From NCBI GenBank assembly GCA_016872915.1, contig VGYQ01000004.1, positions 1-64,000 on the forward strand: 64,000 nucleotides of DNA, read 5' to 3'. The DNA is from Planctomycetota bacterium (GTDB lineage: Bacteria; Planctomycetota; Phycisphaerae; Phycisphaerales; SM1A02). A model generated the notes under the pieces. The model worked only from the letters and a program-made list of their open reading frames with translations, ran no database searches and had not been told where the DNA came from. The position numbers and the translations under genes were made by a program. Of the stretch, positions 1 through 64,000 are shown in pieces. Position 1 is the first letter of the stretch; the number at the start of each line of letters is the position of its first letter.

Positions 1-370
1 GCGATTGATTTGCACTGGGTGATACTCCTCAGTTTGACAAACAAATTACGAACAAGGGCAAGAGTCCCCAAACCTAACACCGCCCCTGCCAGAATCAAGT
101 CAACCACGCAAATTTTTTGGCCACTTTCCACACCATCCACCCGTTCTTCGCCATTATGCCACCGCCCGCGCGCGCACGAGGCATCCCCTGCTGGGCGAGT
201 TCTCGAGCCTGCGAACGCGGACCGCAGGTCCGTGGAGCAGGCGAGAGCTGTCTGAGCCCCAGCAGGGTGCATGCCGAGTGCGCGCGCGGACCAGTCGCGC
301 CGAATGCGCGAGGACTGCGCGCCGAAGGCGCGGATCAGGTGCGCCGCGGACGCGCAGGCGGCTGTGCAAA
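1..370. other. non-coding stretch before the tRNA-Glu pair
   Basis: No convincing gene is visible: the short open frames here lack coding character and overlap each other. Bases 1-160 are clearly less GC-rich than the rest of the window. Bases 166-360 are extremely GC-rich and full of inverted repeats, including the long hairpin listed separately and a small perfect one at 318-332 (6-bp stem, GAA loop). A structured RNA, or terminators for the tRNA transcripts arriving on the minus strand, are both possible. Confidence 0.5.
166..289. other. 124-base rod-like hairpin (possible structured RNA)
   Basis: The two halves pair almost end to end. 166-177 pairs with 278-289 (12 bp) and 180-184 with 271-275, with GA opposite GA between them. 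186-195 pairs with 258-267 (10 bp), 202-204 with 243-245 and 207-212 with 237-242, and the tip is 218-222 with 228-232. The single-rod shape and size resemble a small bacterial SRP RNA, and the plus strand contains CAGGTC followed by GGAGCAGG. The GGAA-type tetraloop of SRP RNA is missing, however, so it is not called ffs. It could also be a cruciform-forming repeat. Confidence 0.4.
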
Positions 371-445
371 TGACCCCAATGGGATTTGAACCCATGTGTC
401 CTCCTTGAAAGGGAGGTGTCCTGGACCAGGCTAGACGATGGGGCC
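371..445 (-). tRNA. tRNA-Glu (anticodon UUC)
   Basis: On the minus strand the sequence folds as a cloverleaf with a 7-bp acceptor stem (GGCCCCA against TGGGGTC, one G-U pair) and discriminator A. The anticodon stem is CCTCC/GGAGG around the loop CTTTCAA, so the anticodon is TTC. The T arm carries GGTTCAAATCC. CCA is not encoded. It lies 95 bases downstream of a second tRNA-Glu and is probably co-transcribed with it. Confidence 0.95.
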
Positions 446-540
446 GAGGCTGAATGCGCCGCACCTTGCGCAGTATTCACTTGAAACGTTTGCTGTCAGT
501 GCGGGGCGTTCCTGTGGCAGTGGTGAACTACCGAATCGAA

Positions 541-614
541 TGACCCCAAGGGGATTTGAACCCCTGTTCCATCCGTGAGAGGGATGTGTCCTAGCCGGGC
601 TAGACGATGAGGCC
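541..614 (-). tRNA. tRNA-Glu (anticodon CUC)
   Basis: Cloverleaf on the minus strand with acceptor GGCCTCA against TGGGGTC. The anticodon stem is CATCC/GGATG with loop CTCTCAC, giving anticodon CTC. It has the same T arm as the neighbouring tRNA-Glu, so the two look like a diverged tandem duplication that covers both GAR codons. A promoter-like sequence lies just upstream at 626-653. Confidence 0.95.
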
Positions 615-625
615 AACGGGAGAAG

Positions 626-653
626 AGTATAGCGTTGCAAGGATTGAAGGCAA
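626..653 (-). promoter_or_regulatory. promoter of the tRNA-Glu genes
   Basis: On the minus strand TTGCCT (648-653) and TATACT (626-631) are separated by 16 bases, and TATACT ends 11 bases before the mature tRNA 5' end. This is close to the sigma-70 consensus. It overlaps the 5' region of the divergent nadD fusion gene. Confidence 0.6.
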
Positions 654-654
654 G

Positions 655-2052
655 ATGAACCGCATGACGGATCAGGCAACAGACACGGCAGATGTGGTGA
701 CAGTGCTCTGTCCCACCGCGTTCGAGGCATCGCGCGTGCGCGCGGCGCTCGGGCGGGCTGGGTGCGATGCGAGGGTGCGCTGCGTTGGCGTGGGTGCGCA
801 TGCGGTGAGTCGATGGGCGGCGCGCGAGCGTGCGCGTGGTGCTGCCTTGCCTGCGCGCGGTGCGGTTGTGCTTCTTGCTGGTTTGGCGGGTGGACTGCGC
901 GCGCCATTTGTGCGTGAGTCGGTGTGGTATGCGTCGAAGGTTTTGTCGAGTGATGGACGGGTGTTCGTGCCACCGCTCGGCGGAGTTGGTACGGGTGATG
1001 CCGCGTGTGCGTGCGTGGTGTCGGTGGAGCGCGTGTGTGGCAGTCGTGTGGAGAAGGCGGCGCTTCATGCGCGCACGGGCTGCGATCTTGTGGATCTGGA
1101 GTCAGGCGGGTTCTGCGAAGTGGCCAGTGCGCTCGGTTGGCGGTTTGGTGTCGTCCGCGGCGTAAGTGATGGTGCAGCGGATGCGTTGCCTGCGTGGATG
1201 ACGGATCTGGTTGGGGTGGATGGATCGCTCGCGGGACCTGCGTTGGTGCGCGCGCTGGCGGCGTCGCCGCTGCGAGCGGTGAGGCTTGCGCGCTGGGGCG
1301 CGTTGTGCGGTCGTGTTCTATCGAGTGTTGGTGTCGTGACTGCGGGTCTCGCGGCTGCGGCAACGACGCGCCGCACGCTGCTCTTTGGAGGCACCTTCGA
1401 TCCGCCGCACCGCATGCATGTGCGGATGGCGGCGGATGCGGCGCGACTGCTTGGATGTGCGCGGATTCTTGTGGTGCCGGCGGGGCGGGCGCCGCTGCGC
1501 GGGGCGGGTTCGGATGGTGGCGCGGGGCGCGAGGAGCGGCTGGCGATGGTGCGCCTTGCGTTTTCGCAGGTGGCAGGTGTAGAGGTGGATGCGCTCGAGA
1601 TGGAGCGCGAGGGCGAGTCGTTCACGGTGGACACGCTCGCGTTCGTGGCAGCAAGGGATCGGCTGACGCGCGCGGATCTTGTGCTGCTGATCGGCGCGGA
1701 TCAGGCGATGCAGTTCGATCGGTGGCGGTCGTGGCGGCGGATCGCGGATGAGCTGGCGCAGGTGGCGGTCGTGCCCCGGCCGCCTTGGGATGCACCCTCG
1801 CTTGCGAAGGCGCTGGCGGAGAAGTTCGCTGCGCTTGGCTGCGATGGCGAGGCGTGGGGGCGGACGGTGCTGCCGATGCCGGCGGTGCCGATGTCGGCAA
1901 CCGAGCTTCGCGCACAGTGGCGCGGCGTTGGCGATGGCGTTCAGGCGCTGGCTGCGACGAGCGACATGCTCGACCCCGCAGTGGCGCGTTTCATCCGGGA
2001 CCGGCGGCTGTACCAAGGGGCGGATTCAGCGAGTGCGCCTACGATGGGGTGA
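655..2052 (+). CDS. nadD: nucleosidase-like domain fused to NadD
   Basis: A 465-residue two-domain protein. Residues 10-215 resemble the nucleoside phosphorylase/MTA-SAH nucleosidase fold: DLVDLESGG with Glu149 and RGVSD with Asp172. Their spacing of 23 equals that of the catalytic Glu174 and Asp197 in E. coli MTA/SAH nucleosidase. From residue 240 it is a nicotinate-nucleotide adenylyltransferase, which makes deamido-NAD from NaMN and ATP, with GGTFDPPH, a GADQ segment and a SATELR motif. The HxGH-type motif reads HRMH. A longer frame would start at 607 but overlaps the tRNA; ATG 655 follows a GAAGG ribosome site. It ends directly against rimO with no gap. The substrate of the first domain is unknown (MTA, SAH or a futalosine-like compound). 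Confidence 0.8.
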   Translation: MNRMTDQATDTADVVTVLCPTAFEASRVRAALGRAGCDARVRCVGVGAHAVSRWAARERARGAALPARGAVVLLAGLAGGLRAPFVRESVWYASKVLSSDGRVFVPPLGGVGTGDAACACVVSVERVCGSRVEKAALHARTGCDLVDLESGGFCEVASALGWRFGVVRGVSDGAADALPAWMTDLVGVDGSLAGPALVRALAASPLRAVRLARWGALCGRVLSSVGVVTAGLAAAATTRRTLLFGGTFDPPHRMHVRMAADAARLLGCARILVVPAGRAPLRGAGSDGGAGREERLAMVRLAFSQVAGVEVDALEMEREGESFTVDTLAFVAARDRLTRADLVLLIGADQAMQFDRWRSWRRIADELAQVAVVPRPPWDAPSLAKALAEKFAALGCDGEAWGRTVLPMPAVPMSATELRAQWRGVGDGVQALAATSDMLDPAVARFIRDRRLYQGADSASAPTMG

Positions 2053-3621
2053 ATGTCGCGAGCCAAAGGACCCACGACTAGTGCCGTCGAACGCGTGGCG
2101 TTCGTCAGTCTCGGCTGCCCGAAGAATCTCGTCGACAGCGAGAAGATGCTCGGCCTGCTCGCGGCAGATGGCCTGCAGCTGGTGAACGAGGATCAGGCAC
2201 CGGATGCGTTGGTAGTCAACACCTGTGGCTTTCTCGAAGCGAGCAAGGATGAATCACTTGGCGTGATCCGCGAGGCGATCGAACGCAAGAAGCGCGGAGA
2301 CCTGAAGCGGGTTGTTGTGGCAGGCTGTCTCGTGCAGCGCCACCGTGCAAAGATGCTGGAGTGGGCGCCGGGCATCGATGCTTTGATTGGTGTTTTTGAC
2401 CGCGATCATGTTGTGGATGCTGTACGTGGTGCGCGCACCGAACGCACGGGTCTTGGTGATGCGACGGAACGCCCTGGGTATTGGATCTCATCAAATGCCT
2501 TGCTCGCCGCGGCGGAGCGCGGACGAGAGACGGTTGGACTCACGGTGCATGGCAAAGATGGGCTCGGCATCGGCTACTTCGAGGGCGATGAGGGGCGCTT
2601 CCGCCTCACGCCGCGCCACTGGGCGTACTTGCGGGTGAGCGAGGGATGCAATCAGCGCTGCTCGTTCTGCACGATCCCGTCGATCCGCGGCAAGATGCGC
2701 TCGAAGTCTGCTGACGCCGTCGCGGCGGAAGCGCGCGGCTTGATGCGTGATGGCGCGTTCGAGCTGAACCTGATCGGGCAGGACACGACGAGCTGGGGGA
2801 TGGACATCGGCGATGCATCGGGGCTCGTCGGTCTGCTCGAGCGGCTCGACGGCGTGGTGCAAGAACACGGCAGCGGCTGGCTTCGGCTGATGTATGCGTA
2901 TCCGTCGAACTTCACGAGCGAAATGATGCAAGCGATCGCACGACTGTCCGGTGTGGTGAAGTACATCGATATGCCCCTGCAGCACGCAACGGACCGAATG
3001 CTGGAGCGAATGCGCCGGCATGTGACTGCGGCGCATCAAGAACGCGTGGTCGAAGAGCTGCGTGAGCGGATCCCTGGCATGGCGATCCGTACCACCTTCA
3101 TCACCGGCCACCCCGGCGAAACGGAGGAAGATCATGAACGCCTCTGCGCGTTCATTGAGCGCGCACAGTTCGATGCGCTTGGTGTGTTCCGCTACTCCCC
3201 CGAGGATGGGACACCTTCGGGCACCATGCATGCCGATCCCTCGCTTCGGGTGGACGCGGAAGTTGCGGCGCGCCGGGAGGCAGAGATCATGGAACTGCAG
3301 CAGTCGATCGCGTTTGAGAACGCACGCTTCGTCGCGGATCAGCGATCGGAGTTCGATGTGCTGATTGACGGGGCTTCCGCGGCGCGCGTGAAGGGTCGCG
3401 CGACGACAGGAGTGACGCGCGGCAAGATGCATCTGTATGTGGGGCGCGCGTATCACCAGGCGCCGCAGATCGACAGCGTGACGCATGTGGCGAGTCGTTC
3501 ACCCCTCACGCCTGGCGAGCTGGTTCGGTGTACGGTGGTGGATGCAGACGGTTACGATCTGATTGCTCAGCCCACGAGCGATCTCGATCCGTCGATCCCG
3601 CTGCCCGTACTCCGATCATGA
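2053..3621 (+). CDS. rimO: ribosomal protein S12 methylthiotransferase RimO
   Basis: Radical SAM enzyme that methylthiolates an aspartate of ribosomal protein S12. The N-terminal MTTase domain begins with SLGCPKNLVDSE and contains further cysteines (VNTCGF, VAGCLVQ) for the auxiliary cluster. The radical SAM motif is CNQRCSFC, followed by TIPSIRGKMRSK as is usual in RimO. The last 70 or so residues fit a TRAM RNA-binding domain. At 522 residues it is longer than the usual 430-450. The ATG follows the nadD stop codon directly, so the pair should be translationally coupled. Confidence 0.95.
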   Translation: MSRAKGPTTSAVERVAFVSLGCPKNLVDSEKMLGLLAADGLQLVNEDQAPDALVVNTCGFLEASKDESLGVIREAIERKKRGDLKRVVVAGCLVQRHRAKMLEWAPGIDALIGVFDRDHVVDAVRGARTERTGLGDATERPGYWISSNALLAAAERGRETVGLTVHGKDGLGIGYFEGDEGRFRLTPRHWAYLRVSEGCNQRCSFCTIPSIRGKMRSKSADAVAAEARGLMRDGAFELNLIGQDTTSWGMDIGDASGLVGLLERLDGVVQEHGSGWLRLMYAYPSNFTSEMMQAIARLSGVVKYIDMPLQHATDRMLERMRRHVTAAHQERVVEELRERIPGMAIRTTFITGHPGETEEDHERLCAFIERAQFDALGVFRYSPEDGTPSGTMHADPSLRVDAEVAARREAEIMELQQSIAFENARFVADQRSEFDVLIDGASAARVKGRATTGVTRGKMHLYVGRAYHQAPQIDSVTHVASRSPLTPGELVRCTVVDADGYDLIAQPTSDLDPSIPLPVLRS

Positions 3622-4370
3622 ACCAAACCCCCTTCGCAATCCTCCTGGCAGTGGCCGTGGCTCTCGCCGCAGCGGTGAGTGGGCATGCGTCCACACAACA
3701 GTCTGCACCACCCATCATCCCCAAAGGTGCGAAGCTCGACATCGACCCAACCGAACAAATCGATTTCACGGGCTGGTGGTCGAACGGCTCTGTACTGCTC
3801 CAAGTGCGAAGCGATGGGTCTTTCCTGTTGTGGGATCAACCCAATCGCTACCGCGAGCCGACGAAGCGCGGGCGCTGGCACCGGCAGAACTACCGCACGT
3901 TCTGGATCGAGCCCTACTTCGACCCCAAGACACCTGGGAACGCCCCGCCACGAACGCGCTGTGCCTTGCGGCGCACGGATGGCGTTCTGCTGCTGGATAT
4001 GGGCGATGCGATCGGCCTTGCTCAGTCGGCAACACCCCCGGTTGCGCCTGAGGATGCGCATGTCGGCAAGTGGAACGGGCCGGGCGGCACGCTTGATCTT
4101 CGATCGGACGGGTCCTACGCGCTCACGGCTGCGCCACTGCCCAACTCTGCTGCACAGCCCTCGGTTCTGAGCGGTCGCTGGACCTTCGACGGCAAGGTGA
4201 TCCAACTGTTTCGCGGCGAAGAGCGCGATGCACCACTGCGATGTGTTCCAGTCACTCGCCCAACCAGGCCGAGCGCGGATGGAAGCGTGTCGAGCGAGAC
4301 AGTGGCGCTGACCACACCCATCGGAGAACTGCGCCGCTTGCCGACCAACTCCAAAGATGCCGTGAAGTGA
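3618..4370 (+). CDS. secreted protein with two beta-repeat units
   Basis: 250 residues, function unknown. The ATG overlaps the rimO stop (ATGA). An N-terminal signal peptide (MNQTPFAILLAVAVALAAA) with a likely cleavage after SGHA places it in the periplasm or outside. Two similar units follow: one around GWWSNGSVLLQVRSDGSF...GRW and one around GKWNGPGGTLDLRSDGSY...GRW. The pattern suggests a duplicated lipocalin-like beta unit. The stop codon lies within four tandem copies of GTGAA (4362-4381). Confidence 0.7.
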   Translation: MNQTPFAILLAVAVALAAAVSGHASTQQSAPPIIPKGAKLDIDPTEQIDFTGWWSNGSVLLQVRSDGSFLLWDQPNRYREPTKRGRWHRQNYRTFWIEPYFDPKTPGNAPPRTRCALRRTDGVLLLDMGDAIGLAQSATPPVAPEDAHVGKWNGPGGTLDLRSDGSYALTAAPLPNSAAQPSVLSGRWTFDGKVIQLFRGEERDAPLRCVPVTRPTRPSADGSVSSETVALTTPIGELRRLPTNSKDAVK

Positions 4371-4381
4371 AGTGAAGTGAA
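4362..4381. repeat. four tandem copies of GTGAA
   Basis: A perfect pentanucleotide repeat that contains the stop codon of the preceding secreted protein and fills the gap to the convergent OmpH-like gene. Slippage here could alter the last residues of that protein. Confidence 0.85.
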
Positions 4382-4386
4382 CGCGA

Positions 4387-5112
4387 TCAGCGCTCGGGAC
4401 GCTGGATCATGAGTTCCTTGAAAATGTCGTCCGTGAGATCCATCCCCTGCGGATACCGCAGGAACGGACGCGCTTGCACTGCGACCATCACCGCACCGAC
4501 ATCGCCCGCTTCGAAGGGGCGATCGGCAGGGACGAATCGGAAGACCAGATCGACGCGTCGCCGATCCGCGACCACTTCGAGCGCTACGAGCATCTCGCGG
4601 TACGCCTTTTCAATCTGCTCCGCCATGTGCTTCGCCTGAATCTGCTGCAGGGCCATCCGCCACTTCTCAAACTCCTGCTGCAGCTCGACGAACTCGTCGC
4701 GCGCCTGATCGAAGTTCGGATCATCCTGCTTGATGTCGGGATACTTCGCCCGGAGCGCCTTGTCGCGCTGCTCGAATGTCTCCCCCTGCGACTGCGCCTC
4801 CTGCTCGAATGTCTTTCGCTCCTCCGTGTAACGATCCGTCGCCAGAATCGCCTTGATGACGGGATCGATGTGAACGCACCCGACACTCCAGGCGCGCGCG
4901 GTGGCATCATCCGACCAACCGATACGGCCTTCGTTGTTGCGGACAATCAGCGGTGCGTCCTTGCCGCTCAGCACGAGCGCATCCGCCGGCCCGAGATCAG
5001 CGGGGAACAGACGCGTGGCATCGACGCTCGTGCCGCCGATCGTCCATGCCACCAGCGCACCTGCCGCCCCCGCCACGAGCGCACCGAAAGACTGTGCGAG
5101 CACTCTGCGCAT
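4387..5112 (-). CDS. OmpH/Skp-like periplasmic protein (second of pair)
   Basis: 241 residues with an N-terminal hydrophobic segment, then a short conserved block (LGPADALVLSGKD) and a long charged coiled coil (about residues 90-170). It ends in a DLTDDI block shared with the upstream paralogue. The coiled-coil region resembles OmpH/Skp chaperones, which escort outer-membrane proteins through the periplasm. The extra N-terminal block is not part of classical Skp. ATG 5112 overlaps the preceding stop as TGATG, with GGAGGAG upstream. A GTG one codon earlier is the alternative start. Confidence 0.7.
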   Translation of the reverse strand: MRRVLAQSFGALVAGAAGALVAWTIGGTSVDATRLFPADLGPADALVLSGKDAPLIVRNNEGRIGWSDDATARAWSVGCVHIDPVIKAILATDRYTEERKTFEQEAQSQGETFEQRDKALRAKYPDIKQDDPNFDQARDEFVELQQEFEKWRMALQQIQAKHMAEQIEKAYREMLVALEVVADRRRVDLVFRFVPADRPFEAGDVGAVMVAVQARPFLRYPQGMDLTDDIFKELMIQRPER

Positions 5113-5837
5113 CACTCCTCCTTCGGCGCAGTGATGTTCATCTCGCGCAAGATGTCATCCGTGATATCGATCGACTCTGGAACGCGCACGAATGTTCGGC
5201 TCATCATCTGCTGCACAATCGCGTCTTGATCACCGGGGCGGATCTTGTCGGTGGGCGGAATGAATCGCAGCACCAGATCTATCTTGCGCCTGTCTGCCAC
5301 GACATCCACGGCATCGCGGACCTGCGTATACGCATCCTGATACTGCCGGGAGTTGAGTGCGTCCAAATCGGCCTGCACGCTCTCGTTCCACGCGGAGAAT
5401 TCCGCTTGAAGCGCCTCGAATTCTTCCCGGGCGGCCGGAAAGTCAGGCGAGTCCTGGTCGATTGACTTGGCCTTCTCGACGAGCACGCGGTAGCGCGCTT
5501 CGAACTCCTTGCCCTTCGCTTCGTTCGCTTCCGTCAGCTGGTCGCGCTCCTTCTCGAACGCATCACTCCGCATCAGCGCCGACATGATTCGTCCGACATG
5601 CAGTGTGCCGAAGGAATGGCTCCGTGCGGTTGCATCCTCCGCCCAACTGACGCGCCCACTGCGATTGCTCACGGTAAGCGTGCCGTCCTTCCCGCTCAGC
5701 ACGAGCGCATCGGCAGGACCAAGATCACCCATCGCCGGCGCAGCATTCGCACCTGCGGGCTGATCCACTCGGAGAAGGAACGCTGTGAGAGCACTCGAGA
5801 GCACCGACGCGGCGACGATGGCAACTGTGGTTCGCAT
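5112..5837 (-). CDS. OmpH/Skp-like periplasmic protein (first of pair)
   Basis: 241 residues, the same length and layout as its downstream paralogue. It has an N-terminal membrane/signal segment (VAIVAASVLSSALTAFLL), the LGPADALVLSGKD block, a Glu/Lys-rich coiled coil, then VDVVADRRKIDLVLRFIPP and a DITDDILREMN end. ATG 5837 is preferred over an upstream in-frame TTG because a TAGCCT box lies exactly 7 bases before it. The pair is unlinked to bamA, unlike the other two OmpH genes of this window. Confidence 0.7.
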   Translation of the reverse strand: MRTTVAIVAASVLSSALTAFLLRVDQPAGANAAPAMGDLGPADALVLSGKDGTLTVSNRSGRVSWAEDATARSHSFGTLHVGRIMSALMRSDAFEKERDQLTEANEAKGKEFEARYRVLVEKAKSIDQDSPDFPAAREEFEALQAEFSAWNESVQADLDALNSRQYQDAYTQVRDAVDVVADRRKIDLVLRFIPPTDKIRPGDQDAIVQQMMSRTFVRVPESIDITDDILREMNITAPKEE

Positions 5838-5844
5838 GAGCACA

Positions 5845-5850
5845 AGGCTA
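5845..5850 (-). promoter_or_regulatory. TAGCCT -10 box, 7 nt before OmpH-like start
   Basis: A TAnnnT hexamer 7 bases before ATG 5837, without a Shine-Dalgarno sequence. The position predicts transcription starting at or next to the start codon. Confidence 0.5.
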
Positions 5851-5900
5851 TGCAAAGCAACGCCTTTGGGTGCCCTGCCGCGAAATCAACGGTCGAATGT

Positions 5901-7715
5901 TCACTCCCCCTGCTCGAGCACGGCCAGGAACGCTTCCTGCGGGATCGACACGGAGCCGATCTGCTTCATGCGCTTCTTGCCTTCCTTCTGCTTTTCAAGC
6001 AGCTTGCGCTTGCGGGTGATGTCGCCGCCGTAGCACTTCGCGGTGACGTTCTTGCGCATCGCAGAGATCGATTCACGCGCGATGATCTTGCCGCCGATGG
6101 CGGCCTGCAAGGCGATCTCGAACTGGTGGCGGTCGATCTGCTTTTTCAGTTTCGCCAGAATTGCGCGACTGCGCTGCTCCGCGGTCGTTCGGTGGCAGAT
6201 CAGGCTGAGTGCCTCCACAGGATCTCCGTTGACCAGGATGTTGACCTTCGCGAGATTGTCCGCTCGGTAGGCGACAACCTGATAGTCCATGGTGCCGTAG
6301 CCGCGGGTGATCGACTTCAGCTTGTCGTAGAAGTCGTAGATGATCTCCGCCATCGGCAACTCATAGTCGAGAATCTGCCTGCCTTCGCCGAGGAACCGCT
6401 GTGCCTTGAACGTGCCACGGCGACTGTCGCAGAGCTTGATCAGATCGCCGATGTTCTCGGAGGGGCACATGATCTCAAGCTTCGCAATCGGCTCGCGGAT
6501 CTCGGCGATCAGCGACGGGTCCGGGAGTTCCGATGGATTGTGAATCTCCACTTCCTCGCCTGCGGTCAGCTTCACGACATACTTCACGGTCGGCGCGGTC
6601 TGCACGATCTCCACGCCACCCTCGCGTTCAAGCCGCTCCTGCACGATGTCCATGTGCAGCAGCCCAAGGAATCCACAGCGGTATCCGAAGCCGAGCGCCT
6701 CCGAGTGCTGCACCTCAAAGGTGAAACTCGCGTCATTCAGGTTGAGTTTCTCGATTGCCTCACGCAGCGCCTCAAAGCTTGCCTTCTTGCCCGTGCCCGC
6801 CTCCGCATCGGCGCTGGACGGGTAAAAGTCGCAGAACACCATCTGTTTCGGCTCTTCGTAGCCGGGCAGCGCCTCATCGGCTGGGTTCCCCTCGAGAGTG
6901 ACGGTGTCGCCCACCCGCACGTCCTTCAGACTCTTGATGCTTGCGCTGATGGAACCCACCTGTGCCCACCCGAGCTCCTTCACGCGCGTGACGTGCGGCG
7001 TGTAACGATTGAGTTCGCTCACGGCGAAGGTGCGTCCGGTTCCCATCATGCGAATCTTGTCGCCGACGCGCAGGACGCCATCGAAGATGCGCACGTACAC
7101 GACCACGCCTCGGTAATCGTCGTACTTGGCATCGAAGATCAGCCCACGAAGTTTGTCGGTGCGTGGCGGCCGCGGTGCGGGCAACTTGCGACAGATCAGA
7201 TCCAGCAGTTCCTGAATGCCCTTGCCTGACTTGGCCGAGACGCTGACGCAGTCTTCCGCGGGCAGTCCGAGGACCTGCTCCACCTCCATCGCCACGCCAT
7301 CCGGATCTGCCGCAGGCAAGTCGATCTTGTTGATGACGGGGATCAATTCCAGTCCCGCTTCGACCGCGAGATATGCATTCGCGACCGTCTGCGCCTGCAC
7401 GCCCTGCGTGGAATCGACCACGAGCACCGCTCCTTCGCACGCCGTGAGCGCACGGCTGACTTCGTATGTGAAGTCCACATGTCCCGGGGTATCGATGAAG
7501 TTCAGCTCGAAGTCGCGTCCGTCGCAGGTGTGATGCACGGTGACAGCACTTGCCTTGATCGTGATGCCCCGCTCGCGCTCAAGATCCATCGAATCGAGAA
7601 ACTGTGCGCGTGCCTCGCGCGCGGAGACCGCGTTCGTGGCCTGCAGCAGCCGATCGGCGAGCGTGCTCTTGCCGTGGTCGATATGGGCGATGATGGAAAA
7701 GTTGCGAATGTCCAT
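5901..7715 (-). CDS. lepA: elongation factor 4 (LepA)
   Basis: 604 residues, the normal length for the ribosome-associated GTPase that back-translocates or remodels stalled elongation complexes. The GTPase motifs are all visible: AHIDHGKST, the ERGITIK switch, DTPGHVDF, NKIDLP and SAKSGKG. The family-typical C-terminal domain ends near KRMKQIGSVSIPQEAF. The reading frame runs on upstream to 7937 but that part overlaps lipB and has no homology, so ATG 7715 (MDIRNFSIIAHIDHG) is the start. A TACACT box lies at 7750-7755, giving a leader of about 27 bases. Confidence 0.97.
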   Translation of the reverse strand: MDIRNFSIIAHIDHGKSTLADRLLQATNAVSAREARAQFLDSMDLERERGITIKASAVTVHHTCDGRDFELNFIDTPGHVDFTYEVSRALTACEGAVLVVDSTQGVQAQTVANAYLAVEAGLELIPVINKIDLPAADPDGVAMEVEQVLGLPAEDCVSVSAKSGKGIQELLDLICRKLPAPRPPRTDKLRGLIFDAKYDDYRGVVVYVRIFDGVLRVGDKIRMMGTGRTFAVSELNRYTPHVTRVKELGWAQVGSISASIKSLKDVRVGDTVTLEGNPADEALPGYEEPKQMVFCDFYPSSADAEAGTGKKASFEALREAIEKLNLNDASFTFEVQHSEALGFGYRCGFLGLLHMDIVQERLEREGGVEIVQTAPTVKYVVKLTAGEEVEIHNPSELPDPSLIAEIREPIAKLEIMCPSENIGDLIKLCDSRRGTFKAQRFLGEGRQILDYELPMAEIIYDFYDKLKSITRGYGTMDYQVVAYRADNLAKVNILVNGDPVEALSLICHRTTAEQRSRAILAKLKKQIDRHQFEIALQAAIGGKIIARESISAMRKNVTAKCYGGDITRKRKLLEKQKEGKKRMKQIGSVSIPQEAFLAVLEQGE

Positions 7716-7788
7716 ACAGGGGCTTGAGTGTTCGCCAGCGAAGTCCTGAAGTGTAGTGCGGTTCCCTCGCGCAGCCCGCGCAGGGCGT

Positions 7789-8529
7789 TCACTGGGGGGA
7801 ATCTGCTCGCGCGGACGCGGCGGCATCGATGGCGCGCAGCAGCTGCTGGACGAGGACGGTGCGCACCGAATCCATGGTGGGAGCCGCGTCGCCCAGTTCG
7901 CGCTGCATGCTGGTGACGGTGCGCCCATGCAGTCCACAAGGAACGATGAGATCGAATTGGCGCAGGTCTGGATTCACATTCAGCGCGAGTCCATGCATGG
8001 AAATCCAACGCGAAAGTCGCACGCCGAAAGCGCAGATCTTGGCGCCACCGATCCAGACGCCCGTGGCACCTTGTTCACGCGCACCCACCAGATCGAACAT
8101 CGTCAGCGTTTGAATCACTGCCTCCTCGAGCATGCGCAAGTAGCCATGTACCCGCAGCCCAACGAGATTCAAGTCGATCACGAGGTACGCCACGATCTGC
8201 CCTGGACCGTGCCATGTGACATCGCCGCCACGGTCGGTTTCGATGCGCTGAACGCCGAGGGATGCGAGGCGTTCATCGGAAACCAGCACATGTGTCGGCG
8301 CGTCCGCGCGCCGCGTGACCGTGATCACCGGCGGCACATGTTCCACGAGAAAGATCGTGCCCACGGGATATGGCGTCTCGCCTGCCGCGGTCGCGCGCTG
8401 CGCCAACAGGCGTGCGTGCTCCGCGCGCTGCAGTTCATAGGCGGCCGAATAGGAGATGCGCCCAAGATCCTGCACGCGAACGAGCGGCGCGCGACCGTCG
8501 CCGCCGTGGTGCGTTCCAACTGCTCCCAT
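7789..8529 (-). CDS. lipB: octanoyltransferase LipB
   Basis: Transfers octanoyl groups from acyl carrier protein to lipoyl domains, the first step of lipoate synthesis. Family motifs are RGGDVTWHGPGQ, GVWIGGAKICAFGVRLSRW with the active-site lysine, MHGLALNVN, and IVPCGL with the catalytic cysteine. At 246 residues it is slightly longer than E. coli LipB (213). It is transcribed divergently from the first lpxA across a 44-base gap. lipA is not in the window. Confidence 0.95.
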   Translation of the reverse strand: MGAVGTHHGGDGRAPLVRVQDLGRISYSAAYELQRAEHARLLAQRATAAGETPYPVGTIFLVEHVPPVITVTRRADAPTHVLVSDERLASLGVQRIETDRGGDVTWHGPGQIVAYLVIDLNLVGLRVHGYLRMLEEAVIQTLTMFDLVGAREQGATGVWIGGAKICAFGVRLSRWISMHGLALNVNPDLRQFDLIVPCGLHGRTVTSMQRELGDAAPTMDSVRTVLVQQLLRAIDAAASARADSPQ

Positions 8530-8539
8530 GACGCACGCG

Positions 8540-8545
8540 ATCCTA
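8540..8545 (-). promoter_or_regulatory. TAGGAT -10 box, 10 nt before lipB
   Basis: A TAnnnT hexamer 10 bases before the lipB ATG (8529), back to back with the lpxA box at 8556-8561. Confidence 0.5.
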
Positions 8546-8555
8546 CGCGCAGGCT

Positions 8556-8561
8556 TATGCT
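8556..8561 (+). promoter_or_regulatory. TATGCT -10 box, 12 nt before lpxA paralogue
   Basis: TATGCT lies 12 bases before ATG 8574. The intervening bases are pyrimidine-rich and contain no Shine-Dalgarno sequence. Confidence 0.45.
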
Positions 8562-8573
8562 TTCCTCCTTCTT

Positions 8574-9383
8574 ATGCCGACCATCCATCCGAGCGCGATC
8601 ATCGAGGGCGATGTCTCACTGGCCGAGGATGTGGTCGTTGGCCCGTGGTGTCACCTGCGCGGCGTGCTCGGTCCGCTGCGCGTTGGCGCGGGAACTCGAC
8701 TGCGGTCGCGCGTGACGCTCGAGGGACCGCTCGATCTTGGCTCGGGAAACGATTTGTATCCGAATGTGTGCATCGGGGGTGCGCCACAGGATCTTGGGTT
8801 CCATCCCGAGACGCCTGGCGCCGGGCTGATCATCGGGGACAAGAATTTCTTTCGCGAAGGGGTGACCATTCATCGGCCCAAGACGGCAACTCCAGGGCGG
8901 ATCGGGAACTCCAACTACTGGATGGCAAACTCGCACGCGGGACACGACTGCATCGTCGGGGACCACTGCATCTTCGCCAATGGCGCGCTCTTGGCGGGTC
9001 ATGTTGAAGTGGCGGACCGAGTGATTCTTGGTGGCAACACGACGGTGCATCAGTTCACGCGCGTTGGGCGGGGCGCAATGATTGGTGGGTTGTGTGGAAT
9101 TAGTCAGGACCTTTGCCCCTTCTTCATGGCGACCGCGGTGAATGTCACATCGGCAGTCAATGTGGTGGGCATGCGACGGCAGGGCGCAACGGCGTCTCAG
9201 ATCGACACGGTACGGTGGATTCATCAGACCATCTGCCGCAGCGGGCTGTTGCTGAAGTCCGCCGTCGAGGTCCTCCGTTCACGAGCGGGCGATCCGCTGG
9301 TCGATGAATACCTTGCGTTCATCGCCGCCTCCAAGCGCGGGATCGTGACGACCCGTGGACGCACCTCGGCAAGCACCGACTGA
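8574..9383 (+). CDS. lpxA: LpxA-type acyltransferase (first copy)
   Basis: 269 residues of left-handed beta-helix hexapeptide repeats followed by a helical C-terminus, as in UDP-N-acetylglucosamine O-acyltransferase, the first step of lipid A synthesis. The catalytic-histidine segment reads NSHAGHDCIVG, and HQFTRVG and the end segment SKRGIVTTRGR also fit the family. A second, operonic copy lies at 50354-51193. The two differ around the donor site: VTIHRPKTATPG here, ATIHRGTGNGGG there. They may therefore have different substrates or chain lengths, or one may serve another sugar pathway. The gene stands alone, away from lpxC and lpxD. Confidence 0.8.
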   Translation: MPTIHPSAIIEGDVSLAEDVVVGPWCHLRGVLGPLRVGAGTRLRSRVTLEGPLDLGSGNDLYPNVCIGGAPQDLGFHPETPGAGLIIGDKNFFREGVTIHRPKTATPGRIGNSNYWMANSHAGHDCIVGDHCIFANGALLAGHVEVADRVILGGNTTVHQFTRVGRGAMIGGLCGISQDLCPFFMATAVNVTSAVNVVGMRRQGATASQIDTVRWIHQTICRSGLLLKSAVEVLRSRAGDPLVDEYLAFIAASKRGIVTTRGRTSASTD

Positions 9384-9485
9384 ACCACCCCCACGCTTCT
9401 TCCCAACCGACGACGCCATGGAAGGCACACACTTGTCGATGAATGCGCGCACCGCAGCCCGTGCTCTGTATTCGAGGTGCCTTTC

Positions 9486-10340
9486 ATGAGCGCACAGGTC
9501 TGCGTTCTTGCGAGCAGTTCGCGCGGCAACGCAACGGCGATCTCCTTCGATACGAGCGGGCGGTTCATCTTGGTCGACGCGGGACTCACACCCCGCGGCG
9601 TGCGTTCTGCGCTGTCGCAGGCGCAGGCGGTCGGCAGTTTTCACACCCTTCGCGCGATCTTTCTCACCCATCTCGACCGCGATCATTGGTCGCCCGCTTG
9701 GACGCGCCAACTGAACCGTGCACCGGTGCCCGTTGTCGTGCGCGCGGAACATGCCGAAATGGCGCTGCGACTTGGGGTACCCAAGCACTGCCTGCGCGCC
9801 GTGCGCGGACGTTTCGCGCTCGGCGAAACGGCGCAGGCGGAGGCGGTCGAGGTGCCGCATGATGACGTGGGTTCTACTGCATTTCGCTTCGACTGTGAAT
9901 CGGGGTCGATCGGGCACGCCACGGATCTTGGCGCGGTGGAGGATTGCCTGATCGATGCCTTCAACGGACTTGATCTCCTGTCGATCGAAAGCAACTACGA
10001 CCTCGCCCTGCAGCAAGCATCCAGCAGGCCCTGGTTTCTGAAGCGACGCATCATGGGGGGGCGCGGCCATCTGTCGAACGACGAGTCCGCCGCCGCGGTG
10101 GCGCGCTTGGCGGCGGGCGGCACGATCCGTCAGTTGGTGCTGCTGCATCTGTCGATTGAATGCAACCGTCCTGCGATCGCTGTGGAGGCGATGACCGCGG
10201 CGGTTCCTGCGCTCGCCGCCACGATGGTGGTGAGCAAGCCGTTCGAGCCATCGGCCGTCCTGCGCGTGCGCCGCATGCAGGAGAATGCCGCAACCGTGCC
10301 GGCAGATTTAGCCGCGCTCGCATCGTCGCCGCTCCGCTAA
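9486..10340 (+). CDS. metallo-beta-lactamase-fold hydrolase (YycJ/WalJ-like)
   Basis: 284 residues. It begins VCVLASSSRGNAT, the usual start of the YycJ branch. The metal motif is LTHLDRDHW; the first histidine of the classical HxHxDH appears to be replaced, leaving His, Asp and His. GHATDLG and GHLSN supply further ligands of the MBL fold. YycJ-type enzymes are thought to be nucleases, but the substrate here is unknown. ATG 9486 is chosen over GTG 9477. The next gene starts 14 bases after its stop. Confidence 0.75.
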   Translation: MSAQVCVLASSSRGNATAISFDTSGRFILVDAGLTPRGVRSALSQAQAVGSFHTLRAIFLTHLDRDHWSPAWTRQLNRAPVPVVVRAEHAEMALRLGVPKHCLRAVRGRFALGETAQAEAVEVPHDDVGSTAFRFDCESGSIGHATDLGAVEDCLIDAFNGLDLLSIESNYDLALQQASSRPWFLKRRIMGGRGHLSNDESAAAVARLAAGGTIRQLVLLHLSIECNRPAIAVEAMTAAVPALAATMVVSKPFEPSAVLRVRRMQENAATVPADLAALASSPLR

Positions 10341-10343
10341 CCT
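10338..10343 (+). promoter_or_regulatory. TAACCT -10-like box, 11 nt before purF-like gene
   Basis: A TAnnnT hexamer 11 bases before ATG 10355. Its TAA is also the stop codon of the preceding gene, so this case is weaker evidence than the others. Confidence 0.3.
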
Positions 10344-10354
10344 TCTCGCGCTCC

Positions 10355-12271
10355 ATGAGCGATGCCCTGACCCATGAATGTGGCTTGGCGCTCGTCCGCC
10401 TGCGCAAGCCAATCGAGTGGTACCAGCGGCAGTACGGCGATCCCGTGTGGGGACTTCGCAAGCTGTATCTGCTGATGGAGAAGCAGCACAACCGTGGGCA
10501 GGATGGCGCGGGCGTTGCAGCCGTGCGTTTCGATGCGCTGCCGGGCGAGCCATTCCTTGAACGCGAACGATCAGGCAAGCGCAATCCCGTGGAACGGCTC
10601 TTCGACGCTGCACTTGCACCCGTGCGCGCACTCGGCGACGAGGCTCTTCGCACGATGCCCGTCGCCGAACTCAAGCGGCGTGTCCCGATGCTCGGCGAGG
10701 TGCTGCTCGGACATCTGCGCTACGGCACATTCGGTGGTCGGTCTGCAGAGGCATGCCATCCATTCCTGCGCCGATCCATCGTGGCAAGTCGCAACTTGGC
10801 ACTCGCAGGCAACTTCAACCTCACCAACGCACCCGAACTGTTCGACCTGCTTGTGCAGTATGGACTGGCTCCCGTTGGAGGCAGCGATACGGGCGTCGTG
10901 CTCGAGAAGATCGGCCACGCCCTTGACTGTGAGCATGATGCGCTCGTATCGACCGCAGGGCCAGGGTCGTTCAAGAATCTGGAGGGGCGTGAACTGGCCG
11001 GAGAAGTCAGTGCGCAACTCGACTACGGGCGCATCCTGCGCCGCGCGGCGGAGAAGTTCGATGGCGGCTACACGCTCGGTGCGCTCGTGGGCAACGGAGA
11101 CTGCTTCGCCTGCCGCGATCCCGCGGGCATCCGACCTGCGTTCATGCTGATCACCGACGATGTCGTCGCTATTGCCAGCGAACGCCCTGCCCTCGCTTCG
11201 GTCTTCGATGTGCCCGTCGCCAGCGTCGAGGCGCTCGAACCGGGGCATGTGCTGACGGTGAAGCGCAGCGGTGAGATTCGCTCGCAGCGTTTCACGGCAC
11301 CGAGCCCGATCCGCCAGTGCACATTCGAGCGAATCTATTTCAGCCGCGGCAATGACCCCGATATTTACGAAGAACGAAAGCGTCTTGGCATGCAGCTGGC
11401 ACCGCGGATTCTCGATCGGCTCGGTGGTGATGTGGAGCATGCGGTGTTCTCCTTCATTCCCAACACGAGTGAAAGTGCGTACTTCGGCCTGGTGCAGGAA
11501 ACGGAGCGCATCCTGCGCATGCGGGGTGCCGAGCGCGTCATGCGGATGCAGGCGCAAGGAGCTGTGTCGGAGTCGGAGATCATGCGACTGATGGATGTGC
11601 GAGTCCGTGCGGAGAAGGTCGCACACAAGGATCAGCGGCTCCGCACGTTCATCACGCATGACGCTGCGCGGCGCGATCTGGTGGCGCACGTGTACGACAT
11701 CACGCATGGCACCGTACGCAGCGACGACACGCTTGTGGTGGTGGATGACTCGATCGTGCGCGGGACCACCCTGCGCGATTCGATCATCACGATCCTCTCA
11801 CGATTGCATCCTGCGCGCATTGTGGTCGCAAGCAGTGCGCCGCCGATCATGTACCCCGACTGCTACGGCATCGACATGAGCCAGCTTGGGCGGTTCATCG
11901 CATTCGAGGCGGCGATCAGCCTGCTGCGCCAGCGGGGAGACGAGTCGGTGCTTCGCGATGTGGAGGCGCTGTGCCGCGAACAGGAATCACTGCCGCCAGA
12001 GCGCATGCGCAATCATGTGCGGCTCATCTACGACCGCTTCACGCATGATGAGATTTCGAACGAGGTCGCGCGGCTGATTCGCCCGCGCGGCGGAGAGTGG
12101 AATGGTCCCGTGGAAGTCGTGTACCAGACGATCGAAGGCCTGCGGTATTCCATGCCGGATCACACGGGGGATTGGTACTTCACGGGCGAGTATCCAACGC
12201 CGGGTGGAATGCGGGTGCTGAACCGGGCGTTCCTGAACTGGTGCAGCAAGAACGATTCGCGCGCCTACTGA
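10355..12271 (+). CDS. purF: amidophosphoribosyltransferase, long form
   Basis: PurF makes phosphoribosylamine from PRPP and glutamine, the first step of purine synthesis. The N-terminal glutaminase begins MSDALTHECGLAL, so Cys9 would be the nucleophile after removal of an 8-residue propeptide. EKQHNRGQDGAG and LGHLRYGTFGG follow, and the PRPP loop is VVVDDSIVRGTT. At 638 residues it is about 130 longer than E. coli PurF. The extra residues are spread through the N-terminal half and form a C-terminal tail with TGDWYFTGEYPTPGG. From memory this matches a long paralogue common in Bacteroidota whose exact role is less certain. Confidence 0.8.
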   Translation: MSDALTHECGLALVRLRKPIEWYQRQYGDPVWGLRKLYLLMEKQHNRGQDGAGVAAVRFDALPGEPFLERERSGKRNPVERLFDAALAPVRALGDEALRTMPVAELKRRVPMLGEVLLGHLRYGTFGGRSAEACHPFLRRSIVASRNLALAGNFNLTNAPELFDLLVQYGLAPVGGSDTGVVLEKIGHALDCEHDALVSTAGPGSFKNLEGRELAGEVSAQLDYGRILRRAAEKFDGGYTLGALVGNGDCFACRDPAGIRPAFMLITDDVVAIASERPALASVFDVPVASVEALEPGHVLTVKRSGEIRSQRFTAPSPIRQCTFERIYFSRGNDPDIYEERKRLGMQLAPRILDRLGGDVEHAVFSFIPNTSESAYFGLVQETERILRMRGAERVMRMQAQGAVSESEIMRLMDVRVRAEKVAHKDQRLRTFITHDAARRDLVAHVYDITHGTVRSDDTLVVVDDSIVRGTTLRDSIITILSRLHPARIVVASSAPPIMYPDCYGIDMSQLGRFIAFEAAISLLRQRGDESVLRDVEALCREQESLPPERMRNHVRLIYDRFTHDEISNEVARLIRPRGGEWNGPVEVVYQTIEGLRYSMPDHTGDWYFTGEYPTPGGMRVLNRAFLNWCSKNDSRAY

Positions 12272-12344
12272 GTGCGGGGGCGCAGTCGGGCGCCGGACGT
12301 GCGCCTGGCAGGTCCGAAAACCTTGGGCGCCTGTTCCGTGTGGC

Positions 12345-12373
12345 TTGACATGGGATGCTCCACGAGGTTCAAT
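12345..12373 (+). promoter_or_regulatory. rpsD promoter
   Basis: A perfect TTGACA (12345-12350) is followed after 17 bases by TTCAAT (12368-12373), with the rpsD ATG 13 bases further on. This is the only full consensus -35 seen ahead of a protein gene in the window. The leader would be only about 6 bases. Confidence 0.65.
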
Positions 12374-12386
12374 GCTCCGTTCCCCC

Positions 12387-12986
12387 ATGGCACGCTATAC
12401 AGGTCCAAAGGTCAAGCTTTCTCGCCGCGTCGGAGTTCCGATTGCGGACACGCCCAAGCACACTGCAAAGCGGCAGTTGACACCGCCCGGCATGCATGGC
12501 TTCCGCGGTCGTCGCGCCAAGCCCTACGGCATGCGCAAGGACGAGAAGCAGAAGCTGCGTTACCACTACAGCGTGCTCGAGCGGCAGTTCCGCCGCTATC
12601 TCGATCAGGCATCGCACAGCCGCGGCAACACGGGTGAAGTGCTGCTGCAGAACCTCGAACGCCGGCTCGACAATGTCGTGCGCCGCGCCGGATTCGCGCG
12701 AACGATCTGGGCAGCTCGGCAGCTCGTGGTGCACGGCCATGTGAAGGTGAACGGTGCAAAGGTGGACCGCCCCTCCTACGCCTGCGAGCCTGGCATGGTC
12801 ATCACGATGCGCGATGGCGTCCACAAGCTTGTGCGCGAGACCATGGAAACCATGACTGGCCACATCGTCCCCGGTTGGATGGAAGTGAATCCTGCAGAAC
12901 TCTCGCTGAAGGTGCTTGCGATGCCCTCGTCCGAGCAGATTCCATTCGATGTGAACACCAACCTGATCGTCGAGTTCTACCGCTGA
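12387..12986 (+). CDS. rpsD: 30S ribosomal protein S4
   Basis: 199 residues, the normal length. It starts MARYTGPKVKLSRRVG and contains the S4 RNA-binding domain around RLDNVVRRAGFARTIWAARQLVVHGHVKVNG. It has no zinc-binding cysteine cluster at the N-terminus, so it is the zinc-free form. It is located outside the usual alpha-operon position next to rpoA, as a single-gene unit with its own promoter and terminator. The upstream in-frame ATGs at 12345 and 12372 are rejected because family homology begins at MARYTG. Confidence 0.97.
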   Translation: MARYTGPKVKLSRRVGVPIADTPKHTAKRQLTPPGMHGFRGRRAKPYGMRKDEKQKLRYHYSVLERQFRRYLDQASHSRGNTGEVLLQNLERRLDNVVRRAGFARTIWAARQLVVHGHVKVNGAKVDRPSYACEPGMVITMRDGVHKLVRETMETMTGHIVPGWMEVNPAELSLKVLAMPSSEQIPFDVNTNLIVEFYR

Positions 12987-13005
12987 TCGTCCAACGCCTT
13001 TTGCT

Positions 13006-13042
13006 TGGGCGCTCGGACGACCAAAGTCCGCGCGCCCATTTT
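13006..13042 (+). terminator. rho-independent terminator of rpsD
   Basis: Stem TGGGCGC (13006-13012) with GCGCCCA (13032-13038), one mismatch, then CGGAC with GTCCG around a 7-base loop, followed by TTTT at 13039-13042. It lies 20 bases after the rpsD stop codon. Confidence 0.85.
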
Positions 13043-13071
13043 CATTCCCAGACTTTTCACGGAGCCAACGC

Positions 13072-15036
13072 ATGCTGAAGTTCTTCCGAAAGAACGAGAA
13101 ACTCACCCGCTGGATCCTTGTGGTCGGCATGACATTCCTGATGGTGTCATGGCTGGTGTTCGACCAGAGCAGCACGTTTCTCACGCAACTGCTCGAGGGG
13201 CGATCCACCTGGGCGACCACGCGCGATGGCGCCTCGTTCTCCGAGTCCGATCTGCGCCGTTTGCAACAGGAAACCCGTGTGATCGGCATGCTGGGCGATC
13301 CCATCGTGCGTCAGTTGCAGTTCGACAAGGACCCCGCGCATTGGTGTCTGTTGTCGAAGGAAGCAGCGGCTGCGGGGTTGGTCGGCGGCGCAGCGGATGG
13401 TCAGGCGCGCATCACCAAGATGGCGGCGGGCAACAATGTGCCCGAGGCAAACTTGATCGGAGCACTCTGCCGTGAGGGCGGAATGTCACCACGCGAGGTA
13501 TTCGAAACGATCGCGAAGCTCAATGGCGTGGAGCGGTACATCAATCTCGTCCTGAGTGGCCCGACGCGAATGTCCGTCGTGCGCATTGAGCAGACCGCAG
13601 CGTCGCTGCTGAATGCCGTATCGGGGGAGGTGACGGTGCTCGATGGCGTCAATGCAAAGGTGGATGTGCCGACGCCGAGCGACGCACAACTCGCAGAGCA
13701 GTTGAAGGAGTATGGCGATCAAGCGCCGGGCGCGGGCAAGTACGGGTTTGGCTACAAGACAGCGGACCGGGTGCGATTGGAATGGCTCGTGGTACCGACA
13801 ACTTCGGTGACCGCAGCGGTGGAGTCGAGCCCTGCCCTGTCCAACATCGAACTGCGCAAGTATTGGATCGAGAATCAGGCGGAGTTCGCTGCACCGCAGC
13901 TGGCAGCCACTTCCGAGGGCACATCGTTCGAGTCGAACCGAGATGCCGTTCGCGCCAAGGTGCTCACGAAGGCAAGCGCGGACAAGCGCGCAGAGATCGC
14001 CAAGTTCATCTCAGATCGACTGCAACTTTCAATGCGCGGCGTGGAACAGGTGAATGGCTACTACACGCTGCCCACGGACTGGAATACCAAGCAACTCAGC
14101 CTCTCCGTGCTGGCTGCAGAGGTCGCACAGAAGTTCAGCATCCCGCAGCCCTCGGTCGAGTCGCGCACTGAGGAGTGGATCGGTGTGAGTGATGTTGCCG
14201 CACTGCCCGTTCTGGGCGGTGCCACCACCAATCGCTTCGGATCTCAGCCTGTCGCGGCGATGCAGATCGTTCAGTCGCTTCGCGAGTTCGGTGGCAAGCC
14301 GACACTGGTCGCACAGGTGGCTGTGGCGGGTCCGGTCCTGCAGACCGCACTGGGGGACATTGTTGCGTTCCGTGTCACGGCGGCAGAAGCTGCCGCCGCT
14401 CCCGCGTCGGTCGATGCAGCGCGCGAAGCACTGACCAAGGATGTGGCTCGCATGGAGCGCTTCGAGAAGTTGGAGACGATGATTGCCGACATTCAGAAGC
14501 AGGCTGCCGATCAGGGGCTGTCCTCGGTCGCGCAGGCCTACGGAACCAAAGTGGAGCCATTCACCGACCTTCGTCAGGGTGAGAAGCAGTTCCTGCAGTA
14601 CGGGCTCAAGTTCCCAGGTTCGCTGCCCACGCTCGGCGCTGATGCGGGAGCTGCGAAGGCAATCGTGCTGAAGGCCATGTCGCTGCCCGCAGGAAGGAAT
14701 ATCGCGGACTTGCCGATCGCCGATCGGACCGTGGTGGTTGCTGCGCCCGACAAGCTGGCGATCTTGGCAGCCCGAATCGACTCTGTCACGCCGATGCACC
14801 GCGGCGATCTCGCACCGCTGCTGACCAACGACCGCTTCAAGAATGTTGCTGCTTCGGAAATGTCCGATGGATCACCGCTTGATCTCTTTACGCTTGAGGC
14901 AATCACCGAGCGCCAAGGCTTCACGCTTGCGAATCCGCGACCCGACAAGGATTCCTCGGCATCGGGTGGCGCCGATGGTGCAACGGAGGCAAAGGACACG
15001 AAGGCAGAGAGTGAAACGAAGGCAACCCAGTCATGA
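13072..15036 (+). CDS. membrane-anchored PpiD/SurA-like chaperone
   Basis: 654 residues. A short basic N-terminus (MLKFFRKNEKLTRW) is followed by one membrane helix (ILVVGMTFLMVSWLVF), then a large periplasmic part. This is the layout of PpiD, a chaperone near the Sec translocon, and the SurA-type N-terminal helical region would lie at residues 50-200. No parvulin catalytic motif is recognisable, so prolyl isomerase activity is doubtful. The last 45 residues are low-complexity and charged. CGGAGC ahead of the ATG can serve as ribosome site. The 3' end overlaps the next gene by ATGA. Confidence 0.6.
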   Translation: MLKFFRKNEKLTRWILVVGMTFLMVSWLVFDQSSTFLTQLLEGRSTWATTRDGASFSESDLRRLQQETRVIGMLGDPIVRQLQFDKDPAHWCLLSKEAAAAGLVGGAADGQARITKMAAGNNVPEANLIGALCREGGMSPREVFETIAKLNGVERYINLVLSGPTRMSVVRIEQTAASLLNAVSGEVTVLDGVNAKVDVPTPSDAQLAEQLKEYGDQAPGAGKYGFGYKTADRVRLEWLVVPTTSVTAAVESSPALSNIELRKYWIENQAEFAAPQLAATSEGTSFESNRDAVRAKVLTKASADKRAEIAKFISDRLQLSMRGVEQVNGYYTLPTDWNTKQLSLSVLAAEVAQKFSIPQPSVESRTEEWIGVSDVAALPVLGGATTNRFGSQPVAAMQIVQSLREFGGKPTLVAQVAVAGPVLQTALGDIVAFRVTAAEAAAAPASVDAAREALTKDVARMERFEKLETMIADIQKQAADQGLSSVAQAYGTKVEPFTDLRQGEKQFLQYGLKFPGSLPTLGADAGAAKAIVLKAMSLPAGRNIADLPIADRTVVVAAPDKLAILAARIDSVTPMHRGDLAPLLTNDRFKNVAASEMSDGSPLDLFTLEAITERQGFTLANPRPDKDSSASGGADGATEAKDTKAESETKATQS

Positions 15037-15437
15037 CCGAGTCGCCGCAGCCTGCCGTTCTGCCGACCATTGCCTACGACCTCTTTGCCAAGCTTGATCT
15101 TCGTGTGGCGACGATTGTGAGCGCGGAACCACATCCGAATGCGGACAAGCTGCTGAAGCTTCGCCTCGATGACGGCACGCCGGAGGGGCGTCAGGTCTGC
15201 GCCGGAATCAAGGCGTGGTACGAGCCGACAACACTGGTCGGACGACAGGTGATCATCGTCGCGAATCTTGAGCCCCGCATGCTGCGCGGCGAGACGAGCG
15301 CAGGCATGATCCTTGCGGCGAGCGACCTCAAGGAAGGCGCTGCGCCCACGGGCGATGGAAAGCCTGGCGCCGATGCACGCGATGTACTGCTGTTGACGGT
15401 GGACCGCCCCGTCAAGGCAGGTTCCAAAGTCAGTTGA
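15033..15437 (+). CDS. tRNA-binding OB-fold protein (MetG C-terminal/Trbp111-like)
   Basis: 134 residues matching the free-standing tRNA-binding domain family (EMAP-II/Trbp111). FAKLDLRVATIVSAEPHPNADKLLKL is the family core (16-41), followed by VCAGIKAWYEP, IIVANLEPRMLRGETSAGMILAAS. Such proteins bind the outside corner of tRNA and act as a detached methionyl-tRNA synthetase tail or as a chaperone-like factor. The ATG overlaps the stop of the PpiD-like gene. Confidence 0.85.
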   Translation: MTESPQPAVLPTIAYDLFAKLDLRVATIVSAEPHPNADKLLKLRLDDGTPEGRQVCAGIKAWYEPTTLVGRQVIIVANLEPRMLRGETSAGMILAASDLKEGAAPTGDGKPGADARDVLLLTVDRPVKAGSKVS

Positions 15438-15482
15438 ATACCCCCCGCGTTCGCAGGCGCGCCCCGCACGCTGCAGCGCGCG

Positions 15483-18299
15483 TCAGACGCCCACGGCCAG
15501 CGCGTCCCGATCGCTGAGCATGCCGCCATCGGTGCGTGGACGCACCGTGCCGTCGCGGCGCCAGGATCGCTCGCAGCGTGGCTCCGCGCGCAAGTCCTCA
15601 ATCTCGACCGCCGCCAGATTGCCATCAAGCCGCACCCGTGAGACACCGCAGGCGTCCGCGAGTTCTGCCGCGAACGGCGCGAGCGTTCCCTGAGGATCCG
15701 GAATGACCGCTGCCGCATCGAGCGGGTTTTCAATCCCACGCTGCTTCGCCGCTTCGAGCGCCTTGGATACGGCGGTGCACGCATCCATGACGGACTGCCA
15801 GCGAGGATCTCGTGGCGCATCGAGGCCGAGATGCACTTGTGCGAACAGCAGCGGTGCGTTCTCGCCGTGCAGCGCGCGCCAAGCCTCCTCGGCAGTGTGC
15901 GGCAAGATCGGCGCGAGCAGGCGACACAGGACTTCAACGGCCATGCGCATCACCGCCTGCGTACTGCGGCGACGAGGACTGTCGGCGCGGTCACAGTACA
16001 GACGGTCCTTCACGGCGGCGCAGTACGCCGCCGAGAGCGTCTCATTGCAGAAGTTGAAGATCGCCAAGTGTGCGCGGCGGAAGTCGAAGTCTCGGAACGC
16101 CGCACGCACATCGCTCTCGAGCGCCGCGAGTTCGCCGAGCATCCAGCTATCGAGCGTCTCGCGTGGTGTGGCGGCGGCAAGACGCTGCGCTTCGTCGACC
16201 GACCAGGCAGGTGCATCAAACAGATTGGAGAGCAGAAAGCGCAGTGTGTTGCGCACTTTGCGGTACGACTCTCCCGCGAGGCGGAAGTAATCGGTGTCGA
16301 TGCGGATGTCGTTCTCGTATGGGGCACTCGAAACCCACCAGCGTGCGACCTCGGCGCCGAAGTCCTTCAGCAGCGTCTCCACATCGAGCGCATTGCCGAG
16401 ACTCTTGCTCATCTTGCGTCCCTCACGATCGACGAGAAAGCCGTGCGTCACGAGCACGCTGAAGGGCGGCTCGCCCGTGACGCCGAGAGCCGGGAGCATC
16501 GACAGCTGGAACCAACCACGGTGCTGATCGGAGCCTTCGAGATACAGCGCGCTTGGGAAACCCACGCCGCGCGTGCGCAGCACGGAGTGCCACGAAGAGC
16601 CCGCCTCGAACCACACATCAAAGATGTCATGCATCTTCTGCAGTGCCGCGATGTCGAGTCCCGCGGGTGCGTCCGGGTCGTTCGCGGCGTCATACTTCGC
16701 CAGAAGGTCCGCAGGCGACAGCGTGAACCACGCATCGCTTCCCTTCTCCGCCACGATGCGCGCCACCGCGCGAACACTTGCAGCCGTGAGAAACGCAGCG
16801 CCACTCGGCAAGCGGAAGGCAGGAATGGGAAGGCCCCACGCACGCTGCCTGCTGATGCACCAATCCGGCCGACTCTCCAACATCCCCCGCATCCGATTGC
16901 GCCCCCATGCGGGCACGAAGTCAACACGCTTTTCGACCGCAGCGATCGCCATCTTCCGCAGCGATTCGCCGCTGCGGCGAGCAGGCCGATCGACCCCGAT
17001 GAACCACTGCTCTGTGGCGCGGAAAATGACGGGCGTATGGCTCCGCCAATCATGCGGATACGAATGGCGAAATGAGATGGCCTTCACCAGATGCCCACTG
17101 CGCTCCAGCGACTCGATGACGAGCGCGTTGGCATCCCAAACGGACTTGCCACGCAACCATTCCGGGACCGTGTCGTCATACGTCCCGTCGTCTCTCACGG
17201 GGCAGTAGATGTCGAGCGATTCGCGAAGCCCCGTGCGGTAATCGTCCTCGCCGTGCCCGGGCGCGGTATGCACGAGCCCCGTTCCATCCTCAAGCGTCAC
17301 ATAGTCGGCGCCGACGATGCGACCCTCGCGCGCACAGAAGGGATGGCGATATCGAAGTCCAAGCAGCGCCGCGCCATCGGCCTCGGCAAGACGCCGCACA
17401 TCCGACGCACCGACCGCAGCCTGCACCTTCGGCAGCAACTCGGTTGCCACGACCGTGAGCGCTCCATCCATCTCGACAAGCGCGTATCGATACCGCGGGT
17501 GAACGGCGATCGCGAGGTTTGCGGGCAGCGTCCATGGCGTCGTCGTCCAGATCATGAAGCTTGGCGTGCAATCACACTCCACGCCGAACGCAGCACCGAC
17601 AGCGGCAGGGTCGACCGCTTCAAAGTCGACATGCACGGATGGATCTTCGCGCTCCTCATACTCCAACTCCGCCTCCGCAAGTGCCGTCCGGTTGGCAATC
17701 GACCAGTGCACCGGCTTCAGCTGACGGAAAACGAGCCCCTGCTCGATGAGTCCGGCGAAGACCTCGAGGGTCGCCGCCTCGTACGAGGGCTGCATCGTGA
17801 AGTAGGGCGCCCCATAGTCGGCAAGTGTGAGCAGTCGCTGCATCTGCTGCGACTGCTTGCGGATCACCTTCTCCGTGTACTGCGCACACTCGCGGCGAAT
17901 CGCCATGCGGCGTGTTTCCTCGGGCAACGCATCCAGCTTTGCAGCCTTCCCAGCTGCGATCAGATCGGTCATGACGCGATGCTCGATCGGCAATCCATGG
18001 CAATCCCAGCCGGGGATGAAGTGGCAGTCGCTGCCCTCGAGCAGCGCGGAGCGCACCACCATGTCCTTCAGCACCTTGTTGAGCATGTGCCCAACATGGA
18101 TGTCGCCATTCGCATAGGGCGGTCCATCATGGAACACGAACGGTTTCGCACCCGCTCGCGCTGCGCGCACGGCGGCAAAGACGCCACTGCGCTCCCAACG
18201 AGAAAGTGTGGCTGGTTCGGCTTGCGCGAGGTTCGCCTTCATGGGGAAGGCAGTCTTGGGCAGGTTGAGGGTCGCTTTGTAATCGCGCGCGTCCGACAT
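15483..18299 (-). CDS. ileS: isoleucyl-tRNA synthetase
   Basis: 938-residue class I synthetase charging tRNA-Ile, with a CP1 editing domain. The ATP-site motifs are PYANGDIHVGHM (HIGH) and GRKMSKSLGN (KMSKS). FIPGWDCHGLPIEH is typical of IleS. The C-terminal zinc-binding segment is eroded: the usual Cys-rich CERCW...LCxRC reads CERSW and MLSDRD, leaving one of four cysteines. ATG 18299 (MSDARDYK) is chosen because a TATATT box sits 10 bases upstream. A run of ten G (minus strand) lies where the -35 region would be. Confidence 0.96.
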   Translation of the reverse strand: MSDARDYKATLNLPKTAFPMKANLAQAEPATLSRWERSGVFAAVRAARAGAKPFVFHDGPPYANGDIHVGHMLNKVLKDMVVRSALLEGSDCHFIPGWDCHGLPIEHRVMTDLIAAGKAAKLDALPEETRRMAIRRECAQYTEKVIRKQSQQMQRLLTLADYGAPYFTMQPSYEAATLEVFAGLIEQGLVFRQLKPVHWSIANRTALAEAELEYEEREDPSVHVDFEAVDPAAVGAAFGVECDCTPSFMIWTTTPWTLPANLAIAVHPRYRYALVEMDGALTVVATELLPKVQAAVGASDVRRLAEADGAALLGLRYRHPFCAREGRIVGADYVTLEDGTGLVHTAPGHGEDDYRTGLRESLDIYCPVRDDGTYDDTVPEWLRGKSVWDANALVIESLERSGHLVKAISFRHSYPHDWRSHTPVIFRATEQWFIGVDRPARRSGESLRKMAIAAVEKRVDFVPAWGRNRMRGMLESRPDWCISRQRAWGLPIPAFRLPSGAAFLTAASVRAVARIVAEKGSDAWFTLSPADLLAKYDAANDPDAPAGLDIAALQKMHDIFDVWFEAGSSWHSVLRTRGVGFPSALYLEGSDQHRGWFQLSMLPALGVTGEPPFSVLVTHGFLVDREGRKMSKSLGNALDVETLLKDFGAEVARWWVSSAPYENDIRIDTDYFRLAGESYRKVRNTLRFLLSNLFDAPAWSVDEAQRLAAATPRETLDSWMLGELAALESDVRAAFRDFDFRRAHLAIFNFCNETLSAAYCAAVKDRLYCDRADSPRRRSTQAVMRMAVEVLCRLLAPILPHTAEEAWRALHGENAPLLFAQVHLGLDAPRDPRWQSVMDACTAVSKALEAAKQRGIENPLDAAAVIPDPQGTLAPFAAELADACGVSRVRLDGNLAAVEIEDLRAEPRCERSWRRDGTVRPRTDGGMLSDRDALAVGV

Positions 18300-18309
18300 G
18301 GCGCGTGAG

Positions 18310-18315
18310 AATATA
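18310..18315 (-). promoter_or_regulatory. TATATT -10 box, 10 nt before ileS
   Basis: A near-consensus -10 hexamer. With normal 17-base spacing the -35 region would fall at 18333-18338, at the end of the C10/G10 tract. Confidence 0.65.
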
Positions 18316-18326
18316 AGCAGCACACG

Positions 18327-18336
18327 CCCCCCCCCC
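18327..18336. repeat. C10/G10 homopolymer in the ileS promoter
   Basis: Ten consecutive C on the plus strand (G on the ileS coding strand) inside the predicted spacer and -35 region of ileS. It is the longest homopolymer noticed in the window and lies outside any gene. Confidence 0.85.
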
Positions 18337-18354
18337 GCGGGCAGCGGCGCGCCG

Positions 18355-18534
18355 TCACTCGGGCTTCGGATCGCCCGGCTTCACCACCTCATCGAGATAC
18401 TTCTGGAATTCCCCCATGCGATAGGAGATGAAGCAGAAGGCGTGATGCAGTGCAAACCACTCGATGTCCGTCGGATCCTTCGGGAGATCGCTGCGCTGGC
18501 GGTTGAGTTCGGCAAGGATGGGTTCGACCTTCAT
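18355..18534 (-). CDS. small protein, 59 residues
   Basis: A short frame, MKVEPILAELNRQRS and onward, ending KPGDPKPE. It has normal amino-acid composition (WFALHHAFCFISYRMGEFQKYL in the middle) and no shadowing gene. A TACGCT box lies exactly 7 bases before the ATG, as at other genes of this window, which supports its reality. It is mostly helical, with no signal peptide or metal motif seen. Function unknown. Confidence 0.65.
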   Translation of the reverse strand: MKVEPILAELNRQRSDLPKDPTDIEWFALHHAFCFISYRMGEFQKYLDEVVKPGDPKPE

Positions 18535-18541
18535 GCATGCA

Positions 18542-18547
18542 AGCGTA
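18542..18547 (-). promoter_or_regulatory. TACGCT -10 box, 7 nt before the 59-residue gene
   Basis: A TAnnnT hexamer with the modal 7-base spacing to ATG 18534. Confidence 0.45.
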
Positions 18548-18566
18548 CGCCTGCGGCAGGCCGCGG

Positions 18567-19379
18567 TCAGGCAGCGACGCCTGCCGTCCCCGCGATCCCA
18601 TCTCGGGTCACGATGAACAATTCGCTCGTGATCGGATAGGGCAGCCGGGAAAAGTCTCTGGCCACACGTGTCCGAACACGGTCGATGAACGGACCAGGGC
18701 CATACGACAGTGCGATGAAGACATCGCGTGCCGGTGTCGCGACGTAGAAGTCGCCGCGCAGTTCACGCGCAAGCCGATCATGGAGTTTGGTGAGTAGGAG
18801 ACGTGCTGCGTCGTAGCCGTCCTTCAATGACAGAAGTGCTGCGCGCCCGCCATCATGGCTGGTGATGACTTGTGCGTGGAGTTCAGGGGTGTGAGCCGCA
18901 AGATTCGTGCGTGCCACAGATTCCAGTTCGTCGACCGAAACGCCCCAGCGAACCATCTGCTCGGTCGAAATGCTGACGGTCATTTCCGGCATGTCAAGGA
19001 CGAACACCACAACGGTTCCATTCACCCAGGGCATGTGGGCGATTGTTTCTCGGCTCACACCCTCAAAGATGCTCTCGGGCTGAATACGCGGCATGATGCG
19101 ATGCCGAGCAACCGAGAACGGGATTGGTGTCGCACCGATGCTGTCTCCTTCGAAGACTCGGTCGAAGTAGGAACGCACGAACGTCTGGTCGCGCGACGGG
19201 TCCTGATGCATCATTCGGAAGAGGTTGTCGAGTACAAAGGTCTTGCCATCAATCATGAGTTGCAGCGGGGCAATGACCTGCACTTTGCGCTGCGCGTACC
19301 ATTCGCGCAGCCACGTGCCGACATGCTCCGTGAACTCCCCGGACTCTTCCGCAAACCAGTTGTTTCCGCCTTCGCCCAT
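18567..19379 (-). CDS. DUF1444 family protein
   Basis: 270 residues, cytoplasmic, no membrane segments. The order of conserved parts (an N-terminal segment with FVLDNLFRMMHQ, a central VNGTVVVFVLDMPEMTVSIS, and a late DGYDAARLLL) fits the DUF1444 (YtpQ) family, whose function is not established. GGAAGGAG lies 7 bases before ATG 19379, one of the few clear Shine-Dalgarno sequences here. It is divergent from kdsA across a 125-base AT-richer gap. Confidence 0.65.
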   Translation of the reverse strand: MGEGGNNWFAEESGEFTEHVGTWLREWYAQRKVQVIAPLQLMIDGKTFVLDNLFRMMHQDPSRDQTFVRSYFDRVFEGDSIGATPIPFSVARHRIMPRIQPESIFEGVSRETIAHMPWVNGTVVVFVLDMPEMTVSISTEQMVRWGVSVDELESVARTNLAAHTPELHAQVITSHDGGRAALLSLKDGYDAARLLLTKLHDRLARELRGDFYVATPARDVFIALSYGPGPFIDRVRTRVARDFSRLPYPITSELFIVTRDGIAGTAGVAA

Positions 19380-19504
19380 GTTCTTGCTCCTTCCAAATCA
19401 AGCAGCATTGCCGATTTGTCGAAAGCATCGGATAGATTTCAGAGCACTTCAAGCGAAGTGGTCGATATTTCTTGTCTCGCCCAAGTTTTTTGGACCATGG
19501 AATC

Positions 19505-20338
19505 ATGCAAATGACGCTTGACTTTTCCTTCCTCTTTGCGAAGGGTGCGTCCGTCGGCACGCGGGGCCCCTTGGTCGTGATCGCAGGGCCGTGTCTGCTC
19601 GAGTCGGATGAGATCCATCACCGCATCGCCGATGCACTCTGTACGTCCTGCGCACGCCTTGGCATGGTGCCGATCTTCAAGGGCAGTTTTGACAAGGCGA
19701 ATCGGTCGAGTGTGCGGAGCCCGCGCGGTCCCGGCATCGATGCCGGGTGCGAGATGCTTGCACGCGTCCGCAAGGAGTTTGGTGTTTTGGTCACGACCGA
19801 CATCCATGAGCCGTCACAGGCGGCGCGTGCCGCTTCTACCGTGGACATGCTGCAGATCCCCGCATTCCTTTGTCGCCAGACTGACCTGCTTGCGGCGGCG
19901 GGATCGACGGGACGAGCCGTCAACATCAAGAAGGGACAGTTCATGGCCCCGCTCGAGATGCGCGGCGCAATCGGCAAGGTGCAGGAAGCTGGTTCGCAGC
20001 GCGTTCTGGTCACCGACCGCGGCACTTTCTTCGGCTATCACCGGCTCGTGAACGACTTCGTGGCGCTTGCGGATCTCGCCGCGCTCGGCGTTCCTGTCTG
20101 CCTCGATGCGACGCACAGCACGCAGCGTCCAGGCGAGGGCGAAACGAGCGGAGGCCATGGGCAGCACGCGCCCATGCTCGCGCGCGCCGCCGTGGCGGCG
20201 GGCGTGGATGCGGTGTTTGTCGAGTGCCATCCCGAACCGGCATCCTCGCCAAGCGACCGCAGCACCATTCTGCCGCTTGCGCAGCTTGACCCCCTGCTCA
20301 CGCAGCTCGCCGCGATTCGCAAGGCAGTCAACACGTGA
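19505..20338 (+). CDS. kdsA: 3-deoxy-8-phosphooctulonate synthase
   Basis: 277 residues, normal length. It condenses PEP with arabinose-5-phosphate to KDO-8-phosphate for the inner core of lipopolysaccharide. Motifs are VVIAGPCLLES, FKGSFDKANRSS, RGPGIDAG, VTTDIHEP, NIKKGQFMAP, TDRGTFFGY and DATHSTQRPG. The asparagine of NIKKGQF suggests the metal-independent class; metal-dependent KdsA has cysteine in the N-terminal PEP motif. The start is ATG 19505 or 19511. It is the first gene of kdsA-mcsA-mcsB. Confidence 0.95.
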   Translation: MQMTLDFSFLFAKGASVGTRGPLVVIAGPCLLESDEIHHRIADALCTSCARLGMVPIFKGSFDKANRSSVRSPRGPGIDAGCEMLARVRKEFGVLVTTDIHEPSQAARAASTVDMLQIPAFLCRQTDLLAAAGSTGRAVNIKKGQFMAPLEMRGAIGKVQEAGSQRVLVTDRGTFFGYHRLVNDFVALADLAALGVPVCLDATHSTQRPGEGETSGGHGQHAPMLARAAVAAGVDAVFVECHPEPASSPSDRSTILPLAQLDPLLTQLAAIRKAVNT

Positions 20339-20847
20339 AGTGCGACCTCTGCAACAAGCCTGCCGTGGTGCATGAGGTGATCATTCAGGGCGGCAAGTCC
20401 ACCGAACTGCATTTGTGCGCCGAGCACGCGATTGAAAAGGGGCTTGCGGTACCGACGCAGCAGCCGCTTGCCGACATCCTCCCCGCGCTTGGCGGCATGG
20501 TGAAGGTCGAAGGTGTGATCGGCAAGGGGCAGCAGCAGGCACGCTGCACGGCATGCGGCTGCACCTTCAGCGAATTCAAAAAGACTGGCTCGCTGGGCTG
20601 CCCTGCGTGCTACGACTCCTTCATGCCGATGATTGCGCAGGTGATCGAACGGGCGCAGGCGGGCGCGACCGCGCACATCGGACATTCGCCCGCGCCTTCG
20701 CAGGACGCAGAGCGCGTGCAGCGACTGCGTTCGAAGCTGATGACGGAACTTGAGCAGGCGATTGCCACAGAGCAGTATGAGCGTGCGGCCCAGTTGCGCG
20801 ATGAACTGAAGGCACTCGATACAGCGCCGCAGGTGCGCGATGAGTGA
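20335..20847 (+). CDS. mcsA: McsA-like activator with zinc fingers and UVR motif
   Basis: 170 residues. Two zinc-binding sites are visible: CDLC with HLCAEH near the N-terminus, and CTACGC with CPACY around residues 60-85. The C-terminal UVR motif is KLMTELEQAIATEQYERAAQLRDEL. This is the composition of McsA, which activates the arginine kinase McsB. The GTG start overlaps the kdsA stop (GTGA), and the end overlaps mcsB by 8 bases. Confidence 0.88.
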   Translation: MKCDLCNKPAVVHEVIIQGGKSTELHLCAEHAIEKGLAVPTQQPLADILPALGGMVKVEGVIGKGQQQARCTACGCTFSEFKKTGSLGCPACYDSFMPMIAQVIERAQAGATAHIGHSPAPSQDAERVQRLRSKLMTELEQAIATEQYERAAQLRDELKALDTAPQVRDE

Positions 20848-21886
20848 CTCCTTTTCTGCTGCGCTCACCCAGCTCGGGCCCGAAAGCGATGTTGTCATTA
20901 CCAGCCGCGTTCGGTTTGCACGGAATCTACGAGGGTTTCCATTCACATCGCGCGCCAGCGGTCCCATCCGGCAGGAGGTCATGCGACTTGTGCGCCGCGC
21001 GGTCGAGCAGTCTGCACCGCAAGCCGGCAGTCGCTTCGACATGCGCTGGATCGACTTGCAGACCGCGACCCCGCGCGATCGACAACTCCTGTGCGAGCGG
21101 CACCTGGTGTCCAAGCACTTCGCGTCGCTGGATGCGCCGCGAGCATTGGCTCTCTCCACGGATGAGCATGTCAGCATGATGATCAACGAGGAAGATCACC
21201 TGCGCATTCAGGCGATTGGTGCAGGTGCATGCACGCGCGAGTGCTTCGAACGCGCGGCAGGTGTGGAGCGCGAACTTGCACGCACACTGCTCTTTGCCTT
21301 CCATGAACGCTGGGGATTCCTGACAGCGTGTCCCACCAACGTTGGATCGGGCATCCGCATCAGTGCGATGCTTCATCTGCCGGCGCTCACGCTCCTCAAG
21401 GAGTTGGAACGCGTCAAGCGCGCCGCGCGCGAGCTGCATCTCGCCGTCCGCGGCTACCACGGCGAGGGATCCGATTCGCTCGGCGATCTCTATCAGTTCT
21501 CCAACCAGACCACGCTCGGATCAACCGACGATGCGCTGCTCAACGAGTTCCATGGTGCCGTGCTGCCGCGACTCGTGCAGTACGAACGCGAGGCCCGCAC
21601 TGCGGCGATGGAAAAGGCACGAGTGCGCATGGAAGACGTCGTGCACCGAGCACTCGCCACATTGCGCTCCGCGCGACTGATCTCCGCGGAGTCCGCCGTC
21701 CGGGACCTGTGCCGCGTGAGGCTTGGAGTCGTCCTCGGCCTGCTGCCGACCGAACTTGCCACGATCCAGCGGCTGCTTCTGCAGGTTCAGCCTGCGCATC
21801 TCTCCGTGCTGTACCCACAAGCACTCGATGGCGATGAGACCGAACGCGAACTTCGCGCGACACTCATTCGTGAAGGACTTGGCTGA
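20840..21886 (+). CDS. mcsB: protein-arginine kinase McsB
   Basis: 348 residues, a phosphagen-kinase-type enzyme that phosphorylates protein arginines, marking proteins for ClpCP in Bacillus. Key segments are VVITSRVRFARNLRGFPF, INEEDHLRIQ, CPTNVGSGIRISAMLHLPAL and GYHGEGSDSLGDLYQFSNQTTLG. The catalytic-loop residues look intact. It overlaps mcsA by 8 bases. No ctsR or clpC lies next to it, unlike the Firmicutes operon. Confidence 0.94.
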   Translation: MSDSFSAALTQLGPESDVVITSRVRFARNLRGFPFTSRASGPIRQEVMRLVRRAVEQSAPQAGSRFDMRWIDLQTATPRDRQLLCERHLVSKHFASLDAPRALALSTDEHVSMMINEEDHLRIQAIGAGACTRECFERAAGVERELARTLLFAFHERWGFLTACPTNVGSGIRISAMLHLPALTLLKELERVKRAARELHLAVRGYHGEGSDSLGDLYQFSNQTTLGSTDDALLNEFHGAVLPRLVQYEREARTAAMEKARVRMEDVVHRALATLRSARLISAESAVRDLCRVRLGVVLGLLPTELATIQRLLLQVQPAHLSVLYPQALDGDETERELRATLIREGLG

Positions 21887-21898
21887 AAGCCAGCTTTG

Positions 21899-22186
21899 TC
21901 AGCCTGCAGCGATCCGGTCGACCGCAACCGCCGCCGTGAAGTCGCGTTCGCTCAGTCCACCTGCGTCATGCGTCGAGTAGCCGAGACGAACGCGGTTGTA
22001 GAGCACATGAATGTCCGGGTGATGCTGCGAGCGCTCCGCCTCCTCCGCCACACGATTCACGAACCGCATCGCAGCCACAAAGTCTGGAAATGTGAACTCC
22101 CGTTCAATGAGATCCCCCGTTCGTTTCCAAGCTGGGATGGATCGCATGCGCGATTCGACTTCGGCGTCTTTCAGTCTTGTCACCAT
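21899..22186 (-). CDS. pterin-4a-carbinolamine dehydratase
   Basis: 95 residues. The family signature is clear: HHPDIHVLYNRVRLGYSTHDAGGLSERD, holding the pterin-site histidines. The enzyme dehydrates 4a-hydroxytetrahydropterin and in bacteria also appears as a small regulatory protein. ATG 22186 (MVTRLKDAEVE) gives the normal length; the frame extends upstream only as a shadow of the divergent phosphatase gene. A TACGAT box lies 7 bases before the ATG. Confidence 0.88.
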   Translation of the reverse strand: MVTRLKDAEVESRMRSIPAWKRTGDLIEREFTFPDFVAAMRFVNRVAEEAERSQHHPDIHVLYNRVRLGYSTHDAGGLSERDFTAAVAVDRIAAG

Positions 22187-22193
22187 GGTCTGG

Positions 22194-22199
22194 ATCGTA
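22194..22199 (-). promoter_or_regulatory. TACGAT -10 box, 7 nt before the pterin dehydratase
   Basis: TAnnnT with 7-base spacing to ATG 22186. It lies only 5 bases from the divergent TACCAT box of the phosphatase gene. Confidence 0.5.
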
Positions 22200-22204
22200 C
22201 TTCG

Positions 22205-22210
22205 TACCAT
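22205..22210 (+). promoter_or_regulatory. TACCAT -10 box, 10 nt before the SpoIIE phosphatase
   Basis: TACCAT is followed after 10 bases by GTG 22221, which is in frame with the phosphatase and is therefore taken as its start. Confidence 0.45.
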
Positions 22211-22220
22211 TCGCCCGGCC

Positions 22221-23450
22221 GTGACCACACCTGCCTTCGACAGCGAGACTGACCTCTGTCCGCCGCGGATCGCGGTGGTGACGCAACAAACCAACGATGC
22301 CCACGCGCAGGTCGCACGCACACTGGTCACCCGATTTGGGATGGAGGCGAAGGCGATCTCGGATCCCGATCCTGTCCGCATCGCGATGGCAGTCCGTGAA
22401 TCGCATGCGCTGGTGGTGATCGGAGCGCCCACCGAGGAACTGCTCCGATCCACTGCCGTCGCAGAAGCCATTGCATCCATGCTGCCGGTCATCGCCCTGT
22501 GTGCGGGGTCGCCACCCCATCGGCTTCCCACGGGCATTTCCTTCGCGCTCGATGCTGACGATGGACCGGATCATTTGGCCGTGGCGCTTCGCGCATTGGT
22601 TGCGCGTCAACGCGATGTGCGGCTGCTGCAGCTCGATGCGGCGACCGCCATGCGCTTTTCAGGTGGGCTTCGCCGCGAAATGGAGACGCTTCACGGAGAA
22701 CTCCAACTCGCGGCATCCGTGCAACAGGAGTTTCTCCCGCGCACCCTTCCGTCGCTCGGAGGCCTGTCGAGTGCCGCGCTCTGGCGCCCCGCCGCATTCG
22801 TCTCCGGCGATATCTACAACAGCATTCGCATCGATGAGGACCACCTCGGTCTCTTTGTCACGGACGCAGTCGGTCATGGCATGCCTGCCGCGCTGCTCAC
22901 GCTCGTCATTGCGCGGAGCCTGCAGGTGAAAGAAATCGGCGAGAACTCGTATCGCGTCCTTCCGCCATCCGAGTCGCTTGCGCGCATCAACGAGGAAATG
23001 CTTCAGCGCTCGACACGGATGACGCGCTTTGCGACGGCGATCTACGCGGTGATCGATACACGTACGCATGCGCTCAGCGTCTCCTCCGCAGGGCATCTGC
23101 CCTTGCTGCTTGCGCGCCGTGGCGGAAGCTTCGAACCCGTGGAAACGCAGGGCGGCCTGCTCGGCGTCTTCAAAGACGAACACTTTTCTCAGGCCAATAT
23201 CCAACTGCAACCAGGCGACAAGGTGCTGCTGTATTCCGACGGGTTTGAGCAGGCGTTCCCTGAACAGGGCCAGAGCGCATCCTCGCCACGACTTCCAAAC
23301 CGCCGCTATCTCCAGGTCTTCAACGAGTTCGCCTCACTGGATGACCCACAGGCATTCGTCGATGCGATCACGGGTCGCCTGGAAGAGGAACGCAACCTGT
23401 TCCCGCTCGTCGATGATGTGACGCTGCTGTGCAGCGCGTGGAATCCCTGA
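22221..23450 (+). CDS. SpoIIE/RsbU-type serine phosphatase
   Basis: 409 residues. Residues 10-125 look like a degenerate receiver- or flavodoxin-like alpha/beta domain (RIAVVTQQT, ALVVIGAPTEE). A helical linker with QLAASVQQEFLPRTLP leads into the PP2C-like catalytic domain: FVSGDIYN, LFVTDAVGHGMPAAL, SSAGHLPLLL and DKVLLYSDGFEQ, with acidic metal ligands present. Such phosphatases act on anti-sigma-factor antagonists. No anti-sigma gene is adjacent. The start is GTG 22221; an in-frame ATG at 22185 would share its bases with the divergent gene's own ATG. Confidence 0.85.
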   Translation: MTTPAFDSETDLCPPRIAVVTQQTNDAHAQVARTLVTRFGMEAKAISDPDPVRIAMAVRESHALVVIGAPTEELLRSTAVAEAIASMLPVIALCAGSPPHRLPTGISFALDADDGPDHLAVALRALVARQRDVRLLQLDAATAMRFSGGLRREMETLHGELQLAASVQQEFLPRTLPSLGGLSSAALWRPAAFVSGDIYNSIRIDEDHLGLFVTDAVGHGMPAALLTLVIARSLQVKEIGENSYRVLPPSESLARINEEMLQRSTRMTRFATAIYAVIDTRTHALSVSSAGHLPLLLARRGGSFEPVETQGGLLGVFKDEHFSQANIQLQPGDKVLLYSDGFEQAFPEQGQSASSPRLPNRRYLQVFNEFASLDDPQAFVDAITGRLEEERNLFPLVDDVTLLCSAWNP

Positions 23451-23452
23451 GC

Positions 23453-24079
23453 TCACTGGCGCGCGAGATGCTGTGCGACGGCGCGCGCCACGAGACGCGC
23501 CACCAGCCGAGCGAGCGGATCTGCCTCGAGATTGACGTGGTCGCCGGCCCGCAGGGCGCCAAGTGCCGTGCATTCAAGCGTGTGCGGGATCAGCGCCACC
23601 TCGAAAAAGCCGCTGCCGCACGCGGCAATCGTGAGTGAAACGCCGTCCACAGCGATCGAACCTTGTGCGCAGATGACATCGTCCCATCGTTGTTCGGCGG
23701 CACCGTCGACGGCGATTCGCACACGCCACTGCCCATCACTGCGGTCCACGGATTCCACTTGCGCAGTGCCTTCCACATGCCCCTGCACCCAGTGCCCGCC
23801 GAGCGGATCCCCCAATCGCAGCGCAGGCTCCAGATGCACTCGCGTTCCCCGCTGCCATGCACCGAGCGTCGTTCGACCAATCGTCTGTGCAATGGCATCG
23901 AAATGCAGCATGCCGCCGTCGAGCGACGAGACTGTGAGGCAGATGCCATTCACAGCCACGGAATCACCGATCTTCACGCGCGCAGCGATGGCCGCACACT
24001 CCACAGCGATGCGGAGCCCCGCCTCAGAGCGGGTGAGATCCGTGACCGTGCCGGTAGCTGGAACGAGTCCTGTGAACAT
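23453..24079 (-). CDS. ribE: riboflavin synthase alpha chain
   Basis: 208 residues made of two homologous beta-barrel repeats. It begins MFTGLVPATGTV; repeat one has GDSVAVNGICLTV, repeat two GSIAVDGVSLTIA, and GHWVQGHVEGTA lies between them. The enzyme dismutates two 6,7-dimethyl-8-ribityllumazines to riboflavin. It ends tail to tail with the phosphatase gene, 2 bases apart, and begins 3 bases after the SpoIID-like gene. Confidence 0.96.
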   Translation of the reverse strand: MFTGLVPATGTVTDLTRSEAGLRIAVECAAIAARVKIGDSVAVNGICLTVSSLDGGMLHFDAIAQTIGRTTLGAWQRGTRVHLEPALRLGDPLGGHWVQGHVEGTAQVESVDRSDGQWRVRIAVDGAAEQRWDDVICAQGSIAVDGVSLTIAACGSGFFEVALIPHTLECTALGALRAGDHVNLEADPLARLVARLVARAVAQHLARQ

Positions 24080-24082
24080 AGG

Positions 24083-25507
24083 TCACTTCCACGCCCGAAC
24101 AACGGACGCTTTTGGATAGTAGCGCCCAAGAATCGCTCGCTCATCGCGCCCGGCGCGCCCCATTGCCTCCGCGCCATGCTGGCACATCCCCACGCCATGC
24201 CCGAAGCCACGGCCAGTGATCGTCGCATCGCGGCCTTGGATCACGACGTCACAGTCGCACGACTTGATGCTGGTCTTCGCATCACCTGCTGCATTGATGG
24301 CACGCCGAAAGTCCTCCGCCTCGATTTCCAGATCCCCACCTCGCACCGATCGAAGACGCATGGCCAGCGGTCGACCTGCCGCGTTTCGATCCGCCACTTC
24401 CACGCGGGCGAGTGCATCCAACTTGGCGAGATCACCGCGTCCATTCGCAGCGCCCCACGCGCGGAGTCGAGAAACGATTGTGGACACGGGGATCACGACC
24501 TTCCACGATGCAACCGAAGAGCCGCCGCAACACCCATCTTTGCGCGCGGCCCCATCACCCGTGGAAACGCTCGCGATGTCGTGGTGCGGATTGTCGGTCA
24601 CCGTCCCGAATGCATTGGCCGGCCGACCTCCACACGCACTCGAGTAGTACGCGGGCACCACACTTCCAGACTCGACAAGCACCTGACCGCGCGTCTGTCG
24701 CACCGCCTCGTTCGCCTTGGCATTGTCCGTCGCGCCGATCCACGCCTGACTCAGCTGACCCGCCACCATGTCGTAGTGGCGCCGACCCTCCCAACGGTCG
24801 GACTCCACCGTTGCGTAGCTGCGGGCAGCAATCGCCTGTGCGCGGTACGCGGCGGGCGTCCACGATGGGTAGAGTTCCTTCGCAATCACGCCTGGCAGAT
24901 AGGACTCCATACCAACACGCATGACAAGATCGATGCCATCATCGGTCTCGTGCAGTTGCATCTCACCAGGCCAGTCGCGGTCATTCCAGCGAATCTCATC
25001 CGCCTTGCTGAGCGGCTCCAGATGCAGCGGTCCGCTCGCAAATTCACGCTCGCTTGCGGGTGCACCGCCACCCGATCGTGACACCTTCCACCCATTCGAG
25101 ACGGCGCGTATCGATAGATTCCCTTGTGTCGTCCAGGCCGAGGAAGTCGAATCGCCGTCTTGGAGAATTCGCACCTTGCCCGATGGCTTCAGGACAATGG
25201 ACTGCGATCGAGGAAGTGCCGCGAGTCGAATGGCCACCATGGGCTCTGCAGAGGGCGGCGCAGGAAGGGATTTGGGGGGCAGTGGCTTCGGCGCAGCGGG
25301 CGGCTCCGTTGCCATGGGCTGCGCCGTTGGCTCGGGCTGTTCAGGAGAACCCTGCGCGATCTGTCCCGTTGCGGACTGCTCCGTCGGCGCCTGTCGCGCG
25401 AGCGCGACAGGCCGCACGGGATCTGGCGATGAACACGCGGCGGTCAGAAGTGCACTCACGCCGATGCAGGCGTGGAGCCAACGCATCAGAGGAGAGCGCC
25501 TCCGCAC
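24083..25507 (-). CDS. SpoIID/LytB-domain cell-wall-associated protein
   Basis: 474 residues. The N-terminus (MRWLHACIGVSALLTAACSS) is a signal peptide with a weak lipobox. A Pro/Ala-rich stretch follows to about residue 90. The SpoIID domain occupies the C-terminal half: GVIAKELYPSWTPAAYRAQAIAARSYA, AYYSSACGG and ITGRGFGHGVGMCQHGAEAM. SpoIID-type proteins cut or enhance cutting of denuded peptidoglycan glycans. GTG 25507 lies 3 bases after the upstream stop; ATG 25486 is an alternative start. Confidence 0.82.
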   Translation of the reverse strand: MRRRSPLMRWLHACIGVSALLTAACSSPDPVRPVALARQAPTEQSATGQIAQGSPEQPEPTAQPMATEPPAAPKPLPPKSLPAPPSAEPMVAIRLAALPRSQSIVLKPSGKVRILQDGDSTSSAWTTQGNLSIRAVSNGWKVSRSGGGAPASEREFASGPLHLEPLSKADEIRWNDRDWPGEMQLHETDDGIDLVMRVGMESYLPGVIAKELYPSWTPAAYRAQAIAARSYATVESDRWEGRRHYDMVAGQLSQAWIGATDNAKANEAVRQTRGQVLVESGSVVPAYYSSACGGRPANAFGTVTDNPHHDIASVSTGDGAARKDGCCGGSSVASWKVVIPVSTIVSRLRAWGAANGRGDLAKLDALARVEVADRNAAGRPLAMRLRSVRGGDLEIEAEDFRRAINAAGDAKTSIKSCDCDVVIQGRDATITGRGFGHGVGMCQHGAEAMGRAGRDERAILGRYYPKASVVRAWK

Positions 25508-25510
25508 GGA

Positions 25511-26428
25511 TCACTCGAGCGGACGGAGCGACAGCCCGTGGACCGCGAGTTGTGCCTTGATCTCGTCAAGACTGGTGAGGCCAAAGTTTTTCAGTCCCAT
25601 CAACTCCGCTTCGGTTCGGCACGCGAGTTCGCCCAAGGTTTTCGCTTCGAGCAGCGAGATGGCCTTCTTCGCACGCACGCTCAGTTCCATGGTGGAGACC
25701 GAGATCGACAACACCGATTCGTCGTGCTGCGTCTTCAGGTAGTCGAGGTACTCCTGCCGATACGCCTGATCCTGACCGCCCTCGAGCGCTTGACCAAGCC
25801 GCAGTCCACGCGCGGCGAGCACCGCCTTGATCTCGCTGATGCTTGACTCGCCGAAGTTCTTGAACGCCAGCAACTCTGCCTCCGTGATTTGCAGCAGTTG
25901 GCGCAGCGTGCGGATATCGACCCTCTTCAGGCAGTTGCGTGCACGACCGCTCAGTTCAAAGTCGCTGATCAGCGTGTCGAGCATCAGATTCTTGCGAACC
26001 TCCTGCTGCTGGGCATCGGCATCGATCCGCATCTCGGTCACGCCCATGACATCCTTCAAGTACATACGAGCACGCGGATGGGTGGGGTACTCATCCACAA
26101 TGCGGCGCAGGCACCGCTCTGCGCGCGTGAGCTCGTTCATGTCCTCGTACAGGACGGCGAGATTGATCAGCGCATTCACAGGCGGCTTCTTGCCGAAGCA
26201 GATGCGCTCATACAACTCCATGGCTTCGTCATCTTCCCCGACACGGTCGAGCAGACGTGCAAGTGCGAAGACGGTTTCGACGGCGTGATGCTCAAGAAGG
26301 GCTTGCCGGTAGGCCTCGATCGCCGCGTCGCGATCGCCCGATCGCTCGCACTGCTGTGCACGATCGATGTGACTCTTGGCCTTGGCAGGATCGCCCGCAT
26401 GAAGTGGCAACGTGGTGGGTGAAGTCAT
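25511..26428 (-). CDS. TPR protein with two RNA polymerase alpha-CTD domains
   Basis: 305 residues, no membrane segment. Residues 15-125 form TPR-like helices (AIEAYRQALLEHH, AMELYERICFGKKPPVNALINLAVLYE). Two copies of the alpha-subunit C-terminal domain follow, at about 155-212 and 245-302. The first has FELSGRARNCLKRVDIRTL and KNFGESSISEIK; the second has MELSVRAKKAISLLEAKTL and KNFGLTSLDEIK. The arginine equivalent to E. coli alpha Arg265, which contacts the DNA minor groove, is present in both (Arg162, Arg252). The alpha N-terminal assembly domain is absent. A DNA-binding or sigma-contacting regulator is likely. Confidence 0.75.
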   Translation of the reverse strand: MTSPTTLPLHAGDPAKAKSHIDRAQQCERSGDRDAAIEAYRQALLEHHAVETVFALARLLDRVGEDDEAMELYERICFGKKPPVNALINLAVLYEDMNELTRAERCLRRIVDEYPTHPRARMYLKDVMGVTEMRIDADAQQQEVRKNLMLDTLISDFELSGRARNCLKRVDIRTLRQLLQITEAELLAFKNFGESSISEIKAVLAARGLRLGQALEGGQDQAYRQEYLDYLKTQHDESVLSISVSTMELSVRAKKAISLLEAKTLGELACRTEAELMGLKNFGLTSLDEIKAQLAVHGLSLRPLE

Positions 26429-26494
26429 GGTGGTCAAAGCTCTTCTCTTGGGTGGGAAGGGTTCGAACGGCTCACAAACGCGTAGAGCGGCACA

Positions 26495-27985
26495 TCATAG
26501 CGCGCTCACTCGCTCCGTTGCGGCACCCTCGCCGGTGCCGCGCGCAGTCATCTGGAGTCGAATGCTGCGCCAAGCACCGCGCTCGAAGCGCCATGCCAGC
26601 GCAGCGCCGAGCGCGATGATGTAAAGCGTGCAACCCGCCCATGGTCCCCAAGAGCCCCACTGCGGGAATCCCACCGCGAAACCCCAACCACCGCCCACGA
26701 TGAGCGTCCAACTGAGCCCGGCGGTGACGAGCCCCGGCCAAAGCGTGTCACCCGCACCCCTCAGCGCACCGAAGTAGACGATGCCAATGCCATCAAACGA
26801 CTGAAAGACCGCCGCAAGGATCATCACCGACGATCCGATCGCCAGGATGCGCTCCGCGTCGCTTGTACTCCCGCCGGCGCTCAAAAAGATGCGCACCATG
26901 GGCTCGCGAAACAGCATCATCAGCGCACCCCAAATCGACATGTACACGACGGCCATCCAGAGGGAAGTGTGGGCTGCCTTCGCGGCGAGGCCTGGTTCAC
27001 GCGCACCAATGAACTGGCCGACGAGCGTTGTCGTCGCCACTGAGAACCCGACGGCAGGCATGAACGACAGATGCATGTACCGCAAGACGATCCAGCCCGC
27101 CGCGAGGTGTTCCGTGCCGAAGCGACCGACAAGTACGGTCATGAAGATTGCCCAGCACACCATCTCGTTTCCCTGCTGAACGCTCCCTGGCCAGCCGACG
27201 CGTACCAGATCTCGGATGCCGCCTCCATCCAGGCGCCATGCCACTCGGGTGCCGTACTGCCGCGACATCTGCGGGCCGAGAAAGACCAAGACGGGGATCA
27301 CACTCTCCACACACGTGCCGATGACTGTGGCGATTGCTGCACCCTGCACTCCCATCGGAACCACCCCAGGCACTCCCGGCAAGCCAAGCGCGGGAAGTCC
27401 GGCCTCGCCGTAGATCAGCACATAGTTGCCAATCACATTCACGAGGTTTCCGGCGATGGCGGAAATGGTGATCACCTTGGGGCGACCGATACCAAAGAAG
27501 AAGTGGGTGATCGCCTTTCCCCCGAGGTTGATCGCCGCGCCCAACAGCAGCACCCTCCCGTACGAGGTCTCCAGTTCGATGAGCGCACGTTCATGCCCCA
27601 TCACCTCGAATGCCATCGGCAGCCCCCAGATCGCCATCGGCAGCAGAAGAATGCTCCAACTGAAAACGGCAAACCAAACCCCACACCACGCATAGGCAGC
27701 GGCTCGATGCAGCTCGCCCCGTCCAACGCATTGTGAGACGAACGTGTTGACCATGGTGATCACACCAAAGAGGAAAGCCATCGAAGTCCATGCCCACACA
27801 CCGCCGTTGCCCTGTGCGGCCAGTTCAAGTTCTCCGAGTTGCGAAACCATGAGACTGTCGACGAACTGCATGACGGTGTAACTCGTCATGGTCACGACGG
27901 TCGGCCAAGCAAGCGACCAGACGCGGTGCACACGCCACCATCCATTCAGATGATGAAAGTCTGCATGCTGCGCAGGTTGCATCAT
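26495..27985 (-). CDS. MATE-family efflux transporter
   Basis: 496 residues with about 12 hydrophobic segments. The two halves are homologous, as in MATE (NorM/DinF) Na+- or H+-driven drug exporters: WPTVVTMTSYTVMQFVDSLMVSQLG at the start of half one, VGWPGSVQQGNEMVCWAIFMTVLVG of half two. It is probably co-transcribed with nuoG, which ends 36 bases upstream. The substrate is unknown. Confidence 0.85.
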   Translation of the reverse strand: MMQPAQHADFHHLNGWWRVHRVWSLAWPTVVTMTSYTVMQFVDSLMVSQLGELELAAQGNGGVWAWTSMAFLFGVITMVNTFVSQCVGRGELHRAAAYAWCGVWFAVFSWSILLLPMAIWGLPMAFEVMGHERALIELETSYGRVLLLGAAINLGGKAITHFFFGIGRPKVITISAIAGNLVNVIGNYVLIYGEAGLPALGLPGVPGVVPMGVQGAAIATVIGTCVESVIPVLVFLGPQMSRQYGTRVAWRLDGGGIRDLVRVGWPGSVQQGNEMVCWAIFMTVLVGRFGTEHLAAGWIVLRYMHLSFMPAVGFSVATTTLVGQFIGAREPGLAAKAAHTSLWMAVVYMSIWGALMMLFREPMVRIFLSAGGSTSDAERILAIGSSVMILAAVFQSFDGIGIVYFGALRGAGDTLWPGLVTAGLSWTLIVGGGWGFAVGFPQWGSWGPWAGCTLYIIALGAALAWRFERGAWRSIRLQMTARGTGEGAATERVSAL

Positions 27986-28021
27986 CGAGGCGCCTCAGGA
28001 CTGCAGCGCGAACGCCGCGTA

Positions 28022-29704
28022 TCAGAGATCAACAGTGACCATGTCGCTTGCGCGTCCCACCGCGGCGGGCGGATGGCACACCTGCGAAGCAAAGGCCTCG
28101 AGTCCCTTCACCTGCGCCATCTGTGTGCGCGTGCGAGCGGCATCGAACACATCGTCGGCGGACTGCCCGGCCAGCACAGAGAGTTCGAGTGCAATCTGCG
28201 ACTCGCTCTTGGCGAAGTCGATCGGCAGGATCGCGCGCTCGAACGACTGCAGGCGGCCGCGGGCGTTTTCGAAGCAACCTGCCTTCTCGATCCAAGTGGC
28301 TGAGGGCAGCAGTACTTCGGCATGCGTGCTCATGTGTGTAGGCAGCGTGTCGACCAGTACCACACGCCGCATCGCGAGCGCTGCGCCCATCGAATCGGTG
28401 ACCCAAGCACTTGGATAGTTGCCCGTCACCAGCACCGTACCCGCGCCCGCTGTCGTCAGTGCGGGGACAAAGCCCTCTGCATCTGTGACCTGTGCAACAC
28501 CCGCTGGCATCTTGCGCGCGGGCTGCGATGCCGCCAGAGCCTCCAGGACGCGCCGTACGCCACGGGCATTGGGCGCCTTCTCCGCATGAATCGTGAAACC
28601 GCCTGCGAGCGTCCGATCCTGACCGCTGCGCGGGACAGGGCCGACTCCGAGCAGCGCGGATGGATCGAGTCCGAGCATGAATCGACCAAGCAGGTAGGCA
28701 TCCTCACAGGAAAGCATGGGCGAGATGAGCGCCGCCAGACGCCCGCCACGCGCGCCAGCTTGCAAGACTTCCACCGCGCGTGCGAGCGACGTCTGCCATG
28801 CTGCACTCGGATCTTCCCGGTCGAATGCCGGCGTTCCCTTGACACGGGGCATCGTCAGCCGCTGCTCGCTGTGCACAAACTTCCAGCCGTAGCGCACTTC
28901 ATCCGTAATCCACCACTGATTCACTTCGAGGTTGGTCCGCGGCTTGATGCGGTAGACCGTTCCCTCATTGTGCTCGACCGAAATGTTGTCGCCACTTGCC
29001 GTGATGCCATCGATCGATGGGGTCTTCTTCAGGAACCAGACACGCTGCTGAAAGAGGAAATCCTTGTCGAGCAGTGCACCGACGGGACACAGATCCACGA
29101 CATTGCCGGAGAGTTCGTTGTCGAGCCCCTTGCCCGGGAAGACATCGATCATCTCGGTACCGCCCCGCCCTTCCACCATCAGCTCATGGGTCTGCGTGAC
29201 CTCCTTGGTAAATCGCACGCACCGTGTGCACATGATGCATCGGTCGCTGTAGAGCAGCACATGCTCGCCAACGTCCTTCTTGGGATTCTTGATCTTGTCT
29301 TCTTGGAAACGGGAATGACTGCGCCCGTACTCGTACGAGTAGTCCTGCAGGTGGCATTCGCCCGCCTGATCACACACGGCGCAGTCGACGGGATGATTGA
29401 TCAGAAGGAACTCCATCACCGCCTTCTGATTCGCGACTGCCTTGGGGCTTTCGGTCGTGACAACCATGCCCTCCGCCGCCGGCGTGTGGCACGTCGGCAT
29501 CAACTTGGGCATCTTCTCGAGTTGTCCCGACTTTGGATTGAGCTGACTGATTTCCGCCAGACAGATTCGACAGTTCGCGGGAACCGAAAGTCCTGGGTGA
29601 TAGCAGTAGTGCGGGATCTCGATGCCGCCTTGCAGCGCCACATCGATGATCGATTGGCCCTTGGTGAACTCGAGTGGAACGCCGTTGATGGTCAGGTGGG
29701 GCAT
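28022..29704 (-). CDS. nuoG: NADH-quinone oxidoreductase subunit G
   Basis: 560 residues. The N-terminal ferredoxin domain carries a 2Fe-2S site (CYHPGLSVPANCRICLAE and TCHTP). The His/Cys cluster region (CDQAGECHLQDY) and the 4Fe-4S site (DRCIMCTRCVRF with VDLCPVGAL) follow. The extra N7 cysteines of E. coli NuoG are absent (TPSIDGITASGDN). The molybdopterin-like domain is present but short. MPHLTINGVPLEF at 29704 is taken as the start. No other nuo gene is in the window. Confidence 0.9.
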   Translation of the reverse strand: MPHLTINGVPLEFTKGQSIIDVALQGGIEIPHYCYHPGLSVPANCRICLAEISQLNPKSGQLEKMPKLMPTCHTPAAEGMVVTTESPKAVANQKAVMEFLLINHPVDCAVCDQAGECHLQDYSYEYGRSHSRFQEDKIKNPKKDVGEHVLLYSDRCIMCTRCVRFTKEVTQTHELMVEGRGGTEMIDVFPGKGLDNELSGNVVDLCPVGALLDKDFLFQQRVWFLKKTPSIDGITASGDNISVEHNEGTVYRIKPRTNLEVNQWWITDEVRYGWKFVHSEQRLTMPRVKGTPAFDREDPSAAWQTSLARAVEVLQAGARGGRLAALISPMLSCEDAYLLGRFMLGLDPSALLGVGPVPRSGQDRTLAGGFTIHAEKAPNARGVRRVLEALAASQPARKMPAGVAQVTDAEGFVPALTTAGAGTVLVTGNYPSAWVTDSMGAALAMRRVVLVDTLPTHMSTHAEVLLPSATWIEKAGCFENARGRLQSFERAILPIDFAKSESQIALELSVLAGQSADDVFDAARTRTQMAQVKGLEAFASQVCHPPAAVGRASDMVTVDL

Positions 29705-29742
29705 AGTGAAGAGACGCGCAGAGAACGCCGCGACGGAGCATC

Positions 29743-30402
29743 CTAGCGACCGTCCGCCGCCGAGGCAGCGGATCGTGTGATGCACTCGATCTCGATGGCG
29801 CCGTCCACCACATCGACTGCACAGATCTCGACTGTGCGCCCATCCTGAAGCCGATGAAGCGTGGGAAGTTGCTTCTGTGCGACAGCCTCGCCCTCGAGGA
29901 ATCGCCATGCCACTGCACCGCCAGATGGGATGGGGAGACGCCCAATGGCTCCGCCGGCAGGCTGCAGCCGAACGGCACCCTCCCCCACACTCAGCCGTAC
30001 GTCGCAGCTCAAAATGCGCCCGCCCGTCTCGAGCAGGAGGGTCAAGCAGCCACTCTCACAGCGCAGTTCGGCAGCGACCCCCTCGAGCGGCCAAGCAAAG
30101 GAGGGATCATGAGAACGCCACTGCGGCAACCGAACGGCGAGCCATGCGTTCACATCCTGAGCATGAATGCGAATCGCCCACCGTGCGTTGGGCTCACGGA
30201 TACGCGTGACGGCGGCCGCAAGATTCTGCTCGAGACTCTGGGCACGATCGGCGCTTGTGGGATTGGCTGCGATCTGGAGCGGGTCTTGCCAACCACGCGG
30301 AGGCAGCGATGCGAGGATGAGACCTGCGGCCGCGAACAGCAGCAGTGCCGCGCCCACCACAAGCAGGAAAACACCCGCGCGCCGAATCATGGAGCCGCGC
30401 AT
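29743..30402 (-). CDS. membrane-anchored protein of unknown function
   Basis: 219 residues: a single N-terminal membrane helix (VFLLVVGAALLLFAAAGLIL), then an extracytoplasmic region with IHAQDVNAWLAVRLPQW and many beta-prone stretches. The start ATG 30402 follows the ketosynthase stop by one base, with AGGG ahead of it; ATG 30390 is the alternative. Its position between the ketosynthase pair and nuoG suggests co-transcription, but nothing shows a functional link. Confidence 0.6.
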   Translation of the reverse strand: MRGSMIRRAGVFLLVVGAALLLFAAAGLILASLPPRGWQDPLQIAANPTSADRAQSLEQNLAAAVTRIREPNARWAIRIHAQDVNAWLAVRLPQWRSHDPSFAWPLEGVAAELRCESGCLTLLLETGGRILSCDVRLSVGEGAVRLQPAGGAIGRLPIPSGGAVAWRFLEGEAVAQKQLPTLHRLQDGRTVEICAVDVVDGAIEIECITRSAASAADGR

Positions 30403-30403
30403 G

Positions 30404-31741
30404 TCAGCCCTCAAAGGCCGTCACGCACACGGTGTCGTTCTGTCCGCCAAAGCCAAATGAATTGGAGAGGCATGTGCGCACCACCGAGGCGCGTGGGGTG
30501 TTGGGCACGTAGTCGAGATCGCATTCCGGGTCGGGCGTCGAGTAGTTGATCGTTGGCGGCAGCATGCCTCGCTCGATCGCCATCACACAGGTGATGAACT
30601 CGACGGCACCGGCCGCCGCGATGAGATGACCCAACATGCTCTTGACCGAACTCATGGGCACTTCCCGCGCGAGATCACCGAAAACACGCTTCACCGCGAG
30701 GGTCTCGATCGAGTCATTTTCCTTGGTCCCCGTGCCGTGTGCGCTGATGTAGTGAACGAGCGGCCGCCCATCGCTGCCACGCGCATGCGGATCGATTCCC
30801 GCCTGCCCGAGAGCCTGCAGCATGGCGGCTGCCGCACCTCGCCCTTCCGGTTCGATGTCTGTGATTCGATAGGAATCAGCGCTGGATCCGAATCCAATCA
30901 CCTCGGCGAGCGGTTTCGCTCCACGGCGCCTGGCATGCTCGAGCGTTTCGAGAATGAGCATGCCGGCACCTTCGCCCATCACGAATCCACCGCGCGTCAT
31001 GTCGAAGGGACGACTGGCTTTGGTCGGGTCTGCAGTGCTCGTGCTGAGAGCGGTCAACCGATTGAACCCGGTCACACCGAGCACATGGATCATGGTGTGC
31101 GCTCCGCCGGCGATCATGACATCAGCCTCGCCGCCTCGAAGAATGCTGCAGGCCTCACCAATGGCCTGCGTGCTCGCAGCGCACGCCGTCAGACAGTTCG
31201 ATGTCGGCCCGCGCACATCGAACTCGCGCGCAATGTGCGCAAGCGGCATGTTCGGCTCCTGCTCGATCTCGCGCGCGGCCTGCAGCAGCGAGTGACCGAG
31301 CTTGGCCCATGCCGCGCCATCCGTGCGACCTTGCGCCCCATCCCACGAGCGAATGTTCGCGGCGAGATAGTTCATGGTGTCGATGACCCCCTCGCCCGCG
31401 CCGAGGTACATGCCCACGCGACGCGCGTTGGCAGGAGGTGTCTGGTGGAGTTGTGCCTGCCTCCACGCCTGCGCTGCCGCGCCAAGCGCAAACTGCGAGT
31501 TGATCCCAGCATTCTGATGCAGCGCGATATCGCGAACGAACGGCCGAACATCGAAGTCTTTCACTTCCGCCGCAAAGGTTGTCGGGAATGTGCGCGCATC
31601 GAAACGCGTGATGGGCGCCATGCCGCACGCGCCACGCATGAGTGCGGACCACACCGTTTCAAGATCATGCCCGAGCGGCGTGACCCACCCCATGCCAGTG
31701 ACGACCACCCGCTCCGCATCGCTTCGGTGCACGGCGCTCAT
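30404..31741 (-). CDS. beta-ketoacyl-ACP synthase (active subunit)
   Basis: 445-residue FabF-type condensing enzyme. The full catalytic triad is visible: Cys187 in LTACAAST, His335 in SAHGTGTKEND and His372 in SMLGHLIAAAG, plus Lys367. It overlaps the downstream end of a second, degenerate ketosynthase by 4 bases. This pairing is like KS-alpha with a chain-length factor in type II polyketide or aryl-polyene systems, though no acyl carrier protein or ketoreductase lies nearby. An ordinary fabF role cannot be excluded. Confidence 0.85.
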   Translation of the reverse strand: MSAVHRSDAERVVVTGMGWVTPLGHDLETVWSALMRGACGMAPITRFDARTFPTTFAAEVKDFDVRPFVRDIALHQNAGINSQFALGAAAQAWRQAQLHQTPPANARRVGMYLGAGEGVIDTMNYLAANIRSWDGAQGRTDGAAWAKLGHSLLQAAREIEQEPNMPLAHIAREFDVRGPTSNCLTACAASTQAIGEACSILRGGEADVMIAGGAHTMIHVLGVTGFNRLTALSTSTADPTKASRPFDMTRGGFVMGEGAGMLILETLEHARRRGAKPLAEVIGFGSSADSYRITDIEPEGRGAAAAMLQALGQAGIDPHARGSDGRPLVHYISAHGTGTKENDSIETLAVKRVFGDLAREVPMSSVKSMLGHLIAAAGAVEFITCVMAIERGMLPPTINYSTPDPECDLDYVPNTPRASVVRTCLSNSFGFGGQNDTVCVTAFEG

Positions 31742-33078
31742 GCGGTCCTCCCGAGGACCATGGCCGCACTCTGTCCGCCGAGTCCCGTGGTGGTGACGAC
31801 AATATGACGCAGCGTCGCATCGACGGCGCCGCGTGCATCCGCATCCACGCCAAGTTTCGCAGAGCCGCGGGTCGAAAGTCGTGCGGGCAAACGCTGATCA
31901 CGCAGACAGCGCGCTGCAACGCACGCCGCCAGTGCGCTCGTTCCCGCACCCACGATGCCGACCTGAGGCGCAACCGTCACGAGGGGAAGCGTCCCTGCAC
32001 GGGAACCAAAGATCTGCCGCACAGCATGCGCTTCCGCCGCATCCACGCATGCAATACCGCTGCCCATGGGCACCACCGCGTCCACTTGATCCGCAGGGAC
32101 GCCTGCCTGCTGCAGCGCACCCTCGACTGCAGCTGCGATGTCCTCGCCGGCATTGGCAAGATCGACACCCACCGTGTCTTCACAGCGACACTGCGTCGCC
32201 GCAAAGCCGCGGAGTTCTGCCCACGCCGTCGCGCCTCGCGACTTCGCGCTCTCCGCATTCTCCAAGATCAGCAGACCGCCTCCCTCGCCGAGTACGGTTC
32301 CATCGGCGGAGGGATCGAAGGGACGAACCGCTGCAGCACCATCGCCCCCCGCCGGCACTCGCGCCAGTCGCTGCGCGAAGGTCTGCCGCAGCAGGCCCAT
32401 GTAGTTCACCTTGCTCTCGGCGCCGCCCGAAAGACATGCATCCGCATCGCCCCGGCGAATCACGCGCATGCTTTCGCCGATCGAGAGCCCACCCGATGCC
32501 TCCGCACAGGTGATCGTGTTCGACGGACCCTGACAATCATGAATGATCGTGACATGGCATGCGAGCATGTTGGGCAGATACTTCAGCAGCCAGAGGGGCG
32601 TGAGGTTGTTCATGCCGGTGCGCCCCCACTCCCCACAGTCGAACGACCCGTCTGCGGTCTGGCAGGACTGCATGGCAGCGGCCAACTCGTCGGAGTCTGC
32701 AGGAATCAGACCGGCGCCGATCTGACATCCCACGCGCGCGGGCGGAATGGTCGGCGTCGCACCCTCCGCCGTGCCGCGAGTCACCAGACCAGCGGATTGG
32801 ACTGCGCTGGCGGCTGCCGCCACGGCGATTTCGATGTCGCGTGCCATCACCTTCGTCGCCTTGCGATAACTCTTGGGAACGATCGCTCGGATATCGAGTT
32901 GCTCGGGTGCGATCGTGGCCGCCACCGTGCTGCTGAACCCCGATGCGTTCCATGCCGTGATGGGTCGGATCGCCGTTGCACCGCTGCACAGACCATCCCA
33001 GAGCGCATCGATACCGATGCCGAAGCCCGACACCGGTCCGACACCGGTGATCAGCACGCGTCTGGAGGGGACTGACAT
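31738..33078 (-). CDS. degenerate ketosynthase (chain-length-factor-like)
   Basis: 446 residues with the thiolase fold of FabF. Cys191 is kept (NTITCAEASGG). The first catalytic histidine motif reads VVPMGSGIACVD instead of NAHGTGT, and the second reads VAPQVGIVGAG in place of KSMLGH, so both histidines and the lysine are lost. It is therefore unlikely to condense by itself and probably forms a heterodimer with the adjacent active enzyme. It starts at ATG 33078 with a TATCCT box 9 bases before it. Confidence 0.75.
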   Translation of the reverse strand: MSVPSRRVLITGVGPVSGFGIGIDALWDGLCSGATAIRPITAWNASGFSSTVAATIAPEQLDIRAIVPKSYRKATKVMARDIEIAVAAAASAVQSAGLVTRGTAEGATPTIPPARVGCQIGAGLIPADSDELAAAMQSCQTADGSFDCGEWGRTGMNNLTPLWLLKYLPNMLACHVTIIHDCQGPSNTITCAEASGGLSIGESMRVIRRGDADACLSGGAESKVNYMGLLRQTFAQRLARVPAGGDGAAAVRPFDPSADGTVLGEGGGLLILENAESAKSRGATAWAELRGFAATQCRCEDTVGVDLANAGEDIAAAVEGALQQAGVPADQVDAVVPMGSGIACVDAAEAHAVRQIFGSRAGTLPLVTVAPQVGIVGAGTSALAACVAARCLRDQRLPARLSTRGSAKLGVDADARGAVDATLRHIVVTTTGLGGQSAAMVLGRTA

Positions 33079-33087
33079 GGGCGGCGA

Positions 33088-33093
33088 AGGATA
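33088..33093 (-). promoter_or_regulatory. TATCCT -10 box, 9 nt before the degenerate ketosynthase
   Basis: TAnnnT hexamer 9 bases before ATG 33078; heads the ketosynthase transcription unit. Confidence 0.5.
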
Positions 33094-33114
33094 ACCGCGT
33101 CCGCGCACGCGCGT

Positions 33115-34467
33115 TCACATGCGGCGAGCAACGAGCAAAGCCATTTCGAGTGCCTGCTCGTAGTTCAGCCGCGGATCCAGCGCAGTCTGATAGGAACGAA
33201 GAAGATCGCCTCCGCCGAGTCCGCGCGCGCCGCCGGTGCACTCGGTGACATTGTCGCCCGTCATCTCAAAGTGAACGCCACCGAGGTTCGTTCCCTCGCG
33301 TCGATGCAGGTCGAAGGACTCCTCGAGTTCGCTGAGAATGTGTTCGAACGCGCGAGTCTTGACAGGCACTTGCTGCCCATCCGTACCTGCCACCGAAACA
33401 ATCTCCGTGTTGCCGTGCATGGGATCGCACACCCACAGCACCTTGCGCTTCGTCGCCGTCACCGCCCGCAGCAGCGGCGGCAACAACTCTCCGACGCGTC
33501 GCGCACCGAGTCGATGGATGAGCGTGAGCCGACCGGGCTCCAAGTGCGGATCGAGCCACTCGCAGAGCTTCGTCAACTGCTGTGGCGTCGTGTCCGGCGC
33601 AACCTTCACCGCGATCGGATTCGCGATGCCGCGCAGATACTCGACATGCGCCCCGTCCACCTGCGAGGTGCGTGCGCCCAACCACGGAAGGTGCGTCGAC
33701 AGATTCCAGACACCATCTCGGCGGGGAACTGCACGCGTGAGCGCGGACTCCAGTTCGAGCAGCAGGCACTCGTGGCTCGTAAAAAAGTCGACTCGCTGCA
33801 ACTGATGGATGCGAACGCCCGCGAGCGTTTCCATGAAGCGCAATCCTTCACCGATGGCATTGACCATCCGCTTGTATTCCGCGGCGCGCGGGGAGTGACC
33901 GACCCAATCCAGGTTCCACTGCTCGGGGTGGTGCAGATCCGCAAACCCACCGTCCACGAGCGCACGGATGAAGTTCAGGGTCATGGCTGAACGCGCATAG
34001 CCGCGCAGCAGCAGGCGCGGATCGGGGCGACGCGCTTCCGCGGTGAAGTCGGGGCGGTTGACGTTGTCGCCCCGGAACGAAGGCAACTGTGTGCCTCCGC
34101 GCGTCTCCATATCGCTCGAGCGCGGCTTTGCATATTGCCCGGCGAAACGCCCAACGCGAATGACGCGCTTGCGAGAGGCATGCGTCAGCACCAGGCTCAT
34201 CTGGAGCAGGATCTTCAGTTGACTTGCGATGTGCGAGGAATTGCAGCCGGAAAAACTTTCTGCACAGTCGCCCCCGTGCAGAAGGAACCGTTCTCCATCA
34301 GCAGCCTCGGCGAGTTGGGACTTGAGTCCTCCGATCTCGCCGCTCGTGACCAGAGGTGGCAGTCCCCGAATCTCCTCGAGGACACGGTCCAGTTCAGCAC
34401 GGTCCGGCCAGAGCACCTGTTGCTGCGCGGGACGCGCGCGCCACGAGTCGGGGTTCCAGTTGCTCAT
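33115..34467 (-). CDS. class II (plant-type) DAHP synthase
   Basis: 450 residues, normal for the class. It condenses PEP and erythrose-4-phosphate, the first step of the shikimate pathway. Motifs are GERFLLHGGDCAESF with the metal cysteine, RVGRFAGQYAKPRSS, GDNVNRPDF, VWVCDPMHGNT and GGVHFEMTGDNVTECTGG. Homology begins at MSNWNPDSWRARPAQQ (34467). It differs from E. coli AroF/G/H (class I). Confidence 0.95.
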   Translation of the reverse strand: MSNWNPDSWRARPAQQQVLWPDRAELDRVLEEIRGLPPLVTSGEIGGLKSQLAEAADGERFLLHGGDCAESFSGCNSSHIASQLKILLQMSLVLTHASRKRVIRVGRFAGQYAKPRSSDMETRGGTQLPSFRGDNVNRPDFTAEARRPDPRLLLRGYARSAMTLNFIRALVDGGFADLHHPEQWNLDWVGHSPRAAEYKRMVNAIGEGLRFMETLAGVRIHQLQRVDFFTSHECLLLELESALTRAVPRRDGVWNLSTHLPWLGARTSQVDGAHVEYLRGIANPIAVKVAPDTTPQQLTKLCEWLDPHLEPGRLTLIHRLGARRVGELLPPLLRAVTATKRKVLWVCDPMHGNTEIVSVAGTDGQQVPVKTRAFEHILSELEESFDLHRREGTNLGGVHFEMTGDNVTECTGGARGLGGGDLLRSYQTALDPRLNYEQALEMALLVARRM

Positions 34468-34475
34468 GCGGGGCA

Positions 34476-34481
34476 AGGCTA
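34476..34481 (-). promoter_or_regulatory. TAGCCT -10 box, 8 nt before DAHP synthase
   Basis: TAnnnT hexamer 8 bases before ATG 34467, just downstream of the tRNA-Leu gene on the same strand. Confidence 0.5.
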
Positions 34482-34492
34482 GCGCGGCACGA

Positions 34493-34574
<82 letters not shown>

Positions 34575-34591
34575 TGTGTACTTGTGCTCCG

Positions 34592-34601
34592 TACGATGAT
34601 A
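34592..34601. promoter_or_regulatory. overlapping divergent -10 boxes (DoxX-like gene / tRNA-Leu)
   Basis: TACGAT (34592-34597, plus) lies 7 bases before ATG 34605. On the other strand TATCAT (34596-34601) lies 21 bases before the tRNA-Leu 5' end. The two hexamers share two bases, so polymerase could bind only one direction at a time. Confidence 0.5.
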
Positions 34602-34604
34602 CGC

Positions 34605-35288
34605 ATGGGATTTGCGCAAACCGCTGCCACGAGGGTGATGCCGCTGCTGACGCGTCTTCTGATTGTGGCGGTGCTGCTCCCCCTTGGTTGGCGACTCGCT
34701 TTTTCCAGCGTGCCATTCTCATCCGCAGAGTCCGCGCGACTGCAGGAACTGGGCGTGACAACAGCGGGCGTGGACCTCGGGAAGGTGCGTTCCACGCTCC
34801 CTGGCGGCAAAGATGCCTCCAACAATGCGCTTGCGACCGCGACCGCTGCAGGCGGGCCCATTCGTGAAGGACGGGCGCTCTATGGAATCTCGCTGACGGC
34901 GGACAGAGTTGGTCTGCCGGCGCCCGCGCTCGCTGGCTGGGTAACGGCGTTTCTCCTGTTGGTGGGCAGTGTCCTCATCGGCTTGGGTGCGTTCACACGG
35001 ATCACTGCCATGTTCATCGCACTCCTGAGCGCGACTGCATTCTGGGTGGACTGCCTCCCGGCGCTCCGCAGCGGCTACTGGTCGCTTGATGGCGCAGTGC
35101 TCGTGCATACGGGAGCACACCTTGCGCTCTTCATCTTGTGTGCGAACCTGCTGCTGCTTGGTGGCGGTGCGCTCAGTGTGGATGCACTCTTCGGCGGGAG
35201 TGCGCGTGGTTCCAAAGGGAAGGGCCATCCCGTGAGTGGTGGTGGACGCAAGTCGGGTGGCGATGGCCGCGCCGTGGAGAAGGAGTGA
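34605..35288 (+). CDS. DoxX-like membrane protein
   Basis: 227 residues with four predicted membrane helices: around 12-28, 106-123, 127-142 and 160-182. An extracytoplasmic loop lies between the first two, and a basic, glycine-rich tail ends the protein. The layout fits the DoxX/SURF4-like family, whose function is unclear. ATG 34605 is preferred over 34584 and 34596 because of the TACGAT box 7 bases before it. It ends 3 bases before the VWA gene and heads that operon. Confidence 0.6.
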   Translation: MGFAQTAATRVMPLLTRLLIVAVLLPLGWRLAFSSVPFSSAESARLQELGVTTAGVDLGKVRSTLPGGKDASNNALATATAAGGPIREGRALYGISLTADRVGLPAPALAGWVTAFLLLVGSVLIGLGAFTRITAMFIALLSATAFWVDCLPALRSGYWSLDGAVLVHTGAHLALFILCANLLLLGGGALSVDALFGGSARGSKGKGHPVSGGGRKSGGDGRAVEKE

Positions 35289-35291
35289 CGG

Positions 35292-36563
35292 ATGCGAGGG
35301 AGGACCGCCGTGTCGTGGGGCTTGTCCGCTGCGGCGCACGTGCTTTTGGCTCTCCTGTTGCTGTCGGCGGGCGTTGCACTGCTGCCCATGGGGCGCAATG
35401 AGACTGCACTGAGCGATGATGCCGTGTTCCTCTTTGAAAGTCCGCCTGCCGAGAAGTCCATCACGCAACCGCCCGCAGTCCAAGCGGCCGTTCTTCCTAC
35501 ACGCGAGTCGGCGGCAACCGCAGCGATCGCAGTGCAATCCGCCAGCGATACCGCAGCGCGCATGCAGTCCTCCGCGGAGTTGCAGCGCGACACGCTCACC
35601 ACAACGCTTCCCATGGTGGCGCGCCCACTGCAGACTCCATCCACGATGTTCGCCATGGCAGGCATTCGAATGCCCAGTGTTCGACGGGTGGTCTTTTTGC
35701 TCGACGCATCTGGTTCGATGATTGGCTGCTACCCCGCCGCAGTCGATGCGGTCATCGAGTCGATCGGCAGACTGAGCGATGAGCAGCAGTTCGCGGTCAT
35801 TCCGTTTCAGGCAGATGATGCGTTTCTCCCCGAAGGCGATGCGCTCCGTCGCGCAGGGGCGACGCTCGGGCAGCGTGGCCGAGATCAACTGAAGGCCTGG
35901 CTGAACGACAAGATCATCCCATCGGGCGGCAGTAACCCAACACGAGCGGTACGTGCCGCGCTCGCGCTCAAGCCAGATACGGTGGTGATCGTCAGCGCAG
36001 GGCTGCTCGGTGCAGGCGACACGACCCGCGATCGGGATGTGCTGCTCGCAGAACTCGATGCCCTGAATCCGCGGGATGCGCGCTCCGGTCGGCGCCCCGT
36101 GCTTTTCGCATGCATTCACTTGATGCAACAGGAACCGCTCGGCGCACTTGAACTCGTGGCACGCGAGCACGGCATGGCAGGTTCCTATCGATTTCTTCCA
36201 CGCTTGCAGGACTTGCGCGCGGCCGAGATTGCGTCGCCCGCCATCGACGATGAGTGGACGCGCGGTGTGGCCGCCGCAGTCGAACGCGCCCAGGCAGGCG
36301 ACAGAGCTGCTGCACGCGTCGCACTTTTGCGAATCGGACTCGCACACCCGCTGCACGAGGCATCGCCAGCGGCACTGCTCGCTGCTGCCGAGATTTCTCT
36401 CAACCATGACCACGACCCTCGCGCCGCACAGCGACTCGCCGCTGCGGCAGCGCAGGGAGCGCGTGCATTCGGACTCGGCGCGGTGCAGGAACGCGCCGAG
36501 GCGATTGCGCGCGACCCCAACGCACCCACATCGCCCGTACAGCCCACGGAAACAAACCCATGA
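35292..36563 (+). CDS. TonB/TolA-type anchored VWA-domain protein
   Basis: 423 residues. The N-terminal helix (WGLSAAAHVLLALLLL) carries Ser12 and His16 in the SxxxH arrangement that TonB (Ser16, His20) and TolA use to couple to ExbB/ExbD or TolQ/TolR. A Pro/Ala-rich spacer runs to about 120. A von Willebrand factor A domain follows at 130-300, with DASGS (138-142) and SGGSNPT (Thr217) as MIDAS elements. The third MIDAS aspartate appears replaced (VVIVSAGL). Residues 300-423 are helical and repeat-like. The next gene overlaps by ATGA. The whole VWA part should be periplasmic. Confidence 0.75.
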   Translation: MRGRTAVSWGLSAAAHVLLALLLLSAGVALLPMGRNETALSDDAVFLFESPPAEKSITQPPAVQAAVLPTRESAATAAIAVQSASDTAARMQSSAELQRDTLTTTLPMVARPLQTPSTMFAMAGIRMPSVRRVVFLLDASGSMIGCYPAAVDAVIESIGRLSDEQQFAVIPFQADDAFLPEGDALRRAGATLGQRGRDQLKAWLNDKIIPSGGSNPTRAVRAALALKPDTVVIVSAGLLGAGDTTRDRDVLLAELDALNPRDARSGRRPVLFACIHLMQQEPLGALELVAREHGMAGSYRFLPRLQDLRAAEIASPAIDDEWTRGVAAAVERAQAGDRAAARVALLRIGLAHPLHEASPAALLAAAEISLNHDHDPRAAQRLAAAAAQGARAFGLGAVQERAEAIARDPNAPTSPVQPTETNP

Positions 36564-37309
36564 TGCCAGCCCCTCTTTCGGCAGTGCTCCTCGCTCCACT
36601 CTCCCCCGATCCTTCCCCCATGCTTGCTCCCCCGCTGCTCGCCTCGCTCGATGCCGCCCGCATCTTCTTTTACTCCGCAAGCACCATGCCCGATGGCTCG
36701 GTACGGACGGAGTGGATCGGCAGCGCGATCATTTGGATTCTCATCGCCATGAGCCTGGTGAGTGTCGGCATGATCATCTCGGCCTCGCTCGCCCATCGGA
36801 TAGCGGCGATCGCGCCGCCACAGGCACTCGCGGGCATCGGCAGTGGAAGGGATGGACGTGCCGCACTCGATGGGGCTGCCGCGATGCCGTGTGATACTGG
36901 GCGAATCGCGCGCGCGGCTTCCGAAGCGTGGATGCGTGGCCGCAGCGAGATTGTCGATGCCGCCGAACGTGCTGCCGTGGAGTGCGCAGCACGTCGATTC
37001 CGAACACTTGAACCGCTGCACGTGCTCGCACAAATCAGCCCGATGGTCGGACTCTTTGGCACCGTCTACGGCATGATCGTTGCGTTTCAGGCAGTCGCTG
37101 CGTCGGGCGGGCAGGCGGATCCTGCGCTGCTCGCAGGCGGTATTGGCACCGCGCTCGTGACCACCTTCTGGGGACTCGTGGTCGCGGTTCCGGCCCTGCT
37201 CGCATACGCGCTGCTGCGCAATCGTGTGGACACAGCCCTCGCAAGCGCGCTTGAAAGCGTCCTGCACGCCGCGAAGGACGCGCCCGAAGCCGGGAGTGCT
37301 GCGCGGTGA
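36560..37309 (+). CDS. ExbB/TolQ/MotA-type proton channel
   Basis: 249 residues with three membrane helices (about 53-76, 150-175 and 195-215). The family core is QISPMVGLFGTVYGMIVAFQAVA and GGIGTALVTTFWGLVVAVPALLAY, containing the conserved pore threonines. With ExbD it forms the proton-driven motor of the inner membrane. Overlaps the genes on both sides by 4 bases (ATGA, then GTGA). Confidence 0.9.
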   Translation: MMPAPLSAVLLAPLSPDPSPMLAPPLLASLDAARIFFYSASTMPDGSVRTEWIGSAIIWILIAMSLVSVGMIISASLAHRIAAIAPPQALAGIGSGRDGRAALDGAAAMPCDTGRIARAASEAWMRGRSEIVDAAERAAVECAARRFRTLEPLHVLAQISPMVGLFGTVYGMIVAFQAVAASGGQADPALLAGGIGTALVTTFWGLVVAVPALLAYALLRNRVDTALASALESVLHAAKDAPEAGSAAR

Positions 37310-37767
37310 AACAAGCGCTCGCGCGCATCTCGGCGATCGATGCGGATCTCACGCCGCTGATCGATTTGGCGTTCCTGCTGATCGTCTTCTTCGTGCTCGT
37401 TGCGCGCATGAGCGGCGAGCAACTTCCCGCCATTCCGCTGCCAAAGCCAACCGATGTCGCGGCGACTCCCGCCGGCACTGCGCGTCGCCTCGCAGTCAAC
37501 GTGCTTTCGGAAGATGGCGCAGTCGTGTTCACGCTCGGAGGCGAGCGCTTTTTGGCTGATGGATCGGGGCTCGACCGCCTCGCATCGGCCATTGCACAGC
37601 GCCTGCGGAGTGATCCAAGCGTGCCCGTCGACATTCGCGCTGACCGGTCGCTCGCGTACCGCGCCGTCGAACCTGCCATCGATGCGATCACCGCTGCGGC
37701 GGCCAATGTCGGGACGCGGGTGACGATCCGCGTCTGCGCGCTGCAGGGGGAAGGCGGAGCACCGTGA
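37306..37767 (+). CDS. ExbD/TolR-type protein (first)
   Basis: 153 residues: a short cytoplasmic start, one membrane helix (PLIDLAFLLIVFFVLVARM) with the proton-carrying aspartate at its beginning, and a periplasmic domain. GTG start within the stop of the ExbB gene. The following gene is a second, diverged ExbD, so the motor may contain an ExbD heterodimer. Confidence 0.9.
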   Translation: MKQALARISAIDADLTPLIDLAFLLIVFFVLVARMSGEQLPAIPLPKPTDVAATPAGTARRLAVNVLSEDGAVVFTLGGERFLADGSGLDRLASAIAQRLRSDPSVPVDIRADRSLAYRAVEPAIDAITAAAANVGTRVTIRVCALQGEGGAP

Positions 37768-38237
37768 ACGTGGGCCGCACCGTCAGCGACACTCGCATTC
37801 GGCTGGCGATGACGCCGATGATTGACGTGGTGTTTCTCCTGTTGGTTTTCTTCGTTTGTACGGTGCGCTTCGAGCGAAACGAGGCGGTCTACACGTTGGA
37901 TCTGCCGCAGCGTGGTCTGACCGCAGATCCCCTTGCGCTGCAGCAGCGTGCGCTCGTCATCCGCGTTGGTACGCGTGCGGCCGATGCGGTCTCGATCGAA
38001 CTCCAGGCGGATGGGCTGCGTGAACGCCCTGCATCCTTCGATGCTTTGGCAGCTGCACTTACGCGCGTTCGGCGAGGGACTGCGCCCGAGCCAGCCAACA
38101 CCGGGCTCTTTCTGGCGGAGCATCCAGTGCTCATCGCCCCCACGAGGGAGTGCGGCTGGCAGGATGCCGTGGACGCGTTCAACGCAGCCGTACGCGCCGG
38201 ATTCCGCAACATTGGTTTCGCGCGGAGTGGCACATGA
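37764..38237 (+). CDS. ExbD/TolR-type protein (second)
   Basis: 157 residues with the same layout. MTPMIDVVFLLLVFFVCTV holds the essential aspartate, followed by a periplasmic domain with CGWQDAVDAFNAAVRAGF near the end. It overlaps its neighbours by 4 bases on each side (GTGA, ATGA), indicating tight translational coupling across the operon. Confidence 0.9.
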   Translation: MNVGRTVSDTRIRLAMTPMIDVVFLLLVFFVCTVRFERNEAVYTLDLPQRGLTADPLALQQRALVIRVGTRAADAVSIELQADGLRERPASFDALAAALTRVRRGTAPEPANTGLFLAEHPVLIAPTRECGWQDAVDAFNAAVRAGFRNIGFARSGT

Positions 38238-40900
38238 CAGCGTGGAGCCGACGCCGCACACCACCGCCGAGTGCGCTCGCCGCATTGGCTGCGTTCATGC
38301 TGATCGCATGCGCGGGAACAACCCGCGCCGTGGCGGCCGCTTTCTCGCAGTCCACGCTGACGGAGAGTGCAGCGCAGCGACTGGAGGAGGAGGACTTCCT
38401 CCGGGGCGTGGGCGATCTCGCACTGCTTCGTGCACTGGATGATCTCGATCGAACCGAGCCCATACGCGACCCGCAGTCGTTGGAAGCGGCTCTCCGGGCG
38501 ATTGCTCGCGAGCGGGCCTCGCTGCGCGACGATGCACTCTCACTCCCCGAACGGCTGCAAGCACTCGATCGGCTCCGAACGCTGCGCACAGCACTGGTGG
38601 CACGAGATACGCGCGATCCCTTCACGGTGCTGTGGATCAGTGATGCAGCAGAGGATGAACTTTCGCTGGCATTCTTCGGCGCGGATGGTGGTGCCGATGC
38701 GATCGCAGGCTCATCTGGATCTGCGCTCGTACCGAGGGCACGCGCTGCGCTCGACCGCGTGCTCATCCTGCTCGATACCGCCGACGCACGCGCCGCCTCC
38801 ATTTCACCGGAGAGCGTTCCCGCTGCATCGCCACTCGCGCAGCGACTCGACAGCGATGCGCGTGTACGCCGGCCTTTTCTCCGTGCTGCAGTCCGCGCCA
38901 TGTTGCTGGCTATCGAGCGGAGCGGCGAATCAGCGGCGGCGAGTCGGGAGCGACCTGCGAAGGGCGCCGCGCTCCTGCGTGAACTTTCCCTTCTGCGCCC
39001 ACAACTCCCCCCTCGCCTGCGCCCGGAGAGCGATCTGGCAGAAGTCGCTGCAGCTGCGGTGGCAGCACAGTGCGATGCCGCGCGGTACGCAGCCGCTCGA
39101 ATTATCCAGGCGCGTGATCCAACGCTGACTGTGCTCGCGCGCATTCTCAGTTGCGACTGCCTTTTGAACGAACGCCGCGGCGAGGAGGCAATCCGCCAAC
39201 TCATCGCCCTGCATGCCGTGCAGGGGCTCTCGACCCCGCTTCGGCTGCTCGTCGCAGATGCGATCGTGCGTGCGCGAGGAACACTTGGCAAGTCACCGAC
39301 CACGGAGCTGACGCTTCGTCCTTGGACCGACACGCTTGATCGCGCGCAGGCTGCGGAGCGTGCGGGTGTTCGACGCGCAGTACTCGAGCGCATCGCAGGT
39401 GCTGCACGCGGACAACCTGCCTACGGCGATCTTCCTCCTCTCGCGGAGGTCGCCCTCGCTCGCGAAGCACTGCTGGCGAATCCTGCAGACCGCGAAGCAC
39501 TCGCCCGCCTCGCGCCTCACGCCACCCAGACACGAAATGCCACCGCACAGGTCGCTGCTCTCGAAACAATTGCCGATGCCGTGGTGGCTGCGCGGATGTG
39601 GCCAGAAGCTGCCGATGCGTACCGCGCGCTCGCTCTCGCGGCGGCGCAGGAACCGGTCTCGCTCCCGGCGATGCAGGCGGCACTCGACATTGAACTCTCT
39701 CTCGACCGCGCAGACCCTGCCGGGCGGGAAGCGCAACTCGAGGAAGCGCTCGGCTTGGCGATCAACCGCTTCCCTGAACTGCCCACTCGGCCGGCATCGC
39801 TGGCACAACTGGAGGCGATCCAACTGCGCCGATTCCTTCAGCAGGCAATGGCTGCGACGCCCGAGACACGTCCCTCTTTGGCGCAGCAGGCTGCCGATGC
39901 TGCGCAGCGACTCACGGACCTCGACGCCGCCGCACGCCGCGCTGGACTCGATCCCGGCAGTCGGGTCAGTGCGACCGCCGAGATGGCTCGAACAGCCGCT
40001 GACTTCCTGGCAGCCGACGCCGTGCAGGCAACCCGCGCGAATGCTCTTCCTTCTCCTGAGCAGTGGGAATCCTGGAGCAAGTTTGATGCACAGCGCATCC
40101 TGCGCTTGCGTCTCGAGCGCGCCGCGATGCACTCGGCAGAACCGGCGCGAATCATGACGGCTGAACTCGCCCTTTTGCCCGACTCCATGCTCGATGCACA
40201 GACGCCCGCCGCACTGACTGCCATCACCAACTTCATGAGAAGGCAGGTCGAACTCGCGGGCGACGCCAATCTGCAAGGAAGTCCACGCTCCGTGCAGCAT
40301 GCTCAGCGCGCGCTCGCCGCGGGGCAGGCGTGGGAAGCACTCTTGGCCACCCGAGGCGGAGATGGATCAGCTCAACCGCTGACGGCTGCGTTCGATCGAC
40401 TCGCCGCAGATGCCGCTCTGCTCGCGCAAGACTGGGAGAACGCTCTCGCGCGCGCCGAGACCATTGCACTTGCCAATGCCCAGTCGGTCGACGATCAGCG
40501 TCGGCTGGTCGAAGCACTTTCACACGCCCACCAGGACGCCGTTCGGCTCGGGCTCAAGGATCTTCGCGATGAACGTCGCACGCGTGGCATGAACGCGGCG
40601 CGCGCACTGGAGGCGATGGCACCCGATGGCTCACCCGCCTGGTGGCTGGCGCAGAGCGTTCAACTGCGGATTGCCGAGGAATCTGGCCGAGGGGGCGACC
40701 CAGTCCTTGCTTCCATCGCTCGACTGCGCGCGGCGGATCCTGCGCTTGGGGGCCCGCTCATGAGTGCGGCCATTCTGGAGACCGAAAGCGCTGCCATGGC
40801 AAGTGCCGCGCGCATGAGGCAGCACGCTTCGACCCCAGGCGCAGCACACGACGGTGAGTCGACCGCGTCACCCGCCGCCGTGCGACCAGTCAATCGCTGA
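38234..40900 (+). CDS. large helical lipoprotein of the ExbB/ExbD operon
   Basis: 888 residues, no recognised family. A signal peptide ends in the lipobox LIAC, and the residue after the lipidated cysteine is Ala, not Asp, which favours the outer membrane. The rest is almost entirely Ala/Leu/Arg-rich helix. Stretches such as MWPEAADAYRALALAAAQ resemble TPR units, so an alpha-solenoid is likely. It could be the outer-membrane partner of the VWA protein, comparable in position to Pal in Tol-Pal, but no peptidoglycan-binding motif is seen. The stop region overlaps the convergent gene by 11 bases. Confidence 0.6.
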   Translation: MTAWSRRRTPPPSALAALAAFMLIACAGTTRAVAAAFSQSTLTESAAQRLEEEDFLRGVGDLALLRALDDLDRTEPIRDPQSLEAALRAIARERASLRDDALSLPERLQALDRLRTLRTALVARDTRDPFTVLWISDAAEDELSLAFFGADGGADAIAGSSGSALVPRARAALDRVLILLDTADARAASISPESVPAASPLAQRLDSDARVRRPFLRAAVRAMLLAIERSGESAAASRERPAKGAALLRELSLLRPQLPPRLRPESDLAEVAAAAVAAQCDAARYAAARIIQARDPTLTVLARILSCDCLLNERRGEEAIRQLIALHAVQGLSTPLRLLVADAIVRARGTLGKSPTTELTLRPWTDTLDRAQAAERAGVRRAVLERIAGAARGQPAYGDLPPLAEVALAREALLANPADREALARLAPHATQTRNATAQVAALETIADAVVAARMWPEAADAYRALALAAAQEPVSLPAMQAALDIELSLDRADPAGREAQLEEALGLAINRFPELPTRPASLAQLEAIQLRRFLQQAMAATPETRPSLAQQAADAAQRLTDLDAAARRAGLDPGSRVSATAEMARTAADFLAADAVQATRANALPSPEQWESWSKFDAQRILRLRLERAAMHSAEPARIMTAELALLPDSMLDAQTPAALTAITNFMRRQVELAGDANLQGSPRSVQHAQRALAAGQAWEALLATRGGDGSAQPLTAAFDRLAADAALLAQDWENALARAETIALANAQSVDDQRRLVEALSHAHQDAVRLGLKDLRDERRTRGMNAARALEAMAPDGSPAWWLAQSVQLRIAEESGRGGDPVLASIARLRAADPALGGPLMSAAILETESAAMASAARMRQHASTPGAAHDGESTASPAAVRPVNR

Positions 40901-41612
40901 TCTGCCGCAGCTCATCTCGCAGGATCGATGCGAGCGCGAAGTTCTCGCGGCGCACCGCATCGCGTAGGCGCTGCTCAAGATCAGCGCGCTGACTCGATGG
41001 CAGTTTTGGAATGAATGCATCACGCAGCGCGCGGAGCATCGCGACCTCCGTCGGAAGAGCATCGTGCTCCTGCTGCAGTCGCTGCATGCTCCCGAGCGCT
41101 TGATCGATCGCCGCGAGTGCTCCTTGCGTATCGCCCCGACGCGCACAACCGGTTGCTTGCGCACGGGCTTGCAGGAGGATCGCCGCAAAGCGAACCGACT
41201 GCAGCGGTGCAGGGTCGATCTCCGGCAGCGCGTTCTCGACGAGCCACTGCATCGCCGAAGCGTTGCGAGCGCAGTCCGCCGACGCACGATCGAAGGCTCC
41301 GAGCAGGAACCAGGCACTCGCCCTCTGATGAAAGAGCTGCGCCTCCTCGCGCATGGCATCGGCCGCATGCGGTCCTACCTGCCCCCCCTTCGACCGAGTC
41401 GCGTCCCAAACCGAGTCGAACCCATGCGGGCGCCCGCCATCTGGGCGGCCCACCCCCTCAAACTGCAGCAAACCAGCCTCCAGTCGAACTTGAAGCCGTT
41501 CCAGGCCATCCGCCCCCACAAATAGCCGGGCCCGCGGCCCCTCCCCTTGCCATGGCCACCGCGTGAGGATTTCACGAATATCGTCGGAGGGGTTGCCTTC
41601 CGGACCAATCAT
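40890..41612 (-). CDS. UVR-motif protein of unknown function
   Basis: 240 residues. The C-terminus (QRLRDAVRRENFALASILRDELRQI) is a clear UVR motif of the kind found in UvrB, UvrC, McsA and ClpC. The middle is helical and TPR-like. ATG 41612 (MIGPEGNPSDDIRE) is chosen because TACTAT lies exactly 7 bases before it; the frame extends upstream without support. It is divergent from the sigma factor gene. It could be an adaptor for a Clp or McsB-type system, but there is no direct evidence. Confidence 0.65.
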   Translation of the reverse strand: MIGPEGNPSDDIREILTRWPWQGEGPRARLFVGADGLERLQVRLEAGLLQFEGVGRPDGGRPHGFDSVWDATRSKGGQVGPHAADAMREEAQLFHQRASAWFLLGAFDRASADCARNASAMQWLVENALPEIDPAPLQSVRFAAILLQARAQATGCARRGDTQGALAAIDQALGSMQRLQQEHDALPTEVAMLRALRDAFIPKLPSSQRADLEQRLRDAVRRENFALASILRDELRQISD

Positions 41613-41619
41613 GGGCAAA

Positions 41620-41625
41620 ATAGTA
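41620..41625 (-). promoter_or_regulatory. TACTAT -10 box, 7 nt before the UVR-motif gene
   Basis: TAnnnT with the modal 7-base spacing to ATG 41612. Confidence 0.5.
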
Positions 41626-41693
41626 AGTCCCGACGGAGAGAGTCGCCAGCGGCGTGTTGGCGAAGATCGGAGCATCGCAGCGAAGAGGTGTGC

Positions 41694-42710
41694 GTGGCGA
41701 AGTCAGAAGTGCAGACAGAGATGCAGATGTATGTGCGTGAGATCAGTCACGTCGCGCTGCTCACCGCGCAAGAAGAGCGCACACTTGGCTGGAGCATCAT
41801 CAACGACAGTTGTCCACAGGCGAAGGAGCGCCTCATCACCGCGAACCTTCGACTCGTGATCGCCATCGCGAAGGGCTATCTCAACCGCGGCATCGCACTC
41901 CCCGACTTGATCGAGGAGGGAAATGTCGGACTCATTCGTGCTGTCGAGGGGTTCGATCCCGCGCAAGGCGCGCGATTCTCCACCTATGCATCGTGGTGGA
42001 TCAAGCAGGCGATCAAGCGCACGCTCATCAATGCATCGCAGCCCATTCACATTCCTGCGTACATGGTCGAACTGATCGGTCGGTGCAAGTCCGTGTCGAA
42101 GTCGCTCGAGGAGAAACTCGGCCATCCGCCCACCATGTCGGAACTTGCCAAAGAGATGCAAGTGCCGCTGACGAAGCTGCATGTCATTCGGCGTGCGCTT
42201 CGAGCATTCAACACCCCCAATCAGGTCACGGTGACGGGCGCCGATGGGGAAGTCACATCGGCGAGCGATCTCTTCGAGGACACAACAACAAAGAATCCGA
42301 CGAAAGCCGCGGAAGATGATGAAATTCTCCGCGTTATTGTCACGTTGCTCGATGCGATTGACCGCCGCGAAGCGGAAGTGCTTCGGCTGCGCTTCGGCCT
42401 CGATGGCACTGAACCGCTCACACTGAGCGAGGTGGGACAGCGGGTCGGACTGACGCGGGAACGTGTTCGTCAGATCGAGGTCGAAGTCCTTGGTCGGCTT
42501 GGTCGCCAACTCGGCAGCAACCAGTCGCTGTCGCTGCTGTTCAAGAACACGGCGCAAACGACGACACGAAGTCCTCAGCGGCCGTCTGGCTCAAGTGCCG
42601 GATCCCAGCAGCGACCACAGGTGCCATCCATCCCCGACTTGCTGTCGAATAAACCGGTCCACGGAAGCAACCGCGGCACGCCCTCCGTGCCGCCGCACCA
42701 CAGACCCTAA
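41694..42710 (+). CDS. sigma-70 family RNA polymerase sigma factor
   Basis: 338 residues. Regions 1.2 (MQMYVREISHVALLTAQEE), 2.1-2.4 (ANLRLVIAIAKGYLNRG, DLIEEGNVGLIRAVEGFD, FSTYASWWIKQAIKRTL), 3 and 4 (RLRFGLDGTEPLTLSEVG, TRERVRQIEVEVLGRL) are all present. Region 1.1 is absent. It is either the primary factor in a short form or a group 2 (RpoS/SigB-like) factor. The last 55 residues form a low-complexity Ser/Pro/Gln tail not typical of the family. GTG 41694 has GAGG upstream. The longer frame to 41547 overlaps the divergent gene. Confidence 0.85.
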   Translation: MAKSEVQTEMQMYVREISHVALLTAQEERTLGWSIINDSCPQAKERLITANLRLVIAIAKGYLNRGIALPDLIEEGNVGLIRAVEGFDPAQGARFSTYASWWIKQAIKRTLINASQPIHIPAYMVELIGRCKSVSKSLEEKLGHPPTMSELAKEMQVPLTKLHVIRRALRAFNTPNQVTVTGADGEVTSASDLFEDTTTKNPTKAAEDDEILRVIVTLLDAIDRREAEVLRLRFGLDGTEPLTLSEVGQRVGLTRERVRQIEVEVLGRLGRQLGSNQSLSLLFKNTAQTTTRSPQRPSGSSAGSQQRPQVPSIPDLLSNKPVHGSNRGTPSVPPHHRP

Positions 42711-42737
42711 GTCTGCAGCGGACCCCTGCCACGGACA

Positions 42738-43862
42738 TCAAGTCTTTCGGTAGAACGGCAGTGGCTCCACACGCGCCGCGACCGTTGTGCCGCGCAAATC
42801 CACTTCGACCTCGCTGCCAACCTCGGCGAGCGCGGCATCGACAAAGGCCATCGCGATGGGGCGATCCAAACTCGGCGAAAGGCAGCCACTGGTCACGCGA
42901 CCAACAACCGTGCCCCCGCGTCGCACTTCCATGCCTTGCCGCGCGCTCCGACGCCCCTCCAACCCAAGTCCCACCAGCTTTCGCTTGGGTCCATCGCGGG
43001 AAATGCGCTGCAGAGCCTCCTGACCGATGAAGCTTCCCGCACGCTCGTCGTCGATCCCCTTCTCAAGTTTCACGGCAAATCCAAGCCCAGCCGAGATCGG
43101 GTCGGTCTGCTCATCGATCTCATGTCCGTACAGCGGCATGCCCGCCTCCATGCGCAGCGTGTCACGCGCGCCAAGCCCCACGGGCTTGATGATGCTGGAC
43201 CCCTCCTTCGCGTCCTTCAGAAACATGCCAAGTGCCATTCGAGCCATGGCGCTCCCAAGAATCACCTCCACACCGTCCTCGCCCGTGTAGCCCGTACGGC
43301 TCACGATCATCTTGACCACGATCAAGCTCTTTTGCACGAAGCGATAGCGCTTCAACTTCGGAATCTCGCTCGACAGCGTGCTGATGACATCCATTGCCTT
43401 TGGGCCTTGCAGCGCAACCATCGCGGTGGATTCCGTCTGGTCCTCGAGCTTGAACGCCATGTCACCCTTCACGGCCGCGAAGTGAGCGAGCAGCTTGGCT
43501 CGGTTCGAAGCGTTGCACACCATCAGGTATTCCGCCTCATCGAAGCAGGAGATGATCACATCATCGAGACAGCCGCCCTGATCGTTGCACACGAGCCCGT
43601 AGCGACACTGTCCCACTTCCATGCCGAGTACTTGCCGCGTACAGACGTGATCAAGGAACTTGCGCGCATGCCGACCCGAGAAGCGCAGCCTGCCCATGTG
43701 CGAGACATCGAAGAACCCCGCCGCGGTACGGCAATGTCGATGCTCCTCGATGATCGACGAGTACAGCAGCGGCATCTCCCAGCCGGCAAAATCAACCATC
43801 TTGCCACCGTGCTCGAGATGGAACGAATGAAGCGCTGTGCGCTGCAGTGAGGCGGTCGTCAT
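42738..43862 (-). CDS. gcvT: aminomethyltransferase (glycine cleavage T protein)
   Basis: 374 residues, slightly longer than E. coli GcvT. It moves the methylene group of the aminomethyl-lipoyl H protein to tetrahydrofolate. Motifs are VDFAGWEMPLLYSS, FFDVSHMGR, ALQGPKA, SRTGYTGEDGVEV and LRMEAGMPLYGHEID, with the folate-site residues in place. The gcvH and gcvP genes are not in the window. It starts 7 bases after a TAGGCT box and is divergent from bamA. No glycine riboswitch fits in the space upstream. Confidence 0.95.
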   Translation of the reverse strand: MTTASLQRTALHSFHLEHGGKMVDFAGWEMPLLYSSIIEEHRHCRTAAGFFDVSHMGRLRFSGRHARKFLDHVCTRQVLGMEVGQCRYGLVCNDQGGCLDDVIISCFDEAEYLMVCNASNRAKLLAHFAAVKGDMAFKLEDQTESTAMVALQGPKAMDVISTLSSEIPKLKRYRFVQKSLIVVKMIVSRTGYTGEDGVEVILGSAMARMALGMFLKDAKEGSSIIKPVGLGARDTLRMEAGMPLYGHEIDEQTDPISAGLGFAVKLEKGIDDERAGSFIGQEALQRISRDGPKRKLVGLGLEGRRSARQGMEVRRGGTVVGRVTSGCLSPSLDRPIAMAFVDAALAEVGSEVEVDLRGTTVAARVEPLPFYRKT

Positions 43863-43869
43863 GGCAGAA

Positions 43870-43875
43870 AGCCTA
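43870..43875 (-). promoter_or_regulatory. TAGGCT -10 box, 7 nt before gcvT
   Basis: TAnnnT hexamer 7 bases before ATG 43862. Confidence 0.5.
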
Positions 43876-43953
43876 GCGTCCGGCGGCGAGCGGCGCGTTC
43901 ACATATCCCTGCCAATGTCGCACAAATCCGCGGACGACAGCATCGGTCATGGG

Positions 43954-43959
43954 TAGCCT
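43954..43959 (+). promoter_or_regulatory. TAGCCT -10 box, 8 nt before bamA
   Basis: TAnnnT hexamer 8 bases before ATG 43968. The box-to-start sequence closely resembles that of gcvT on the other strand. Confidence 0.5.
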
Positions 43960-43967
43960 TTGCTGCC

Positions 43968-46448
43968 ATGAGGGCGTGGCGCCATGCTCGGATTCAAACG
44001 GCACTCTGGGCGGTCTGCGCAGCGGTGTGGATCGCGGCTTTCCCGTCCATCGCCGAATCGCCCGAACCGCGCACGCGCGCCACTCTCACGATCGATGACG
44101 AATCGCTCACGGACCGCCCCGTCACGGAAGTCGTCCTGCAGGGGCTCAACCGCGTCACCGAGCAGGAGATTCGAAACAACATGCGGGTGGCGGCTGGTCA
44201 GCCCTTCGACGCATCGGCCGTCAAGGACGACATCGCCACGCTTTACCGCCTGGGCCATTTTGATGCCGTCAGCGCAGACGCGGAGCTGCTGGATGATGGC
44301 ACGGTGCGTGTTCGCTACATCCTTGTTGAACAGCCGATCGTCCGCGACATTCAGGTCGTCGGCAACAAGGTGGTCTCGGACCAAGAACTGCGCGGCGTGA
44401 TCTCCCTTTATCCAGGCGGTCCACGTGATGACTTTCTGCTGGAGCGCGCCGTTGAAAAGATTCGCAATCTCTATCGAAGCAAGGGTAACTATCTCGTCGA
44501 CGTCGAAGTCGATGAGTCGCGTCTTCTGGAAACTGGCATTCTCATCTTCCGAATCGTGGAAGGACCGCGTGTTCGAATCCGCGAGATCGTGTTCTCAGGC
44601 AACCAGCGTTTCGACACCAATCAACTGGGTGCACAGATCAAGACGAAACCATGGGTCTTCATCTTCTCGATGGGCAACCTCGACGAGAACCAATTGATCG
44701 ACGATGTGGCAGCACTCGACAAGTTTTACAAAGACCGTGGTTTCATCGATGTGCGCGTCGATAAGCGAGTCGAAATCTCCGACAACGGCAAGGAGGCCAA
44801 AGTGGTGTTCCTCATCGCCGAGGGACGCCAGTATCGACTGCGGTCCGTGTCCATTGAAGCCGCGGACGGTACGCCGGAGGGGAAGCCACGCGTCATTCAA
44901 GCGGAGCAGTTGCTGGGTCTGATGACGATCCGACCCGGCGATGCGTTCACGGAAGACAAGTTGGAGAGTTCGGTCGAAGCACTGAAACGTGCTTACGAAG
45001 TCATGGGACATGTCGATGCTCGCGTCGAGCAGACATGGATTCGCATTGGCGAAGAACCAGAAGTCGACATGGTGGTCTCCGTACGCGAGGCAACGGCCGT
45101 ACGAGCGGGACTTGTTCGCATCCAAGGGAACTACCTCACCAAGGACAATGTCGTCCGGCGCGCGCTGCGCATCCAGCCGGGTCGACCACTGGATGGTCTT
45201 GAAGTCGAGAGTGCCAAGATCCGCCTTGAGGAAACGGGGCTCTTCAGTTCGGCCACCGTGACACCTCAGGTCCCCGCTGCAGACGCACCTGACCCCACCA
45301 CTCGCGACGTCCTCGTGGAGGTCAAGGAGCGGAACACGGGCAGCGTCAACTTCGGCGTTGGGATTGGTACGGACACGGGCTTCTTCGGCACCGTTTCGTT
45401 GAACCAGCGCAACTTCGATATCGCAGACACGCCGCAAACGCTCGATGAACTACTCAACGGGCGCGCATTCCGCGGTGCCGGGCAATCATTCTCACTGGCC
45501 ATTGCTCCAGGTATTGATGTCTCGAACTACTCGATCAGTTTTGGCGAACCGCATCTGCTTGACTCGGACATCGGCTTTGGCACGGACCTGCTCTACCGCC
45601 AACGTGTCTATGTCGGCTTCAACGAAGACCGCATCGCGGGGTCCTTCGCGCTTTCACGGCGGTTTGGCGAAATGTGGGTCGGATCTCTTCGCACCACACT
45701 GCAATCCGTGACACTGTCCAACTTTGCCCCCTCGACTCCTGTCGTGGTGTATGAACAGCGCGGTCCTGCCTTCATCAATTCCGTTGGTGTGTCGATGGCT
45801 CGAACAAACGTCGACAATCTGCAGCGTCCAACTCGCGGCACGCGATTCGAGGCGGATGTGGCTTACTTCGGATTATTCGGAGGCCCCTATCAATTTCCAC
45901 TGACCGCTGCGAGTTGGACAACGTGGCTGCCGCTCGCGGAAGACTTTTTCGGTCGAAAGAGCGTGCTGAGACTGAACACCAGCACGGGCTACCTTTACAA
46001 CAGCAGTGCTCCTGTCTCCGAGCGCTTTTACCTTGGAGGTCGCTCCCTTCGCGGCTTTGTGTTCCGCTCCGTGAGCCCGCTCGCCCGGGAGGCAATTGGA
46101 GCTGATCCGCCGACCATTACGTCGGTCTATCCGACCACAACGACCGGTACTGTGGAGGGGCTACCCAACGGCGATCCGATCGGTGGCATCTTTCGTTTCT
46201 TTGCCGGAGCGCAGTATGAGGTTCCTGTCTTCGACAAGTTTGTCACCGCCGTTGCGTTCTGCGACAGTGGAACGGCCACGGACAGTCTGACGCTGAACCC
46301 CTACCGTGTTTCCGTCGGTGGCGGCTTGCGGCTCTATATCCCGCAGCTCGGGCAAGCCCCACTCGCCTTCGATTTTGCCGTGCCCATCGTGAAGTACGTC
46401 ACCGATCAGACGGAAGTCTTCAGTTTCACAGCCGAACTGCCCTTCTGA
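43968..46448 (+). CDS. bamA: outer-membrane protein assembly factor BamA
   Basis: 826 residues. A signal peptide (cut near AFPSIAES) is followed by several POTRA domains. Their starts show the usual pattern of beta-strand, helix and gain in EI/ELR...GQPF (VLQGLNRVTEQEIRNNMRV at about 43-61, then VVGNKVVSDQELRG, FSGNQRFDTNQLGAQ, and so on to about 400). The C-terminal half is the Omp85 beta barrel, with SERFYLGGRSLRGF as the typical substrate-gate motif. It ends in Phe (FTAELPF), the normal outer-membrane signature. It inserts barrel proteins into the outer membrane. skp and lpx genes follow. Confidence 0.96.
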   Translation: MRAWRHARIQTALWAVCAAVWIAAFPSIAESPEPRTRATLTIDDESLTDRPVTEVVLQGLNRVTEQEIRNNMRVAAGQPFDASAVKDDIATLYRLGHFDAVSADAELLDDGTVRVRYILVEQPIVRDIQVVGNKVVSDQELRGVISLYPGGPRDDFLLERAVEKIRNLYRSKGNYLVDVEVDESRLLETGILIFRIVEGPRVRIREIVFSGNQRFDTNQLGAQIKTKPWVFIFSMGNLDENQLIDDVAALDKFYKDRGFIDVRVDKRVEISDNGKEAKVVFLIAEGRQYRLRSVSIEAADGTPEGKPRVIQAEQLLGLMTIRPGDAFTEDKLESSVEALKRAYEVMGHVDARVEQTWIRIGEEPEVDMVVSVREATAVRAGLVRIQGNYLTKDNVVRRALRIQPGRPLDGLEVESAKIRLEETGLFSSATVTPQVPAADAPDPTTRDVLVEVKERNTGSVNFGVGIGTDTGFFGTVSLNQRNFDIADTPQTLDELLNGRAFRGAGQSFSLAIAPGIDVSNYSISFGEPHLLDSDIGFGTDLLYRQRVYVGFNEDRIAGSFALSRRFGEMWVGSLRTTLQSVTLSNFAPSTPVVVYEQRGPAFINSVGVSMARTNVDNLQRPTRGTRFEADVAYFGLFGGPYQFPLTAASWTTWLPLAEDFFGRKSVLRLNTSTGYLYNSSAPVSERFYLGGRSLRGFVFRSVSPLAREAIGADPPTITSVYPTTTTGTVEGLPNGDPIGGIFRFFAGAQYEVPVFDKFVTAVAFCDSGTATDSLTLNPYRVSVGGGLRLYIPQLGQAPLAFDFAVPIVKYVTDQTEVFSFTAELPF

Positions 46449-46482
46449 GCACTGTCCGCTGCGTCGATGCGGCGCTGTCCCG

Positions 46483-46488
46483 TACACT
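46483..46488 (+). promoter_or_regulatory. TACACT -10 box, 7 nt before skp/ompH
   Basis: TAnnnT hexamer 7 bases before ATG 46496, so the chaperone gene may have its own promoter besides read-through from bamA. Confidence 0.45.
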
Positions 46489-46495
46489 TCACAGG

Positions 46496-47149
46496 ATGAT
46501 TCCAGCCTCCTATCGCTCCCCACTTGCGATCGCTGCGCTCGCTGCCGGACTCCTCGTAGTTGCAGGCAGTTCTGCGTACACGGCGGCTCGTTTAGCTGCC
46601 GCCCCGTCCGCCGTCGCCAATGTCGACATCCGCCGCATTCTGGACAAGATCCAGCAGCGCGGCGAGATGGAAATCGAACTCACCCAAATGGGAAACAAGT
46701 TCGAGCAGGAACTCAAGACTCGAAAGGAGCAGCTTGAGACGCGCGCCCGCGAGTCCGATGCGATCACCGACGCGGCTGAGCGGCAGAAGTTGCGCGATGA
46801 ACTTGCGCTCGAGCAACTCCAGTTGAAGGAGTGGGCGACAGTGAAGCAGCAAGAGGTCGACCGCGAGCAGGCACTTCGGTGGGAGGCGCTGTATCGACTG
46901 ATCGTCTCCGAGGGGGACAAGTTGGCGCAGTCCGAGGGCTACCAATACGTGATTGTCTATGACGGCACGGCAGAGTTTCAGCGTGATCGGCGCAGCCAGG
47001 CTCCTCTCGCGCAGCAGGTCTTCGACCAGATTGCGCGCCGCCGCGTGCTCTACGCGTCGAAGGCTGATGATCTCACGGAGAAACTGATCCTCCGCATGAA
47101 CAACGCACGCGCAACGCCGGGAACCCCCTCGCCCTCTCCCAAGCCCTGA
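46496..47149 (+). CDS. Skp/OmpH-family periplasmic chaperone (first)
   Basis: 217 residues: signal peptide (SPLAIAALAAGLLVVAGSSAYTA), then VANVDIRRILDKIQQRGEMEIE and a long charged coiled coil (about 60-130), and a KLAQSEGYQYVIVYDG-like return strand. This is the OmpH/Skp fold that cages unfolded outer-membrane proteins on the way to BamA. The position directly after bamA is classical. The paralogue follows after 69 bases. Confidence 0.85.
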   Translation: MIPASYRSPLAIAALAAGLLVVAGSSAYTAARLAAAPSAVANVDIRRILDKIQQRGEMEIELTQMGNKFEQELKTRKEQLETRARESDAITDAAERQKLRDELALEQLQLKEWATVKQQEVDREQALRWEALYRLIVSEGDKLAQSEGYQYVIVYDGTAEFQRDRRSQAPLAQQVFDQIARRRVLYASKADDLTEKLILRMNNARATPGTPSPSPKP

Positions 47150-47218
47150 TCGCAACCGACACACTCCGCTTATGAGTACACCCTCAAACCCCACCGATCG
47201 AATCTGGAGCACTTTGAT

Positions 47219-47869
47219 ATGAAACAGCCCGCATGGATCATGACAGGCGTCGCACTCGGCGCACTCCTCACGCTTGCTGCGGGATTCCCCACCGCGCCTG
47301 CCGTCATCGCATCCGTGGACCTCGAGAAGGTCTACCGGTCGCTCGACCAGATCAAGGCATCCGAGTCGAAGAGTCTTGCTGTGAAGGACTCGCTTGAGAA
47401 GCGGTTGGGCTCTATGAACGATGACATCCGTGGCTTGCAGGAGGATCTCGACAGCTATCAGGTCGGGTCGGCCGCACACAATGAGGCGCAAGACAAGGTG
47501 ATCCTGAAGGCGGGCGACCTCTCTGCACTTCAGAACTTCGCTGAACTCAAGATGCAATCCGAGCAAGCGAACACGCTGCGCGAGACCTACGCGGCAATCC
47601 GCAGCACGTGCGCAACCCTCTCGAAAGAGCACAAGATCGACTTCATTCTGCTCGATGACACGATTCCGGCCATCACACCTTCGGATGTGCAGGGCACCAT
47701 GGCGCAGATCAATGGCAGACGATTGCTGTTCAGCAATCCGTCGCTCGACATCACGGATCTGCTGATCGAGCGCATGAACGCCGACTTCCGTGCGGCCAAT
47801 CCGACCGCGGCACCTGCTCCCGCAGCAGCTCCCGCAGCAGCTCCCGCTGCATCGGCAACCAAAGGCTGA
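47219..47869 (+). CDS. Skp/OmpH-family periplasmic chaperone (second)
   Basis: 216 residues: signal peptide ([19 protein letters not shown]), [18 protein letters not shown] as the OmpH start, coiled coil, and [17 protein letters not shown] as the return strand. It ends in a Pro/Ala-rich tail. GGAG lies 9 bases before the ATG. The stop is 5 bases before lpxD. Confidence 0.85.
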
Positions 47870-47874
47870 ACGCG

Positions 47875-48944
47875 ATGGTGTTGACCGCACAAGAAATCGC
47901 CACCAAGGTCGGTGGAACCCTCGAGGGTTGCGGCGACCATGTTGTGCGTGGCGTAGGCGATCTCCGCGGTGCACGCGAAGACGATGCGACCTACATCGCC
48001 GATGCGAACTACGCACGCCTCTGGCAGGACTGCCGTGCACGCGTCGCACTTGTTTCAGAGGGTGTCGATGTGGCTGGACACGACCCATCCACGCGAACAC
48101 TCGTGCGGGTTGCCCAAGCAGAGATTGCCATGATCTCGCTGCTCGAGTCGTTCGCGCCTCCGCCCGAAGCGCCGCCGATAGGCATTCACGCCACGGCATG
48201 CGTGGAGACAGCAAGCCTCGACCCAAGTGTCTCCGTAGGTCCCTCTGCATGGATTGCACGCGGCTGCACGATCGGCGCCCATGCAGTCATCCACGCCGGT
48301 GCCCGCATTTATCCCGAAGTTCGCATTGGTGCGAGAACCGTCATCCATGCCAATGCTGTCATCCGCGAAAGATGCGAGATCGGAAGCGACGCCATTGTCC
48401 ATGCAGGCGCCGTGATCGGCACGGAGGGGTTCGGCTACCGCCCATGTCCAAGCGGCAAGGGACTTTTGCGCATTCCCCATCTGGGCAACGTGGTTCTGGA
48501 GGATGGCGTCGAGATTGGCAGCTGCACATGTATCGATCGGGGCACGTTTGGCAGCACGCGCATTGGGCACGGCACAAAGATCGACAACCACTGCCAAATC
48601 GGTCACAACGTGCAGATCGGCCGTTCCACCGTGATCGCAGGTCTCAGCGGCATCGCGGGATCCTGCACCATCGGCGACTGGGTTCGCATCGGTGCGGCAA
48701 GTGGCATCGCCGATCACAGGAATGTGGGCAATGGTGCACAGTTGGCTGCTCGCACGGCGCTCATGCATGATGTTCCGGCAGGCGAGATCTGGGGCGGCAT
48801 GCCTGCACGCGAAATCAAGGTGGAGATGCGCCACGTCTTGGCCCTTCAGAAACTCTCACCGCTCTCCAAGGACCTGCAACGCCTCGTCGAGCAGGCGCGG
48901 GCAGCGCGTTCATCCGCCAAGGCTGGTTCACCGTCTTCCGCACC

Positions 48945-48948
<4 letters not shown>
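47875..48948 (+). CDS. lpxD: UDP-3-O-acylglucosamine N-acyltransferase
   Basis: 357 residues, normal length. The N-terminal uridine-binding domain ([19 protein letters not shown]) precedes a left-handed beta helix of hexapeptide repeats ([23 protein letters not shown]). The catalytic-histidine region is [19 protein letters not shown] and the [14 protein letters not shown] segment is family-typical. Third step of lipid A synthesis. It overlaps the next gene by 4 bases. Confidence 0.95.
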
Positions 48949-50353
<1,405 letters not shown>

Positions 50354-50357
<4 letters not shown>

Positions 50358-51193
50358 TGGAACGCATCCACCCCACGGCAATCATTGATCCGACCGCTGA
50401 AATCGCGGCATCTGTCACCATCGGCGCGTACTGCACCATCGGCCCGCGCGTTCATATCGGCGAAGATTGCGTGCTCCGAAGTCATGTTCACATCACCGCA
50501 ATGACGCGCATGGGCCGTGGCAACACGATCCACCCCTATGCAGTCGTTGGCGGTGATCCGCAGGATCTCAAGTTCCACGGCGAGCCAACGTGGCTCGAAA
50601 TGGGAGATTTCAACACGATCCGCGAGCACGCCACCATTCACCGCGGAACTGGGAATGGCGGCGGCGTGACACGTCTCGGATCGCACAACCTGGTGATGGG
50701 GAATGTCCACATCGCCCATGACACCATCATCGGCAACCACTGCATCTTCGCCAACAATGCCATGCTGGCAGGCCATGTGCACGTGGATGATCACGCCAAC
50801 ATCGGCGGCGGTGCAGGCCTGCATCACTTTGTGCGCGTGGGCTTCTGCGGCTTCGTGGGCGCGATGTCGCGCGTTTCGAAGGACATTCCACCGTTCATGC
50901 TTGTCGAAGGGAGCCCTGCGGTGATCCGCGGCTACAACGCCGTCATGATGAGCCGCGTCGGCATGCCTGAGAGTGAACTCGAAGCGGTCAAGGAGGCCTA
51001 CAAGCGGATCTACCGCGCCAAGGGCGGCGACGGCACGAGCAAGATCACGGGACTGCTGCGTGAGTATCCGACATCGAAGGCCCTGCGCCGTATCGCCGAG
51101 TCAATCGAGGCGGTGAACAACGGGCTCAATGGACGTTCGCTCGAGACCGCACGCAAGGACAACAAGCGAGCCGCCCGCACTGCGCGCACCTGA
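50354..51193 (+). CDS. lpxA: UDP-N-acetylglucosamine acyltransferase (operonic copy)
   Basis: 279 residues. Hexapeptide-repeat beta helix with GDPQDLKFHGEPTWLEMGD, ATIHRGTGNGGG, the catalytic segment NVHIAHDTIIGNHCIFANNAMLAGH, and HHFVRVG. The helical C-terminus contains YKRIYRAKGG. The order lpxD-lpxC/fabZ-lpxA and the 4-base overlap with fabZ make this the main LpxA. A short basic tail (KDNKRAARTART) ends the protein. See the unlinked paralogue at 8574-9383. Confidence 0.94.
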
Positions 51194-51255
51194 GGCGTGT
51201 CTTCCTTGCCAACCCGTCTCCTTTCGCGCACGTCACCGCCCTCCCCCACTGCGAG

Positions 51256-51261
51256 TACAGT
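51256..51261 (+). promoter_or_regulatory. TACAGT -10 box, 9 nt before the next gene
   Basis: TAnnnT hexamer 9 bases before ATG 51271; heads the unit with the M24 peptidase. Confidence 0.45.
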
Positions 51262-51270
51262 GAAACGGCC

Positions 51271-51978
51271 ATGCTGAGCCCCGCCAAGGCATCCCGAGTC
51301 GACGAACTGATGGAGAGGGCGCAAAGCGCTCTCCAAGCCGGGAATTGGTACGAGGCGGAACGTGTGGCGCAGCGTGCGCTTGAGATCTCGCACCAGGCCT
51401 CGGACTTCGGCCGCATGCACCGCATTCTCATGCCGCTGCTCGAATCGCGTCGCCAGCGCATGCAGGCCGCGGCCACCAAGGCGAAGGTCACGTGGGTCCG
51501 CGGCGAGTTGACGGAAGATCATCTTGTTGCGCGAGGACTCCACATGCTCGAGCCACCACATGTCGGCGCAGATGCGCGGCGGCTCCGGCTGACGGCACTG
51601 CGGCGTGAGGTACCCGTGCTGATCCTCTGCCGTGAGCCGACCACACAGTTGGGTCTAGTTCCGATCGTCGCCATCGGACTCATCACGGTGCGCACACGTA
51701 TCGCCCCCCCAGAGAGTCATGAAAAGCCATCCAAGCAGTGGTTCCTACGGGCACTCGAGTTGTTGGGCGATGCCGCAGTCGGCATGATTGACGGTGGTCT
51801 TGACGCAGTTCGGCAAGTGGATCATGCCATGTCACTCATCGATTCGGTACCAGATCACGAGGGTCTCCACATGACCCTCATGCGTCTCTGTGAAGCTGCA
51901 GAGCGGGAATCGCGCGAAGCAGCAGCGACGCAGGAAGCCAAGTCCTCGGCACGGATCACCGAGCGTGCCTCCGACTGA
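51271..51978 (+). CDS. protein of unknown function with TPR-like N-terminus
   Basis: 235 residues, no signal peptide. Residues 8-60 form a helical pair like one TPR (VDELMERAQSALQAGNWYEAERVAQRALEI). The middle (VPVLILCREPTTQLGLVPIVAIGLITVRTRI) is beta-rich. A second helical part contains GDAAVGMIDGGLDAVRQVDHAMSLI. The 3' end overlaps the peptidase gene by 14 bases, so the two are translationally linked. Confidence 0.6.
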   Translation: MLSPAKASRVDELMERAQSALQAGNWYEAERVAQRALEISHQASDFGRMHRILMPLLESRRQRMQAAATKAKVTWVRGELTEDHLVARGLHMLEPPHVGADARRLRLTALRREVPVLILCREPTTQLGLVPIVAIGLITVRTRIAPPESHEKPSKQWFLRALELLGDAAVGMIDGGLDAVRQVDHAMSLIDSVPDHEGLHMTLMRLCEAAERESREAAATQEAKSSARITERASD

Positions 51979-53149
51979 AGGAGCCAGTGGCTTTCAACCC
52001 GTCGCCGAACTGTGCGGCGGAATCCCGGCCCAGAGCGCCACCCTCTATCACGAGATTCGATTCAGTGTCGGCGATCCTGCCGCCCTGATCACGCTCCACC
52101 GCACCGGGGGTGGCACGCAGCGCGTTCTGCTGATCCGAGACATCGAACTCGACCGCGCGCGGACCAACGCCCGTGCGGATGCCTTCCATGCACCTGCAGA
52201 TTTCGCCCCTGCAAGCGGACTCTCGGGCAACCGCGAAACCGCCACGGCTCAGTCTGCGGCGGAATGCCTTCGACGGCACGGAGTTCGCCGCGTCCGGATT
52301 GATCGCTCGACGCCGTCCGTTTTCTGGCACGCCCTCGTCGAAGCAGGGCTGGAAGTGTCCTGTGACCTCGAAGCATCCGTTCAGCGCCGCCGTGCGAAGG
52401 ATGAGCAAGAGATCGCATGGCTTGCGCAGTGCCAATCCGATACTGAGGCGGCGGTCCGTCTCGCCTGTGAAATGGTCGCGCGTGCGCAGACCAGTGCAGA
52501 TGGCACGCTGATGCATGCTGGAGAACCACTCACCTCCGAGCGTGTTCGTGGTGTGATTGATGCTTTCCTGCTCGCTCGCGGCTATCAGAATCCCGAGTCC
52601 ATTGTTGCTGGCGGCCCCACAGCAAGCGATTGCCATGCGCACGGACATGGGCCGCTTCGCACAGGTGATCCCGTGATCGTCGACATCTTCCCAAGGCACC
52701 GACAGACGATGTACCACGGTGACTGCACGCGAACGGTGGTACACGGCGCAGTATCAGAGGAGGTCAGTCGAATGCACGGCGCTGTTGCAGCGGCCAAGCG
52801 CGCAGCCCTGGCGGCTGTGAGGTCAGGTGTCACCGGAGAGCAGGTACATGCCGCTACCACACGCGAATTGAACGCAGCTGGATTCCGCATGGGGTTGCCA
52901 GCGGCGAATGAGACTTGGAGCAATGCGCGAATGACGCACGGCACAGGACATGGAATCGGACTGGAGGTTCATGAACCTCCCCTGCTTGCAGCGCAAGGGC
53001 CCTCGCTGGTGGTAGGCGATGTTGTGACGGTCGAGCCCGGCCTCTATCACCCGCGCATTGGTGGTATCCGAATCGAGGACATGGTTGTCGTCACGTCGAA
53101 TGGATTTAAAAACCTCGGCTCTTTGCCCGAGGGTCTTGACTGGAAGTGA
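51965..53149 (+). CDS. M24-family metallopeptidase (Xaa-Pro aminopeptidase-like)
   Basis: 394 residues. The C-terminal pita-bread domain shows all five metal ligands: Asp in VIVDIFPRH, Asp in GDCTRT, His in THGTGHGIGLEVHE, Glu in VEPGLYHP and Glu in RIEDMV. The N-terminal creatinase-like domain is present, as in prolidase/aminopeptidase P. Exact specificity cannot be read from the sequence. GTG 51965 is the proposed start; the frame is open to 51890 but runs deep into the upstream gene. Confidence 0.85.
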   Translation: MPPTEGASGFQPVAELCGGIPAQSATLYHEIRFSVGDPAALITLHRTGGGTQRVLLIRDIELDRARTNARADAFHAPADFAPASGLSGNRETATAQSAAECLRRHGVRRVRIDRSTPSVFWHALVEAGLEVSCDLEASVQRRRAKDEQEIAWLAQCQSDTEAAVRLACEMVARAQTSADGTLMHAGEPLTSERVRGVIDAFLLARGYQNPESIVAGGPTASDCHAHGHGPLRTGDPVIVDIFPRHRQTMYHGDCTRTVVHGAVSEEVSRMHGAVAAAKRAALAAVRSGVTGEQVHAATTRELNAAGFRMGLPAANETWSNARMTHGTGHGIGLEVHEPPLLAAQGPSLVVGDVVTVEPGLYHPRIGGIRIEDMVVVTSNGFKNLGSLPEGLDWK

Positions 53150-53190
53150 AGTGCGTAGGCCGCATGGCGGCAGTCCGTGCGACGGGCTCG

Positions 53191-54894
53191 TCACGCACGA
53201 GTGAGTTTCCGATACTTCACGCGTGTTGGAGCTGCTGCCGCACCGAGTCGGCGCACGCGATCCGCCTCGTACTCCGAATAGTTGCCACCGAAGAAAAAGA
53301 CTTGACTGTCTCCTTCAAAGGCGAGGATGTGGGTGGCGACTCGGTCCAGAAACCACCGATCGTGGCTGATGATGACCGCTGTACCACCGTAGTTCTCGAT
53401 CGCCTCCTCAAGCGCACGCATCGTGTTCACATCGAGATCGTTGGTCGGCTCATCAAAGAGGATCACGTTATTGCTCTGCCGAAGCATGCGCGCGAGATGC
53501 ACGCGGTTGCGTTCACCTCCGGACAGCGATCCCACCTGCTTCTGCTGCTCGGTTCCGCTGAATCCAAAGCGCGCCACATACGCACGGCTGTTGACTTTCA
53601 CGGGACCGAGCATCAGTTCCTCCGACCCACCTGAGATGGCCTGCCAAATGCTGTCGTTGGACTGCAGACTGTCGCGGAGTTGTTCGATGTAGCCAAGGTG
53701 AACCGTTTCACCCACGGTGAATGTGCCGCCATCGGGCTTCTCCGTCCCAAGAATCATTTTGAAGAGCGTCGTCTTTCCGGCTCCGTTGGGACCGATGACT
53801 CCGACCACAGCGCCCGCTGGAATCTCGAAGGACACGCGATCGAGCAACAGCCGATCCCCAAAGGACTTGGAGACCTCCTTCGCGTGGACGACGACAGTTC
53901 CCAACCGCGGGCCCGGAGGAATGAAGATCTCGATCTCAGCCGCCTTGGCGCGCGACTGTTCATCACTGAGCATGCGCTCGTAGTTGCTGATTCGTGCCTT
54001 GCTCTTCGCCTGACGACCCTTGGGATTTTGTCGAATCCAATCAAGCTCGCGCGCAAGCGACTTCTGCCGCATGCTTGCCTGTCGCTCTTCCACGGCAAGA
54101 CGCTTCTGCTTCTGCTCGAGCCACTGCGTGTAGTTCCCGCGGTATGGGATACCCATGCCGCGGTCGAGTTCGAGAATCCAGCCCGCGACATTGTCGAGGA
54201 AGTATCGATCGTGCGTGACCGCGATCACCGTCCCCGGATACCGCGCCAGATACTGCTCAAGCCAACCGACACTCTCCGCATCCAGGTGGTTGGTCGGTTC
54301 ATCGAGGAGCAGGATGTCTGGCTTCTGCATCAAGAGCCGAGTCAGTGCGACTCGGCGACGTTCGCCGCCCGAGACTGTATCGAGCGTCTGATCGGGCGGC
54401 GGACAACGCAGCGCCTCCATCGCCATCTCGATCTGGTTGTCGATGGTCCACGCATCGACCGCATCGAGTCTCTCCTGCACGCGCCCTTGCTTCTCGATGA
54501 GACGCTCCATATCGTCGGCGCTCATCTCTTCGCCGAACTTGCCATTGATCTCATCGAACTCGCGAAGCAGATCGAAGGTCGCCTGCGCGCCCTCCCGAAC
54601 CACGTCGAGAACGCTCCGCCTTTCATGCGCGAGTGGCTCCTGCTCGAGGAAGCCCACCGCAAATCCAGGCGATCGCTCGATCGTCCCATCAAACTCCCGG
54701 TCTTCCCCCGCAATGATGCGCAGGAGCGTCGACTTGCCGCTTCCGTTCAACCCGAGAACGCCAATCTTGGCGCCGTGATAGAAGCTCAGCGAGATGTCCT
54801 TGAGAATCTCCTTGCGGTTGATTGACTTGGATACTCCAAGCATCGAAAAGATGATGCGGACTGACTCGGGTGTCCCCTTCGCTGACTGGGCCAT
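53191..54894 (-). CDS. ettA: ABC-F translation factor EttA
   Basis: 567 residues, two ABC ATPase domains and no membrane segment. Walker A motifs are GLNGSGKST and GPNGAGKTT; signatures VSGGERRRV and LSGGERNRV; Walker B LLLDEPTNHLD and ILFDEPTNDLD. The linker between them has the arm and P-site tRNA-interacting residues of EttA, which gates the ribosome into elongation according to ATP/ADP. Homology starts near MAQSAKGTPESVRIIFSMLG (54894). The frame upstream to 55179 has no support and a TAGACT box sits 10 bases before this ATG. Confidence 0.93.
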   Translation of the reverse strand: MAQSAKGTPESVRIIFSMLGVSKSINRKEILKDISLSFYHGAKIGVLGLNGSGKSTLLRIIAGEDREFDGTIERSPGFAVGFLEQEPLAHERRSVLDVVREGAQATFDLLREFDEINGKFGEEMSADDMERLIEKQGRVQERLDAVDAWTIDNQIEMAMEALRCPPPDQTLDTVSGGERRRVALTRLLMQKPDILLLDEPTNHLDAESVGWLEQYLARYPGTVIAVTHDRYFLDNVAGWILELDRGMGIPYRGNYTQWLEQKQKRLAVEERQASMRQKSLARELDWIRQNPKGRQAKSKARISNYERMLSDEQSRAKAAEIEIFIPPGPRLGTVVVHAKEVSKSFGDRLLLDRVSFEIPAGAVVGVIGPNGAGKTTLFKMILGTEKPDGGTFTVGETVHLGYIEQLRDSLQSNDSIWQAISGGSEELMLGPVKVNSRAYVARFGFSGTEQQKQVGSLSGGERNRVHLARMLRQSNNVILFDEPTNDLDVNTMRALEEAIENYGGTAVIISHDRWFLDRVATHILAFEGDSQVFFFGGNYSEYEADRVRRLGAAAAPTRVKYRKLTRA

Positions 54895-54904
54895 AAGCCC
54901 GTCG

Positions 54905-54910
54905 AGTCTA
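54905..54910 (-). promoter_or_regulatory. TAGACT -10 box, 10 nt before ettA
   Basis: TAnnnT hexamer 10 bases before ATG 54894. Confidence 0.45.
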
Positions 54911-55043
54911 GGGGTGGCTCTTGTGCTGCCATCGCGGAGCTTCCAACTCCCCCCCAGCTTCAAAGAGCTCGACCGATAATCGATCTGATTTTGCAAATGC
55001 GTTTGATCTTGTATCTCGGACAACCAATCGCTAGTTTGGCGCG

Positions 55044-55049
55044 TATTTT
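55044..55049 (+). promoter_or_regulatory. TATTTT -10 box, 9 nt before the SulP-carbonic anhydrase gene
   Basis: TAnnnT hexamer 9 bases before ATG 55059. The 164-base gap to ettA is AT-richer than its surroundings and contains no gene. Confidence 0.45.
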
Positions 55050-55058
55050 GCGATCCCA

Positions 55059-57341
55059 ATGAAAGGCGCTCCCATACCCACTCTCTCCCAAGACGGAACA
55101 TCCAGATCCAAGGATCTGATTGCAAGCCTTCCCGTCTTCTTTGTAGCGCTACCCCTGTGCCTTGGCATTGCCCAGGCATCTGGTGCGCCGCCGTTTGCTG
55201 GACTTGTTGCTGGAATCATCGGAGGCATCGTTGTCGGGCTTCTCAGCGGCTCCCACGTCAGCGTCTCAGGCCCCGCCGCTGGGCTCACCGCCATTGTGCT
55301 CGCACAGATTCAGGGTCTTGGATCGTTCGAGGCCTTCCTCATGGCAGTTGTGTTGGCGGGCGTTATTCAACTTGGCCTCGGCTTCGCGCGTGCTGGGGGA
55401 CTGGCAAATTATTTCCCATCAAGTGTGATCAAGGGACTGCTCGCCGCCATCGGCATCATCATCATCCTCAAGCAGATCCCGCATCTGATCGGATACGACA
55501 TTGAGCCCGAAGGCTCAGAAGCATTTGTCGAACCCGATGGACAGAACACCTTTACTGCACTCCTGAGCGCCTTTTCCAATCTGCTCCCCGGCGCAGCACT
55601 CGTCGGACTCTCGTCGCTGGCGCTCGCTGTCGTGTGGGATCGAACGCCGATGAAGAAGACCATGCCCAGCGCTCTGATTGCTGTGCTGTTCGGTACGGTC
55701 CTGAGTCTGATTCTCATGAAGGCCCAGTCCTCTTGGGCCATCGTGGACTCGCATCTCGTCAGCGTCCCTGTCGTTGGGGAGGGTGGCGTGCAGTGGGGTG
55801 ATCTCATCACGCTCCCCGATTTCTCGCGCGCATTTGAGCCTGCGGTGCTCATGGCGGCCATCACTCTCGCGGTCGTCGCGTCCCTTGAGACGCTCCTCAA
55901 CCTCGAGGCGACGGAAAAGCTTGATCCGCAGCGGCGTTCCGCATCACCCAACCGTGAACTGCTTGCGCAAGGCGTCGGCAACACTCTCTCGGGGCTCGTT
56001 GGAGGTCTTCCGATGACATCGGTCATCGTCCGAAGTTCTGTGAACGCAAACGCGGGTGCGCAGACCCGCCTTTCAGCGATCACTCACGGCGTTCTGCTCT
56101 TGGGAACGGTGCTGCTGATCCCGACAGTCATCAACACCATCCCGAAGGCCGCCCTCGCCGCGGTGCTCGTCGCCACTGGATGGAAGCTGGCGAGTCCACA
56201 GACATTTCGTAGCGTGTGGAAACAGGGCAAGACCCAGTTCATCCCATTTGTCATCACGATTCTTGCGATTGTCGGCACTGATCTCTTGAAAGGCGTACTC
56301 ATTGGACTCGCCGTCAGTCTGTTCATGGTGCTCGTAGGCAACATGAAGCACGGTTTCCGAGTACTCAAGGAGGCGCATGTCCATGGAATCATTCACCGAA
56401 TCGAACTGGTCGGACAGGCCACATTCCTCAACCGTGCGGCACTGCTGACCACACTCAGTTCGTTCAAGCGCGGAGAGCAGGTCATCATCGACGCGCGACT
56501 CGTGGACTACCTCGACTCCGACATGGTTGCCATCCTTCGCGAGTTCACCGAGGAGACAGCGCCACGAAAGGGTGTCATCGTCAGCATGCTCGGCTTCAAG
56601 AATCGCTACGACCTGAAGGATCAGGTGCAGTATGTCGATGTCAGCACGCGCGAGGTGCAGTCCGCAGCAACACCGCTTCAAGTCTTGCAGACGCTCAAGG
56701 AGGGCAACGAACGTTTCGTCTCGGGACGGCGGCTGAATCGCGATCTGATGCGGCAGGTGGATCAGACCGCTGCAGGTCAACACCCTCTTGCGGTCGTGCT
56801 TGGCTGCATCGATTCCCGGGCGCCTGTGGAACTCATCTTTGACGCAGGCATCGGCGACATGTTCATCGCTCGTCTTGCAGGCAATGTCGCAAGCCCGGAG
56901 GCGCTTGGAAGCATCGAGTTCGCATGCAAGGTGGCTGGTGCTCGACTCATCCTTGTACTCGGGCACACCCGCTGCGGCGCGGTGAAGGCCGCTTGTGATT
57001 TTGTGGCGAAGGGTCTCGATCCGGTGGAAGCAACGGGACTGACCAATCTCCCTTCCATCACCGATCCGATCTCCGAGGCTGTTCGCATGGAGACGACCAT
57101 CAAGGATCGCCGCGACGCATCCAACGAGGCGTTCGTGGACCGAGTGGCGACCATCAATGTGCGAAACGCCATGCGATGGATTCAGGACAACAGCCCGACC
57201 ATCTCAAAGATGCTCGCCACGGGCGAAGTCGCACTCGTGGGCGGCATGTACGACATCAAGACAGGGCGCGTCGAGTTCCTCGACGAGGCAGCGGCGATCA
57301 GCCTGGTTGCACCCATTTCTGCCGTGACTCGATCAACCTGA
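55059..57341 (+). CDS. SulP transporter fused to STAS and carbonic anhydrase
   Basis: 760 residues in three parts. Residues 15-430 are the SulP anion transporter (ASLPVFFVALPLCLGIAQASG at the start, about 10-12 membrane helices). Residues 445-535 are a STAS-like domain with IIDARLVDYLDSDMVAIL. From about 555 it is a beta-class carbonic anhydrase: Cys583 and Asp585 in CIDSR, His636 and Cys639 in GHTRCG are the zinc site, all intact. The likely role is bicarbonate uptake or exchange coupled to CO2 hydration at the inner face. Sulfate transport is less likely given the fused anhydrase. Confidence 0.9.
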   Translation: MKGAPIPTLSQDGTSRSKDLIASLPVFFVALPLCLGIAQASGAPPFAGLVAGIIGGIVVGLLSGSHVSVSGPAAGLTAIVLAQIQGLGSFEAFLMAVVLAGVIQLGLGFARAGGLANYFPSSVIKGLLAAIGIIIILKQIPHLIGYDIEPEGSEAFVEPDGQNTFTALLSAFSNLLPGAALVGLSSLALAVVWDRTPMKKTMPSALIAVLFGTVLSLILMKAQSSWAIVDSHLVSVPVVGEGGVQWGDLITLPDFSRAFEPAVLMAAITLAVVASLETLLNLEATEKLDPQRRSASPNRELLAQGVGNTLSGLVGGLPMTSVIVRSSVNANAGAQTRLSAITHGVLLLGTVLLIPTVINTIPKAALAAVLVATGWKLASPQTFRSVWKQGKTQFIPFVITILAIVGTDLLKGVLIGLAVSLFMVLVGNMKHGFRVLKEAHVHGIIHRIELVGQATFLNRAALLTTLSSFKRGEQVIIDARLVDYLDSDMVAILREFTEETAPRKGVIVSMLGFKNRYDLKDQVQYVDVSTREVQSAATPLQVLQTLKEGNERFVSGRRLNRDLMRQVDQTAAGQHPLAVVLGCIDSRAPVELIFDAGIGDMFIARLAGNVASPEALGSIEFACKVAGARLILVLGHTRCGAVKAACDFVAKGLDPVEATGLTNLPSITDPISEAVRMETTIKDRRDASNEAFVDRVATINVRNAMRWIQDNSPTISKMLATGEVALVGGMYDIKTGRVEFLDEAAAISLVAPISAVTRST

Positions 57342-57347
57342 CGACGA

Positions 57348-58172
57348 TCACCCACGCTGCGTGCGGCGCCAGATCCACGCGGTCATGAAGAACAGCGCCG
57401 CCATCAGCACGATCGTGGCACCGCTCGGCAGGGATGCGTGATAGGACAGCAGCAATCCGCCCACCACGGCCGCCGCCGCCGTTGTCGCCGAGAGCCACAG
57501 CATGGGCACCATGCGACGCGTCAGGAGCGCTGCCGTGGCCGCTGGCGTGATGAGAAGCGCACTCGTGAGAACCACCCCCACGACCTGCACACCCGACACG
57601 ACGGCGAACGCGATGAGCACAAGCAGCAGCGCGTGCAGTCGCTGTGAACGAATGCCGATCAGATCCGCATAGGTCGAGTCGTACGAGGCGAGTTCCAACT
57701 CCTTAAACAGCGCAAGGATGACCGCGAGCACCAGCACCGCGGCGCACAGCATGAACAGAAGATCGCCCTGTGCCACCGAGAGCAGATTGCCCAGCAGCAA
57801 GTGGGAGAGGTCGCGCCAGGATCCGATGCGTGCGGTCAGCACCACACCGAGCGCGAACATGCCTGTGAAGACAACGCCAATGGCTGCATCGTCACGGATG
57901 CCGCGCCGCCGCGAGGTGCGCGAAGACAAGACCGCGATGCCGAGCGCGGTGACAACGTTGCTCGCGAGCGCCCCAGCCATCAGGCTCAGTCCCTTCGCCT
58001 GCGCGATCACCAATCCGGGCAAGGTCGTGTGCGACATGGCTTCCCCGACAAATGCCATGCGACGGAACACCACGAAGACCCCGAGAACGCCGCATGCGAC
58101 ACCTGCAGCGAGCCCTGCCGCCAGTGCGTCGCGCATGAACGCGTGCGTCCACGGTTCGAGCAGCCAGTTCAT
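57348..58172 (-). CDS. znuB: zinc/manganese ABC transporter permease
   Basis: 274 residues with about eight membrane helices. It belongs to the ABC-3 family (ZnuB/MntB): ALAAGLAAGVACGVLGVFVVFRRMAFVGEAMSHTTLPG at the start and VVGVVLTSALLITPAATAALLT late. It overlaps the ATPase gene by 4 bases and is the last gene of znuA-znuC-znuB. Confidence 0.9.
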   Translation of the reverse strand: MNWLLEPWTHAFMRDALAAGLAAGVACGVLGVFVVFRRMAFVGEAMSHTTLPGLVIAQAKGLSLMAGALASNVVTALGIAVLSSRTSRRRGIRDDAAIGVVFTGMFALGVVLTARIGSWRDLSHLLLGNLLSVAQGDLLFMLCAAVLVLAVILALFKELELASYDSTYADLIGIRSQRLHALLLVLIAFAVVSGVQVVGVVLTSALLITPAATAALLTRRMVPMLWLSATTAAAAVVGGLLLSYHASLPSGATIVLMAALFFMTAWIWRRTQRG

Positions 58173-58888
58173 CGAGCGCCTCCACGGACCATGCCGTCCT
58201 CGATCGACAGCACTTCATCGAAAGGCAGATCATGAATTCCGACATCGTGGGTGGAGACGATCATCGACTTTCCGGCGGTCTGAAGCCGATCGAGCAGCGC
58301 ACCGACGAGTACTCGTGATGCAGCATCGACTGCATTCAGTGGCTCATCGAGCAATAGAAGATCAGACTCCTGTGCGGCGGCACGAGCGAGCAGCAGCCGC
58401 TGCTGTTGACCGCCCGACAACTCGCCGATCGGACGGCGCGCGATCTCCGTGAGCCCAAGCGATGCGAGGACGCCATCCACCACAGCATGGCACTCCGCGC
58501 TCGGTCGGCGCAGCCAGCCCGTGTGCACAAAGCGCCCGGCCAGCGTGAATCGCGCGACATCCACGGGAAAATCCCAGTTGATGGATTGCCGCTGTGGGAC
58601 GTAGGACGTGCGGTGGTGACACGCACCGACGCGCAACCCAAAGACACGGATATCTCCGCCGCGTGCCGGCAAAAGTCCCGCCACAGTCTTCAGAAGAGTG
58701 CTCTTGCCTGAACCATTGGGTCCTACAAGCGCAAAGCGCTTGCCGGCGGGCAATACAAAGTTGACATCATGCAGGACCGGTGCAGCACCGGGATGCCCCG
58801 CTGCAACACTGTGGAGCGCGAGTGCGGGCGCACTCGGATCGGGCGCATGCAGATGACGACCTCCGTAAGAGAGTGCCGTGTCCTTCAC
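58169..58888 (-). CDS. znuC: zinc/manganese ABC transporter ATPase
   Basis: 239 residues. Walker A GPNGSGKSTLL, Q-loop YVPQRQSINWDFPV (typical of the Zn/Mn branch), signature LSGGQQQRLLLARA, Walker B LLLLDEPLNAVD and switch histidine in STHDVGIHDLP. It powers metal import by the adjacent permease. ATGA overlaps link it to both neighbours. Confidence 0.93.
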   Translation of the reverse strand: MKDTALSYGGRHLHAPDPSAPALALHSVAAGHPGAAPVLHDVNFVLPAGKRFALVGPNGSGKSTLLKTVAGLLPARGGDIRVFGLRVGACHHRTSYVPQRQSINWDFPVDVARFTLAGRFVHTGWLRRPSAECHAVVDGVLASLGLTEIARRPIGELSGGQQQRLLLARAAAQESDLLLLDEPLNAVDAASRVLVGALLDRLQTAGKSMIVSTHDVGIHDLPFDEVLSIEDGMVRGGAR

Positions 58889-59805
58889 GGCTGAAGCGCC
58901 TTGACGATCGCCTCGGTGTTCCCGCGCATCGTCGCAAGGTAAGCACTGCCACCCATCTCCGTGGACGGCGACAGTCCATCGAGCCGCAGCGTTTCGACCA
59001 ACCGCGTGCCCGACTCGCGTGCAACGACTTCAGCCGTTCGCGACCGATGTGCGACATCACCAAACATCACTGGCGCACCAGAGGCGCGCACGGAGGCGAC
59101 AAGTTCAAGAATGCGGGTGGGGCTCGTATCCACTTCATCCCCCGCCATCTCCACACCGATCACCCGAACTCCGTACCGCACGCCCCAGTGCCCAAGTGCC
59201 TCATGCGTTGTCACAATCGTTCGGCGATCCGCAGGGACCTTTGCCACCTGCTCCTTCGTCCAGCGATCCAACTCGCGCAGTTTCTCTCGCAGGGCTTCCG
59301 CTTGCGTCTTGAACGCCGTCGCATCGGAAGGGCGGCGTTCCGCAAATGCCTGCTGCAGACGATCGGTCATGGTGATCACCTTGATCGGATCGTGCCACGC
59401 GTGCGGATCAGTACTCACCCCCGTTGGTGCATCATCACCGTGTGTGTGGGAGTGGTCGGGGTGATCACACGATTGTCCCTCACGGCCGAGCCCATCCGCC
59501 AAGATCAGCAGCCCCGCCCTGCTTCCCGATGTGGCGTGCATCTTCTTGAGATCCGCATCAAGACCAAGCCCAAACACGATCACAAGACCAGCACCCGCCA
59601 CCTTGGCAGCGTCTGCTGGGGTGGGTTCCGCATGGTGAGGATCACCGCCGAGCCCGCCGACTCGCACAACTTCAATCGCGCTGCCACCGACCGCTGCGGC
59701 GAGATCAGCGGTGACATCGCTTGCAACGACCACCTGCAACTTTGGCTGCGCTTCACTCGTCGCTTGAGCGGTGGCAAGGGCAAGACATGCGGCGACGGCG
59801 AACAT
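58885..59805 (-). CDS. znuA: zinc/manganese ABC transporter substrate-binding protein
   Basis: 306 residues, cluster A-I (ZnuA-type) binding protein. Signal peptide MFAVAACLALATAQA; metal-site histidines in GGDPHHAEPTPADA, DPHAWHDP and VTTHEALGHWG. A His/Asp-rich loop (CDHPDHSHTHGDD), typical of zinc binders, favours zinc over manganese. ATG 59805 is chosen because TATCAT lies 9 bases before it. No Zur-box palindrome was recognised. Confidence 0.9.
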   Translation of the reverse strand: MFAVAACLALATAQATSEAQPKLQVVVASDVTADLAAAVGGSAIEVVRVGGLGGDPHHAEPTPADAAKVAGAGLVIVFGLGLDADLKKMHATSGSRAGLLILADGLGREGQSCDHPDHSHTHGDDAPTGVSTDPHAWHDPIKVITMTDRLQQAFAERRPSDATAFKTQAEALREKLRELDRWTKEQVAKVPADRRTIVTTHEALGHWGVRYGVRVIGVEMAGDEVDTSPTRILELVASVRASGAPVMFGDVAHRSRTAEVVARESGTRLVETLRLDGLSPSTEMGGSAYLATMRGNTEAIVKALQP

Positions 59806-59814
59806 CTGTCCGCC

Positions 59815-59820
59815 ATGATA
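59815..59820 (-). promoter_or_regulatory. TATCAT -10 box, 9 nt before znuA
   Basis: TAnnnT hexamer 9 bases before ATG 59805, in the 20-base gap after the AddA-like gene, so znuACB may be transcribed independently. Confidence 0.5.
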
Positions 59821-59825
59821 GGAAG

Positions 59826-62800
59826 TCACGCCACGACAGCCCGCCCGCACGCAAGCAGAACCAGCAGCAACTCGCACCGCTCAGACGGCACTCGGTACTC
59901 CCGCGCCATGGCAAGGCGATACGCATCGAGTTGCGGCTTGTGATGCTCGACGCGCTCCTCGATCCACGCGTCAAGTTCCCTCCCCGTTGCGTGGCTCGGC
60001 GGCTGATCCGTCTTGAAGTCCACCACTTGCAGGCGCTCCCAGGCTCCAGGCTTGCCGTGCAGCACCAATCGATCGATCGAACCCTCTTGAATACGCCCGC
60101 CTGACAGCAGCGACAAGAACCTGCGCTCCCGCAGCGCGATGGCGTTCCCTTTGGGACGCGCAAGCGACTGCCTGATTTCTGGCGCCTGAAGCTGCTTGAT
60201 CGTGTCACGCACGCAGTCTGTGATGGAAGCGATGTTTGGATAGGTGATGCTCGGCTCGATTGCTCGTGCGATGGTGTCCGCATCGGGCTCCCAACCGTCG
60301 CTCCACTCCAGTTGCTCGCACACGGCATGCGCGAGCGTGCCGCGGTCAAGTGCCGCCCGCTGTGCGGGACCCGATGCGGCAACATCGGCGGCATCGCCGC
60401 GCCTTGCGGTCGCGGCTTGCTGTGAAGCGATCTCGGCCGCGAGCCCGCGCCGCGGCGTCCGTGGAGCGGAGGGAAGCGGCGGCGCGCTCCTGCGCACACC
60501 CGCTTCGAGCGCAGGCCGCGAGGCGTCGATCCACGACTCGTCTCCTGCCCGCGACAGAACTTCACTGTGAGCGAGTGCCTCAAGCAGGATCGAACCATGG
60601 GACGTATTGCTCTTGGGGACCTTTCCGGGTTTGGGGGTCTTTCGATCAACCATGATGAAGAGCCCCCGCTTGGCGCGTGTCAATGCGACATAGAGCGCAC
60701 TCAACCTGTCCTGCAATGCGAATCGCTCGGCGGAGTCGTTCACTTCACCAACTGCACCCTTGCGACTGATGGGTAGTACGCCAGGTGCCACACGGTCATG
60801 CCCTAGACCGCGGTAGGGAATATTCCGTTCCACGGCCAACGGCTGTGAGTGGTGGCCAGACTGTTGTGCGGGCGTACCGAAGATCACGATGTCCCACTCG
60901 AGCCCTTTCGCTTGATGGATGGTGATCGATTCAATTGGCTGACCTTCAACATCGCGGCAATCTTCCTGTTCGACTGCCTCCACAATCTCATCAAGCGTCA
61001 TGCCTGCCCGCTCTGCTCGGGCGATGACATGCAGTGCGCGGTCGAGACGCCGACAATCGCCCGCGGCAATCAGACCACGGCGCGCGATCTCCACGCGCCA
61101 CTCGTTCAGTGTGGCGGCGACGGTCGACTTCGCGAACTTCCCAAGCAGTTCCTCCGATACATCTGCTGACTTCTTTCGTTTCTCCGGCCAAGGATGCGCG
61201 CTTTCGACGCCCACACCCCACACATCTTTCAGGGGCGACATCAGCACACTCAAGAAAGCCGTGCAATCCATCGGATGCGCGGCGACTCGGATCGCATCGA
61301 GGAACGCCAAGACGACTGCACTATCGCGCAGACTCCCCTTTGCCCGCAAAGAGCATCCGGGCGAACCGTCGATCGCGCGGATGCGTTCGGCCACCTCGCT
61401 CGCATCTTTGTTCTTCGAGTGGATCACCGCAATACGGAGTGATCCCTTGCTGCGCTTCCAGAGGTTCACCGCCTTCCGTGCGCACGCCTCGAGACGCTCC
61501 GCGCGCGTCTCGGACTGCGCGATTGCGACCGTGCCCATGAGTTCACGATTTTTCTGCGTCGCCCGATGCGGTTGATAGATTTCGAGCCAGGCATCGAGCG
61601 CATCGACCAGGTTCTGACTGAGGCACTCATCAGGTGGGAACCGAAGCGAATGAGTGGGTGACTTCAGATTGTTGAAGACTTCGTCGACCGCTTCGAGAAC
61701 GATCGGTGCGCTTCGCCAACTGGTCGTCAGGAGTCGCTCCTGCACATCGGCAGCCGCTCCCTCACTCAACAGCGATGGCAAGCAGCGCAGGAGCCGCGGA
61801 TCACCGCCGCGCCAACCGTAGATCGACTGCTTGACGTCGCCTACGGCCAGGATCGACCGAGGTTCGTCGCCACCCGCAGCGAGGCTGATCGCCAAGGGCT
61901 CGAGCGCCTGCCACTGCGAAAGACTCGTGTCCTGAAACTCGTCGAGCAGCAAATGATGGATCTGCTGATCGAGCCGCATGAGGATCTCGGCCATGCACTC
62001 GTCGTTCATCCCGCCTGCGATCGACCGAGTGATGGACTCGAATGTGCAAGCCCCGCGCTGTCGGAGCGCATCCTGTTCAGCCATCACAAGGAGCGAAGCC
62101 AACCGTGCCGCTTCCTGATGTCCGCGAAGTCTGGCATGCAGGACTTCGCCGCGCAGCCAATCAGCGACGACCCTCAAATCCGTGTGCAGGCCTCTTGGAA
62201 ACTCCTTCCTATGGAAGGTGCTTTTCCCCTCCGCAACGCTCTTGATCGCACCGGACTCGAGATACTCCAAACAAACGCGCGCGGGCAGTGGTCCACCCCC
62301 TACTGCTTCCGACAGCAGCCAGAACTTTCCAGTCGATGCATACTGCTTGATGCTTTTGTGACTCTCCCCAAGCTGCTGCAGGCCCACGAGTGCTCTGCGA
62401 ACCGCTTCGCGGGCATCTTCAAACGCGATGCGCTTCGCGGAGTCAGGCCTGAGCCAACACTCTGGCACTGCAGCGTTCGGATCACCGCCCCCACCGCTGT
62501 CTTGCCACGCGCTCAAGAGAGCCCGCGCCGAAGTAAAGGTCCGCTCGATCGAGTCCACACGATCCTCCTCGAACCGAAGCAAACGCAGCATCTTGGCAGG
62601 CTCGTTCGCAGGATCGCTGATGACACGCGCGAGCGACTCCCGCAGCACTTGCCCCGTTGCGGCATCATCGAGCAGCGACAGCTGCGTGCCAATCCCAAGT
62701 TCGAGGGCATAGGCGCGCGCCATGCGCATCAGCAGCGAGTCGAGCGTCCGAACTTCCACTCGGTCGATTCGAGCGATCACTGCCTCGAGTAGCTGCTCTG

Positions 62801-63065
62801 CCTTCACCTCACCATGCGAAGGGTCACCAAAGATCGACTGGGCCAACTCACAACGCTTCTCGGTCGACAAAACCGCGTCCGCGAGCCGCACGAGGATCTT
62901 CGTCAGAATGTCGCGTGCTGCAGCCCGAGTGAAGGTGGTAGCCAGAATCGACGTCATCCGATCTGGATCGCCTGCCACCACGCCCTCGTGCGCCACGCGT
63001 AGCCATGCACCGGAGAGCGCGTGGGTCTTTCCACTTCCCGCATTGGCGAGATACCGCTCGATCAT
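59826..63065 (-). CDS. addA: AddA/RecB-like helicase-nuclease
   Basis: 1079 residues. UvrD-type helicase: Walker A ANAGSGKTHALS right at the N-terminus, motif Ia ATTFTRAAA, Walker B LLLDEFQDTS, DVKQSIYGWRGGDP, IHQAKGLEWDIV and YVALTRAKRGLF. The C-terminal PD-(D/E)XK nuclease has GSIDRLVL and VVDFKTDQ. With AddB it would process double-strand ends for RecA loading. The start overlaps the upstream AddB-like stop as ATGA. Confidence 0.88.
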   Translation of the reverse strand: MIERYLANAGSGKTHALSGAWLRVAHEGVVAGDPDRMTSILATTFTRAAARDILTKILVRLADAVLSTEKRCELAQSIFGDPSHGEVKAEQLLEAVIARIDRVEVRTLDSLLMRMARAYALELGIGTQLSLLDDAATGQVLRESLARVISDPANEPAKMLRLLRFEEDRVDSIERTFTSARALLSAWQDSGGGGDPNAAVPECWLRPDSAKRIAFEDAREAVRRALVGLQQLGESHKSIKQYASTGKFWLLSEAVGGGPLPARVCLEYLESGAIKSVAEGKSTFHRKEFPRGLHTDLRVVADWLRGEVLHARLRGHQEAARLASLLVMAEQDALRQRGACTFESITRSIAGGMNDECMAEILMRLDQQIHHLLLDEFQDTSLSQWQALEPLAISLAAGGDEPRSILAVGDVKQSIYGWRGGDPRLLRCLPSLLSEGAAADVQERLLTTSWRSAPIVLEAVDEVFNNLKSPTHSLRFPPDECLSQNLVDALDAWLEIYQPHRATQKNRELMGTVAIAQSETRAERLEACARKAVNLWKRSKGSLRIAVIHSKNKDASEVAERIRAIDGSPGCSLRAKGSLRDSAVVLAFLDAIRVAAHPMDCTAFLSVLMSPLKDVWGVGVESAHPWPEKRKKSADVSEELLGKFAKSTVAATLNEWRVEIARRGLIAAGDCRRLDRALHVIARAERAGMTLDEIVEAVEQEDCRDVEGQPIESITIHQAKGLEWDIVIFGTPAQQSGHHSQPLAVERNIPYRGLGHDRVAPGVLPISRKGAVGEVNDSAERFALQDRLSALYVALTRAKRGLFIMVDRKTPKPGKVPKSNTSHGSILLEALAHSEVLSRAGDESWIDASRPALEAGVRRSAPPLPSAPRTPRRGLAAEIASQQAATARRGDAADVAASGPAQRAALDRGTLAHAVCEQLEWSDGWEPDADTIARAIEPSITYPNIASITDCVRDTIKQLQAPEIRQSLARPKGNAIALRERRFLSLLSGGRIQEGSIDRLVLHGKPGAWERLQVVDFKTDQPPSHATGRELDAWIEERVEHHKPQLDAYRLAMAREYRVPSERCELLLVLLACGRAVVA

Positions 63066-64000
63066 GCGGCGCCCTCATCCGTGGTGGCCCCATCATTCGT
63101 CGAACCCTCGCTTTGATCGAAAGAATCTGCAGCACCGCCGCCTGCCACACGACGAAGCAGACTGCTGAATGAATCGCGCTGCCGCCAACCGATCATCTGT
63201 TCGGGCGTGTACTCCGCGGGCACTCCGAATTTACGCGCGCGCACCGCGCCGATCATCGCTTTCATGGCTTCGACTCCCTCACGCGCGTTGCTCCCATCCG
63301 CCACGATGTCAATCAACTCTGCACTGCCCTTCGCATCAACGCTGAGCACATGCCCACTGAGCTTCAGCGGTGCGAGGTCCGCGAATGATCGTGGCACGAG
63401 ATGCACATACAGGGGAATCTGTGGATCCTTCCGACCATCCTTCCCCACCCTGCGGGTTTTGTCAAATGCGCTATCACCGAGTTTGTAATCAATCACGCGC
63501 CACTCCCCAAGCCTCTCGTTCACATCAATGCGGTCCACCCGTCCTCGTATCCGCATCGGCACGCCATCCACCAGCAACTCTTCATCGTCAGGGAACGACC
63601 ACTCGGCAGCGCGAATCTCCCAGCCCTCCGCCGCCTGCTCCAAGTGCCAGCGCAGCGCGCTTCGCACTCGCGCGACCGCTGCCGTCCGCTGGACGGCAAG
63701 TGCTGGCGCAGGACTGTTCCCGAACTGCTCACGCAACGCGACGTCGAGTTCGTGCTCCAAGACCTGCATCCACGCCGCTTCCGATCCATCCCTTGGCGTC
63801 GGACCTGCCAGTCGCCGAAGGACCTGATGCAGCAGTACGCCAAAGTGCCGTGGCTGCATGACATCCGAAAACACGATCGGCTCGTTGAGTTTGAGAACAT
63901 TCGTGAGCCAGAACGCATACTTGCCTGCGTGATATGTCCCACAGCTCGTCACGGAAACCGCGCTTGGCACTTCGCACTCACCGAAGTCCTTCACGCTCGG
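63062..64000 (-). CDS. addB: AddB-like nuclease subunit, partial at window edge
   Basis: Only the last 312 residues are in the window; the frame is open to base 64000. SVTSCGTYHAGKYAFWLTNVLKL corresponds to the start of the AddB nuclease domain. HFGVLLHQVL, GRVDRIDV and VIDYKLGD supply the PD-(D/E)XK residues. The cysteines that hold the Fe-S cluster in Bacillus AddB are not evident here: the CPF position reads GKYAFW and the C-terminal CxxC region reads GWRQRDSFSS. The tail is low-complexity and acidic. Overlaps addA by 4 bases. Confidence 0.8.
   Translation of the reverse strand, partial: PSVKDFGECEVPSAVSVTSCGTYHAGKYAFWLTNVLKLNEPIVFSDVMQPRHFGVLLHQVLRRLAGPTPRDGSEAAWMQVLEHELDVALREQFGNSPAPALAVQRTAAVARVRSALRWHLEQAAEGWEIRAAEWSFPDDEELLVDGVPMRIRGRVDRIDVNERLGEWRVIDYKLGDSAFDKTRRVGKDGRKDPQIPLYVHLVPRSFADLAPLKLSGHVLSVDAKGSAELIDIVADGSNAREGVEAMKAMIGAVRARKFGVPAEYTPEQMIGWRQRDSFSSLLRRVAGGGAADSFDQSEGSTNDGATTDEGAA

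Follow-up and report, generated by a model that had tools for sequence, protein, structure and literature searches.

The operon and its gene calls

Does this planctomycete operon encode a proton-driven Ton/Tol-like motor whose energy transducer ends in a von Willebrand factor A (VWA) domain, and on what might such an arm act? The window, by which we mean the whole 64,000-nucleotide stretch of DNA analysed, holds a run of six genes on the plus strand that by translation encode a DoxX-like protein, a VWA protein, ExbB, two ExbDs and a large solenoid protein (Table 1). The initial annotation had described a VWA protein bearing an SxxxH motif, one ExbB and two ExbDs, with a DoxX-like gene directly before the VWA gene, and translation and Pfam agree on all of these. 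From the VWA gene onward all four junctions overlap by exactly 4 bases, again as claimed, and a gap of 3 bases separates the DoxX-like and VWA genes. For the DoxX-like gene we favour the ATG at 34605 over the GTG at 34584 since relatives (for example L024) start at the same point, as judged by eye. None of the six proteins matched an NCBIfam model above any cut-off, and Rfam found only three tRNAs across the whole window. A second SxxxH-VWA motor operon, paralogous to the first, is present in the same genome. The VWA-II reference used (L176:4179-5360) starts upstream of its likely true start, its first ~51 residues overlapping an opposite-strand neighbour.

Table 1. Features of the operon, with window coordinates and supporting evidence
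Feature	Coordinates	Strand	Evidence
DoxX-like inner-membrane protein, 227 aa	34605..35288	+	Pfam DoxX 27.5 bits (cut-off 23.6)
VWA force transducer, 423 aa	35292..36563	+	Pfam VWA_3, AlphaFold2, Foldseek
SxxxH motor-docking motif, Ser12-His16 codons	35325..35339	+	Invariant in 43/43 rows
Candidate motor box AVFLFESPP (putative), residues 44-52, right after membrane helix	35421..35447	+	Conservation
DxSxS motif, residues 138-142	35703..35717	+	D138, S140 and S142 each 43/43
ExbB/TolQ-type motor subunit, 249 aa	36560..37309	+	Pfam MotA_ExbB 90.3 bits (cut-off 22.9)
First ExbD/TolR-type subunit (153 aa; membrane-helix Asp20)	37306..37767	+	Pfam ExbD 50.4 bits (cut-off 25.4)
Second ExbD/TolR-type subunit (157 aa; membrane-helix Asp21)	37764..38237	+	Pfam ExbD 58.4 bits (cut-off 25.4)
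Large secreted all-helical TPR-like solenoid, 888 aa	38234..40900	+	AlphaFold2, Foldseek

A putative docking motif conserved among relatives and missing from control membrane helices

The AlphaFold2 model of the VWA protein (mean pLDDT 81) divides it into a helix (residues 2-29), a linker (~30-119), the VWA domain (~120-304) and a helical C-terminal domain (~321-407). Within the linker pLDDT is low at ~31-72 and 101-119, with a single helix (74-105) between. Ser12 and His16 lie inside the N-terminal helix, as had been proposed, and neither varies in an alignment of the window protein with 42 of 80 VWA references (A2, 43 rows). The last two residues of the longer SHLS motif are not kept: Leu stands at +11 in 12 of these rows and Ser at +15 in a single one, the window protein itself having Leu23 but Gly27. 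The transducer helix contains no Asp or Glu in any row and so does not resemble a pore helix. Just beyond the helix, the candidate motor box shows an A-x-F and P pattern (A44 38/43, F46 35/43, P52 38/43); the AlphaFold2 model predicts no strand there.

We scored 80 loci, the best of 167 relatives retrieved with one search pattern, which form an uneven sample of related planctomycetes. SxxxH was found in a predicted membrane helix in 79 of them, the lone exception (L160) being a VWA gene cut at the contig start. Some of these loci share contigs with a separate relatives set (for example L081 and L021), which provided 62 VWA reading frames; with three contig-cut fragments set aside (L039, L063 and L068), His is kept in 59/59 helix-reaching frames and Ser in 56/59. 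Three VWA copies, of family f6, carry AxxxH instead, and among 20 phylum-level loci hand-picked from a table of matches the motif is missing from one. The expectation that homologues conserve the motif thus held over most of the set, with the AxxxH copies as exceptions. Control VWA proteins gave a different picture. There were 26 control targets, two of which lacked a readable frame, and several of the remaining 24 are mutually orthologous. None of the 24 has SxxxH in a membrane-like helix, although such a helix is present in 16 and absent from eight; in L189 the SxxxH letters occur in a non-membrane stretch. The control loci also hold no ExbB, first-type ExbD or DoxX, the only three genes counted there. 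A chance occurrence of SxxxH is ruled out by this difference between relatives and controls (Fisher test on 79/79 against 0/24, p = 6e-24, a value that overstates independence as the rows are related).

Linkage of the VWA gene to the motor genes also extends beyond the window. Among the best 80 of the 167 relatives, ExbB follows downstream in 75 and at least two ExbDs in 72, and an ExbB match lies somewhere in the locus in 78. Five loci lack ExbB by the position rule: the contigs of L093, L121 and L127 end 1, 1131 and 2535 bases past the VWA gene, and L112 and L142 are unexplained. The predicted linkage to exbB/exbD therefore stands for most relatives and gives way in two families, the VWA gene adjoining a motor in none of six f4 cases (one contig ends soon after) and in one of six f2 cases. 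Of the same best 80 loci, 78 have a DoxX gene no more than 1.5 kb upstream of the VWA gene; for the order, 39 of 56 loci have one immediately upstream. The arm is conserved throughout an order of planctomycetes, and a DoxX-like membrane protein is often encoded next to it.

Motor subunits

The ExbB product aligned with solved TolQ and ExbB structures. According to part of a review (PMC12905483), TM1 is what the Ser and His of the docking motif interact with, and the two are linked to a Ser and a Trp of TM1 and a Pro of TM3, all conserved. In the window ExbB, Ser65 is conserved in 79/79 rows and Trp59 in 78/79; Pro211, Thr168 and Thr202 are each conserved in 77/79, the other two rows being gapped. 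The helix Asp of the first ExbD aligned with that of solved ExbD 7ajq in a weak match (E 0.058), and the second ExbD had no solved-structure match up to E 0.1. A pattern search found the ExbD helix Asp in 73/75 and 61/72 cases, the remainder not matching the pattern. As judged from these residues, the operon carries the signature of a proton motor, namely the ExbB channel Thr pair and the ExbD helix Asp.

The VWA domain and its MIDAS motifs

Pfam (VWA_3, 38.1 bits, cut-off 27), AlphaFold2 and Foldseek, which matched the model to VWA/I domains, agree on a predicted VWA domain behind the spacer. The TonB or TolA C-terminal domain is absent, only VWA models matching in Pfam up to E 1, so the initial annotation was right on the exchange of domains. 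It had gone on to propose a VWA/MIDAS contact. A canonical MIDAS combines DxSxS with a subsequent Thr and then an Asp. The DxSxS motif is fully conserved here, but Ser214 replaces the Thr in 43/43 rows, and the usual third-motif Asp is mostly gone (position 236 is Asp in only 3/43 rows, position 237 in 7/43). At the level of these motifs the domain departs from the canonical pattern, and a MIDAS contact is doubtful. The helical C-terminal tail is confined to the 10 genus rows of a 30-row alignment (A1, the window protein with 29 VWA references).

The last gene

The last gene had been called a large lipoprotein. Only 4/60 relatives show a lipobox-like motif, and in the nearest one Pro takes the place of the Cys, so we dropped this label. 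Its product is predicted to be a secreted alpha-solenoid: the AlphaFold2 model consists of helices only (mean pLDDT 88), and its Foldseek matches are helical-repeat proteins with low TM-scores. Pfam TPR models scored above cut-off in three of six relatives tested and did not match the window protein itself. The solenoid alignment (A3) comprised the window protein and 27 of 60 references.

Proposed mechanism and alternative roles

Gene content, linkage, the invariant docking residues of the VWA protein and the conserved motor residues of ExbB are shown, along with the predicted folds of the VWA protein and of the solenoid. Together with published AlphaFold3 models of this transducer class (main text of PMC12204202), linkage, the Ser/His pair and the motor residues lend good support to the core of the initial annotation, a Ton/Tol-like motor that is driven by protons and whose transducer bears a VWA domain. 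In this mechanism an ExbB pentamer and a hetero-pair of ExbDs, a stoichiometry borrowed from known motors, would form a proton-driven inner-membrane motor. The N-terminal helix of the transducer would dock on ExbB via Ser12 and His16, as those of TonB and TolA do, and the ~90-residue linker, probably flexible, would reach into the periplasm with the VWA domain. Proton flow would move the transducer, and the VWA domain may engage a periplasmic or outer-membrane partner. The alpha-solenoid is the leading candidate for this partner or an adaptor by gene adjacency, and in part of the order the DoxX-like membrane protein may act as an accessory. We give this explanation as a whole, a proton motor with a side-docked VWA force transducer, a probability of about 0.78.

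With its invariant His and compact operon, the system lends itself to direct testing by genetics in a planctomycete that can be cultivated. The distribution of the VWA arm narrows its possible roles, since it is kept in genomes without a detectable TonB or plug-domain receptor. The VWA gene is present in 19/19 genomes of the genus, and TonB_C (over cut-off) and Plug co-occur in the same 10 of these only, which makes a TonB-like nutrient role unlikely; the system is probably independent of TonB-dependent uptake. Were the arm to take TonB's place and energise TonB-dependent receptors, this would fit its TonB docking motif and the lack of a detectable TonB_C in the window's genome, but the plug domain is likewise undetected there, and with the genus-wide counts this reading is most improbable. 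A doubtful but less remote reading is that the arm stands in for TolA, tethering or constricting the outer membrane in a Tol-Pal-like manner with the solenoid as TolB or CpoB. It would account for the VWA gene being kept in most searched genomes of the order, and OmpA-family matches occur in 61/61 genomes (PD40 matches were too numerous and too general to interpret). TonB_2 has no match in 19/19 genus genomes; however, the same model misses the E. coli control, so this null does not establish that TolA is absent. Moreover, neither Pal nor TolB is found by Pfam among the operon's genes, and three further MotA_ExbB genes elsewhere in the genome mean that another motor could serve Tol.

VWA domains often serve as assembly or adaptor modules, and the arm might be a regulator or assembly factor docked on the motor, passing on no force. 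The non-canonical MIDAS and the f4 and most f2 VWA genes without an adjacent motor point that way, but the invariant Ser/His, the non-acidic helix and a TonB/TolA-like topology of helix, probably flexible linker and globular end suit a side-docked transducer, and we consider a regulator improbable. Equally improbable is a machine for gliding or surface adhesion, along the lines of Agl-Glt of Myxococcus, with one ExbB, two ExbDs, TPR and VWA proteins. Agl-Glt pairs AglR with AglQ and AglS and has TPR proteins and a GltG with a TonB-like motif (in the portion of PMC3169522 drawn on here), and the main text of PMC12204202 likewise suggests a gliding role. The likeness is nevertheless one of composition only, and the Myxococcus VWA protein CglB is, in the sources drawn on, a surface adhesin and not a transducer. 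Returning to the side-docked force transducer, we tentatively extend it, at distinctly less than even odds, to a house-keeping envelope motor of the order, probably the Phycisphaerales. DoxX would be a real subunit, and the VWA head with its non-canonical metal site would act on the periplasmic alpha-solenoid and not on TonB receptors. Many genomes have two paralogous VWA arms, which in f2 and f4 may share one motor.

Comparison with known systems

The operon resembles TonB-ExbB-ExbD and TolA-TolQ-TolR in its motor families, channel Thr/Asp residues, SxxxH motif and arm topology, and is unlike them in lacking a TonB or TolA C-terminal domain, in having two different ExbDs and in the loss of the Leu and second Ser of SHLS. 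It shares one ExbB, two ExbDs (AglRQS) and TPR proteins with Agl-Glt of Myxococcus xanthus, where GltG has a TonB-like C-terminal match and not a VWA domain (PMC3169522, same portion). In the TPH-vWA family, as presented in the main text of PMC12204202, a VWA protein anchored in the membrane likewise has a TolQ-like partner, but its helix is a pore helix bearing a conserved Asp, and ExbD is lacking; with 0/43 helices containing Asp or Glu and two ExbD genes, membership is ruled out.

The closest counterpart is the vWA force transducer class. A literature search for VWA-bearing transducers gave, judged from its listings, only PMC12204202 as being to the point (Williams-Jones et al. 2025). Its main text describes vWA force transducers that are tethered to the membrane and encoded next to TolQ, two TolRs and a TPR gene, with planctomycetes among the hosts, so the class is already described and not new. 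In both, the docking Ser and His sit in a membrane helix, with a linker (here probably flexible) and a VWA end beyond it; the accompanying genes are one of ExbB/TolQ type, two dissimilar ones of ExbD/TolR type and one for a TPR protein. The full SHLS motif occurs in many, not all, of the published proteins. Our system belongs to this class by features and gene content, an assignment that involves no kinship comparison with the Tichowtungia proteins defining the family. It differs in gene order, the published VWA gene often coming after those for the TPR protein and the motor, whereas here it precedes the motor genes and the solenoid comes last, and in the extra helical C-terminal domain of the VWA protein in this genus. 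It also differs in the DoxX gene before the VWA gene: DoxX is absent from the main text of PMC12204202, and one literature search found no link between DoxX and a VWA transducer, so that within this scope DoxX beside a VWA motor is an addition to the published description. Further additions to that text are the second paralogous operon and the contrast between the VWA gene and TonB/plug across the genus. A third kind of force arm driven by protons, next to those of TonB and TolA, was recently proposed, and our results support it with a test of conservation and a set of controls.

A probable VWA-domain transducer encoded beside ExbB and two ExbDs

The six genes of the operon stand where the initial annotation had placed them, and Pfam confirms DoxX, VWA_3, MotA_ExbB and, twice, ExbD. 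By gene coordinates the DoxX and VWA genes are 3 bases apart, and the 4-base overlaps claimed from the VWA gene onward are seen at each of those junctions. We consider, at nearly four chances in five, that the operon encodes a proton-driven transducer with a VWA domain. The analysis shows which genes are present and how they are linked, that the docking residues are invariant, which motor residues are conserved, and what folds are predicted; that the VWA helix docks on the motor and exerts force on a partner is what we infer.

Genes of the operon, its surroundings and loci of relatives
Feature	Position or loci	Strand	Assignment
DoxX-like gene	34605-35288	+	Pfam DoxX
VWA gene	35292-36563	+	Pfam VWA_3
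ExbB gene	36560-37309	+	Pfam MotA_ExbB
First ExbD gene	37306-37767	+	Pfam ExbD
Second ExbD gene	37764-38237	+	Pfam ExbD
Large solenoid gene	38234-40900	+	no Pfam match above a cut-off
Genes near the operon	29743-34500	-	two ketoacyl-synthase-like, one DAHP-synthase-like (by eye)
Genes beyond the operon	40890-46448		UVR-motif-like protein, sigma factor, gcvT-like, BamA-like (by eye)
VWA gene without adjacent motor, family f4	L056, L057, L073-L076
VWA gene without adjacent motor, family f2	L058, L062-L064, L069
340-400 aa protein between VWA and ExbB	L041:4618-5637, L044:4588-5769		signal-like start (by eye)
340-400 aa protein after VWA, family f4	L056:6850-8052, L057:6955-8019		signal-like start (by eye)

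Conservation of the docking motif

Searches of the window's own genome and those of its genus, family and order gave a VWA match in 57/61; the weakest of these, in G028, comes from the type-II VWA protein there (the type of a second, paralogous operon). We fetched 56 loci from 55 of the 57 matching genomes and scored 59 of their 62 VWA reading frames, three contig-cut fragments being set aside. The His of SxxxH, part of the SHLS motor-docking motif of TonB and TolA, is kept in all 59 and the Ser in 56; AxxxH is found in three copies, all from family f6. Among the best 80 of 167 relatives from a scan of named genomes, 79 carry SxxxH within a predicted membrane helix, and in the remaining one the start of the contig truncates the VWA gene. 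Ser12 and His16 are invariant in a 43-row alignment. Over most of the set the helix is conserved among homologues, as the initial annotation's idea required; the SHLS Leu (12/43) and last Ser (1/43) are not conserved.

The control set comprised 26 further VWA targets, which came from 11 of the 25 genomes searched; 24 of the targets were readable. None of the 24 has SxxxH in a membrane-like helix, the helix itself being present in 16, and in L189 the letters occur, but in a non-membrane stretch. No ExbB, first-type ExbD or DoxX was found in any of these control loci. Among weak VWA matches SxxxH occurs in four (L166, L167, L170, L176), of which L166, L167 and L176 have ExbB in the locus and L170 lies on a contig that stops about 1 kb past the gene. 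A further twelve, spread over eleven loci (L161-L165, L168, L169, L171-L174), have neither SxxxH nor ExbB; L180, a TonB protein scoring weakly with the VWA model, was excluded from this count.

Linkage to motor genes and the second operon

In most loci the VWA gene is linked to exbB/exbD elsewhere too, as the initial annotation's idea required: of the 80 named loci, 75 have ExbB downstream and 72 have at least two ExbDs. An upstream DoxX no more than 1.5 kb away is present in 78; L106 and L160, where it is missing, begin at a contig edge. Across the 56 loci ExbB is found in 43 (f1 32/33, f2 1/6, f3 1/1, f4 0/6, f5 5/6, f6 4/4). DoxX varies by family (f1 30/33, f2 2/6, f3 1/1, f4 6/6, f5 0/6, f6 0/4; 39/56 overall) and is therefore a partner in only part of the order. 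Tandem VWA genes precede ExbB in L059, L060 and L065 (f5) and L067, L070 and L071 (f6). Three of the four tabulated 340-400 aa proteins give weak TPR-like matches; the window's genus has no room for one between VWA and ExbB.

The exceptions are f4 and most of f2, where the VWA gene has no neighbouring motor, yet SxxxH is present in every copy that reaches the helix (L063 is a VWA fragment, and the L073 contig stops 1.3 kb past the gene). In these genomes a single motor, that of the second operon, might work with both VWA proteins. In the window's genome, which has four MotA_ExbB genes, one belongs to that operon (L176, G000:C8:1-8000). There SxxxH-VWA is followed by a 384-aa protein whose start looks signal-like by eye, then by ExbB, two ExbDs and a large protein truncated where the contig ends; a search of the locus found no DoxX. 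The VWA protein of this operon matches strongly in 19/19 genus genomes (E at most 1.3e-90) and to some degree in 60/61 relatives, with a MotA_ExbB gene within 3 kb in at least 37 of the 60 (tables compared by eye). In a 49-row tree the rows of the window's type fall in one clade (100/99) separate from type II, four rows of which group at 93/86. Elsewhere in this genome (L177, G000:C26:20000-28749) a 1039-aa protein precedes a weak MotA_ExbB gene and two 281-aa proteins follow it, both of which look hydrophobic by eye over a stretch at the N-terminus; Pfam matched neither the 1039-aa protein nor one of the 281-aa pair.

The VWA model matches in 120/148 genomes of the phylum, many surely being other VWA proteins. 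Of 20 loci selected from that table, 19 have SxxxH (all except L220) and ten have ExbB directly downstream, L204 having one about 7 kb off; DoxX was found in none of the 20. L207, L211, L214 and L219, from other planctomycetes, group as one SxxxH-VWA clade (100/98); the stretches fetched for them yielded no motor gene.

Predicted structures of the components

The AlphaFold2 model of the VWA protein (mean pLDDT 81) comprises a helix at 2-29, a flexible linker with a long helix at 74-105, a VWA fold matched by Foldseek to VWA and I domains, and a helical C-terminal domain confined to genus rows (10/30 in the VWA alignment). A canonical MIDAS has DxSxS, then a Thr in the second motif and an Asp in the third. 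The VWA/MIDAS contact initially envisaged is doubtful: DxSxS is invariant in the 43 rows, but Ser replaces the Thr in all of them, and the Asp is at its usual position in 3/43 and one further on in 7/43. A metal-dependent contact is possible, though a full MIDAS does not back it.

The window ExbB aligns to solved TolQ and ExbB structures, and across 79 rows (the window and 78 relatives) Ser65 is kept in 79, Trp59 in 78, and Thr168, Thr202 and Pro211 in 77 each, the other two rows being gapped. According to a review, the Ser and His of SHLS interact with TM1 of ExbB/TolQ and are networked with a conserved TM1 Ser and Trp and a TM3 Pro (PMC12905483). Ser65 and Trp59 here are putative counterparts of that Ser and Trp. 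Both ExbDs carry the helix Asp, also seen in relatives.

The last product (888 residues) is helical throughout (AlphaFold2, mean pLDDT 88), and Foldseek returns helical-repeat proteins at TM-scores of 0.1-0.25. Among six downstream relatives, TPR models score above cut-offs in L041, L044 and L059, weakly in L049 and L051, and not at all in L040. The label of large lipoprotein was dropped, a lipobox-like motif occurring in just 4/60 relatives; given that rarity, the product is best called a predicted secreted alpha-solenoid. Gene adjacency suggests it as the VWA partner, less certainly than the transducer itself.

Relation to known systems

Of the 19 genus genomes, 10 have both TonB_C above cut-off and the Plug domain, and these two occur in no others of the 19; neither was found in the window's genome (90.6% complete) or in G001, G003, G013 and G018 (92-95% complete), and G002, which lacks Plug, has a TonB_C match under cut-off. 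All 19 genomes have the VWA gene, including those lacking both.

Membrane-tethered vWA proteins, many with SHLS, have been described in the PVC group, where their gene neighbours are TolQ, two TolRs that differ from each other and a TPR gene, with AlphaFold3 models docking their helix on the motor and their function given as unknown; Planctomycetes are named among the holders (Williams-Jones et al. 2025, PMC12204202). Section 8 of that article assigns a vWA fold to AglZ; the title of the paper cited there concerns CglB. Judged by the features it describes, the window operon fits this class, which is thus already known. It differs from the class in gene order and in its DoxX gene, DoxX going unmentioned in that main text.
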